Source of the DNA: Roseateles toxinivorans
GTDB lineage: Bacteria; Pseudomonadota; Gammaproteobacteria; Burkholderiales; Burkholderiaceae_C
Assembly (NCBI GenBank): GCA_945898095.1
Contig: CAMDHE010000031.1
Span: 1-40,108, forward strand
DNA: 40,108 bases
Direction of reading: 5' to 3'
In this document: one piece after another, positions 1 through 40,108 of the stretch
How the letters are laid out: each line of letters starts with the position of its first letter
How positions within the stretch are numbered: the stretch's first letter is position 1
Position numbers and translations under genes: made by a program
Notes under the pieces: model-generated
Databases searched by the model: none
The model's input: the letters and a program-made list of their open reading frames with translations, nothing else
Told to the model about the DNA's origin: nothing

Positions 1-330
1 GACCAGTGCACACAGTAAGCCCAGTACCAACGCTGGCACCGGCGAGCCGGGCACAACCAGCAAGTGCGAGACCGTGCCGCCAACCATGGTGCCGCCCAGC
101 AGCAGACCGGCATAGACGCCGGTGGCCGGGATCAGCATCAGCAGCGCACCAGCCACTTCGATACCACCGGTCACGTAACGGAACCACTGGCCCCAGCCGA
201 TGACTTCAAAGGTGGCGACCATTTGCTCCACGCCAGCCAGTTTGGCCGCACCAGCGGCGCCAAAAGCCAGTGCCAGAAGAATGCGAACGCCCCAAATGGC
301 GCGGTTTTTTGCGGTGAGGGACAGTGCCAC
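1..330 (-). CDS. DoxX family membrane protein (partial, 3' end beyond window)
   Basis: Reading the minus strand from a GTG codon at 330-328 gives an uninterrupted 110-codon frame to the window edge, beginning MALSLTAKNRAIWG. An AGGAG lies 7-8 bases before the GTG, which decides the start. The sequence is hydrophobic, with about three likely membrane segments, and has the small-residue pattern (LLALAFGAAGAAKLAG, then a GGIEVAGALLML stretch) typical of DoxX-like inner-membrane proteins. These are usually 4-TM proteins of 120-150 residues, so only the end is missing. Family members are linked to redox homeostasis, but the substrate is generally unknown. It is divergent from a LysR gene starting 111 bases away, the usual arrangement for a regulator and its target. 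Family assignment is fairly good; function is open. Confidence 0.75.
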   Translation of the reverse strand, partial: MALSLTAKNRAIWGVRILLALAFGAAGAAKLAGVEQMVATFEVIGWGQWFRYVTGGIEVAGALLMLIPATGVYAGLLLGGTMVGGTVSHLLVVPGSPVPALVLGLLCALV

Positions 331-441
331 GGTGAACTCCTGATTCAAGGTTGTTGGTGATGCCTGTAGCTTAGGAGTGGCAACATTACTTGTCTATAAG
401 CAATAATTGAAATTTACTATGCCATTTTTCAATGTAATACC
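331..441. promoter_or_regulatory. doxX / lysR divergent promoter region
   Basis: This AT-rich stretch separates divergent starts. A T-N11-A type LysR box is visible: TTG at 390-392 and CAA at 401-403 around a short AT core. A second inverted repeat, ATTGAAA (406-412) and TTTCAAT (427-433), lies just before the lysR start at 442. Such placement suits activation of doxX and autorepression of lysR. Assigning these sites to the neighbouring regulator is inference. Confidence 0.45.
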
Positions 442-1350
442 ATGCTCGATCTGAACCAGATGGCGCTATTTGTGCAGGTGGTCAAAGCGGGCAGCTTTGC
501 CGAAGCCGCGCGCCGGCTGGGCCTGCCGCCTACTACCCTGAGCCGCCAGGTCGCCCAACTCGAAGACAGCCTGCAGGCCCGGCTGTTGCAGCGAACCACC
601 CGTAAACTCAGCCTCACAGATGCCGGGCGCACCCTGTTTGACCGCTGCGCGGCGCAGATTGAAGCGCTAACGGAAGCTGCAGACGCATTGAGCGGGGATG
701 CACATACGCCCAAAGGCCGTATCCGCGTGGCCGCCCCGGCTGACTTCTTTGACTACTTCCAAATGGACTGGCTGGCCGAGTTTCTGGCGCAATACCCCGC
801 GGTGCAGGTGGAGTTTGTGCTCAGCAACGGCATGGCGGACTTTGTGGGTGAGGGCATTGACCTGGCGTTCCGCGGCAGCAGCGACCTGCCGGACTCCAGC
901 CTGGTAGCGCGCAAGCTGGCATCGAGCTACCTGGCTCTGGCGGCCAGCCCGGCCTACCTTGCGGCACGGGGCAGCCCCCATACGGTGGCAGAGTTGGCCG
1001 ACCACGACTGCATACGCCCCGCCAAGCAGGGGCCCAGTGGCACCTGGTGGCTGGGCAAGGCCGAGGTCAGCACGCAGGTGCAGGTCAGCGGCCGTTTTGC
1101 GGCCAACACCGGCCAGGCCCAGATCAAGGCCGCCATCGCCGGCCTGGGCATTTGCCTGCAGCCGATCGGGGCGCTGCGCCAAGCCTTGGCCTCCGGTGAA
1201 CTGGTTCAAGTGCTGCCCGGTGTGGCCAGTGCGGCTGCAGGTCTGTATGTGGTCTACCCCAGCAGGCGTCATGTGCCGCGCGCGGTCACCGCCTTTTTGG
1301 ATATGACCCTGGAGCGGCTGGCGGCTTCAATAGCCGAAAGCAGCTACTGA
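442..1350 (+). CDS. LysR family transcriptional regulator
   Basis: A 302-residue protein of standard LysR length. Residues about 1-60 form the winged helix-turn-helix (MLDLNQMALFVQVVKAGSF, then AEAARRLGLPPTTLSRQVAQ), and residues about 90-295 form the periplasmic-binding-like effector domain. The AARRLGL/STLSRQ-like pattern and the PKGRIRVAAP linker are typical of the CrgA/DsdC-like betaproteobacterial subgroup. It probably controls the divergent DoxX gene. No strong Shine-Dalgarno precedes the ATG. The effector cannot be deduced. Its stop codon abuts the in-frame start of a cytochrome remnant (1349-1483), suggesting the lysR/doxX block was joined here by recombination. Confidence 0.9.
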   Translation: MLDLNQMALFVQVVKAGSFAEAARRLGLPPTTLSRQVAQLEDSLQARLLQRTTRKLSLTDAGRTLFDRCAAQIEALTEAADALSGDAHTPKGRIRVAAPADFFDYFQMDWLAEFLAQYPAVQVEFVLSNGMADFVGEGIDLAFRGSSDLPDSSLVARKLASSYLALAASPAYLAARGSPHTVAELADHDCIRPAKQGPSGTWWLGKAEVSTQVQVSGRFAANTGQAQIKAAIAGLGICLQPIGALRQALASGELVQVLPGVASAAAGLYVVYPSRRHVPRAVTAFLDMTLERLAASIAESSY

Positions 1351-1483
1351 CAAGGTGTTCCACTCACATGAGGCCGAAGATCGTATGCCTGCCAAACTTG
1401 AATGCAAGACCTGCATCGATTGCCACAAAGGCATCGCGCATCATCTGCCCAAGGAATACAGCAACCCTGAAGACGAGGAGTGA
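1349..1483 (+). pseudogene. C-terminal remnant of NapC/NirT-type multihaem cytochrome c
   Basis: In the frame 1349-1483 the translation runs DKVFHSHEAEDRMPAK and then LECKTCIDCHKGIAHHLP, ending PKEYSNPEDEE and TGA at 1481-1483. CxxCH followed by KGIAH(H/K/R)LP is the last haem-binding motif of NapC/NirT/TorC-type tetrahaem quinol dehydrogenases. Those proteins are normally 180-400 residues. Only about 44 C-terminal residues remain, and the upstream part is replaced by the lysR gene. The only ATG (1385) would yield a 32-residue peptide without a signal sequence, so it is read as a truncated gene end rather than a functional protein. Confidence 0.72.
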
Positions 1484-1485
1484 GC

Positions 1486-1510
1486 GAAGCGGCGGCGAGA
1501 CTGCCGCTTC
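1486..1510. terminator. Hairpin between cytochrome remnant and dehydrogenase gene
   Basis: GAAGCGGC (1486-1493) pairs with GCCGCTTC (1503-1510) around a 9-base loop. It lies between two convergent gene ends. There is no U-tract on either strand, so intrinsic termination is uncertain. Confidence 0.35.
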
Positions 1511-1520
1511 GGCTAGCAGC

Positions 1521-2510
1521 TCAGGCCAGGCCGGGTTGCAAGACCTGGCCGTTCAAAGGCGTTGGCGGTACGCCGCCGGTCAAGACCGCGATCAGGTTGT
1601 CGGCTGCCAGGTCGGCCATCGCCAAACGGGTCTTGACGGTGGCGCTGGCAATATGCGGGGTCAAGACGATGTTTGGTAGCGTCAACAGGACCGGGTTCAC
1701 TGCCGGTTCGCCTTCGAAGACATCCAGGCCCGCCGCGGCGATTTGATGCTTGCTCAAGGCTTCGGCCAGCGCCACCTCGTCGACGACCCCGCCGCGCGCG
1801 ATATTGGTCAGCGTTGCCGTCGGTTTCATCAAGGCGATTTCGGCCGCACCGATCACATGATGCACCGCAGGACTGTAGGGCAGGACCAGCAGCAGATGGT
1901 CTGACTGCTGCAGCAAGGCCTCTTTGCTGACATAGCGCGCACCGCTCTCCTGTTCGAGCTCAGGCGCGAGGCGGCTGCGGTTGTGATAAATCACCTGCAT
2001 GCCGAAGCCCAGGGCGCCGCGCTTGGCAATCGCCCGGCCGATCCGACCCATGCCCAGCAAACCCAGCGTGGTGCCGTGGATGTCGCTGCCGGCCAGCAGG
2101 TCAACCGCCCATTTGTCCCACTCGCCGCGGCGCAAGAAATGCTCGCCCTCGGCCATGCGGCGGGCTGCGGCCATCATCAAGGCAAAGCCGAAGTCAGCCG
2201 TCGTTTCGGTCAGGACATCGGGCGTATTGCTCGCCAGCACGCCGCGTGCGGTGCAGGCGTCGAGGTCGATATTGTTGTAGCCAACCGCCATATTGCAGAC
2301 GGCGCGCAGTTGCGGGCAGGCGTCCAGCAACTCCGCATCGATACGCTCGCTGGCCGTGATGAAGGCGCCATCCTTGCCTTGCAGTCTTGCAATCAACTCA
2401 GCCTTGCTCCAGATCAGATCGTCCTGATTGGGCTCGACTTCGAAGTGCACTCGCAAACGCTCCAGCACGCTGTCGAACACGCGTCTGGCAACCAGGATAT
2501 TTTTTTTCAT
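1521..2510 (-). CDS. D-isomer-specific 2-hydroxyacid dehydrogenase (glyoxylate/hydroxypyruvate reductase-like)
   Basis: A 329-residue NAD(P)-dependent dehydrogenase. The Rossmann motif GLLGMGRIGRAIA lies at residues 150-162. The catalytic triad is visible as Arg239 in NIARGGVVDE, Glu268 in DVFEGEP and His286 in TPHIASAT. The N-terminal substrate domain has the NMAVGYNNID loop typical of glyoxylate/hydroxypyruvate reductases. Likely role: reducing glyoxylate or hydroxypyruvate to glycolate or glycerate in the cytoplasm. The ATG at 2510 is chosen because it overlaps the upstream gene's TGA as ATGA, with GAGGTC about 6 bases ahead. The much longer frame to 2696 lies over the upstream coding region. 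It is last in a four-gene operon. A link to C2-acid metabolism fits the nearby oxalate locus but is inferred. Confidence 0.88.
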   Translation of the reverse strand: MKKNILVARRVFDSVLERLRVHFEVEPNQDDLIWSKAELIARLQGKDGAFITASERIDAELLDACPQLRAVCNMAVGYNNIDLDACTARGVLASNTPDVLTETTADFGFALMMAAARRMAEGEHFLRRGEWDKWAVDLLAGSDIHGTTLGLLGMGRIGRAIAKRGALGFGMQVIYHNRSRLAPELEQESGARYVSKEALLQQSDHLLLVLPYSPAVHHVIGAAEIALMKPTATLTNIARGGVVDEVALAEALSKHQIAAAGLDVFEGEPAVNPVLLTLPNIVLTPHIASATVKTRLAMADLAADNLIAVLTGGVPPTPLNGQVLQPGLA

Positions 2511-3862
2511 GTTTTGACCTCGATAGAAACTGCAAGCGGTGCTGGAACCGACGGGCTTGCGCCCTTGGTCACGCTGCCGGGGTGAAACCCGCTGACGGCC
2601 AGCATCACGAAAAAGCCGACGATATAGGCGACGACGATGAACCAGCCATGACGTAGCCATTGCCCGACCGAACGGCCTTCCGGGTACATGCTGCACAGCG
2701 CCACGCCGGCGGATGAGCCGAACCAGATCATCGAGCCGCCGAAGCCGACCGCATAGGCCAGGAAGCCCCAGTCATAGCCACCTTGTTTGAGGGCCAATGC
2801 CGTCAATGGAATATTGTCAAAGACTGCCGACAGGAAGCCCAAGCCCAGCGCAGAGGGCCAGGAAGCCGGCGGCAGTTCTTCGACCGGCATCATCGAGGCG
2901 CACAGCACCAGCGAAAGCAGGAAGATCGACCCCTTGGTTGCGGCAGGCAGCAGGTTCCAGTCCGGCTTGCGCAGGCCGGCCGTCAACAGGATCGTCACCC
3001 ATACCGCAGCACCCAGGAAGGGGAAGCTGTCCGCGATCTGGGTGAAACGGGTATTGACCAGCACATTGACGACCACCGCCGCCACCAGGATCAGCGCCAC
3101 GATCGCCATGCGTGCCCAGTCGACCGTGACATTGGCGGTGGCATCCTTCTGGATCGGCGAATGCGCATGCTGCTTCAGCGCGGCGGGAATTCCGAAAATT
3201 ATCAGGGCCACTCCGGCGCCGATGAAGGCCTTGGCGACTTCCAGCGGTTGCACGCCGGCGATCCACATCATCGTCGTCGTGGTGTCGCCAACCACGCTGC
3301 CAGCGCCGCCGGCATTGGACGCAGCAACAATCGCGGCGAGATAGCCGATATGCACTTTGCGGTTGAAGATCTGGTGGGCAATCGCGCCGCCGATCATTGC
3401 AGCGGCGATGTTGTCAAGAAAGGCCGAAATGACGAACACCAGCAACAGCAGCATGAAGCCGCCTTTCCAGTCGTCGGGCAGATAGCGCGGCAGCATCGCC
3501 GGCAAGGCGCTTTCTTCAAAATGCCTGGCCAGCAGCGCAAAGCCCAGCAAGAGCATGAACAAGTTGGCCAGGATGACCCATTCGGCGCCCAGATGAAGGC
3601 CGAATCCAGTCAGTCCGGCGCCTGATTTGAAGGGCGAGAAAAAGATCTTGTAGAGCGCCAGTCCGGCGGCGCCGACCAGCGCTGTGCGCAAAGTGGAATC
3701 GTGGAACAACGCGACGCCAGCCAGTATGGCGGCAAAGAAAATGAACTCGAGCGGAATGGCAGCCAAGGTCGGGCCCGCAAAGGCTGGGCCGTTAGCCGAT
3801 GCGCAGGCCGGGCCAGCCAGCAGCAGGGTGGCCAGCAGGCTGGCGATTTGAGGCAGCTTCAT
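2507..3862 (-). CDS. NhaD/ArsB/CitM-superfamily ion transporter (putative sodium:proton antiporter)
   Basis: A 451-residue polytopic membrane protein with about 11-12 hydrophobic segments. A signal-like N-terminus (MKLPQIASLLATLLLAGPACA) may be a cleaved leader or the first helix. The IT-superfamily signature is present twice in pseudo-symmetrical form: SAFLDNIAAAMIGG (about residues 146-159) and SAVFDNIPLTALAL (about 343-356), each followed later by small-residue ion-pocket motifs (SNAGGAGSVVGDTTTTMMW; GFGGSMIWFGSSAGVAL). This matches NhaD-like and citrate-transporter-like antiporters. Its stop overlaps the next gene's start by four bases, so the two are probably translationally coupled. The transported ion or anion cannot be read from sequence; an organic-anion role is possible given the neighbouring hydroxyacid dehydrogenase. 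Confidence 0.8.
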   Translation of the reverse strand: MKLPQIASLLATLLLAGPACASANGPAFAGPTLAAIPLEFIFFAAILAGVALFHDSTLRTALVGAAGLALYKIFFSPFKSGAGLTGFGLHLGAEWVILANLFMLLLGFALLARHFEESALPAMLPRYLPDDWKGGFMLLLLVFVISAFLDNIAAAMIGGAIAHQIFNRKVHIGYLAAIVAASNAGGAGSVVGDTTTTMMWIAGVQPLEVAKAFIGAGVALIIFGIPAALKQHAHSPIQKDATANVTVDWARMAIVALILVAAVVVNVLVNTRFTQIADSFPFLGAAVWVTILLTAGLRKPDWNLLPAATKGSIFLLSLVLCASMMPVEELPPASWPSALGLGFLSAVFDNIPLTALALKQGGYDWGFLAYAVGFGGSMIWFGSSAGVALCSMYPEGRSVGQWLRHGWFIVVAYIVGFFVMLAVSGFHPGSVTKGASPSVPAPLAVSIEVKT

Positions 3863-3902
3863 TTTGTCCCTTCGCTTGTGTTTGATTGAAACCGGGCTTG
3901 CA

Positions 3903-4616
3903 TCAGTCCTGATGAAAGCGGGCGAACTCGGCCACCGGCGCGCGGTCAGTCACCAGGCTGTTTTCGATCGCTTGCGGATCGGCAAAACCGAGCGCCATGC
4001 CGCAGACCAGCATCTGCTGCGGACCGAATTGCAACTCGTCCGCGATCAAGCGGTGGAACTGGGTGAAGGCCGCTTGCGGACAGGTATGCAGGCCTCTGGC
4101 CCTTGCTGCCACCATGATGTTTTGCAGGAACATGCCGTAGTCCAGCCAACTGCCCTGCTGCATCATCCGGTCGATGCTGAACATCAATCCGACCGGGGCA
4201 TCGAAGAAGCGGTAGTTGCGGGCATGCTGTTTATGCATGCCTTCCTTGTCGGTCTTTCCCAGGCCCAGCAAGCCGTAGAGATCCCACCCGACCTTGCGGC
4301 GCCGGTCGATATAGGGTGAGGCCCATTGGCTCGGGTAATAGGCATATTCCTCGCGGTGGCTGGCGGCTTCAACCGGGTCTGCATGGGCTTTGATGATGCG
4401 TTCGCTCAGGCGCTCCTTGGCCTGGCCGGTCAGCACATGCACCTGCCAGGGTTGGGTGTTGGTGCCGGATGGCGCGCGCGCAGCAATTTGCAGGATCTCC
4501 TCGATCGTTTCGCGAGGCACTTCAGTCGACAAAAAAGCCCGCATCGAATGGCGGCTGGTGATCGCTGCATCGACTGCAGCCCTGGCCTCGGGAGAGGGTT
4601 TTTCAAACTTGTTCAA
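3903..4616 (-). CDS. Nitroreductase family protein (FMN-dependent oxidoreductase)
   Basis: A 237-residue protein with the FMN-binding nitroreductase fold: ITSRHSMRAFLSTEVP near the N-terminus (Arg/Ser FMN contacts), then ARAPSGTNTQPWQVHVLTG at about residues 46-64, and QAAFTQFHRLIADELQFG toward the C-terminus. Family members reduce nitroaromatics, quinones or enoates with NAD(P)H. The start is TTG at 4616: it overlaps the thioesterase stop as TTGA, and AAGGA sits 8 bases upstream. No ATG fits as well. It is second in the operon thioesterase, nitroreductase, transporter, dehydrogenase. The physiological substrate is unknown. Confidence 0.88.
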   Translation of the reverse strand: MNKFEKPSPEARAAVDAAITSRHSMRAFLSTEVPRETIEEILQIAARAPSGTNTQPWQVHVLTGQAKERLSERIIKAHADPVEAASHREEYAYYPSQWASPYIDRRRKVGWDLYGLLGLGKTDKEGMHKQHARNYRFFDAPVGLMFSIDRMMQQGSWLDYGMFLQNIMVAARARGLHTCPQAAFTQFHRLIADELQFGPQQMLVCGMALGFADPQAIENSLVTDRAPVAEFARFHQD

Positions 4617-5050
4617 AGGGTCAATCCTTTCAAGGCGAGTAAATATTCATCGGGCAAGACGGGCACCGGCCGGCGCTTGTCTCGGTCGACATAGACATGG
4701 ATCAGATGCCCGAGGGCAGCGCAATGTTCCACGCCCTCGGCAAACAGTCCGATCTCGTAGCGCACACTCGAGCGACCCTGCCGGCCGACCCTGAGACCGG
4801 CATCTATCCGCTGCGGATAGGCCAATGAGTCAAAAAAGTTGCAATGCGTTTCGACCACCAGGCCAATCACCGTCCCGGCATGGATGTCTAGCGCGCCGGC
4901 GGCGATCAGGTATTGGTTCACCGCCGTGTCGAACAAGCTGAGGTAGACGACATTGTTGAGGTGGCCGTAGATGTCGTTGTCCATCCACCGCGTCGTCAGC
5001 GGTTCGAAATGTGCGAACGCGCTGCGCGGCTCGGCTTCTGGTCTTTTCAT
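4613..5050 (-). CDS. Acyl-CoA thioesterase, 4HBT/YbgC hotdog family
   Basis: A 145-residue single-hotdog protein. The motif RWMDNDIYGHLNNVVYLSLF (residues 21-40) carries the Asp and the GHLNN signature of 4-hydroxybenzoyl-CoA-thioesterase-like enzymes. The later segment RQGRSSVRYEIGLF is the second typical strand pair. It hydrolyses an acyl-CoA or aroyl-CoA in the cytoplasm; the acyl group is not predictable. The ATG at 5050 is preferred; the frame stays open to 5104, but that extension has no family resemblance. The ribosome site before 5050 is weak. It is first in the operon, and its stop overlaps the nitroreductase TTG start. Confidence 0.82.
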   Translation of the reverse strand: MKRPEAEPRSAFAHFEPLTTRWMDNDIYGHLNNVVYLSLFDTAVNQYLIAAGALDIHAGTVIGLVVETHCNFFDSLAYPQRIDAGLRVGRQGRSSVRYEIGLFAEGVEHCAALGHLIHVYVDRDKRRPVPVLPDEYLLALKGLTL

Positions 5051-5210
5051 GGGGTCTATTCTTTCATCCCCGGCAGGGCTGCCGTGAACAGCGGGCCACA
5101 ACATTCGTCAGGGTATTCACCGATCCGCCGGCTTGGGGCAACGATGACGAGAGCCGGCGCGCTGCGGCAGGGCTGCGGGCTGTCAAGGAAAAATCGGCTC
5201 GACCAGTTAT

Positions 5211-5284
5211 TTGCTGCGGTGCAACAAAAAAAGCTTGCAAAGCTGAAAGATATGTCTATACTTCGTTTTTGTTGCAGTGCAACA
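5211..5284 (+). promoter_or_regulatory. phaP promoter with two PhaR-like operators
   Basis: A good sigma-70 promoter is present: TTGCAA (5235-5240), a 16-base spacer and TATACT (5257-5262). A perfect 15-base palindrome, TGTTGCA-G-TGCAACA, covers 5270-5284, over the expected start site. A near copy, TTGCTGCGGTGCAACA (5211-5226), lies just upstream of the -35. TGC-rich sites of this kind are bound by PhaR at phasin genes in PHA-producing proteobacteria (family knowledge). Assignment to PhaR here is inferred, since phaR is not in the window. The rest of 5051-5351 shows nothing recognisable beyond start-proximal sequence for the two divergent genes. Confidence 0.68.
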
Positions 5285-5351
5285 TTAAATGCTGACGAAA
5301 TAATTCGATCAGAAATCAACCCCGGGGTAGCCCCCGAATTAGGAGTGCTCC

Positions 5352-5915
5352 ATGCTTACAGCTGAACAAGTCTTCGCCGCCCACAAAGCCAATCTTGATA
5401 CCCTGTTCGGTTTGACGAACAAGGCCTTTGAAGGCGTCGAGAAGCTCGTCGAACTGAATCTTCAATTGGCAAAAACTGCCCTTGGCGAAGTCGCCGAAAA
5501 CACCCAAGCCGCCTTGTCGGTGAAGGACGCACAAGAACTGCTGAGCCTGCAAGCCGCATTGCTGCAGCCGACAGCCGAGAAGGCCGCTGCTTACAGCCGC
5601 CATCTGTATGACATCGCCACCAGCACCAACTCCGAAGTGACCAAGCTGGCCGAAGCCCAATTGGCTGAAGTCCAGTCGAAGTTCACGGCTGTTGTTGACA
5701 GCGCCGCCAAGAACGCACCGGCCGGCAGCGAAAACGCTGTGGCGCTGATGAAGTCGGCAGTTGCCGCAGCCAGCAACGCTTTCGAAAGCGTCCAAAAGGC
5801 CGCCAAGCAAGCTGCTGATGTCGCTGAAGCGAACTTCCAGAGCGCAACCAACACGGTTGTCAAGGCATCGCAAACCGCGACGCGTGGCAACAAGCGCGCT
5901 GCTGCAGCTGCCTGA
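5352..5915 (+). CDS. phaP: Phasin (PHA granule-associated protein)
   Basis: A 187-residue Ala-rich helical protein beginning [20 protein letters not shown], the classical Phasin_2 opening of betaproteobacterial PhaP (typically 180-195 residues). It contains [19 protein letters not shown], then [18 protein letters not shown], and ends in an Ala/Lys-rich tail (GNKRAAAAA). It coats polyhydroxyalkanoate granules and limits their coalescence. AGGAGTGCTCC lies directly upstream of the ATG. A strong promoter with two palindrome-like operators precedes it and a clear terminator follows, so it is a monocistronic, highly expressed, repressible gene. No PHA synthesis gene is adjacent. Confidence 0.95.
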
Positions 5916-5960
5916 TTTGGGGAATTCCGGCCGCTGATGCGGTCGGTCTGAACCAACTCA

Positions 5961-5987
5961 AAACCCGGTGCTTGCACCGGGTTTTTT
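5961..5987. terminator. Bidirectional terminator between phaP and the patatin gene
   Basis: ACCCGGTG pairs with CACCGGGT around CTTG, with flanking A- and T-runs (AAA before, TTTTTT after). It serves phaP on the plus strand and plausibly the convergent patatin gene on the minus strand. Confidence 0.85.
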
Positions 5988-6018
5988 CAATTGTGCGACC
6001 GGTTTTGTACGGCTTGCC

Positions 6019-6942
6019 TCAGCGTGTCTTGGCCTTGATCCGGGCGCGCAGCTGCGGCAGCATGGCCAAGGTGACTTCGCGTCCGACCTGGATGCTGTGG
6101 CGGCGGCTGCCGAAGTCGGCGCTGCCGACACCGTCGAGCTTGGGCCGCAACACCAGGTCGGCATCGCGCAGTTCGAAGTTGTTGATGCTGCGCCCCATGA
6201 TGGAGAAAGTCTGCATCAACATGCGCATCGCGTCGCCACCTGGTTTTTCTTCAGGCGGCGAAGTGATATCGACCGCGATCACCAGATCCGCTCCCATCTG
6301 GCGCGCAAAGCGCACCGGCACCGGCGCCACCAGACCGCCGTCAACATAATCCCTTGTACCGATACGGACCGGTTGGAACAAAGCCGGTACCGAACTCGAA
6401 GCCCGTACCGCGGCACCGGTGTCGCCAGTGCGGAACAGAATCGCTGCGCCGTCCGACAGATCAGTCGCGACTATGCCCAGCGGAATGCTCATCTGCTCGA
6501 TCAACTTGTTGCCGGTTTTTTCGCGCACATAGCGCGCCAGCGCTTCGCCGCGGATCAAACCCCTTGTCGGGAAAGCCCAATCGGTGATCGAGCCTTCGTC
6601 CATCGTCTCGGCCAAGGCAGCCAATTCGCGGCCGTTCTTGCCCGACGCATAGAGCGCTGCCACCAGGCTGCCGGCCGAAGTTCCGGCCACCAGATCGACC
6701 TTGATGCCTTGTTCCTCAAGCACCTGGATCACGCCGATATGGGCGAAACCGCGCGCCGCGCCGCCACCCAAGGCCAGGCCAATGCGCGGCGGCTTCGCCA
6801 GCTTGCCCGGAGGCTTTGCCTCGGGCACTGCCACTGGCGAGGTTTCGTTCTGGCGGGGTGCAACGGCGCAGCCAGCCAGAGCCAGCGGCAACAGGACCAG
6901 GCCGCGCCGGCGTGAAGAAAACATTGCAGGAAGTTTGGACAT
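6019..6942 (-). CDS. Patatin-like phospholipase lipoprotein (RssA-like)
   Basis: A 307-residue protein. A lipoprotein signal covers residues 7-25 (SRRRGLVLLPLALAGC), with a lipobox LAGC and acylated Cys25. The patatin core follows: oxyanion motif GLALGGGAARGFAHIG (residues 55-70), nucleophile elbow GTSAG with Ser89, and the DGG of the Ser-Asp dyad at Asp201. It is predicted to be a membrane-anchored serine lipase or phospholipase facing the periplasm. The ATG at 6942 has GGGGAT nearby; an internal ATG at 6924 would also keep the signal peptide. It is divergent from the penicillin-acylase-like gene and convergent with phaP. The substrate is unknown. Confidence 0.88.
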   Translation of the reverse strand: MSKLPAMFSSRRRGLVLLPLALAGCAVAPRQNETSPVAVPEAKPPGKLAKPPRIGLALGGGAARGFAHIGVIQVLEEQGIKVDLVAGTSAGSLVAALYASGKNGRELAALAETMDEGSITDWAFPTRGLIRGEALARYVREKTGNKLIEQMSIPLGIVATDLSDGAAILFRTGDTGAAVRASSSVPALFQPVRIGTRDYVDGGLVAPVPVRFARQMGADLVIAVDITSPPEEKPGGDAMRMLMQTFSIMGRSINNFELRDADLVLRPKLDGVGSADFGSRRHSIQVGREVTLAMLPQLRARIKAKTR

Positions 6943-7054
6943 ATCCCCGCATTTTAGGGATTGACCAGCATTTACGCCGCCTTGGCAGTGGAAAGTCCGA
7001 ATGCCAAAGCGATCCAGCAAAGCCACAATGCAGGATTTACTGCAGGATCCGCCC

Positions 7055-9397
7055 ATGACTTCAAGCAAGCTGCGTCGCATTGCCATCCGGCTTTCAGTCG
7101 CTGTACCGGCTTTGCTGGTACTGCTGTTGTTGCTGGCCTGGGGCCTGCTGCGGGCCAGCCTGCCGCAACTCGACGGGGCGATCAGCTTGCCGGGTTTGAC
7201 GGCGCCGCTCGACATCAGTCGCGACGCCAACGGCACGGTCTCTGTGCAAGGCGAAAATCGCCAGGATCTGGCACGCGGGCTCGGTTTCGTCCACGCACAG
7301 GAGCGGTTTTTCGAGATGGACCTGACCCGCCGATCAGCCGCGGGAGAGCTGTCGGCCTTGTTCGGTGCCGTGGCGCTGGAGCGCGACAAGACGCGGCGCG
7401 CGCACCGCATGCGCACGCGGCTGACCGAAAGGCTGGCGCAATTGCCCGAGGCTGACAAGACGCTGCTGCTGGCCTATACCCGCGGAGTCAATGCCGGCCT
7501 GGCTGCCTTGCCGCTGCGGCCCTGGCAATACCTGCTGTTGCAGGCCGAACCGCTGGCCTGGGATCCGGTCGATTCGCTGCTGGTCGTCGGCGAGATGTTC
7601 TTCATGTTGCAGGCCGACAGTTTCGACCGTGGCTTCGAGCGCGCATGGCTGCGCGAAAGGGCAGGGGACAGCTTGTTTGATTGGCTCAATCCCCGCGGCG
7701 GCCGACGCGACGCAGCTCTTGACGGCAGCCGGCTGCCCGATCCGGACATGCCTGGCCCGGCACAACTGGACCTGCGCCAGCGCGCCATGCCGCAATTCGC
7801 CTCGAACGGCCAGGAGGATGAGGTGATCGGCAGCAACAACTGGGCCGTCGCCGGCAGCCGCAGCACCCATGGCGCTGCGATCCTGGCCAACGACATGCAT
7901 CTGAATCTTGGCGCTCCCAGCATCTGGTTCCGTACCCAGTTGCAACTTGGCAACGGGCCCAAGGCCTTGCGTGCCGCCGGCTTGAGTCTGCCAGGCACGC
8001 CCAGCTTGGTGGTCGGCTCCAACGGTTCGGTGGCCTGGGGATTCACCAACGCCTATGGCCAATGGTTTGACTGGATCGAGTTGCCGGCGCAACTGCCTCC
8101 AGGGCGGTTGAGCAAGTTCAATGAAGTGATTGCCGTCAAGGGGGCGGCGGTGCAAACGCTGGTGGTCGAAGAGTTCGACGGAGCGCCGATCGTGCAAAAG
8201 CGCGAAGGTCGACGCTATGCCTTGCGCTGGGTTGCGCACCAAGGATCGGCATTCAATATGGAGCTGGACCGGATGCTGCAAGCTGCCACGGTTGAAGACG
8301 CCTTGCGGGTCGCGCAGAGTTCCGGCCTGCCGCATCAGAACATCCTGATCGCCGACCGGGCCGGCCATATCGGCTGGACGATTGCCGGGCAGCTTTGGTC
8401 GCAGGCCGGCATGAGCAAGAGTTATGCACGCTTTCAATCGATCGATCTGCCGGGGCACAGCTGGCTGAGTCCGGCCGACTATCCGGTGCAGCGCGATCCG
8501 GCGGCGGGCCAGCTTTGGACGGCCAACAATCGCCAGCTCGGAGGCGTCGCCGCCGAGGCCATCGGTGACGGCGGCTTTGATCTCGGCGCACGCGCCCTGC
8601 AGATTCGGGATCGGCTCAGCGCCACCGCGATCCACGATGAAGCCAGCCTGGCCGCGATTCATCTGGACGACGAGGCTCGCTTCATGCAGAGCTGGGCCGC
8701 CCGCCTCGGCCCCTTGCTGGATGCCAGCCCCGGGCATGCCGGCGCTGCTGCATTGCTCAAGCAATGGAATGGCCGGGCCGATGCCGACCAGGCCGGCTAT
8801 CGGCTGGTCCGCATGGTCCGCTTGAAGACGCTTGACCTGCTCTGGGCTGCCTGGACCAGCAAGGCTTTGGGCGAGCCCCAGGCCGATGACAAACAGCGGC
8901 CAAAATGGCGTGCGCAATTCGAGTACAGCGCGGCGCGCGCCATCGATCAGCGTCCGGCCCATCTGCTGCCCAAGGACTTTGCCAACTGGGATGCCTTGCT
9001 GCTGGCGCAGGTCGATGCGGTGCTGCTCGAGCTGCGCAAGAATGAGCAAACTTTGGAGCAGGCAACCTGGGGACAGTTCAATGCCAGCCGCATTCAGCAT
9101 CCGCTGGCGCGCGCCATCCCGGCGCTGGGCTGGCTGCTCGACATGCCATCTCTGCCCCAGTCAGGGGATTCGAACCTGCCCCATGTGGCGGGGCCGGCAT
9201 TCGGGCAATCCCAGCGCTTGGTCGTATCTCCCGGCCGTGAGGAGCAAGCGACCCTGGTCATGCCTGGCGGACAGAGCGGCCACCCGTTATCACCGTTTTA
9301 CGGAGCGGGCCATGCGGACTGGGCCCGCGGCCTCAGCAAGCCCTTGCTGGCCGGGACGATGCAGCACCGGCTCAGCGCCAGCCCGGCGCGGGATTGA
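7055..9397 (+). CDS. Penicillin acylase family N-terminal-nucleophile hydrolase
   Basis: A 780-residue precursor from the ATG at 7055, chosen for AGGA seven bases upstream; in-frame ATGs at 7001 and 7028 are alternatives. An N-terminal hydrophobic helix (AVPALLVLLLLLAWGLLRAS) is a signal anchor exporting the protein. The alpha segment contains GLGFVHAQERFFEMDLTRR. The self-cleavage site is at Gly-Ser260 in VIGSNNWAVAGSR; Ser260 would become the N-terminal nucleophile of the beta chain. The Asn in beta-chain motifs (ANDMHLNL, GSNGSVAWGFTN) is also typical. Family members hydrolyse amide bonds of beta-lactams, acyl-homoserine lactones or other N-acyl compounds. Quorum quenching is possible but not shown. 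Its stop is 8 bases from the convergent fdh gene end. Confidence 0.9.
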   Translation: MTSSKLRRIAIRLSVAVPALLVLLLLLAWGLLRASLPQLDGAISLPGLTAPLDISRDANGTVSVQGENRQDLARGLGFVHAQERFFEMDLTRRSAAGELSALFGAVALERDKTRRAHRMRTRLTERLAQLPEADKTLLLAYTRGVNAGLAALPLRPWQYLLLQAEPLAWDPVDSLLVVGEMFFMLQADSFDRGFERAWLRERAGDSLFDWLNPRGGRRDAALDGSRLPDPDMPGPAQLDLRQRAMPQFASNGQEDEVIGSNNWAVAGSRSTHGAAILANDMHLNLGAPSIWFRTQLQLGNGPKALRAAGLSLPGTPSLVVGSNGSVAWGFTNAYGQWFDWIELPAQLPPGRLSKFNEVIAVKGAAVQTLVVEEFDGAPIVQKREGRRYALRWVAHQGSAFNMELDRMLQAATVEDALRVAQSSGLPHQNILIADRAGHIGWTIAGQLWSQAGMSKSYARFQSIDLPGHSWLSPADYPVQRDPAAGQLWTANNRQLGGVAAEAIGDGGFDLGARALQIRDRLSATAIHDEASLAAIHLDDEARFMQSWAARLGPLLDASPGHAGAAALLKQWNGRADADQAGYRLVRMVRLKTLDLLWAAWTSKALGEPQADDKQRPKWRAQFEYSAARAIDQRPAHLLPKDFANWDALLLAQVDAVLLELRKNEQTLEQATWGQFNASRIQHPLARAIPALGWLLDMPSLPQSGDSNLPHVAGPAFGQSQRLVVSPGREEQATLVMPGGQSGHPLSPFYGAGHADWARGLSKPLLAGTMQHRLSASPARD

Positions 9398-9405
9398 GCC
9401 TCGGA

Positions 9406-12258
9406 TCAGCTGGCGGCTTGCGCTTCCAGCTTGCGATGCGCTTGCCCGCCACCATAGCTGCCCTGAGCGCCGACTTCGCCGCCGAGGGTGACGCGGATGG
9501 CGCAGTACTTGAACTCGGGGATTTTTGCGAACGGGTCGAGCGCGGCATTGGTCAGCCGGTTGATTGCCGCTTCGTAATAGCAGAAGGGTACGAACAAGGC
9601 GCCGCGCGGCGAGCTGTCATCGGCACGGGCATATAAGGCGACCTGGCCACGCCGTGATTCGAGCGTGATCACGTCGCCTGGCTTGCCGCCCATGGCCTGC
9701 AGGTCGAGCGGATGCACGAGGGCCACCGGATCGGGTTCCAGCGCGTCGAGCATGGTGGCGCGCCTGGTCATGCTGCCGGTATGCCAATGTTCAAGTTGTC
9801 GGCCGGTGATCAGCACCATCGGGTAATCCGCGTCGGGACGTTCGGCTGCCGGAATGATGTCGGCCGGTACAAAGCGCGCCTTACCGCCGGTGAGCGGGAA
9901 GTCGTCGGTAAAGACCACCGCATCGCCGGCATCGCCTTCCTTGACGCAGGGATAGGTGACCGCATGCTCGCGCTCGAGCCGCTCCCAGGTGATGCCGGCG
10001 ATGCTGGGCATGGTGTGGCGCATTTCGTCGAAGACTTCGCTGACATGGCCGTACTGCCAGTCCAGACCGAGCTTGCTGGCGATCTGCTGGATGATCCACA
10101 GGTCCTGCTTGGCCTCGCCGGGGGGGTCGATTGCCTGGCGCCCCATTTGTACCGTGCGGTCGGTGTTGGTGAAGGTGCCGTTCTTTTCCGGAAAGGCGCT
10201 GGCTGGCAAGACGACGTCGGCAAGATAGGCCGTTTCGGTGAGGAAAATGTCCTGCACCACCAGATGCTCGAGCGCCGCCAATGCTTCCCGCGCATGGTTG
10301 GCGTCGGGGTCGGACATCGCCGGGTTTTCGCCCATCACGTACATGCCGCGAATTCCGCCGGTCTTGATCGCATGCATCACTTCGACGACGGTCAGACCGG
10401 GCGTTGCGTCGAGCGTACCTGCGGGCAGATGCCAGGCCTGCTCGAAGCGCCCGCGCACTTCGTCATCGACGACTTTCTGGTAGTCGGGGTACATCATCGG
10501 GATCAGCCCCGCATCGGAGGCGCCCTGCACATTGTTCTGGCCCCGCAAGGGGTGCAGGCCGGTGCCGGGTCGGCCGATCTGCCCGGTCATCAAGGCCAGC
10601 GCGATCAGGCAGCGGGCGTTGTCAGTGCCGTGGATATGCTGCGAAACGCCCATGCCCCAGAGGATCATCGAGGCTTTGGACCCGGCATAAAGCCGTGCGA
10701 CTTCCCGGATTGTTTCGGCTTCAATGCCGCAGATCGGTGCCATCGCCTCGGGCGAGTAGCCTTCGACATTGCGGCGCAACTCATCGAAACCGATCGTGCG
10801 GCTGGCGATGAAGTCCTGGTCGACCAGGCCTTCGGTCACGATCACATGCATCATCGCGTTGAGCAAGGCGACATCGGTGTCAGCCTTGAACTGCAGGAAG
10901 TGATCGGCCATCCTCGCCATGTCCGAGCGGCGCGGATCGCAGACGACGAGCTTGGTGCCGCCTTTGACCGCGTTCTTGATCCAGGTCGCTGCCACCGGGT
11001 GATTGACGGTCGGATTGGCGCCGATGATCAGCACCAGCTCGGCCTTGGTCACATCCATCACCGGATTCGAGACTGCGCCCGAGCCGATGCCTTCGAGCAA
11101 GGCGACGACCGAGGAGGCGTGGCAAAGCCTGGTGCAATGGTCGACGTTGTTGCTGCCGAAACCGGTGCGAACCAGCTTCTGGAACAGATAAGCCTCTTCA
11201 TTGCTGCCCTTGGCCGAACCGAAGCCGGCCAGCGAACGCTTGCCATGCTGGTCACGGATGTCCCTGAGCTTGCCGCCTGCGAGCTCGAGCGCTTCTTCCC
11301 AACTCGCTTCGCGGAAAACGTCGAGCACATGCTCGGGGTCCATCGAGAAATTGCCGGCCTTCGGCACATCCTTGCGCCGGATCAGCGGCACCGTCAGCCG
11401 ATGCGGATGGTGGGCGTAATCGAAGCCGTAGCGGCCCTTGACGCAAAGCCTTGCATGGTTGGCCGGGCCGTCGCGCCCGTCGACGAAGAGGATCTTGTTG
11501 TCCTTGACGTTATAGGTCAACTGGCAGCCGACGCCGCAGAAAGGGCAGAGCGAATCCACCTGTTTGTCAGGGACGACCAGCGCGACTTCGCGTGCCGGCA
11601 TCAAGGCACCCGTCGGACAGGCTTGCACGCATTCGCCGCAGGCCACGCAAGTCGAAGCGCCCATCGGGTCGTCCATGTCGAAGATGATCTTGGACTCATC
11701 GCCGCGGAAGGCCATGCCGATCACGTCATTGACCTGCTCGTCGCGACAGGCACGCAGACAGCGCGTGCACTGGATGCAGGCGTCCAGATTGACCGCAATC
11801 GCCGGGTGCGAGAAATCCGGCTTGGCTTGAACGCGGGCCTCGAAGCGCGATGTACCCACAGCCCGCTTGGCGGCCCATTGGTCGAGCTCGTTATTGCGGG
11901 TGTATTTGTGCTCGCCTTCGGCCACCTTTGGCATATCGGCCAGCAGCAATTCGAGCACCAGTTGCTGCGACTTCAGCGCGCGCGCGCTGTCAGTCGTGAC
12001 GACCATGCCCGGCGTTGGCGTGCGGCAGCAGGAAGGTGCCAGCACGCGCTCGCCGTCGATTTCGACCATGCAGGCGCGGCAGTTGCCGACGCAGTCCAGA
12101 CCCGGCTTGTAGCAAAGGCGGGGAATTTCCACGCCTTCGCGGTCGGCGATCTCGATCAGGGTTTCGTTTGACCTGGCGGAGACATCACGGCCGTTGAGGC
12201 GAAAGGACAGCAGCGGCGCTTCGAGTTGCGCGGCTTCATGCTTGCTGATTGCGTTCAT
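9406..12258 (-). CDS. fdh1A: NAD-dependent formate dehydrogenase, alpha (Mo/W) subunit
   Basis: A 950-residue cytoplasmic subunit oxidising formate to CO2. The N-terminal NuoG-like domain has a [2Fe-2S] set at Cys49, 60, 63 and 77. Two ferredoxin-type [4Fe-4S] motifs follow (CIQCTRCLRAC from 161, CVACGECVQAC from 204), then the proximal cluster CPFCGVGC at 238-245. The catalytic pair is Cys379-His380 in DHCTRLCHASS, equivalent to Sec140-His141 of E. coli FdhF, so this is a cysteine enzyme. The molybdopterin domains run to the end. The start has AGGAG about 8 bases upstream. It is the last gene of the oxc-frc-PAS-frc-fdh cluster and disposes of formate from oxalate. Partnered with a fused beta subunit, it resembles tungsten-type Fdh1 of Methylobacterium; the metal cannot be read from sequence. 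Confidence 0.93.
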   Translation of the reverse strand: MNAISKHEAAQLEAPLLSFRLNGRDVSARSNETLIEIADREGVEIPRLCYKPGLDCVGNCRACMVEIDGERVLAPSCCRTPTPGMVVTTDSARALKSQQLVLELLLADMPKVAEGEHKYTRNNELDQWAAKRAVGTSRFEARVQAKPDFSHPAIAVNLDACIQCTRCLRACRDEQVNDVIGMAFRGDESKIIFDMDDPMGASTCVACGECVQACPTGALMPAREVALVVPDKQVDSLCPFCGVGCQLTYNVKDNKILFVDGRDGPANHARLCVKGRYGFDYAHHPHRLTVPLIRRKDVPKAGNFSMDPEHVLDVFREASWEEALELAGGKLRDIRDQHGKRSLAGFGSAKGSNEEAYLFQKLVRTGFGSNNVDHCTRLCHASSVVALLEGIGSGAVSNPVMDVTKAELVLIIGANPTVNHPVAATWIKNAVKGGTKLVVCDPRRSDMARMADHFLQFKADTDVALLNAMMHVIVTEGLVDQDFIASRTIGFDELRRNVEGYSPEAMAPICGIEAETIREVARLYAGSKASMILWGMGVSQHIHGTDNARCLIALALMTGQIGRPGTGLHPLRGQNNVQGASDAGLIPMMYPDYQKVVDDEVRGRFEQAWHLPAGTLDATPGLTVVEVMHAIKTGGIRGMYVMGENPAMSDPDANHAREALAALEHLVVQDIFLTETAYLADVVLPASAFPEKNGTFTNTDRTVQMGRQAIDPPGEAKQDLWIIQQIASKLGLDWQYGHVSEVFDEMRHTMPSIAGITWERLEREHAVTYPCVKEGDAGDAVVFTDDFPLTGGKARFVPADIIPAAERPDADYPMVLITGRQLEHWHTGSMTRRATMLDALEPDPVALVHPLDLQAMGGKPGDVITLESRRGQVALYARADDSSPRGALFVPFCYYEAAINRLTNAALDPFAKIPEFKYCAIRVTLGGEVGAQGSYGGGQAHRKLEAQAAS

Positions 12259-12273
12259 TTTCGGGCTCCTGGT

Positions 12274-13986
12274 TCAAGCCAATTCATGCGGGAAATACTT
12301 GACGACGCAGTCGATCGGATTCGGTGCGGCCTGACCCAGGCCGCAGATCGACGCATCGCGCATCACGGTGGACAGATCGGCCAGAAGTTCGAGGTCCCAA
12401 TACGGCTTGGCGATCAAGGCCGAGGCTTTGGCCGTGCCGTTACGGCAGGGCGTGCATTGCCCGCAGGACTCATGCTTGAAGAAATTCAGCATATTGCGCG
12501 CCGCATCGACCGCCTTGTCCTGGTCCGACAGCACGATCACCGCGGCCGAACCGATGAAGCAGCCATAGGCTTGCAGGGTGTCGAAATCGAGTGGCAAGCC
12601 GTTCAGCGAAGCGGGCAGGATACCGCCCGAAGCGCCGCCGGGCAGGTAGGCATAGAGCTGGTGACCGTCGAGCATGCCGCCGCAATATTCATCGATCAAC
12701 TGCTGCAAGCTGATGCCAGCGGGCGCCAGCTTGACGCCCGGTTGTTTCACCCGACCCGAGACCGAGAAGGAGCGCAGTCCCTTGCGACCGTTGCGGCCAT
12801 GGGAAGCGAACCAGGCGCCGCCTTTTTCGACCAGTTCGCGCACCCAGTACAGGGTCTCGAAGTTGTGCTCCAGCGTGGGCCTGCCGAACAGGCCGACCTG
12901 CGCCACATAGGGCGGGCGCAGACGCGGAATGCCGCGCTTGCCTTCGATCGATTCGATCATGGCCGATTCTTCGCCGCAGATATAGGCGCCGGCGCCGCGC
13001 CGCAGATGGATTTCGGGCAGACCGGTCAGCGGCAACTCGCGCCGCAAGATCTCGAGCTCCTCGGTCAAAACCTCGCGGCAGCCATGGTATTCGTCGCGCA
13101 GATAGATGTAGATCGAAGCGATGCCGACCGCCCAGGCTGCGATCAACATGCCTTCGAGGAAACGGTGCGGATCGCTCTCGAGCATCGTCCGGTCCTTGAA
13201 GGTGCCGGGTTCGCCTTCGTCGATGTTGACTGCCATCAGCCGCGGTCCGGTCTCGGCGCGAACGATGCGCCATTTGCGTCCGGCCGGAAAACCGGCGCCG
13301 CCCAGCCCGCGCAGGCCTGAATCTTCCAGCGTCTTGATGATGGACTCAACCTCGCGCGCTCCCGACAGGCAGTCCTGCAGCAACTGGTAACCGCCAGCGG
13401 CCCGGTAGGCGCTGAAGTTGATATAGGTCTGTTGCTGGCGCAACGGGTCGGTTCTCTCCCCTGCGCTCACTGCCGCAGCGACTTTTTCGCTGCTGGCCAA
13501 AGTGATCGGGTTTTGCCCGACCACCGCCACCGGCGCCTGTTCGCAGCGTCCGACGCAGGGCGCCGTGATCACTCGCACATCTTTGCCGAGGATTGCCGGC
13601 AAGCGCGCAAGCAGGTCGCGTGCGCCGGCCATTTCGCAGGACAAACCGTCGCAGACGCGAACGGTCAGGCTGGCCGGCGCGATTTCGCCTTCCTTGACGA
13701 TGTCGAAGTGGTGATAAAAGCTCGCCACCTCGTACACCTCGGTCTGCGCCAGACCCATCTCCTGCGCCAGGGCCGCCAGATGAGCGGTCGACAAATGGCC
13801 GTATTGATCCTGGATCTTGTGCAAATGCTCGATCAACAGATCGCGCTGCCGTGATGCTTCGCCCAGCAACAGCCTGACTTCCTGCAGGGCTGCAGCATCG
13901 ACACGCCGGCCTTTGGGCGCCTCGCGCTTGCGCTTCCTGGCAAGATCGGCGTCCAGCACCGCGATCGGTATCACTTGATGTTTCAT
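12274..13986 (-). CDS. fdh1B: NAD-dependent formate dehydrogenase, beta subunit (NuoE-NuoF fusion)
   Basis: A 570-residue fusion. Residues about 30-170 are a NuoE-like thioredoxin-fold [2Fe-2S] domain with Cys112, 117, 144 and 148. Residues about 190-570 are NuoF-like: FMN motif GLGGAGFPAGRKW (228-239), NADH motif RRGAGAYICGEESA (329-342) and [4Fe-4S] ligands Cys508, 511, 514 and 548. It passes electrons from the alpha subunit to NAD+. Fds-type formate dehydrogenases encode the NuoE and NuoF parts as separate FdsG and FdsB; the fused form of about 570 residues is characteristic of Methylobacterium-type Fdh1. It lies 42 bases after frc1 and 15 bases before the alpha gene. No fdhD or cofactor genes are adjacent. 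Confidence 0.92.
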   Translation of the reverse strand: MKHQVIPIAVLDADLARKRKREAPKGRRVDAAALQEVRLLLGEASRQRDLLIEHLHKIQDQYGHLSTAHLAALAQEMGLAQTEVYEVASFYHHFDIVKEGEIAPASLTVRVCDGLSCEMAGARDLLARLPAILGKDVRVITAPCVGRCEQAPVAVVGQNPITLASSEKVAAAVSAGERTDPLRQQQTYINFSAYRAAGGYQLLQDCLSGAREVESIIKTLEDSGLRGLGGAGFPAGRKWRIVRAETGPRLMAVNIDEGEPGTFKDRTMLESDPHRFLEGMLIAAWAVGIASIYIYLRDEYHGCREVLTEELEILRRELPLTGLPEIHLRRGAGAYICGEESAMIESIEGKRGIPRLRPPYVAQVGLFGRPTLEHNFETLYWVRELVEKGGAWFASHGRNGRKGLRSFSVSGRVKQPGVKLAPAGISLQQLIDEYCGGMLDGHQLYAYLPGGASGGILPASLNGLPLDFDTLQAYGCFIGSAAVIVLSDQDKAVDAARNMLNFFKHESCGQCTPCRNGTAKASALIAKPYWDLELLADLSTVMRDASICGLGQAAPNPIDCVVKYFPHELA

Positions 13987-14028
13987 TGAATGCTCACAAT
14001 CTCTTCGGATGCCCGCAATTGCCGGCGC

Positions 14029-15276
14029 TCAGATCACCTGCTCGGCGCGCAGATTGGCTATATCTGCATCGCTATAGCCCAGCTGCCGCAGCACTTCTTC
14101 GGTGTGTTCGCCCAGCAGCGGCGAGCGGGTCACCTCGGTCTTGCTGTCCGACATCTTGATCGGGTTGCCGACCGTCAGGTATTTGCCCCGCGTCGGATGG
14201 TCGACCTCGACCACCGTGCCCGACTCGCGCAGCGATTCATCTGCGGCGATTTCCTTCATCGAAAGGATCGGTCCGCAAGGAATGTCATGCTGGTTCAGGA
14301 TGTCCATGGCCGCGTATTTGTCGAGCGACATGGTCCATTTCTCGATCCGCGCAAAGATCGGTTTCAGGTGCAACAGCCTGGCGCCCGGTGTGGCATAGGC
14401 TTCGTCCTTGATCCAGCCCGGCTCTCCGATGACCTGGCAGATCGCAGGCCAGACCGCCGCTTGCGTGATGAAGTAGATGTAGGCGTTAGGGTCGGTTTCC
14501 CAACCCTTGCATTTCAGGATCGAGCCCGGCTGGCCGCCGCCTGAAGCGTTGCCCGCACGCGGCACGGCGTCGCCGAACTTGCCGTCCGGATATTGCGGAT
14601 ATTCATGCATCGTGCCATTGCGTTCGAGCCGCTGCTGGTCGCGCAGCTTGACGCGGCAGAGGTTGAGCACGGCGTCCTGCATCGGCGCCAGCACCTGCTG
14701 GCCACGCCCGGTGCTGTTGCGCTGGTAAAGCGCGGCGACGATGCCCAGAGCCAGGTGCAGACCGGTCCCGCTGTCGCCGATCTGCGCACCCGAGACAACC
14801 GGCGGGCCATCGTCGAAGCCGGTCGTCGATGCCGCGCCGCCGGCGCATTGCGCTACGTTTTCATAGACCTTGCAATGTTCGTATTTACCCGGACCGAAGC
14901 CCTTGACTGAAGCGACGATCATGCGTGGGTTCAGCGCCTGGATATGGGCCCAGGTGATGCCCATGCGGTCGAGTGCGCCAGGGGCAAAATTTTCAACCAG
15001 CACGTCGCAGGTCTTGATCAGCGCATCGAGCACCGCGCGACCCTTCGGATTTTTCGTGTCAAGCGTGATCGAACGCTTGTTGTGGTTCAGCATCGTGAAG
15101 TAGAGGCTGTCCACATCAGGAATGTCGCGCAACTGGCCACGGGTGGCATCGCCATGACCGGCGCGTTCAACCTTGATCACGTCGGCGCCAAACCATGCCA
15201 GCAACTGGGTGCAGGTCGGCCCCGACTGCACATGGGTGAAGTCGAGGATGCGGACGCCGTCCAATGCCTTGCTCAT
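14029..15276 (-). CDS. frc: Formyl-CoA:oxalate CoA-transferase paralogue 1 (variant glycine loop)
   Basis: A 415-residue class III CoA-transferase. The active-site Asp is Asp168 in [10 protein letters not shown], and the N-terminal [20 protein letters not shown] block is typical. It transfers CoA from formyl-CoA (or another acyl-CoA) to oxalate. The start at 15276 is set by AGGGGAG upstream; the open frame to 15360 lacks family similarity. It differs from paralogue 2 at the loop that shields the active site: residues 244-248 read ASGGG where paralogue 2 has AGGGG, and Ser252 replaces the Trp of GQPGW. This may alter acceptor or donor preference. It is separated from the PAS gene by 179 bases and followed by fdh1B. 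Confidence 0.9.
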
Positions 15277-15342
15277 CGCAATGTCTCCCCTGTATTCGCG
15301 ACGCTTCGCTGCGATCTGCAAAAAATTCTGTAAGTTGCCCAA

Positions 15343-15368
15343 GCCGGGTTGTCTGAACAAAGCCCGGC
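15343..15368. other. Hairpin in the PAS-frc1 intergenic region
   Basis: GCCGGG (15343-15348) pairs with CCCGGC (15363-15368), with an inner TTGT/ACAA stem and a CTGA loop. No U-tract follows on the minus strand, so it looks more like an mRNA processing or stability structure than an intrinsic terminator. The 179-base gap (15277-15455) is the longest inside the oxalate operon and could also hold a secondary promoter, but none is clear. Confidence 0.35.
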
Positions 15369-15455
15369 CGCGAGGTATCAGCAGGGGCAGGCGTTTAGCC
15401 TTGTTCTGCGTCCCGATCCGTCATCGACCAATGCGCCTGAGGCAGAGGCTTTCGT

Positions 15456-15896
15456 TCAAGCGGCCTGCGCTTTGGCTGCCGCCTCGAGTTCCGCCAAGCG
15501 TTTACGCAATTCGCGATCCTCGGCGAAGCGCTTTGATTCGTCACGCACGATGGCGACGATGCTGTCGACCTTGTGGTCCGGCGTGTAGATCATCGACACC
15601 GTGAAAGCAATCGAAAGCGTATGTCCGTCCTTGTGCAAGGCCGGCACACGCAGCAGATCGGCACCGTATTTGGTGATGCCACTCGCCATGGTCTTGTGAT
15701 AACCATCCCAGTGGCGCTCGCGCTGCCGCACCGGGATGATCATGTCCATCGACTGGCCGATCGCCTCTGCGGCCGTATGGCCGAAGATGCGCTCGGCCGC
15801 AGCGTTCCAGAAGGTCACGAGGCCCTCGGCATCGCAGACCATGATCGCGTCGCCGGCACCGGCAACAAGTTGATTCAGATCCAGATTCGAAGGCAT
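15456..15896 (-). CDS. Stand-alone PAS domain protein
   Basis: A 146-residue soluble protein consisting of one PAS domain (about residues 8-120) and a short charged helix (RELRKRLAELEAAAKAQAA). PAS features are AIMVCDAEGLVTFWNAAAER, the FGHTAAEAIGQ turn and RVPALHKDGHTLSIAFTVSM. There is no kinase, cyclase or DNA-binding domain. The start at 15896 follows the frc2 stop by 13 bases; the longer frame overlaps frc2 and is rejected. The segment RHWDGYHKTMASG aligns with the FixL haem-helix region, but its His is offset by one, so haem binding is uncertain. The position between two frc genes suggests a sensory or scaffold role in oxalate metabolism; this is inference. Confidence 0.82.
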   Translation of the reverse strand: MPSNLDLNQLVAGAGDAIMVCDAEGLVTFWNAAAERIFGHTAAEAIGQSMDMIIPVRQRERHWDGYHKTMASGITKYGADLLRVPALHKDGHTLSIAFTVSMIYTPDHKVDSIVAIVRDESKRFAEDRELRKRLAELEAAAKAQAA

Positions 15897-15909
15897 CGTG
15901 AGGTCCGGT

Positions 15910-17169
15910 TCAGACTGCTTTGGCTTCGTGCATGGCAGCGATTTCGGCGCTGCTGTAGCCGAGTTCGGCCAGCACTTCATCGGTGTTCTCGCCCAGCAAC
16001 GGCGAGCCGGTGATGATCGGCTTGAGGTCCGAGAACTTGATCGGGCTGCCGACGGTCCAGTAGCTGCCACGCTCTTTGTGCGGCACTTCGACGATCGAGC
16101 CGCTGGCACGCAGGGACTTGTCGTTGAGCAGCTCTTTCATCGAGAACACCGGCGCGCAAGGGATGTCGAACTTGCGCAGGATGTTGACCGCGTCGAACTT
16201 GGTCTTGTCCTTGAGCCAGTCTTCAATCGTGGCGAAGATGTCCATGATGTGGGGCTGGCGCGCTTTTGGCGTCATGTACAGCGGATCTGTCTTCCATTCG
16301 GGCTTGCCGATGGCGTCGCAGATCGGTGGCCAGGCGTGGCCCTGGACAGTGAAATAGATGTAAGCGTTGGGGTCGGTTTCCCAGCCCTTGCACTTCAGGA
16401 TCCAGCCTGGCTGACCGCCACCACCGGCGTTGCCGCCGCGCGGCACCACATCGGAGAAGCTCTCATGCGGGTACTGCGGATACTCTTCAAGATAGCCCAG
16501 CTTGTCCAGACGCAACTGGTCGCGCATCTTGACGCGGCACAGATTCAGCACTGCATCCTGCATCGCGACGGCGACCTTCTGGCCCTTGCCGGTTTGCTGG
16601 CGGCCGATGTAGGCAGTCAGGATGCCGATGGCCAGATGCATGCCGGTGTTGCTGTCGCCCAGGGCGGCTGCAGAGATCATCGGACCCGATTCCTCACCCT
16701 TCCACCAGCCGGTGGTGGAGGCTGCGCCGCCGGCGCATTGGGCCACGTTTTCGTAGACCTTCAGGTCTTCGTATTCATGGCCGTCGCTGAAGCCCTTGAC
16801 CGAAGCCAGGATCATCTTGGGGTTGAGTTCCTGGATGCGCTCCCAGGTGAAGCCCATGCGATCGAGTGCACCGGGGCCGAAGTTCTCGACCAGTACGTCG
16901 GATTCCTTGATCAGCTTTTCCAGCACAGCCTTGCCTTCAGGCTTCTTGGTGTCTAGCGTCAGCGAGCGCTTGTTGCTGTTGAGCATGGTGAAGTAGAGCG
17001 CGTCGACATCGGGGATGTCGCGCAACTGGCTGCGCGTCACATCGCCGGCGCCCGGGCGTTCGACCTTGATCACGTCGGCGCCGAACCAGGCCAGCAGTTG
17101 CGTGCAGGCCGGGCCGGCTTGCACATGGGTGAAGTCGATGATCTTGATACCGTTGAGGGGCTTGTTCAT
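15910..17169 (-). CDS. frc: Formyl-CoA:oxalate CoA-transferase paralogue 2 (canonical)
   Basis: A 419-residue enzyme close to E. coli YfdW and Oxalobacter Frc in length and motifs. Gln17 lies in VQAGP. The catalytic Asp172 is in [10 protein letters not shown]. An intact tetraglycine loop, [17 protein letters not shown], covers about residues 247-263. It makes oxalyl-CoA from oxalate and formyl-CoA, releasing formate. AAGGAAAG lies 8 bases before the ATG. It is 33 bases downstream of oxc and is probably the main cognate transferase, since Oxc regenerates the formyl-CoA donor. Confidence 0.95.
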
Positions 17170-17202
17170 GGTGGGTCTTTCCTTGTCAATGGGTTAACTG
17201 GA

Positions 17203-18915
17203 TTACTTCTTCTTGGCACCGCTTTGCGGGTTCAAACTGGTGATGCGGCCGCTTTCGGTGCCGGCGGTCTCATCGATGACGGCGTTGATCAGCGTCGGTT
17301 GACCCGACTTGATCGCCTCCTCCATGGCCGCCCGCAATTCTGCCGGAGTCGTCGCATGCACGCCGATGCCGCCGAAGGCTTGCATCATCATGTCATAGCG
17401 GGCGTTCTTGACGAACACGGTCGGGGCGACATCGCCGCCGAGTTTGTTGACATCGGTGCCTTTGTAGATGCCGTTGTTGTTGAAGACAACAATGCAGACC
17501 GGCAGGTTGTAGCGACAGATGGTTTCGACTTCCATGCCGCTGAAGCCGAAGGCGCTGTCGCCCTCGATGGCGATGACTTGCTGGCCGGTCACCACCGCAG
17601 CACCGACCGAGAAGCCCATGCCGATGCCCATGATGCCCCAGGTGCCGACGTCCAGGCGCTTGCGCGGCTTGTACATGTCGACGATGCTGCGTGCGAAGTC
17701 CAGCGTGTTGGCACCTTCGTTGACGACGATCGCATCCTGGTTGTTCTTGACGATGTCACGCACCACGTTCAGCGCGCTGTGGAAATTCATCGGTGACGGA
17801 TCGAGCGCCAAAGTCGCACTCATCTTGGCCAGGTTCTTCTCGCGGCGATCGGCGATCGCGCCGGTCCACTCGGCCGGCGGCTTGGCCCAGTTGTCGCCCA
17901 TGCCGTCCAGCAGTGCAGCGACGCAGGACCCGATGTCACCAATCACCGGTGCGGCGATCGCCACATTGCTGTCGATCTCGGTCGGTGCGATGTCGATCTG
18001 TATGAACTGCTTGCCGTTCGGCGCGCCCCAGGTCTTGCCCTTGCCATGCGAGAGCAGCCAGTTCAGCCTTGCGCCGATCAGCATCACCACATCGGCCTCG
18101 GCCAGCACATAGGAGCGTGCCGGTGCCGCCGATTGCTCATGGGTGTCGGGCAGCAGGCCCTTGGCCATCGACATCGGCAGGTAAGGAATACCGGATTTTT
18201 CAACCAGGGTGCGGATGTCTTCATCGGCCCTGGCATAAGCCGCGCCCTTGCCAAGCAGGATCAGCGGGCGCTTGGCGCCCTTGAGAAGGTCCAGCGCGCG
18301 CTGCACCGAATCAGCTGCCGGCAACTGGCGCGGGGCCGGGTCGACGACATGGATCAGCGAATGTTTGCCGGCTTCGGCATCCATTGTCTGCGAGAACAAC
18401 TTGGCCGGCAGATCCAGGTAGACGCCGCCCGGGCGTCCCGACAGCGCCGAGCGGATTGCACGGGCAATGCCGACGCCGATGTCTGCGGCATGCAGCACCC
18501 GGAACGCGGCCTTGCACAATGGCTTGGCGATCGCGAGTTGGTCCATTTCCTCGTAATCGCCCTGCTGCAGGTCGACGATCTCGCGCTCGCTCGAGCCGCT
18601 GATGAGAATCATCGGGAAGCAGTTGGTTGTCGCATTGGCCAAAGCGGTCAAACCGTTCAGGAAGCCAGGCGCCGATACGGTCAGGCAGATGCCGGGCTTG
18701 CCGGTCAGGAAACCTGCGGCGGCAGCGGCATTGCCGGCATGCTGCTCATGGCGGAACGAGATCACGCGGATGCCTTCGGCTTGCGCCTTGCGGGTGAAGT
18801 CGGTGATCGGAATGCCGGGCAAACCGAAGATCGTGTCGATGTCGTTGAGTTTCAGCGCATCGATGACGAGGTTAAAGCCGTCGGTCAAATCGCGCTCTTG
18901 AGTGTCGTTTGTCAT
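17203..18915 (-). CDS. oxc: Oxalyl-CoA decarboxylase
   Basis: A 570-residue thiamine-diphosphate enzyme, the same size as Oxalobacter Oxc (about 568). The ThDP-activating Glu57 lies in [15 protein letters not shown]. The C-terminal ThDP/Mg motif is [11 protein letters not shown] followed by FNNNGIYKG. It decarboxylates oxalyl-CoA to formyl-CoA and CO2 in the cytoplasm; formyl-CoA then recycles through Frc. It is the first gene of the operon oxc, frc2, PAS, frc1, fdh1B, fdh1A. The start at 18915 has GAGAG about 9 bases upstream. It is divergent from a Crp/Fnr-type regulator with an FNR-like site between them. Confidence 0.96.
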
Positions 18916-19051
18916 GTGGGATTGTCTCTCTGTGAAGCAGGTTGATCTGTCTGTGCCGGTGCATGAAGAAGATCAGCTTGGACTATGATTGGCGGCCTCC
19001 TTGTGCGCCTATGACCGAGGTCAAGATTTTTAAAATGAGCTGTTTTGACCT
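18916..19051. promoter_or_regulatory. oxc / Crp-Fnr regulator divergent region with FNR-like site
   Basis: On the minus strand TTGAC-CTCG-GTCAT covers 19024-19011, matching a TTGAC-N4-GTCAA-type Crp/Fnr site with one mismatch. A -10-like CATAGT toward oxc lies at 18987-18982, placing the site centre near -42.5, the class II activator position. No good -35 is present, consistent with activator dependence. CCTATGACC recurs at 19008-19016 and 19049-19057, 41 bases apart (about four helical turns). GGTCAA (19019-19024) also forms an inverted pair with TTGACC (19045-19050), which could allow autoregulation. Confidence 0.62.
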
Positions 19052-19660
19052 ATGACCTTGCTCGCTAACCATGCAGAGAAAAACGTGATCCGCCTGCAAT
19101 TGCAGCAGAACATCGTTCTCCAGGATCTAGATCGGGAAGATCGGGCCGAGTTGGAGCGGCACCTGGTGATCGTCGACGGCCGCAAGGGCGAGTTCTTGCT
19201 GATGCAGGGTGTGCGCGAGATGGAGCAGTACTTCGTTCTCGATGGCATTCTCAAGCGTGTGGTCGCCAACAAGGAAGGCAAGGAGATGATCCTGCGCTTT
19301 GCTTGCGAGCGCGACATGGAGACCAGTTACGCCGCCTGGCGCTTGGGCGATGCCACACCTTATGGCATCGTCTGCGTCACCAAGGCCCGCGTGGCGCGAC
19401 TGCCCTTGTCCGACTGGGTCGAGTTTCTCGAAAAACGCCCCAAGGTCAAAGCTGCTTTCGAGTTATCGGTCATGCGAGGCATGAGTGAGATCATGGCGCA
19501 CACGATCACATTGCATTTGCTCGACGCGACAGGACGGATGCAGCGCTTCTTGCGCAAGCGCCCGGAACTGGTCGAATCGATTCCGCAGAAGGAATTGGCG
19601 GCTTATCTGAACCTGTCCGCGGAAACTTTGAGCCGATTGATTCACAGCGGCAAGGTCTGA
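19052..19660 (+). CDS. Crp/Fnr family transcriptional regulator of the oxalate locus
   Basis: A 202-residue protein. A cyclic-nucleotide-binding-like beta-barrel covers about residues 18-125, a dimerisation helix about 130-160, and the helix-turn-helix 178-202 (QKELAAYLNLSAETLSRLIH). The recognition helix has Glu191, Ser194 and Arg195 in E-T-L-S-R, the spacing FNR uses to read TTGAT/TTGAC half sites. Only Cys85 and Cys108 are present and there is no N-terminal cysteine cluster, so a [4Fe-4S] oxygen switch is unlikely; the effector is unknown. The protein ends right after the recognition helix, shorter than most relatives. The start codon has only a weak ribosome site; GTG at codon 12 is a possible alternative. 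It is divergent from oxc, so it is the likely oxalate regulator. Confidence 0.88.
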   Translation: MTLLANHAEKNVIRLQLQQNIVLQDLDREDRAELERHLVIVDGRKGEFLLMQGVREMEQYFVLDGILKRVVANKEGKEMILRFACERDMETSYAAWRLGDATPYGIVCVTKARVARLPLSDWVEFLEKRPKVKAAFELSVMRGMSEIMAHTITLHLLDATGRMQRFLRKRPELVESIPQKELAAYLNLSAETLSRLIHSGKV

Positions 19661-19685
19661 GGCGGCGCGCGAGCTTTCGCCAGAA

Positions 19686-19720
19686 GAAGGGCCGGGCCAG
19701 AAGGCCCGGACCCTTCGTTT
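19686..19720. terminator. Hairpin between the regulator and tctA (convergent)
   Basis: GAAGGG-CCGGGCC pairs with GGCCCGG-A-CCCTTC around an AGAA loop, with one bulged A. A short GTTT follows on the plus strand. It probably ends both convergent transcripts, though the U-tract is poor. Confidence 0.6.
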
Positions 19721-19722
19721 GA

Positions 19723-21252
19723 TCAATCAACCGGTTGTTGTGCAGCGAATTCGTTCACTTTGGGCTTGCGAAACAAGCCCAGCAGCTTGGAGATCAAGGG
19801 CCAGAACAGCAAGGTGAGTGCCAAGGTGGTAATGGTGCCGACCAACGGATTCGCCCACATGATCCCGACATCACCCTGCGAGACCAGCATGGCCTGGCGG
19901 AATGAATCTTCAGCCTTGTCTCCCAGAACCAAGGCCAGCACCATCGGCGCCAGTGGAATGTCGATCTTCTTGAAGACATAGCCGATGACACCAAACCCGA
20001 GCATCAACCAGATGTCGAGCATCGCGTTGTGCACGGTGTAGGCGCCGATGGCGCAGATCACGATGATCACGGGCGCGATGATCGAGAATGGAATCCGCAG
20101 GATCGAGGCGAACAAGGGCACCGTGCTCAACACCACGATCAGGCCGACAACATTGCCGAGGTACATGCTGGCGATCAAACCCCAGACAAATTCCTTCTGC
20201 TCGACAAACAGCAGCGGTCCGGGCTGCAAACCCCAGATCAGCAGACCACCGAGCAGCACGGCAGCCGTTGGCGAACCAGGAATGCCGAGTGCCAGCATCG
20301 GTAACAAGGCAGCGGTGCCGGCCGCATGGGCGGCTGTTTCAGGGGCGATCACGCCTTCCATTTCACCGGTGCCGAACTTGGGCCCATTGCGAGACATCTT
20401 CTTGGCCAGGCCGTAACTCATGAACGAAGCTGGTGTGGCCCCGCCCGGTGTGATGCCCATCCAGATGCCGATCAGCGAACTGCGCAATGAGGTGACCCAG
20501 TACTGCGGCAATTGTTTCCATGTCTGCCATACAACCTTGCGGTCGATCTTGGCGCTCTTGCCCTGGAAGTTCAAACCCTCTTCCATCGACAGCAGAATTT
20601 CACCGATGCCGAACAGGCCGATCACGGCGATCAGGAAGTCAAAGCCGCGCATCAACTCGATCTGGCCGAATGTCAGGCGCAATTGCCCGGTCACCGTGTC
20701 CATACCGACTGCTGCGAGCGCAAAGCCGAGGGCCATTGAAATCAGGATCTTGAACGGCGATCCCTTGCCCATGCCGACAAAACTGCAGAAGGTCAGCAGA
20801 TAGACCGCGAAAAATTCTGGCGAGCCGAACTTGAGTGCGAACTTGGCGACCAGCGGGGCGAGGAAGGTGATCATCACCACTGCGACAAAGGCGCCGACAA
20901 AGGACGAAGTGAAGGCCGTGGTCAGTGCCGCGCCAGCATGGCCTTTCTGTGCCATCGGGTAGCCGTCGAAGGTGGTCGCAACCGACCAGGGTTCGCCTGG
21001 AATATTGAACAGAATCGAAGTGATTGCGCCGCCGAACAAAGCGCCCCAATAAATGCAGGACAGCATGATGATGGCCGAGGTGGGCGACATCGTGAAGGTG
21101 AGAGGCAGCAAAATGGCCACGCCATTGGCCCCGCCAAGACCGGGCAGAACACCGATCAGCACGCCAAGAATGATCCCGACGAACATCAGACCGATATTCA
21201 TCGGTGTCAGGATCACCGCAAAGCCCTGCATCAGGGAATTGATTTCTTCCAT
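19723..21252 (-). CDS. tctA: Tripartite tricarboxylate transporter, large membrane subunit TctA
   Basis: A 509-residue integral membrane protein with about 11-12 hydrophobic segments. Family signatures are visible: GVLIGVLPGLGGANGVAILL (about residues 30-49), the GxxxGGAITSILFNIPGEP loop (about 71-90) and, in the second half, GMGITPGGATPASF-like and ALGIPGSPTAAVLLGGL repeats. It is the translocation channel for organic anions delivered by TctC. A GGAG lies about 9 bases before the ATG, and the tctB stop is 21 bases upstream. It is the last gene of tctCBA. Its position beside oxc suggests oxalate or a related dicarboxylate as cargo (inferred). Confidence 0.94.
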   Translation of the reverse strand: MEEINSLMQGFAVILTPMNIGLMFVGIILGVLIGVLPGLGGANGVAILLPLTFTMSPTSAIIMLSCIYWGALFGGAITSILFNIPGEPWSVATTFDGYPMAQKGHAGAALTTAFTSSFVGAFVAVVMITFLAPLVAKFALKFGSPEFFAVYLLTFCSFVGMGKGSPFKILISMALGFALAAVGMDTVTGQLRLTFGQIELMRGFDFLIAVIGLFGIGEILLSMEEGLNFQGKSAKIDRKVVWQTWKQLPQYWVTSLRSSLIGIWMGITPGGATPASFMSYGLAKKMSRNGPKFGTGEMEGVIAPETAAHAAGTAALLPMLALGIPGSPTAAVLLGGLLIWGLQPGPLLFVEQKEFVWGLIASMYLGNVVGLIVVLSTVPLFASILRIPFSIIAPVIIVICAIGAYTVHNAMLDIWLMLGFGVIGYVFKKIDIPLAPMVLALVLGDKAEDSFRQAMLVSQGDVGIMWANPLVGTITTLALTLLFWPLISKLLGLFRKPKVNEFAAQQPVD

Positions 21253-21273
21253 TTTAATTTTTCTCCGGGAGGA

Positions 21274-21807
21274 TCAATAGCCGAGGAAGCTCAATGGGTC
21301 GAGTGAGCCTTTGAACAAAGGCACCTTGAACCAGACTTCGAACATGAAGAAGAAGAGCGTGTTGACGGCCGCTGCGGCAATCAGGCTCTTGACCCAGGAG
21401 TAATGCCCCAGAATGATCATGAATAGCGCGATATAGATGGCCGATGCCAGGTAAAGCCCGAGATAGCCGACTCCCAAAACGTAGACCGCTGCTGGCACCA
21501 GCACCGAGGCCACCCGCTTGAGTTGGACGGTGTCGACGAAGGGCGCGGTTCTGCGGTTTTTGCCGAGAACAGACTCGAACAGCAAGCCCAGGCTTGCGAC
21601 GATGATGATCGCGCCGATGATGAAGGGAAAGTAGCCCGAACCGGGGCCATCGTTGGTCCAGCCTGCACCGAGACGCAGGCTTTCGACGATCACTACCGTT
21701 CCGAGAATCAGCAGAAGCACCGCCACCACGGCCTCCACCCTGTTTGTGGCCACCACCGGTTGGCCGGTCTCTTCGGCCAGTTCTTCGTTTTCCATTGCAA
21801 GCGCCAT
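21274..21807 (-). CDS. tctB: Tripartite tricarboxylate transporter, small membrane subunit TctB
   Basis: About 177 residues with four hydrophobic segments, the usual TctB topology. Recognisable parts are VEAVVAVLLLILGTVVIVES (first helix), the GPGSGYFPFIIGAIIIVASL block (a TctB hallmark near residue 60) and GLYLASAIYIALFMIILGHY. It stabilises the TctA channel. The exact start is uncertain: ATG at 21807, ATG at 21795 or GTG at 21840 are possible, none with a strong Shine-Dalgarno. It lies between tctC and tctA in one transcription unit. Confidence 0.88.
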   Translation of the reverse strand: MALAMENEELAEETGQPVVATNRVEAVVAVLLLILGTVVIVESLRLGAGWTNDGPGSGYFPFIIGAIIIVASLGLLFESVLGKNRRTAPFVDTVQLKRVASVLVPAAVYVLGVGYLGLYLASAIYIALFMIILGHYSWVKSLIAAAAVNTLFFFMFEVWFKVPLFKGSLDPLSFLGY

Positions 21808-21883
21808 CCAATTTAAGTCTTTGAAAAACCTCGCGCCCACCGCGTTACCGCAGTGAGCGCTGCTAGGCCGGGAAAGGCTCTGC

Positions 21884-22900
21884 TTACTTGGGCAGGAAGC
21901 CAGCCTCTGCCATCAGAGCTTTGTGCGTCGTCTCCGCAGCTTCAAGCCATTTTGCGAACGGCGCGCCGGTCAGGAAGGTCGGGTTGAATGCACCCTTCTC
22001 CAGGAATTCGGCCCAATCTGGTGTGGCGCGAACTTTCTTCAGCAAGTCAATATAGAAGGCCAACTGGTCAGCAGTGACTCCCGGGGCCATGAAGATGCCG
22101 CGCAGCATCACGTAGTCGGTCGGTACACCAGCTTCCTTGCAGGTCGGGATGTCGTTCCAGGACATTGTGTCCGTGACCTTGGCCTTGAAAGGCATGCGCT
22201 CGTCATCGAATACGCACAGGGCGCGCAGCTTGCCAGCGCGCCATTGCGCGACGGCCTCGATCGGGTTGTTCACGGTTGAATTCACATGGCCACCAACCAA
22301 TTGCACCGCCACTTCACCGCCGCCCTTGAAAGGCACGTAGATGAACTTGGTGCCGGTCGCTTTTTCGAGCGCCACGGTAATGATCTGGTCTTCCTGCTTC
22401 GATCCGGTCCCCGCCATCTTGAATTTGTTCGGGCCTGCGGCTTTCACTGCAGCGATATAGTCCTTGGCAGTCTTGTAAGGCTCATCGGCATTGGTCCAGA
22501 GTACAAACTGGTCGAGCGCCATCATGGCAACCGGGGTCATGTCTTTCCAGTTGAAGGGCAAACCGGTCGCCAACGGCGTTGTGAACAGGTTCGACAGGGT
22601 AATGATGATCTTGTGTGGGTCACCCTTGGCGTCCTTGACTGCCAAAAAGCCTTCGGCGCCCGCCCCGCCCGACTTGTTGACAACGATGAGAGGTTCCTTC
22701 ATCAGCTTGTGCTTGATGACGATACCTTGCAGCAGGCGTGCCATTTGATCGGCGCCGCCACCGGTTCCTGCGGGCACGACGAATTCCACCGGCTTGGTGG
22801 GTTCCCATGCTGATGAGGGGGTGGCAAATGCGAACGCAGCCAAGGCGGCGCAAGCGACGGCAATGCGTTGGCGAGTGGGCGAGAAGGGGGCTTGGTTCAT
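21884..22900 (-). CDS. tctC: Tripartite tricarboxylate transporter substrate-binding protein (TctC/Bug family)
   Basis: A 338-residue periplasmic binding protein. The signal peptide covers residues 1-31 (RIAVACAALAAFAFATPSSA, cleavage likely before WEP). The mature part has PVEFVVPAGTGGGADQMARL, VVNKSGGAGAEGF and YVPFKGGGEVAVQLVGGHVN, matching Bug solute receptors. GGAGA lies close to the ATG at 22900; the open frame to 23158 is unsupported. It is the first gene of tctCBA. An FNR-like site at 22994-23007 sits about 100 bases upstream, matching that in front of oxc, which supports a role in oxalate uptake. The ligand is otherwise unknown. Confidence 0.92.
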   Translation of the reverse strand: MNQAPFSPTRQRIAVACAALAAFAFATPSSAWEPTKPVEFVVPAGTGGGADQMARLLQGIVIKHKLMKEPLIVVNKSGGAGAEGFLAVKDAKGDPHKIIITLSNLFTTPLATGLPFNWKDMTPVAMMALDQFVLWTNADEPYKTAKDYIAAVKAAGPNKFKMAGTGSKQEDQIITVALEKATGTKFIYVPFKGGGEVAVQLVGGHVNSTVNNPIEAVAQWRAGKLRALCVFDDERMPFKAKVTDTMSWNDIPTCKEAGVPTDYVMLRGIFMAPGVTADQLAFYIDLLKKVRATPDWAEFLEKGAFNPTFLTGAPFAKWLEAAETTHKALMAEAGFLPK

Positions 22901-22993
22901 GCTGTCTCCGTTGTTGCTAGGGGGCAATTCGTCTGGTCTTTCGTCCTGGAATCCCAGAGCGATGATCTTGCCCCCTTGGCTGGAAAATATTGG

Positions 22994-23007
22994 TTGACTG
23001 CGGTCAT
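22994..23007. promoter_or_regulatory. FNR-like site upstream of tctC, near-twin of the oxc site
   Basis: TTGAC-TGCG-GTCAT is read on the plus strand. It matches the oxc-upstream site TTGAC-CTCG-GTCAT at 12 of 14 bases. Its centre is 100 bases from the tctC start (oxc: 102). A weak -10-like CAAGAT on the minus strand (22970-22965) puts the site at about -42.5, as at oxc. It could also influence rmuC, which starts at 23110. The rest of 22901-23109 shows nothing else recognisable. Confidence 0.6.
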
Positions 23008-23109
23008 GTTTTTCGAAACTGCTCATGGGGTTTACCCGTGCGATTGATGTCTGCAGTTCGCGCCATGGGGCTGTTCTTCGGTCTGCCGATTGCCTGAGAC
23101 AATCGAAGC

Positions 23110-24447
23110 ATGAATTTTTCCGATCAATGGCCCTTGGCCTTGCTGGCCGCTTTGACAATCCTGGTGCTTTGGGCCTTGCTGCGCTTGCGTGCGCCGGGCA
23201 AGGCGCTGGAGGCGGTCTTGGCGCCGATGATGGAAGAGCTCAGGCAACAGACCGAGCGGCTGGAGCGAGCCTTGCGTGATGAGTTGATGCGCAGCGCCAG
23301 CACCACAAGGCAGGAACTGCTGCAAAGCCTGACGCAGTTCCAGCAACTGCTGAGCCAGGGTCTGCAATCGAGCAATCAGTCGCTGGCGGCCCAGGCGATC
23401 GCGACCCGCGAAGCCCAGGACCAGGCCGCAAGGCGCAGCGCTCAGGCGCAAACCGAGGCCTTGCAGCAATTGTCGGACAAGGTCGAGCAAAAGCTCAGCG
23501 CGATCCAGTCTGACAACGAGAAGAAGCTCGAACAGATGCGCGCCACCGTCGATGAAAAGCTGCATGCGACGCTGGAGCAGCGCTTGGGCGAGAGCTTCAA
23601 GCAGGTGGCTGACCGGCTTGAGCAGGTGCACAAGGGACTTGGCGAAATGCAGACCTTGGCGCGCGATGTCGGCTCGCTCAGCCGGGTGCTGACGAATGTG
23701 AAGACGCGTGGTATTTACGGCGAAGTCCAGTTGGCGGGTCTGCTCGAACAGGTCTTCACGGCAGAGCAATATGCGCGCAATGTGGTGACGATCCCGGGCA
23801 GCAGCGAGCGGGTTGAATTTGCCATCCGCCTGCCGGGCCAGCGCGACGATGGTGAACCGCTGTGGCTGCCGATCGACGCCAAATTTCCGCGCGAGGATTA
23901 CGAACGCCTGCTCGATGCTCAGGAGCGCGCCGATGCCCCCGGCGTCGAAACGGCGGCCAAGGCGATCGAGACCCGTTTGCGTGCAGAGGCCCGGACGATT
24001 CGCGAAAAATATATCGCGCCGCCGCATACGACTGATTTCGGCATTCTGTTCGTTCCGACCGAAGGGCTTTATGCCGAGGCGCTGCGCCGGCCCGGCTTGC
24101 TTGAGGCCTTGCAGCGCGAGCACAAGGTCATGCTGGCCGGTCCGACCACCTTGCTGGCGACGCTGACCAGCTTGCAGATGGGATTCCGCACGCTGGCCCT
24201 GGAAAAGCGTTCGGCCGAAGTCTGGGAAGTGCTCGGAGCGGTCAAGACCGAATTTGGCAAATTTGGCGAGGTGCTGGCCAAGACCAAGAAGAAGCTCGAC
24301 GAAGCCAGCCAGACCATCGATCTGGCCGAAACTCGCACCCGCGCGATGACACGCAAGCTCAAGAGCGTCGAGGCCTTGCCCGACGCTGCAGCGCAGAAGT
24401 TGCTCCATCTCGGGCATCCCGATGAGAGCACCGAGGGCGACGTTTGA
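23110..24447 (+). CDS. rmuC: DNA recombination protein RmuC
   Basis: A 445-residue protein. An N-terminal membrane anchor (WPLALLAALTILVLWALLRL) is followed by a long coiled coil (about residues 35-190, rich in Gln, Glu and Arg). The RmuC nuclease-like domain covers about residues 190-400, with TNVKTRGIYGEVQLAGLLEQ, the PIDAKFPREDYERLLDA motif and the FVPTEGLYAEAL strand. RmuC limits inversions at short inverted repeats and has a PD-(D/E)XK-like fold. Its stop overlaps the next gene's TTG start (TTGA). It is divergent from tctC. Confidence 0.94.
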   Translation: MNFSDQWPLALLAALTILVLWALLRLRAPGKALEAVLAPMMEELRQQTERLERALRDELMRSASTTRQELLQSLTQFQQLLSQGLQSSNQSLAAQAIATREAQDQAARRSAQAQTEALQQLSDKVEQKLSAIQSDNEKKLEQMRATVDEKLHATLEQRLGESFKQVADRLEQVHKGLGEMQTLARDVGSLSRVLTNVKTRGIYGEVQLAGLLEQVFTAEQYARNVVTIPGSSERVEFAIRLPGQRDDGEPLWLPIDAKFPREDYERLLDAQERADAPGVETAAKAIETRLRAEARTIREKYIAPPHTTDFGILFVPTEGLYAEALRRPGLLEALQREHKVMLAGPTTLLATLTSLQMGFRTLALEKRSAEVWEVLGAVKTEFGKFGEVLAKTKKKLDEASQTIDLAETRTRAMTRKLKSVEALPDAAAQKLLHLGHPDESTEGDV

Positions 24448-25622
24448 CTGCGCCAGCGGTGCCGCTGCGGCAGGCTTTGCCCTGGTTGATCGCCACCCTG
24501 GTCGCGGTCCACTCCTGCATGGCGGTGACAAGGGTTGCCGCCAGCTTGTGGGTGTTGCATCAGGGCTATGGCGAGTTGACGCTGGGGCTGCTGCTGAGCA
24601 GTTTTGCGCTGGCGCCGATCCTGTTGTCGCTGTGGGCCGGCCGGCAGGCGGACCGGCATGGTTTTCATCGGCCGGTTGGTGTTGGCGTCTTGATGGCTTT
24701 GGTCGGCGCACTGCTCGCGCTGGCTGTACAGGAGTTGTGGGCGATCGGCATCAGCTGTCTGCTCTGCGGTGGCGCGGCCAGTGTCGCCGCTGTGGCGATC
24801 CAGCGCGAAGCGGGTTTGATCGCGGCAGACTCTTCGGAACTCAAGCGTGTGTTCAGCTGGATAGCGCTCGGGCCGGCCTTGTCGAATGCGCTGGCACCGG
24901 TGGCTGCCGGCCTGTTGATCGACCATGCCAGTTTTCGGGCCGCCTTTGGTCTTGCCTTGCTGCTGCCCTTGCTGTCATGGGGGCTGGCGCAAAAAGTGCC
25001 GCGCCATCAACCCAAGCCGAGCGGCCCTGTGACCCAGACCAAGCCGGCCTGGGACCTGCTGCGCAGCCCGGTGTTGCGCAACCTGCTGTTGCTCAATATC
25101 GTGCTGTCGGCCTGCTGGGACGCGCATATGTTCGTCGTGCCGGTGGTCGGCCATGGGCAGGGTTTGAGTGCCTCGAGCATCGGTCTGGTGTTTGGCGCTT
25201 TCGCCACAGCCGCCACCATCGTCAGGCTGGCCATCGTCCGCTGGGCCAATCATCTCGACGAGTTGAAGGTGTTGCGCTCGGCGATGCTGCTGGCGGCGCT
25301 GGTGCTGGCCATTTACGCCTGGCTGCCGGGCACTGCCGGGATGATGCTGGGATCAAGCCTGCTGGGTCTGGCGCTGGGTTCGGTGCAGCCGATGATTCTC
25401 GCCACTTTGCATCAGGTGACGCCGACCCTGCGTCATGGCCAGGCGCTGGGCCTGCGCATGCTTGCCACCAATAGCGCAACGATCTCGGTACCGGTCGGCT
25501 TCGGCCTGCTGGCGACAGCAACGGCCGCCTCAGCCCCGATGTTGCTGATGGCCTCGCTGCTGTTGCTGGCGCAATGGCCCGCAAGAGCCATGCGGCTCGC
25601 CAAGGATCAGGCCATGCCCTGA
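24444..25622 (+). CDS. MFS transporter
   Basis: A 392-residue polytopic protein with about 12 hydrophobic segments. The MFS loop 2-3 signature is visible as LWAGRQADRHGFHRPVGVGV (about residues 63-82), with a central charged loop (KVPRHQPKPSGPVTQTKP). The TTG start at 24444 overlaps the rmuC stop as TTGA and has GAGG six bases upstream; no better ATG exists. It is co-transcribed with rmuC. The substrate is unknown; OxlT-type oxalate exchange cannot be claimed, since no specific motif was seen. Its 3' end overlaps that of the convergent prlC by 16 bases. Confidence 0.87.
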   Translation: MTAPAVPLRQALPWLIATLVAVHSCMAVTRVAASLWVLHQGYGELTLGLLLSSFALAPILLSLWAGRQADRHGFHRPVGVGVLMALVGALLALAVQELWAIGISCLLCGGAASVAAVAIQREAGLIAADSSELKRVFSWIALGPALSNALAPVAAGLLIDHASFRAAFGLALLLPLLSWGLAQKVPRHQPKPSGPVTQTKPAWDLLRSPVLRNLLLLNIVLSACWDAHMFVVPVVGHGQGLSASSIGLVFGAFATAATIVRLAIVRWANHLDELKVLRSAMLLAALVLAIYAWLPGTAGMMLGSSLLGLALGSVQPMILATLHQVTPTLRHGQALGLRMLATNSATISVPVGFGLLATATAASAPMLLMASLLLLAQWPARAMRLAKDQAMP

Positions 25623-27625
25623 TGCCGCAGCAGCGCGTCGATCGTTGGTTCGCGACCGCGGAAGGCCTTGAAGCTTTCCATCGCATCGCGGGAGCCGCCG
25701 ACTTCCAGAATATTGCGCAGATAGCGCTGGCCGGTGTCGGCGTTGAAAACCCCTTCGACCTCGAAGGCGCTCCAGGCATCGGCGCTCAGCAGTTCGGCCC
25801 ATTTGTAGCTGTAATAACCGGCTGAATAGCCGCCAGCGAAGATATGCGAGAAGCTGTGCTGGCTGCGGTTGAACGGCGCTGCCGGCACGATCGCCACTTC
25901 AACGCGGACTTGGTCGAGCAGCGCCTGAATCGCCGAATCGCTGCCGGGTTCGGCATGCAAGCGCATGTCGAAGAGTGAAAACTCGATCTGGCGCAGCGTC
26001 TGCATGCCGCTCTGGAAGTTCTTGGCCGCCAGCATCTTGTCGAACAGGTCGCGCGGCAGCGCGGCAGCGCTGTCGATATGGCAGGTCAGTTGTTGCAGCA
26101 CTTCCCATTCCCAGCAGAAGTTTTCCATGAACTGGCTTGGCAACTCGACCGCGTCCCATTCGACGCCCGAGATGCCCGAGACGCCAAGCTCATCGACCTG
26201 GGTCAGCAGATGATGCAGGCCATGGCCGAACTCGTGGAACAGCGTGATCACATCATCATGCGTCAGCAGCGCCGGTTTGCCGCCGACGCCTGAGGCGAAG
26301 TTGCAGACCAGTTGCGCCACCGGTGTTTGCTGCCGGCCTTCCGGCCTGGCCCAGCGGCTGCGCACCTCGTCCATCCAGGCGCCGGGGCGCTTGCCCGGGC
26401 GGGCGTAGAGGTCGAGGTAGAACTGGCCGACCAGCGCGCCATCGCGGTCGAGGCGGTAAAAGCGCACGCTGTCATGCCAGACCTCGGCTTGTGCCTCGGT
26501 GATCCTGACCTGGAACAGCCGCTCGATGATGTCGAACAGCCCGGCCAGTACCCGCGGTACGGTGAAATATTGGCGCAACTCTTCGTCACTGAAGGCATAG
26601 CGAGCCTCCTTCAGTTTCTCCGACGCGAAGGCGTTGTCCCAGACCTGTAATTCGGTCAAGCCCAGTTCGCTGGCGGCGAACTGGCGCAACTCGGCCAGGT
26701 CATTTTCAGCAAAGGGCCGGGCGCGGTCGCCAAGATCGCGCAAGAAGGTCAGCACCTGCGCCGGGCTGCTGGCCATCTTCGTGACCATCGCTGCCTCGGC
26801 ATAGTTGCCGAATCCGAGCAAGGCGGCTTCTTCCTGGCGCAGTTGCAGCAATTCCTGCATCAGCGCTGAATTGTCCAACTCGGCCGGCCCCAGATCGCTG
26901 GCGCGGGTGACATAGGCGGTGTAGAGGCGCTCGCGCACGTCACGGTTCTGGCCATATTGCATCACCGGCAGATAGACCGGGAAATGCAGCGTCAGCTTGT
27001 GGCCTTCCTTGCTCTCGGCCAAGGCGGCATTGCGTGCCGCTTGCACCACATCGGCCGGCACACCGGCGAGCTCTTCAGTCGTGGCGAAATAGGCAAAACC
27101 ATCGGTCGCATCGAGCACATGTTCGGAGAACTTCTGCGACAACTCGGCGCTACGCTCCTGGATCGCCGCGAAACGTAACTTGGCCTCGCCTTGCAGTTCT
27201 GCACCAGAAAGCACGAAGTCGCGCAGCCAATGCTTGAGAGCCTGCTGGCGTGCCTTGTTCAGACTGGCTGCCGCCTGGCTGGCGGCGATCGCTTTGTACT
27301 TGGCGTAGAGCCGCTCATCGGCCCCCTGGCGGGTGAAGAATTCGGTGACTGCCGGCAGCATGGCGTTATAGGCCTCGCGCAATTCGGGACTGTTGGCGAC
27401 GGCGTTCAGATGGCCGACCGCACCCCAGGCATGGCCGAGTCGCTCGGTCGCCACGCCCAGCGTGGCCGATAGCGCGTCGTAATCGGCCGGGGTGGCGTCG
27501 GATGTGGCGAGCTCCAGCGCGGCCTCGGCCTGGGCCAGCAGTTCAGTCATTGCCGGCTCGATATGTTCGGGACGAATGCTGGCGAAAGCAGGCAACTGGG
27601 CCGGGCTCAATAATGGGTTGCTCAC
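25607..27625 (-). CDS. prlC: Oligopeptidase A (M3 family zinc metallopeptidase)
   Basis: A 672-residue cytoplasmic peptidase, near the 680 of E. coli OpdA/PrlC. The zinc motif HEFGH is at residues 464-468 in LFHEFGHGLHHLLT, with the third ligand Glu in the following helix (GVEWDAVELPSQFMENFCWE). The N-terminus SNPLLSPAQLPAFASIRPEH is typical. It degrades oligopeptides and cleaved signal peptides. The start is GTG at 27625 with AGGAAA upstream. It overlaps the convergent MFS gene end by 16 bases. Confidence 0.95.
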   Translation of the reverse strand: MSNPLLSPAQLPAFASIRPEHIEPAMTELLAQAEAALELATSDATPADYDALSATLGVATERLGHAWGAVGHLNAVANSPELREAYNAMLPAVTEFFTRQGADERLYAKYKAIAASQAAASLNKARQQALKHWLRDFVLSGAELQGEAKLRFAAIQERSAELSQKFSEHVLDATDGFAYFATTEELAGVPADVVQAARNAALAESKEGHKLTLHFPVYLPVMQYGQNRDVRERLYTAYVTRASDLGPAELDNSALMQELLQLRQEEAALLGFGNYAEAAMVTKMASSPAQVLTFLRDLGDRARPFAENDLAELRQFAASELGLTELQVWDNAFASEKLKEARYAFSDEELRQYFTVPRVLAGLFDIIERLFQVRITEAQAEVWHDSVRFYRLDRDGALVGQFYLDLYARPGKRPGAWMDEVRSRWARPEGRQQTPVAQLVCNFASGVGGKPALLTHDDVITLFHEFGHGLHHLLTQVDELGVSGISGVEWDAVELPSQFMENFCWEWEVLQQLTCHIDSAAALPRDLFDKMLAAKNFQSGMQTLRQIEFSLFDMRLHAEPGSDSAIQALLDQVRVEVAIVPAAPFNRSQHSFSHIFAGGYSAGYYSYKWAELLSADAWSAFEVEGVFNADTGQRYLRNILEVGGSRDAMESFKAFRGREPTIDALLRHQGMA

Positions 27626-27709
27626 GGGGATTTCCTCGAAAATTTGTTGTGCATCTGGATCAGGGAATCTAGCCGGTTCGGCTTCTCCCCGGATTGCGTT
27701 GGAAGCGGC

Positions 27710-28561
27710 TCAGGCCGCAGCGCGCTCGGCGGCTTCCAAGGTGTTGACCAGCAGCATCGTGATCGTCATCGGTCCGACACCGCCCGGCACCGGCGTGATC
27801 CAGCCGGCCACCTGGCTGACGCCGGCAAAGTCGACATCGCCGCAAAGCTTGCCTTCATCGTTGCGATTCATGCCGACGTCGATCACCACGGCGCCCGGCT
27901 TGACCATCTCGGCGGTCAGCATATTGCGCTTGCCAACTGCCGCCACGACGATGTCGGCCTGGCGCGTGAACTGTGCCAGATCCGGCGTCGCGCTGTGGCA
28001 GATGGTGACGGTGGCGCTGGCTTGCAGCAGCATCATGGCCATCGGCTTGCCGACGATATTGCTGCGGCCGATCACGACCGCATGCTTTCCGCGCGGATCA
28101 ACGCCGATCGATTCAAGCATCTTCATGCAGCCATAAGGCGTACAGGGCTTGAAACCATCCTGCCCGACCATCAAGGCGCCGGCGCTGCCGACGTGGAAGC
28201 CGTCGACATCCTTCAGGGGCGAAATCGCCTCGATCACCAGATTGGCGTCGATATGGGCCGGCAAGGGCAGTTGCACCAGGATGCCGTGGATCGATGGATC
28301 CTGGTTCAATGCCTCGATCCGCGCCAGCAATTCGGTCTGACTGAAGTCTGCCGTGTATTTTTCTAGCACCGATTTCAGCCCGGCGTCTTCGCAGGCCTTG
28401 ACCTTGTTGCGCACATAGACCTGGCTGGCCGGACTGTCGCCGACCAGCAGCACGGCCAAACCCGGCTTGATGCCCCGGGCTCCCAGAGCGATCACGCGCT
28501 GAGCAACTTCCGCCCGGATTTTCTTTGACAACGCCACGCCGTCGATGAGTTTTGCTGTCAT
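27710..28561 (-). CDS. folD: Bifunctional methylenetetrahydrofolate dehydrogenase/cyclohydrolase FolD
   Basis: A 283-residue enzyme interconverting 5,10-methylene-, methenyl- and 10-formyl-tetrahydrofolate with NADP. It shows the substrate motif [20 protein letters not shown] containing the catalytic Tyr and Lys, then [13 protein letters not shown], the Rossmann block [16 protein letters not shown] and the C-terminal [17 protein letters not shown]. The ATG at 28561 fits the family start [13 protein letters not shown] lies about 10 bases upstream. The first 11 codons are duplicated 109 bases upstream in a small ORF that ends one base before this ATG. Formyl-folate chemistry could link to the formate pathway, but folD is also a housekeeping gene. 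Confidence 0.95.
28529..28561 (-). repeat. 33-bp direct repeat at folD start (copy A; copy B 28638-28670)
   Basis: The two copies differ at two positions and are spaced 109 bases. Copy A is the true folD 5' end; copy B starts the small upstream ORF. Confidence 0.9.
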
Positions 28562-28562
28562 G

Positions 28563-28670
28563 TCAATGTGCTCCCAGAGGCAGGGTCGGGCGTTGCGGCG
28601 AAGGCTCATATCGCGCAACGATGTGATGCCGCAGCCACAACGCCACGCCATCGATCAGTTTTGCTGTCAT
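28563..28670 (-). CDS. Small upstream ORF duplicating the folD N-terminus (35 aa)
   Basis: The ATG at 28670 opens a 35-residue frame: [11 protein letters not shown], identical to FolD residues 1-11, then an unrelated tail ([13 protein letters not shown] and on) ending ...LGAH with TGA at 28565-28563. The stop is one base before the folD ATG (TGA-C-ATG). A strong GGAGA precedes it, better placed than the folD ribosome site. At DNA level 28638-28670 matches 28529-28561 at 31 of 33 bases. It may be a leader ORF coupled to folD or just a partial duplication; expression is unknown. Confidence 0.5.
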
Positions 28671-28682
28671 GAAATCTATCTC

Positions 28683-28717
28683 CAAAATGCAAAAGAGCCG
28701 CTGCAACAGCGGCTCTT
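28683..28717 (-). terminator. Terminator after the response-regulator gene
   Basis: A perfect 11-bp stem, AAGAGCCGCTG/CAGCGGCTCTT (28693-28703 and 28707-28717), has a 3-base loop. On the minus strand it is followed by TTTTGCATTTT. It ends the two-component transcript and separates it from folD, whose upstream ORF starts only 13 bases beyond this feature. Confidence 0.85.
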
Positions 28718-28731
28718 CGGTTCTGTCACAG

Positions 28732-29355
28732 TCAGACTTTGGCGCTGGCCCCGAGTGCGATCTTGAGCAGATCGGCCACGGTGTTGGCGTTGAGCTTTTC
28801 CATGATGTTGGCGCGGTGCGCTTCCACCGTCTTGATGCTGATGCCCAGGTCATCAGCGATCTGCTTGTTCAGTCGACCGGCGACGATGCGCTCAAGCACC
28901 TGGGCTTCGCGCGTCGTCAGCCTTGAAAGCAAGGCGTCGCGACTGGCGGCTTCCTGGTGCGATGAGAAAGCCGTGCGGGCCTGATCGAGCATGCGTTCGA
29001 CCAGCGACACCAGTTCTTCTTCCTTGAACGGCTTTTCGATGAAATCCATCGCGCCTTTTTTCATCGTCTGCACGGCCATTGGCACATCACCATGGCCGGT
29101 GATGAAGACGACCGGCAGCGGACTGCGGCGTTCCATCAACCGGTCCTGCAGTTCCAGCCCGCTCATACCATCCATGCGGATGTCGGCAATCAGGCAAGCG
29201 ACTTCGCGCGGGTCGTAGCGGCTGAGGAATGATTCTGCCGAGTCAAAACATTTGACCCGGTAGTCCTTGCCCTCGAGCAACCATTGCAGAGAGTCGCGGA
29301 CTGCCTCGTCGTCATCGACGACGTAGACGTTACCCTTTTTCGGAATCAGGCTCAT
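28732..29355 (-). CDS. FixJ-family (NarL/LuxR-type HTH) response regulator
   Basis: A 207-residue protein. The receiver domain covers about residues 8-125, with the acidic pair DDDE at 14-17, phospho-acceptor Asp58 in CLIADIRMDGMSG, and the Lys in FIEKPFKEEE. A LuxR-type HTH follows at about 140-200 (LTTREAQVLERIVAGRLNKQ, then IADDLGISIKTVEAHRANIM). It is the partner of the sensor kinase 11 bases upstream. In Burkholderiales such a pair often sits beside pyruvate dehydrogenase genes, so it may regulate aceE, which is divergent from the kinase. The target is inferred. Confidence 0.92.
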   Translation of the reverse strand: MSLIPKKGNVYVVDDDEAVRDSLQWLLEGKDYRVKCFDSAESFLSRYDPREVACLIADIRMDGMSGLELQDRLMERRSPLPVVFITGHGDVPMAVQTMKKGAMDFIEKPFKEEELVSLVERMLDQARTAFSSHQEAASRDALLSRLTTREAQVLERIVAGRLNKQIADDLGISIKTVEAHRANIMEKLNANTVADLLKIALGASAKV

Positions 29356-29366
29356 GGTGTCGCTTT

Positions 29367-31904
29367 TCAGTTCACAGCAGCCCCGGACGCAATATCGGGG
29401 CGGGAGATTTCAACCGGAAGGGTGAAGGCGAACCTGCATCCAACAATAATGGCGCCATTGTATAAGTTCTCGGCATTGATTCTGCCTTGGTGCGATTCGA
29501 TGATCGATCGGCAGAGTCCGAGGCCGATACCCATGCCGTCCGCCTTGGTCGAGAAGAAGGCCTCGTACATGCGCGCGATGACTTCCTCGGGCATGCCCGG
29601 CCCCATGTCGGTGACCGAGAATTCGATATGCCCACCGAGCTCGGGCGTATGCCTGGGAACCACGCGCAATTCGATATGCCGGCGCGACACCGGCAGCGAT
29701 GCGTTGTCGATCGACTCGGCAGCGTTCTTCAGCAAATTCATCAGCACCTGCTCGATCAGGATCGGATCCACCAGCAATTGCGGTAGTCGCTGGGCGACAT
29801 AGGTGTGGATCGCCACATGGCGGCGGCGCAGTTCGATGCCGGCCAGTTCGACCGCGTCCTCGACGATCGCTGCGGCTTGTGCCGATTCACGCCGGGGTTC
29901 GCTGCGTTTCACGAAGTTGCGGATACGGTGGATGATTTGACCCGCACGCTGCGCCTGTTTGGCGGTCTTCTCCAAGGCAGCGAGCAGGTCGTCCTTGCCG
30001 ATCTGGTCGCCGCGAACGCGCGAGACCATGCCGTTGCAGTAATTGGTGATCGCCGTCAGCGGTTGGTTCAACTCATGCGCAACGCTCGAGGCCATTTCGC
30101 CCATCGTCATCAAGCGGCTGCTGGCCTGGGCGCGCTCGGCCTGGCGAGCGGCCAGGTCTTCGGCGCGGCGCCGCATGGTGATGTCGGTGGCGATCAGCAT
30201 CTGCGCCAAGGTGCCATCGGTCCACTGCAGGTAGCGCGCGCGCACGTCGAACCACATTTCCAGCGAATCGACATAGACCTCGCGTGGATCCGAAACAGGT
30301 TCGGTCAGGAAATGGGCCGGCAAACCCGAATAGCCGTCGACCTCTTCATCGGCATCCGGGCCGCTGTCATGACCGACTTGGGTGCCGGCAAGCAGAGCAT
30401 GACCCGCAGGAAAGGCACCGAACCATTGGCGATAGCTGCGGTTGGCGAACAGCAACCCACCTTGCTGCACCGACAGCACCGACACCGCGGCGTCGAGCCC
30501 TTCCAGCATGGTGGTGAAGCGCTCGTGCGAAGCCGAGAGCTGATCGCGCACCCTTTTGGCTTCGGTGATATTGGTCATCGAAGTCATCCAGCCGCTTTGC
30601 ACGCCCTTGGCGTCGATCAGCGGTGAGACATACATGCGGCAATCAAACAAGGTGCCGTCCTTGCGCAAGATCCGCAATTCGGCTCCGCCGGCTGGAATAT
30701 TGCCCTGGCTTTGCAGATCCTGCAGGCGCAGATATTCGTCATGGCGCTCGTTCGGCCAGAAGGCGAACGGTGGCAAAGCGCCGATCAACTCCTGCTCGGA
30801 AAAACCGGTCATCGCGCAAAAGGCCGGATTCACATAGGTGATGCGCGAAGCCATGTCCATCGCGCGCATGCCGGTCAACATCGAGTTTTCCATCGCCCGG
30901 CGGAAATTCATCTCGGTCGCCAGCTCGTTCTGGATCTGCAGGCGTCTGCGCATATGGCGCCAGCTGCCCAGCAGCATCCAGACGGTCAGGGTGGAAAGCG
31001 CCACCACCATCCAGAACAAGGTATTGCTGATCAGCCCGATCGAGCTGCGGTAGCCCTGGCCGCGCAGCACCAGACCGTTCATTGCCGGTGCCAGCGGCAG
31101 CTCATGCCAGATCGAGGCGCGTTTCGCGGCCTTTCCCGGCATCGAAGTGACGGTGCTGCTGATCACCCTCTCGCCTGTACCGATCACGGCCATCGGGTGG
31201 CGCTCGGCCAGATCACTCGGGACGTAGTAACGCAGCAAGGCATCGACCGAATATTCAGCAATCAGCACACCGGTAAAGCCGTTGTGATCCAGCAGCGGCA
31301 CATGGACCTGGAAGACGATGTTGCCGTTGCCATCAAAAGGCGGGGAGTAAGAAGGCTGATGGCGCTCGCGCGCTGCCTGAAATGCGATTTCCGGGGCGTT
31401 GCTCTGATTGGCCATCGGCATCGACGGATCGATGCTGTTGCCGTTCATCGGGCTATCGGCCCGAAAACCGGCCGCGCTGATGCTGGTGCGCCTTTTGCGC
31501 TGATTGCTCAACCAGATGATCTGCGTTATTTCCGGGCGTTCGCGTGCGAAGGTCGCCGCCTCGGCGCTGAAACTCTGCGCGCTGATCGTATTTGTCACCA
31601 GTTCCCTTGCCAGCCTGAGCAGTTGCTCCTGGTTATCGTTCAGTCGCAGGCGGATCTGTTGCTGGGCGATTTCGGTATCACGGATGACCGCTTCGGTCTC
31701 GCGTTCGAAGTCCTCGTTGCGCAGGTACCAAAAGGCCGTGATGATGGCCGCCAAAAACAACAGCACCGACACCAAGGGGCCGAGGGTTGCGAAGCGGTCC
31801 TGGCGCGCCGGCGGCTGACGTCGCCACCAACGAGCGGCAAAGCGTTGCAAGGGCAGCAGCCAGCGCCTTATCGCGCCTTTTTGGTCGAGCTGGAAAAAAA
31901 TCAT
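29367..31904 (-). CDS. Membrane PAS sensor histidine kinase (FixL-like)
   Basis: An 845-residue protein. TM1 lies at about residues 48-66, followed by a large periplasmic sensor region (about 67-290), then TM2 near 295-315 (LFWMVVALSTLTVWMLLGSW). Two cytoplasmic PAS domains follow (about 335-450 and 465-585), then HisKA with His610 in SSVAHELNQPLTAITNY. The ATPase domain carries the N box NLLKNAAES, G1 DMGPGMP near 766 and G2 GMGIGLGL. It phosphorylates the adjacent FixJ-like regulator. The periplasmic region resembles dCache/CHASE-type ligand sensors, which suggests sensing of an external solute. It is divergent from aceE across a 153-base gap. Confidence 0.92.
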   Translation of the reverse strand: MIFFQLDQKGAIRRWLLPLQRFAARWWRRQPPARQDRFATLGPLVSVLLFLAAIITAFWYLRNEDFERETEAVIRDTEIAQQQIRLRLNDNQEQLLRLARELVTNTISAQSFSAEAATFARERPEITQIIWLSNQRKRRTSISAAGFRADSPMNGNSIDPSMPMANQSNAPEIAFQAARERHQPSYSPPFDGNGNIVFQVHVPLLDHNGFTGVLIAEYSVDALLRYYVPSDLAERHPMAVIGTGERVISSTVTSMPGKAAKRASIWHELPLAPAMNGLVLRGQGYRSSIGLISNTLFWMVVALSTLTVWMLLGSWRHMRRRLQIQNELATEMNFRRAMENSMLTGMRAMDMASRITYVNPAFCAMTGFSEQELIGALPPFAFWPNERHDEYLRLQDLQSQGNIPAGGAELRILRKDGTLFDCRMYVSPLIDAKGVQSGWMTSMTNITEAKRVRDQLSASHERFTTMLEGLDAAVSVLSVQQGGLLFANRSYRQWFGAFPAGHALLAGTQVGHDSGPDADEEVDGYSGLPAHFLTEPVSDPREVYVDSLEMWFDVRARYLQWTDGTLAQMLIATDITMRRRAEDLAARQAERAQASSRLMTMGEMASSVAHELNQPLTAITNYCNGMVSRVRGDQIGKDDLLAALEKTAKQAQRAGQIIHRIRNFVKRSEPRRESAQAAAIVEDAVELAGIELRRRHVAIHTYVAQRLPQLLVDPILIEQVLMNLLKNAAESIDNASLPVSRRHIELRVVPRHTPELGGHIEFSVTDMGPGMPEEVIARMYEAFFSTKADGMGIGLGLCRSIIESHQGRINAENLYNGAIIVGCRFAFTLPVEISRPDIASGAAVN

Positions 31905-32057
31905 CGCCGATTATCGGTCCAGCGATGGCTTGATCGGCTAGGCGAACTTTGATCAACCGCAAGGTTAATTATCGCATTATGAAACTCAATCGCATAATTT
32001 GGGATTGCGGGAAAATTGTGAGACACTGCGCCTGCTTTCAAACCGTATGGAGACAAA
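31905..32057. promoter_or_regulatory. Sensor kinase / aceE divergent promoter region
   Basis: This AT-rich region contains two direct repeats, ATCGCATTAT (31971-31980) and ATCGCATAAT (31989-31998), 18 bases apart and flanked by AATTAT and ATAATT in inverted orientation. They are operator candidates for the FixJ-like or another regulator. TATGGAGAC just before 32058 is the aceE ribosome site. A TTGATCAA at 31949-31956 is palindromic but lacks the spacer of an FNR site. Confidence 0.4.
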
Positions 32058-34766
32058 ATGCCCTCGCAGCCCCAGTCCTTTTTAGGCGCTTCAGCCAATG
32101 ACACCGACTCGCTAGAAACCAAGGAATGGCTGGACGCAATGTCCGCCGTGATTGGAGAAGAAGGGGGCGAGCGCGCGCATTTTCTGCTTGAAACATTGAT
32201 CGATCATGCCCGTCAGGCCGGCATCGAGACGCCTTTCTCGGCCAAGACTGCGTACGTAAATACCATACCTGCCGACCGTGAAGAGCGGATGCCTGGCAAT
32301 ATCGAAATCGAGGAGCGGCTCCGCGCCTACATGCGTTGGAACGCGATGGCGATGGTGGTCAAGGCAAACCGCCTGAATCCCGATGATGGCGGCGATCTGG
32401 GCGGCCATATTTCGAGCTTTGCCTCGCTGGCGACGATGCTCGGCTGCGGCTTCAACCATTTCTGGCATGCCGATGACGGCGTGCATGGCGGTGACCTGCT
32501 TTATATCCAGGGCCATTCGTCTCCTGGCATCTATGCCCGCGCTTATCTGGAAGGCCGCATCAGCGAAGAGCAGATGCTGAATTTCCGCCGGGAAGTCGAC
32601 GGCAAGGGCCTGTCGAGCTACCCGCACCCGAAACTGATGCCCGAGTTCTGGCAGTTCCCGACCGTCTCGATGGGCTTGGGCCCATTGATGGCGATCTACC
32701 AGGCGCGTTTTCTGAAGTACCTGCATGCGCGTGGCTTGGCCGATACCTCCAAGCGCAAGGTCTGGGTCTTCCTTGGCGACGGCGAAATGGACGAACCCGA
32801 ATCGCTCGGCGCGATCGGCCTGGCTGCGCGCGAGAAACTCGACAACCTGATCTTTGTCGTCAACTGCAATCTGCAGCGCCTCGACGGGCCAGTGCGCGGC
32901 AATGGCAAGATCATCCAGGAACTCGAAGGCGAATTCCGTGGTTCCGGATGGAACGTGATCAAGCTGATCTGGGGCGGTTATTGGGATCCGCTGCTGGCGC
33001 GAGACAAGGAAGGCCTGCTGCGCAAGGTCATGATGGACACCGTCGACGGCGACTATCAGGCGATGAAGGCCAATGACGGCGCCTTCGTGCGTGAGCATTT
33101 CTTCGGCCAGCATCCCAAATTGCTCGAGATGGTCAACTCGATGAGCGATGACGACATCTGGCGCCTGAACCGCGGCGGCCATGACCCCCAAAAGGTCTAT
33201 GCGGCCTACCACAAGGCCGTGCATACCGAAGGTCAGCCGACCGTCATGCTGATCAAGACCGTCAAGGGCTTCGGCATGGGCAAGAGCGGCGAGGGCAAGA
33301 ACACCGCGCACCAGACCAAGAAGCTGACCAACGACGACATCAAGAGCTTCCGCGATCGTTTCAATATTCCGGTCAGCGATCATCAGATCGACACCGACCT
33401 GCCTTTCTACAAGCCGGCCAACGATACGCCCGAGATGCGCTATCTGCTCGAGCGTCGTGCCGAACTCGGTGGCTTCCTGCCCAAGCGTCGTCCGAAGGCC
33501 GATGAGCAGTTGCAAGTACCTGCGCTCGAAACCTTCAAGGCTGTGCTCGAAGCGACAGCCGAAGGCCGCGAGATCTCGACCACCCAGGCCTTCGTTCGGT
33601 TCCTGACCCAAGTGCTGCGTGACAAGGATCTTGGGCCGCGTACCGTGCCGATCCTGGTTGACGAAGCGCGCACCTTCGGCATGGAAGGGCTGTTTCGCCA
33701 GATCGGGATCTACAACCCCGAAGGGCAGAAATACACGCCGGTCGACAAGGACCAAGTGATGTATTACCGCGAGGACAAGGCCGGTCAGGTGCTGCAGGAA
33801 GGCATCAACGAAGCCGGTGGCATGGCCTCCTGGATCGCCGCGGCGACTTCTTATTCGACCAATAACCGGGTGATGATCCCGTTTTTCGTCTATTACTCGA
33901 TGTTCGGCTTCCAGCGCATCGGCGACCTCGCCTGGGCCGCTGGCGACATGCAGGCGCGCGGCTTCCTGCTCGGCGGCACCTCGGGGCGCACGACGCTGAA
34001 CGGCGAAGGCCTGCAGCATGAAGACGGCCACAGCCATATTCTGGCCGGCACGATTCCGAACTGCGTTTCCTACGATCCGACCTTCGCCCACGAAGTCGCG
34101 GTAATCATGCAGCATGGCTTGAAGCGCATGGTAGAGAACCAGGAAAACGTTTATTTCTACATCACCCTGCTGAACGAGAACTACCCGATGCCGGGCCTGC
34201 AAGCCGGTACTGAGGCCGAAATCCTGAAAGGCCTGTATCTGCTCGAAGCGGCCGCTCAGGACAAGCCTTGCGTCAACCTGCTTGGCTCGGGAACGATCCT
34301 GCGCGAAAGCCAGGCAGCCAAGGTTCTGCTGGAGCAGGACTGGGGCGTCTCGGCCAATGTCTGGAGCGCACCGAGCTTCAATGAGTTGGCGCGCGACGGC
34401 CAGGATGCCGAACGCTGGAACCTGTTGCACCCGACCGAAGTGCAACGCCTTTCATTCGTCGCGCAGCAACTCGGCCGCACCATCGGGCCGGTGATCGCTT
34501 CGACTGATTACATGAAGAATTACGCTGAGCAAATCCGCGCCTTCATGCCCAAGGGTCGCAGCTACAAGGTGCTGGGTACCGATGGATTCGGTCGCAGCGA
34601 TTTCCGCTTCAAGCTGCGCGAGCATTTCGAGATCAACCGGCATTACGTCGTCGTTGCCGCCCTGAAGGCGCTGGCTGACGAAGGCAAATTGCCAGCGACC
34701 CAGGTGGCTGAAGCGATCGCCAAATACGGCATCAAGGCAGACAAGATCAACCCGCTTTACGCCTGA
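32058..34766 (+). CDS. aceE: Pyruvate dehydrogenase E1 component (homodimeric)
   Basis: A 902-residue ThDP enzyme of the homodimeric type (E. coli AceE 887). The ThDP/Mg motif is GDGEMDEPESLGAIGLAARE followed by VVNCNLQRLDGPVRGNGK (about residues 239-280). Other landmarks are the GGHISSFASLATMLGCGFNH segment and the transketolase central region HEDGHSHILAGTIPNC. It decarboxylates pyruvate and reductively acetylates lipoyl groups on E2. It is the first gene of aceE-aceF-lpdA, divergent from the sensor kinase. Confidence 0.97.
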   Translation: MPSQPQSFLGASANDTDSLETKEWLDAMSAVIGEEGGERAHFLLETLIDHARQAGIETPFSAKTAYVNTIPADREERMPGNIEIEERLRAYMRWNAMAMVVKANRLNPDDGGDLGGHISSFASLATMLGCGFNHFWHADDGVHGGDLLYIQGHSSPGIYARAYLEGRISEEQMLNFRREVDGKGLSSYPHPKLMPEFWQFPTVSMGLGPLMAIYQARFLKYLHARGLADTSKRKVWVFLGDGEMDEPESLGAIGLAAREKLDNLIFVVNCNLQRLDGPVRGNGKIIQELEGEFRGSGWNVIKLIWGGYWDPLLARDKEGLLRKVMMDTVDGDYQAMKANDGAFVREHFFGQHPKLLEMVNSMSDDDIWRLNRGGHDPQKVYAAYHKAVHTEGQPTVMLIKTVKGFGMGKSGEGKNTAHQTKKLTNDDIKSFRDRFNIPVSDHQIDTDLPFYKPANDTPEMRYLLERRAELGGFLPKRRPKADEQLQVPALETFKAVLEATAEGREISTTQAFVRFLTQVLRDKDLGPRTVPILVDEARTFGMEGLFRQIGIYNPEGQKYTPVDKDQVMYYREDKAGQVLQEGINEAGGMASWIAAATSYSTNNRVMIPFFVYYSMFGFQRIGDLAWAAGDMQARGFLLGGTSGRTTLNGEGLQHEDGHSHILAGTIPNCVSYDPTFAHEVAVIMQHGLKRMVENQENVYFYITLLNENYPMPGLQAGTEAEILKGLYLLEAAAQDKPCVNLLGSGTILRESQAAKVLLEQDWGVSANVWSAPSFNELARDGQDAERWNLLHPTEVQRLSFVAQQLGRTIGPVIASTDYMKNYAEQIRAFMPKGRSYKVLGTDGFGRSDFRFKLREHFEINRHYVVVAALKALADEGKLPATQVAEAIAKYGIKADKINPLYA

Positions 34767-34886
34767 TCTACGTCTGATGTACGCCTGATTTTTTTACAGA
34801 TATAGCCTGCGATGAAACGCATTGCCATGCGGGGTTTGCAAACGCAGATCCGCCAGCAGCATTCATGAAGGCACCAAGGAGATGAA

Positions 34887-36527
34887 ATGGCAATTTTAGA
34901 AATCAAGGTTCCCGACATCGGTGATGTCACGGACGTGGCAGTGATCGAGCTGCTGGTCAAGGTCGGCGATCTTGTCGCGCTCGAGCAGAGCCTGATCACC
35001 GTCGAGAGCGACAAGGCTTCGATGGAAATTCCCAGCTCGGCCGCAGGCCTGGTCAAGGAAATCAAGGTCGCGCTCGGTGACAAGGTCAACCAGGGCAGTC
35101 TGGTCTTGCTGCTCGAGGCAGAAGCTGCAGCGCCGGCCAGCGTGGCAGCAGCCCCGGCAGTGGCAGCAGCGGTGGCGGCGCCACCGCCCGTCGCTGCGGC
35201 TGCCGCTGGCGGCACCAGGACAGTCGAAGTCTTTGTTCCCGACATCGGCGATTTCGAATCGGTGTCGGTGATTGAGGTGTTCGTCAAAGTGGGCGACAGC
35301 ATTCGCGTCGAGCAGAGCCTGATCACCGTCGAGAGCGACAAGGCCTCGATGGAGATTCCCAGCTCGACCGCTGGCGTGATCAAGGAATTGAAGGTCGCGC
35401 TTGGCGACAAGGTGGCCAAGGGATCGTTGCTGGCGCTGGTGGAAGTCGCAGCGCCGGTGGCGCAAGCTGCCCTTGCAGCGGCTCCTGCCTTGATCGCTGC
35501 GACCGTAGCGCTGGCCCCGGCGCCGGTGCCAGTGCGTGCTGCGCCGACCGCTTCTCTGCCAGCGCATGAGCCGATGGCAGCCAAGGCTCGTTTGCCCCAT
35601 GCTTCGCCGAGCATCCGCCGCATCGCACGCGAACTCGGTGTGCCGCTGGACGAAATCAAAGGCACCGGCCCGAACGGCCGTATCCAGGAACTCGACTTGC
35701 AGGGTTTCGTCAAATCCGTGCTGGCCGGGGCGGTGCAAACGCTGGCGCAAAAAGCTGCAGCACCCGCAGCAGCGGCACCTGCAGCGGCAGGCAATTTCCC
35801 GGGCTTGCTGCCCTGGCCCAAGGTCGACTTCGAGAAGTTCGGCCCGGTCGAGCGCCGCGATCTGTCGCGCATCAAGAAAATTTCGGGTGCCAATCTGCAC
35901 CGCAATTGGGTGCTGATCCCGCATGTCACCAACAATGACGATGCCGACATCACCGATCTCGAAGCCTTCCGCGTCCAGTTGAACGGTGACAAATCGTCGC
36001 CCTCCAAGGTAACGATGCTGGCCTTCATGATCAAGGCGGCCGTTGCGGCATTGAAGAAGTTCCCCGAGTTCAATGCCTCACTCGATGGTGAGCAACTGGT
36101 GTTGAAGAATTATTTCCACATCGGTTTTGCGGCCGACACGCCGAATGGCCTGATGGTCCCGGTGCTCAGGGATGCCGACAAGAAGGGCATCTTCCAGATC
36201 AGCCAGGAAATGGGTGAATTGGCCAAGAAAGCCCGCGATGGCAAGCTCGGAACGGCCGAGATGACCGGTGGCTGCTTCAGTATTTCGTCGCTCGGCGGCA
36301 TTGGTGGCGGCTATTTCACGCCGATCATCAATGCGCCCGAAGTCGCGATCATGGGTGTGGGCAAGAGCAAGATCGAGCCGGTTTGGGACGGCAAGCAATT
36401 CGTCCCGCGTCTGATGTTGCCCTTGAGTTTGAGCTGGGATCACCGCGTCATCGACGGCGCTTCGGCGGCCCGTTTCAACGCTTACTTCGCGTCGCTGCTG
36501 GCGGATTTCCGCCGGATCGCCCTGTAA
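34887..36527 (+). CDS. aceF: Pyruvate dehydrogenase E2, dihydrolipoamide acetyltransferase (two lipoyl domains)
   Basis: A 546-residue protein. Lipoyl domain 1 covers residues 2-75 with Lys43, and lipoyl domain 2 covers 112-185 with Lys152, both in ESDKASMEIPSS context. Ala/Pro-rich linkers join them to the peripheral-subunit-binding domain (about 235-275, ASPSIRRIARELGVPLDEIK). The catalytic domain ends with His519-x3-Asp523 in DHRVIDGASAARF. AAGGAGATGAA precedes the ATG. It forms the core of the complex. The DNA for the two lipoylation regions is almost identical over about 65 bases. Confidence 0.97.
   Translation: MAILEIKVPDIGDVTDVAVIELLVKVGDLVALEQSLITVESDKASMEIPSSAAGLVKEIKVALGDKVNQGSLVLLLEAEAAAPASVAAAPAVAAAVAAPPPVAAAAAGGTRTVEVFVPDIGDFESVSVIEVFVKVGDSIRVEQSLITVESDKASMEIPSSTAGVIKELKVALGDKVAKGSLLALVEVAAPVAQAALAAAPALIAATVALAPAPVPVRAAPTASLPAHEPMAAKARLPHASPSIRRIARELGVPLDEIKGTGPNGRIQELDLQGFVKSVLAGAVQTLAQKAAAPAAAAPAAAGNFPGLLPWPKVDFEKFGPVERRDLSRIKKISGANLHRNWVLIPHVTNNDDADITDLEAFRVQLNGDKSSPSKVTMLAFMIKAAVAALKKFPEFNASLDGEQLVLKNYFHIGFAADTPNGLMVPVLRDADKKGIFQISQEMGELAKKARDGKLGTAEMTGGCFSISSLGGIGGGYFTPIINAPEVAIMGVGKSKIEPVWDGKQFVPRLMLPLSLSWDHRVIDGASAARFNAYFASLLADFRRIAL
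34981..35045 (+). repeat. 65-bp direct repeat inside aceF (second copy 35308-35372)
   Basis: The segments encoding the EQSLITVESDKASMEIPSS stretch of lipoyl domains 1 and 2 differ at only three of about 65 bases, far closer than the flanking domain sequence. This suggests recent gene conversion or domain duplication. Confidence 0.85.
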
Positions 36528-36613
36528 ATTTCAGGCGAACTTTTGAGCGCTGTATAAGGCGCAATCCCCGCATGCAGGCCGGCTGGCCGGCATGATGGGC
36601 TACGGAGAAAATC

Positions 36614-38419
36614 ATGGCATTGATTGAAGTAATAGTCCCCGACATCGGTGATTTCAAGGACGTCGCCATCATCGAGTTGCTGGTCAAACCCGGCGACAAA
36701 GTGGCCGCGGACCAGAGTCTGGTGACGGTCGAAAGCGACAAAGCGTCGATGGAAATTCCGTCCTCGCATGCCGGCATCGTCAAGGAGGTCCTGGTCGCCA
36801 TCGGCGACAAGATCAACCAGGGCAGTTTGCTGATCAGGCTGGAAAGCAGCGCTGCGGCGGCGCCGGTCGCCGCGCCAGTTGCTGCTGCTGCAGCGCCGGT
36901 CTCAGCCCCAGTCCCAGTCCCCGCTGCCGCTGCTTATGCGGGGACAGCCGACCTTGACTGCGACTTGTTGGTGCTCGGCGCCGGACCGGGTGGCTATTCG
37001 GCCGCATTCCGCGCCGCCGATCTCGGCCTGAAAGTCATCCTGGTCGAGCGCTATGCCCAGCTCGGCGGTGTCTGCCTGAACGTCGGTTGCATTCCGTCGA
37101 AGGCCTTGCTGCATGTGGCAGCGGTGATGGACGAGGTCAGCCATCTCGCAGCGCTGGGTGTCGACTTCGGTCCGCCCAAGCTCGACATAAACAAGCTGCG
37201 CGGCCACAAGGACAAGGTCATCGCCAAGCTGACCGGTGGCTTGGCGGCGATGGCCAAGATGCGCAAGGTTACGACTTTGCGCGGCTATGGCTCGTTCATT
37301 GACGCCAATCATCTGCAGGTCGAAGAGACCGGCGGGGAAGCGCAGGCCAAGACCGGCGCGAGCAAGACGGTCCATTTCAAGCAGGCGATCATCGCGGTCG
37401 GCTCGTCGGCCGTGCGCCTGCCTTTCCTGCCCGATGATCCGCGCATCGTCGATTCGACCGGTGCGCTGGCGCTGAAGGAAGTGCCGAAGAAAATGCTGCT
37501 GGTCGGCGGTGGCATCATCGGCCTGGAAATGGGTACCGTCTATTCGACGCTCGGCGCCAGGCTTGATGTGGTCGAGATGCTCGACGGGCTGATGCAGGGC
37601 GCTGACCGCGACCTGGTCAAGGTCTGGCAGAAAATGAATGCCAAGCGCTTCGACAACATCATGCTGAAAACCAAGACGGTCGGTGCTGAAGCCAGCGCCG
37701 AAGGCATCAAGGTCAAGTTTGAAACGCTCGACGGCGTCGCTTCGGAAGGCGTTTACGACCTGGTGCTTCAGGCCGTCGGGCGCACGCCGAATGGCAAGAA
37801 GGTGGCGGCCGAAAAGGCCGGCGTCGCCGTCACCGACCGCGGCTTCATCAATGTCGACGTGCAGATGCGCACCAATGTGCCGCATATCTTCGCGATCGGC
37901 GATCTGGTTGGCCAGCCGATGCTGGCGCACAAGGCCGTGCATGAAGCCCATGTGGCGGCCGAAGTGGCGGCCGGCGCATTACTCGGCGACGCCCATTTGT
38001 CGAAGAGCCAGTTTGACGCCAGGGTGATTCCGAGCGTGGCCTACACCGACCCTGAAGTCGCCTGGGTCGGGCTGACCGAAGACCAGGCCAAGGCCCAAGG
38101 CATCAAGGTCAAGAAAGGCCTGTTCCCCTGGACCGCTTCAGGCCGCGCGATTGCCAACGGCCGCGACGAAGGCTTTACCAAGCTGCTCTTTGACGACAGC
38201 CCAGAAGCCCATGGTCATGGCAAGATCCTCGGCGGCGGCATCGTCGGCACCCATGCCGGTGACATGATCGGCGAGATCGCGCTGGCGATCGAGATGGGCG
38301 CCAACGCGGTGGACATCGGCAAGACCATTCACCCGCATCCGACGCTGGGTGAGAGCATCGGCATGGCCGCCGAGGTCGCTCATGGCTCCTGCACTGATCT
38401 ACCTCCGGCGCGCAAATAG
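36614..38419 (+). CDS. lpdA: Dihydrolipoamide dehydrogenase E3 with N-terminal lipoyl domain
   Basis: A 601-residue protein. A lipoyl domain (residues 2-76, Lys43 in ESDKASMEIPSS) and an Ala/Pro linker precede the flavoprotein: FAD motif VLGAGPGGYSAAF (120-132), redox disulphide Cys154/Cys159 in GGVCLNVGCIPSKAL, NAD motif VGGGIIGLEMGTVYSTLG and the C-terminal HPHPTLGE with the catalytic His-Glu pair (His575, Glu580). It reoxidises E2 dihydrolipoyl groups with NAD+. CGGAG lies upstream. The extra lipoyl domain is common in betaproteobacterial PDH operons. The C-terminal tail (HGSCTDLPPARK) and the following terminator recur in decayed form at 39452-39567. Confidence 0.96.
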   Translation: MALIEVIVPDIGDFKDVAIIELLVKPGDKVAADQSLVTVESDKASMEIPSSHAGIVKEVLVAIGDKINQGSLLIRLESSAAAAPVAAPVAAAAAPVSAPVPVPAAAAYAGTADLDCDLLVLGAGPGGYSAAFRAADLGLKVILVERYAQLGGVCLNVGCIPSKALLHVAAVMDEVSHLAALGVDFGPPKLDINKLRGHKDKVIAKLTGGLAAMAKMRKVTTLRGYGSFIDANHLQVEETGGEAQAKTGASKTVHFKQAIIAVGSSAVRLPFLPDDPRIVDSTGALALKEVPKKMLLVGGGIIGLEMGTVYSTLGARLDVVEMLDGLMQGADRDLVKVWQKMNAKRFDNIMLKTKTVGAEASAEGIKVKFETLDGVASEGVYDLVLQAVGRTPNGKKVAAEKAGVAVTDRGFINVDVQMRTNVPHIFAIGDLVGQPMLAHKAVHEAHVAAEVAAGALLGDAHLSKSQFDARVIPSVAYTDPEVAWVGLTEDQAKAQGIKVKKGLFPWTASGRAIANGRDEGFTKLLFDDSPEAHGHGKILGGGIVGTHAGDMIGEIALAIEMGANAVDIGKTIHPHPTLGESIGMAAEVAHGSCTDLPPARK

Positions 38420-38451
38420 GCGAGGCGAGGCGGGCCAAGCCGGCCGACTGA

Positions 38452-38479
38452 AAAAAGCCCGACCTGGTTCGGGCTTTTT
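38452..38479 (+). terminator. Terminator of the aceE-aceF-lpdA operon
   Basis: AAAAAGCCCGA pairs with TCGGGCTTTTT around CCTGGT: a perfect 11-bp stem with T-runs on both strands. Confidence 0.92.
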
Positions 38480-38519
38480 GTTGTCCGTTCGGTACCAGTG
38501 GATGCGGGATGACCGCTCG

Positions 38520-38559
38520 AAAAAATTCCCGCATTTTCATGCGGGCTGTGAATTTTTTG
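38520..38559 (-). terminator. Terminator of the PEP-CTERM gene
   Basis: On the minus strand CCCGCAT-GAAA-ATGCGGG is followed by AATTTTTT. An outer AAAAAATTC/GAATTTTTT pairing makes it usable in both directions. Confidence 0.88.
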
Positions 38560-38591
38560 GTGCTGAATCGCTTCGGTTTGCGCAGAAAAGG

Positions 38592-39347
38592 TCAGCGCCG
38601 GCGCCGCAGTTGCCAAGCCATGATGGCCAAGCCCAGCACCATCAACGCGGAGGAGCCGGGTTCCGGCACGGCCCCGACTGTGCGGGTGAAGTAGCTTTGA
38701 TTCGCGCAAGCTGCCACTGAATCGTCGGTGCAGGTCTGCGTCAGATACACCAGTTGGCGAAGGTCGTTGCCTGTGGCATCAAGGCCGTTCACCTCGATCG
38801 AGATCAACGAGCGGTAAAAGTAGTAATTGCCTGCGGCAACGGGACCGGCGCTCGGTATGAAACTGCCATGCAGGTAGTCGAGAGTCTGACCTGGCCCCAG
38901 CGAGAAAGGCACAGCCAATGGGTTGCCCGAAGCCCAGGCGAAGCTGTAGGGCGGGCCTTCGGTGCAGCTTTTGGTGAAATTACCGCTGCAACCAAACCAT
39001 GTCGCCAGAGAGAAGGTCGTGTAGCTGGCAAAGTCAGCGTAAAAGGATGTGCCCCCGGCATCGGTGCCCCAGCCTTGCGTCGGCAGGTCGGCCGAGTTCA
39101 GCCCGCCGTTGGGCAGATTGTTGTCGACCGTGAACGCTCCGCTTGGATCGGTGTTGGCAAAGCGCAGCCAGACATCGATGTTGTCGTTGGGGCCGACGAC
39201 ACCGGTCGGTTGCAAAAAGGTCAGCGAAAGTGATGACCAACGGGCCGGTTGCACATCGGCCGAGGCCTGGGCTGCCGCGAGCAAGATAGCGCCGGCGAAA
39301 AACGCGATGCGCGTCAAGGCGCTGTAGAAATTGGAGCGCAAGTTCAT
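38592..39347 (-). CDS. PEP-CTERM sorting-domain protein
   Basis: A 251-residue exported protein. The signal peptide is at residues 1-30 (TRIAFFAGAILLAAAQASAD). A beta-rich extracellular region with four Cys follows (two in GCSGNFTKSCTEG, two in TQTCTDDSVAACANQ). The C-terminus is a PEP-CTERM signal: VPEPGSSALMVLGLA, a hydrophobic helix and an RRRR tail. Such proteins are processed by an exosortase (EpsH/XrtA), not in this window, and are linked to the cell surface or exopolysaccharide. AAAGGAGAACCTC gives a near-perfect ribosome site before the ATG at 39347. It is oriented against its neighbours and lies between two copies of the lpdA 3' end, so it was probably inserted here. Specific function unknown. 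Confidence 0.9.
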   Translation of the reverse strand: MNLRSNFYSALTRIAFFAGAILLAAAQASADVQPARWSSLSLTFLQPTGVVGPNDNIDVWLRFANTDPSGAFTVDNNLPNGGLNSADLPTQGWGTDAGGTSFYADFASYTTFSLATWFGCSGNFTKSCTEGPPYSFAWASGNPLAVPFSLGPGQTLDYLHGSFIPSAGPVAAGNYYFYRSLISIEVNGLDATGNDLRQLVYLTQTCTDDSVAACANQSYFTRTVGAVPEPGSSALMVLGLAIMAWQLRRRR

Positions 39348-39451
39348 GAGGTTCTCCTTTGTTGTTCCAAGAGCCAGTGTTTGTCTGTGAGCTGCGGCTT
39401 GAATGCGCTGGCGCAAGCAACGGCAGCGTCCGATTCCCACGAATAAGGGCG

Positions 39452-39519
39452 GACGATCGCCATGGCGACCGAGGCCGCGCATGGCTTCTGCACCGATCTG
39501 CCGTCAGCGTGCAACTAGG
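39452..39519 (+). pseudogene. Decayed duplicate of the lpdA 3' end
   Basis: Read from 39458, this matches lpdA 38359-38419 at roughly 80% DNA identity. The in-frame translation AMATEAAHGFCTDLPSACN followed by TAG parallels the lpdA end GMAAEVAHGSCTDLPPARK. Similarity continues past the stop (GCCGACTGA, then AAAAGCCC ... GCTTTT at 39542-39567) into a decayed copy of the lpdA terminator. Upstream, 39348-39451 shows no coding content and probably holds the PEP-CTERM gene promoter. Confidence 0.82.
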
Positions 39520-39607
39520 TGAGCCGAGCCAGCCGACTGAGAAAAGCCCGGCCCGATTAAAGCTTTTGCAAGTCTGGAAAACCTTGTCTGTCAAGGCCGT
39601 TTCCTGG

Positions 39608-39640
39608 CTGCTGTCGCAGTCCTGCGGCAGCAGGGTTTTT
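39608..39640 (+). terminator. Strong intrinsic terminator without an upstream gene
   Basis: CTGCTGTCGCA pairs with TGCGGCAGCAG (one T-G wobble) around GTCC, followed by GGTTTTT. No plus-strand gene other than the lpdA remnant precedes it. It may be left over from a lost gene or may end a small RNA. 39641-39712 shows nothing else recognisable. Confidence 0.75.
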
Positions 39641-39712
39641 CCTTGTCAGGCTTTTGTTCTTGAGATTTGATAATGCGGCAACATCTCCTCAATTTGGCAG
39701 CTATTTCAAACC

Positions 39713-40108
39713 ATGAACATCGTCACCAGTCCCGCCTCCGTGTTGGCGCTCGCCTTGCGGGCGATGGAGCGAACCCCGGACCCCCGCTTGCGCTTGCTGA
39801 TGGCGTCGCTGACGACGCATCTGCATGCTTTTGTGCAGGAAACCGCGCTGACTGAAGCGGAGTTCGAGCGCGCACTTGAATTCATCGTCGCGATCGGCCA
39901 GGCCACCGGTGAGACCAAGAACGAGGTGGTGCTGGCAGCTGATCTGCTCGGTATCTCGAGCGTCGTGGCGCTGCAGAACAATCTCGACCCGCAAGGTGAA
40001 TCGCTGGCGGCGCTGCTGGGTCCGTTCTGGCGTGCCAACGCACCTGAATGCGCCCCGGGTGAAAACATCGCCCGTTCGGGTACTCCGGGTCTGCCGCTGA
40101 GCGTATCC
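39713..40108 (+). CDS. Intradiol ring-cleavage dioxygenase, N-terminal part (partial, 3' end beyond window)
   Basis: An open frame of 132 codons from the ATG at 39713 to the window edge. It contains LMASLTTHLHAFVQETALTE, then AIGQATGETKNEVVLAADLL and LGPFWRANAPE. This is the helical dimerisation domain and the GPF(Y/W) entry to the catalytic domain of catechol or hydroxyquinol 1,2-dioxygenases. GPFWR is more like the hydroxyquinol branch. The Fe(III)-binding Tyr and His residues lie beyond the window. No clear Shine-Dalgarno precedes the ATG. Predicted role: ortho-cleavage of a catecholic ring in aromatic degradation. Confidence 0.85.
   Translation, partial: MNIVTSPASVLALALRAMERTPDPRLRLLMASLTTHLHAFVQETALTEAEFERALEFIVAIGQATGETKNEVVLAADLLGISSVVALQNNLDPQGESLAALLGPFWRANAPECAPGENIARSGTPGLPLSVS

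Follow-up and report, generated by a model that had tools for sequence, protein, structure and literature searches.

Most kidney stones consist mainly of oxalate, which is also among the major organic acids in plants, fungi and soils, and the transport and enzymes by which bacteria use it are already known. The open-access papers searched did not describe any transcriptional switch dedicated to this use, and a search of them by the letters of the motif discussed below returned nothing that appeared related. A stretch of 40,108 nucleotides from Roseateles toxinivorans (the window) raises the question of whether such a switch exists, with a gene for a Crp/Fnr-superfamily regulator lying between the genes of oxalate decarboxylation and those of a tripartite transporter. 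The comparison of genomes described here suggests that, within a single order, many bacteria of soil and water probably rely on one unstudied protein to turn on the oxalate pathway.

Gene content of the locus

The regulator, a protein of 202 amino acids with a PF00027 domain, is encoded on the plus strand (19052–19660), and its orthologues in relatives are 58–89% identical. On the minus strand, oxc (17203–18915) encodes oxalyl-CoA decarboxylase (TIGR03254, 991 bits against a cut-off of 739) and is followed by two genes for formyl-CoA transferases, frcA (15910–17169) and frcB (14029–15276), which score 714 and 725 bits with TIGR03253 (cut-off 504); the start of frcB was set by homology within an ORF that extends to 15360. 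Between them lies the gene of a 145-residue PAS-domain protein (15456–15893; PF00989), which is present in 60 of 134 loci carrying oxc and frc. The series is continued on the same strand by an FdsG-FdsB fusion of an NAD-linked formate dehydrogenase (12274–13986), named from its domain make-up (2Fe-2S thioredoxin-like and Nuo51 domains) and position, all NCBIfam models scoring below cut-off, and by the alpha subunit FdsA (9406–12258; TIGR01591, 773 bits, cut-off 666). From their order and common strand, the genes from oxc to fdsA are predicted to be co-transcribed. On the other side of the regulator, again on the minus strand, are found tctC (21884–22900; PF03401), encoding the binding protein of the tripartite transporter, tctB (21274–21840; PF07331) and tctA (19723–21252; PF01970); the tctC start was chosen by homology and a look at the signal peptide, the ORF extending to 23158.

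Putative operators and promoter geometry

The original prediction had placed two copies of TTGAC-N4-GTCAT upstream of oxc and tctC, 102 and 100 bases from the start codons, and both copies were recovered at these positions, the distances from the site centres being 102.5 nt for oxc (18915) and 100.5 nt for tctC (22900). The putative oxc operator, TTGACCTCGGTCAT (19011–19024, minus strand), is centred near -42.5, has one mismatch to TTGACCNNGGTCAA and also lies 27 nt ahead of the regulator start. The putative tctC operator (22994–23007, minus strand), proposed from site conservation and spacing, reads ATGACCGCAGTCAA and has two mismatches to the consensus. The claimed agreement of 12/14 bases between the copies was reproduced for TTGACCTCGGTCAT and the plus-strand reading of the tctC site, TTGACTGCGGTCAT; since oxc and tctC are both minus-strand genes, the comparison in the gene direction is with ATGACCGCAGTCAA, which matches at only 10/14 bases, a loss that hardly matters because the site is palindromic.

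Each operator is accompanied by a -10-like element on the minus strand, CATAGT for oxc (18982–18987) and CAAGAT for tctC (22965–22970). Counted from the start of the operator, both elements have an A at offset 38 and a T at offset 42, and transcription would start near 18975 and 22958, respectively. A comparable A/T pair, whose A falls at offset 37 or 38, occurs in 60 of 62 oxc and 40 of 46 tctC promoters (flank-dereplicated, their sites first selected at up to two mismatches), while control offsets gave means of 4.2 and 3.6 and largest counts of 9 and 10. No -35-like consensus was seen at offsets 14–19 in these promoters. With the site near -42, a -10 element present and no good -35, the sequence geometry is that of a class II promoter, and the class II activator spacing of about -42.5 that had been proposed is borne out by the conserved -10 offset. 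The site itself was rejected as a -35 element, its TTGACC half lying 31 nt from the -10, well past a normal spacer.

Pattern statistics were less telling. Within the window the predicted pattern has 2 matches against 0.15 expected, a number reached in 3 of 100 shuffles. In the whole-genome scan that had been proposed as a check, TTGAC-N4-GTCAT was found at 12 distinct places (11 forward and 6 reverse matches, five places being counted on both strands), near the 5 + 6 matches of its reversed control; oxalate genes adjoin only 2 of the 12 places, both in the window, as judged by eye from ORF starts, which were the only basis for the remaining ten. The window sites are slightly degenerate forms of TTGACC-N2-GGTCAA, and at up to two mismatches this sequence occurs at 440 places in this genome (control 214). 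Since the pattern is near control genome-wide, it proves nothing alone; exact-pattern statistics were rejected as sole evidence, and conservation carries the case.

Conservation of the site across genomes

Across the regulator family the consensus is TTGACC-N2-GGTCAA, so that the predicted sites stand while their proposed consensus form, TTGAC-N4-GTCAT, does not. Two overlapping samples were used, some genomes (e.g., L139 and L166) being in both. The wider one comprises the window, stretches of 13 relatives and a draw across the order, with one gene per family per locus, and leaves out genes under an identity limit (55% for oxc and tctC) as well as genes whose start comes within 60 nt of the end of the stretch; the close-relative one comprises the best 80 of 517 loci, is biased to Variovorax and its relatives, and excludes upstreams shorter than 300 nt. 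At up to two mismatches, the site precedes oxc in 64/67 loci of the wider sample and 73/73 of the close relatives, and tctC in 30/48 (18 being without it) and 54/56, against a background of 16 in 475 random windows. The conservation before oxc and tctC in genomes that keep the regulator, on which the prediction had been made to depend beforehand, is thus found. The inner CC..GG (offsets 4, 5, 8 and 9) is present in 89, 85, 68 and 84% of dereplicated oxc sites, frequencies that are partly circular because the sites were picked by nearness to the consensus. One close-relative record, L144, is labelled Cytophagales, outside the order; as the regulator it encodes shares 86% identity with a Comamonadaceae sequence, it was taken as a mislabelled bin.

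The site moves with gene order, as it is found before frc in 13 of the 14 cases where frc diverges from the regulator and in 2 of 70 where frc stands elsewhere, and it still precedes oxc in 19 of 21 cases where oxc is not divergent from the regulator. It also follows the regulator, not oxc: only 1 of 22 oxc genes in genomes without the regulator has it, against 6/6 with the regulator from the same genome draw (a partial match in G640 was excluded, and regulator absence came from a separate search, an equal number of genomes being drawn). An explanation by the presence of oxc alone was accordingly rejected.

Among 59 relatives, the regulator occurs in 13/13 with a true Oxc (at least 60% identity) and in 1/46 without, the latter being a Collimonas with OxlT. 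In Collimonas, near-matches lie upstream of OxlT and of one copy of a TPP enzyme, whose other copy is separated from the regulator by an exact site. Seven genomes have no detectable Oxc, and in these a different TPP enzyme adjoins the regulator. Further wider-sample stretches (L188, L197, L213, L217, L226, L228 and L232–L234) carry the regulator without an oxc match of at least 55%; G091 (L188), the only one of these genomes searched whole, encodes Oxc elsewhere.

Genome-wide, 46 exact sites were counted in 30 regulator-positive genomes picked from 76 (control 1), 15 of the 30 having none, and TTGACCNNGGTCAA was met 30 times in 45 regulator-negative genomes (control 10), so that other regulators may use it. 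Among the exact sites examined, oxalate or formate genes or the regulator lie downstream of 33 of the 59 from regulator-positive genomes (one exact match, on contig 20 of G019, left out) and of 0 of the 21 taken from the 30 regulator-negative matches; no listed gene is close to the other 26 of the 59, 3 of which precede thiG. In regulator-bearing genomes, exact sites lie upstream of formate-THF ligase (fhs; 7 genomes), succinate/malate-CoA ligase (7), formate dehydrogenase (fds; 1) and, in some, a PanE-like reductase, markers that were picked only after these matches had been seen.

The regulator protein

A cNMP-type beta-roll sensor domain is indicated by PF00027 (28.9 bits, cut-off 27.5), and a profile search matches CRP and DNR chains. 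The profile alignment spans CRP up to the recognition helix and thereby covers the helix-turn-helix, for which the Pfam search of the regulator gave no separate match. The recognition helix, E191-T-L-S194-R195, is followed by only 7 residues, and E191, S194, R195, R69 and R82 are invariant in 161/161 regulator sequences (149 distinct). The FNR-type helix E-x-x-S-R that had been predicted is therefore confirmed, but the protein is not an FNR: conserved cysteines are absent among the 161 sequences, in which just one column is more than half Cys (82/161) and 41 have no Cys at all, and an oxygen-sensing FNR was rejected. A canonical cAMP binder was also rejected, both by the residues aligned with the phosphate-binding cassette, which differ (T91 in 161/161, S92 in 157/161, P103 in 161/161, M148 in 160/161), and by the NCBIfam CRP equivalog NF008732, which reaches 23.5 bits against a cut-off of 266.

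Proposed mechanism and alternative explanations

The conserved sites and spacing make it very probable that the 202-residue regulator acts as a specific activator of the oxalate pathway, working in class II fashion via TTGACC-N2-GGTCAA, and the reading that links oxalate decarboxylation and the tripartite transporter in one regulon is supported. We infer that the regulator binds these sites and activates instead of repressing. In response to its signal, for which oxalate or oxalyl-CoA is the most likely candidate, a regulator dimer would occupy the site centred near -42 and recruit RNA polymerase to promoters without a -35 element. In the window, oxc-frcA-PAS-frcB-fdsGB-fdsA and tctCBA would be switched on, and therefore uptake, CoA transfer, decarboxylation and formate oxidation would increase jointly; in some other lineages the regulon may extend to fhs, fds, succinate/malate-CoA ligase, the PanE-like reductase or OxlT.

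A formate or formyl-CoA signal, serving C1 supply, would suit the exact sites before fhs, the succinate/malate-CoA ligase and formate dehydrogenase; it appears rather unlikely, given that the regulator occurs almost only with the oxalate pathway among the 59 relatives. Repression, in which the protein sits over the -35 region and keeps the promoter shut off until it is released by oxalate or a CoA ester, would agree with a site spanning about -49 to -36, yet it is improbable in view of promoters that show no -35-like consensus at offsets 14–19 and of a site-to--10 distance constant within 1 nt, as expected for polymerase contact.

The sites might instead be targets of a general FNR/Anr/Dnr-type regulator, placing the oxalate genes under oxygen or nitric-oxide control. 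TTGAC half-sites and the E-x-x-S-R helix do resemble FNR-type recognition, and the pattern exceeds control in genomes without this regulator. Such control is very improbable: the oxc site tracks the regulator (1/22 without, 6/6 with), and the frequent inner CC..GG, an argument that is partly circular, is unlike TTGAT-N4-ATCAA. Least probable of all is that only the oxc–regulator intergenic site is a true operator, for oxc and autoregulation, and that the tctC match of the window is fortuitous. Its two mismatches, the commonness of such matches (440 places) and the 18 tctC upstreams without a site would fit, but the site is kept in 54/56 close relatives among the best 80 of 517 loci, and the -10 offset in 40/46 dereplicated tctC sites as well as in the window copy.

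Beyond the pathway-specific activator, it is possible, though put forward only tentatively from the sequences, that a previously undescribed Crp/Fnr subfamily, with its centre in Burkholderiales, is a direct sensor of oxalate or oxalyl-CoA by way of R69 and R82 (placed by sequence alignment at the position of the cAMP base in CRP), coordinating uptake, decarboxylation, formate oxidation and C1 assimilation, and that genomes lacking Oxc have a non-orthologous oxalyl-CoA decarboxylase of the 2-hydroxyacyl-CoA-lyase type. The finding ties the TctABC transporter to oxalate and hints that oxalyl-CoA decarboxylases may be of two kinds. Because operator, regulator and promoter geometry are all defined, it also offers a candidate oxalate biosensor part.

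Comparison with known systems

In E. coli, the oxc and frc homologues of yfdXWUVE are likewise regulated, but by EvgA/YdeO, that is, by two-component and AraC-type control in acid tolerance, with no Crp/Fnr regulator known to take part. Clusters of oxc, frc and an antiporter were upregulated in Burkholderia terrae facing a fungus, and no Crp/Fnr regulator is mentioned beside them in the available part of that report (PMC5209427). OxlT is given as the transport route in another report (PMC11045627).

The best solved match by profile is 3dn7, a 'cyclic nucleotide binding regulatory protein' (E 2.7e-13), whose chain also ends near the helix. E. coli CRP shares the superfamily, the cNMP-type sensor domain with helix-turn-helix, the palindromic site and the class II position; its cAMP-binding cassette (G71, E72, R82, S83; R123, T127, S128) is however replaced in the regulator by T, S, T/A/M/I, P, L/G, I/V and M, and the regulator chain stops shortly past the recognition helix. 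FNR and Anr are alike in the E-x-x-S-R helix, the TTGAC/T half-sites and class II activation. FNR holds a 4Fe-4S cluster with four conserved cysteines and recognizes TTGAT-N4-ATCAA, whereas the regulator has no conserved cysteines, the consensus TTGACC-N2-GGTCAA and a regulon centred on a single carbon source. By description, not by sequence, the likeness extends to CprK and CooA, ligand-specific Crp/Fnr activators with another signal and regulon, which are also local activators beside the pathway they control and respond to a non-nucleotide effector, as is proposed for the oxalate regulator.

Oxalate genes and sites of the window

The gene identities of the original prediction hold: Oxc (17203-18915) matches TIGR03254 and the two formyl-CoA transferases match TIGR03253 among the NCBIfam models, TctA, TctB and TctC are assigned by Pfam, and the regulator (19052-19660, plus strand) is a protein with the cNMP-binding fold (Pfam). 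Past frcB, the same-strand genes continue into an NAD-linked formate dehydrogenase (FdsGB, 12274-13986; FdsA, 9406-12258; both minus strand), so that uptake, CoA transfer, decarboxylation and formate oxidation are all encoded in the window. Between frcA and frcB lies a 145-aa PAS-domain protein (15456-15893, minus strand), whose gene was found in 60 of 134 loci with oxc and frc, and between both frc genes in 56 of the 57 loci having both, which raises the question of a second sensor in the operon. Beyond the operon, a penicillin-amidase-family protein (7001-9397, plus strand) and a CitMHS-like transporter, a weak match below its cut-off (2507-3862, minus strand), were observed.

The two predicted copies of TTGAC-N4-GTCAT, before oxc (19011-19024) and tctC (22994-23007), are present as described. 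They were recovered in the whole-genome scan, in which the pattern alone was unremarkable, with 12 distinct places (11 + 6 matches) versus 5 + 6 matches for its reversed form.

Conservation of the operator and promoter geometry

A family consensus, TTGACC-N2-GGTCAA, was derived from the oxc-regulator intergenic regions. In the wider set of loci (window, relatives and order draw), a match with at most two mismatches within 400 nt was found upstream of oxc in 64/67, tctC in 30/48, frcB in 15/69 and frcA in 0/16, against 16 of 475 random 400-nt windows from the same loci. In the close-relative set, which comprises Variovorax, Polaromonas, Herminiimonas, Oxalicibacterium and others and has some genomes in common with the wider set, the site precedes oxc in 73/73 and tctC in 54/56. 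Retention in related genomes was borne out for oxc and, less completely in the wider set, for tctC. Changes in gene order are matched by the site: it precedes 13 of 14 frc genes that diverge from the regulator, against 2 of 70 frc genes placed elsewhere, and 19 of 21 oxc genes that do not diverge from it. Within the phylum sample, the site precedes oxc in 6/6 regulator-bearing versus 1/22 regulator-free genomes; it therefore tracks the regulator more closely than it tracks oxc.

In flank-dereplicated promoters, pairs of A and T with the spacing of A-11 and T-7 in a -10 element were scored by the offset of the A from the site start. This A lies at offset 37 or 38 in 60/62 oxc and 40/46 tctC promoters, compared with means of 4.2 and 3.6 (maxima 9 and 10) at other offsets. 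The site centre accordingly falls at -41.5 or -42.5, and offsets 14-19 show no -35 consensus. Both window promoters keep this geometry, in agreement with the class II activator arrangement proposed originally, and the regulator appears to work like a local Crp/Fnr activator.

Distribution of the regulator

The regulator (E < 1e-60) occurs in 14 of 59 relatives and true Oxc (at least 60% identity) in 13, all of which also carry the regulator (Fisher p 3e-12, with genomes treated as independent, though related). The fourteenth bearer is Collimonas G041, which shares 93-97% DNA identity over two long matches with a named Collimonas fungivorans record. The regulator is present in 76/399 genomes of the order draw and in 8/398 of the phylum draw, all 8 within the same order, whereas oxc occurs in 30/398 of the latter. 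In the samples examined, the pathway is the older part, to which the regulator was added at the level of the order. One record labelled Cytophagales (L144) has the oxalate locus complete, with a regulator resembling those of Comamonadaceae (86% identity), and is probably a mislabelled bin. Four loci of close relatives (L094, L097, L102 and L103) have a second regulator copy, 40-45% identical, within a few kb.

A candidate second decarboxylase

In seven genomes (G041, G070, G115, G314, G166, G082 and G126; 94-100% complete), a search for genuine Oxc found none, and the gene divergent from the regulator encodes a TPP enzyme of 564-588 aa, 26-28% identical to Oxc. Its frc neighbour is present in 6/7 fetched stretches, Collimonas being the exception. 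The best solved relatives of the one protein searched are 2-hydroxyacyl-CoA lyases; the four proteins scanned fall below the NCBIfam Oxc cut-offs, with acetolactate synthase as top model, itself below cut-off. The stretches in which such a TPP enzyme, of the 2-hydroxyacyl-CoA lyase type, takes the place of Oxc next to the regulator are L155 (Collimonas G041), L167, L170, L181, L183, L185 and L190, for which the seven genomes were searched, and L075. In 6/7 loci, the intergenic region between enzyme gene and regulator has a site with at most two mismatches before the regulator; the seventh, L181, has three mismatches. The enzyme is a candidate second, non-orthologous oxalyl-CoA decarboxylase.

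The Collimonas stretch L155 bears two TPP-enzyme copies (18103-19866 and 1694-3457), one preceded by a one-mismatch site and the other separated from the regulator by an exact site. Another one-mismatch site lies before the gene of an oxalate/formate antiporter (TIGR04259, 650 bits, cut-off 335), and a site with two mismatches before a second antiporter-like gene, which is 58% identical to the first. One further two-mismatch site has no gene assigned to it; shuffles of L155 gave a mean of 0.88 sites with up to two mismatches and at most 4. From these oxalate-linked sites, the switch seems to remain coupled to oxalate use with either transporter, TctABC or OxlT.

Exact sites and the possible regulon

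Scanning for the exact consensus gave 46 sites in 30 genomes taken from among the 76 regulator-positive ones of the order draw (15 of the 30 without any), whereas the reversed control gave 1; the 14 regulator-positive relatives have another 14 sites (control 1). The examination covered 59 of these 60 sites. In 33 cases the site stands no more than 420 nt upstream of oxc, the regulator, tctC, formate-THF ligase (7 genomes), succinate/malate-CoA ligase (7), a PanE-like reductase (2) or formate dehydrogenase (1). This count is descriptive, since the markers were listed from the same hits; one example of each gene was identified and the remainder assigned by similarity to it. The CoA ligase scores above the succinate-CoA ligase cut-off and below that for malate-CoA ligase (549 bits versus 604). 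The 45 regulator-negative relatives have 30 exact sites (control 10), and none of the 21 examined precedes a marker gene.

In G046, a few kb from the oxalate locus, stretch L280 holds in a row, all on the minus strand and with two operator sites, the ligase pair (8380-9555 and about 7484-8350), FdsGB (5645-7465), a formate-dehydrogenase-type alpha subunit (2835-5828) and formate-THF ligase (1007-2677), a possible formate-assimilation arm. Three more exact operator-like sites stand 63-66 nt upstream of thiG, the gene for thiamine thiazole synthase, in L284, L310 and L312, from three genomes of one family. Because Oxc needs thiamine diphosphate as cofactor, they may bring cofactor supply into the regulon, or the site may be shared by descent.

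Overall, comparison makes a strong case for the clade, and a good one for this genome, that a single Crp/Fnr-type protein and a single operator would tie oxalate decarboxylation to the tripartite transporter. In this genome the tctC site is the weakest link, with two mismatches, yet with position and -10 conserved. No published description of the system was found in the open-access literature searched.

Comparison with CRP and FNR

The residues E191, S194 and R195 in the recognition helix do not vary across 161 aligned regulators (149 distinct), and neither do R69, R82, R162 and R165. The best cysteine column reached only 82/161, and 41 proteins have no cysteine. Counted on the alignment, R69 and R82 correspond to CRP V49 and S62, residues lining the pocket for cAMP, where a pair of arginines would fit a small dianion, for instance oxalate. 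The cAMP-cassette residues of CRP are replaced at the aligned positions, and the regulator is a member of the Crp/Fnr superfamily that is neither CRP nor FNR.
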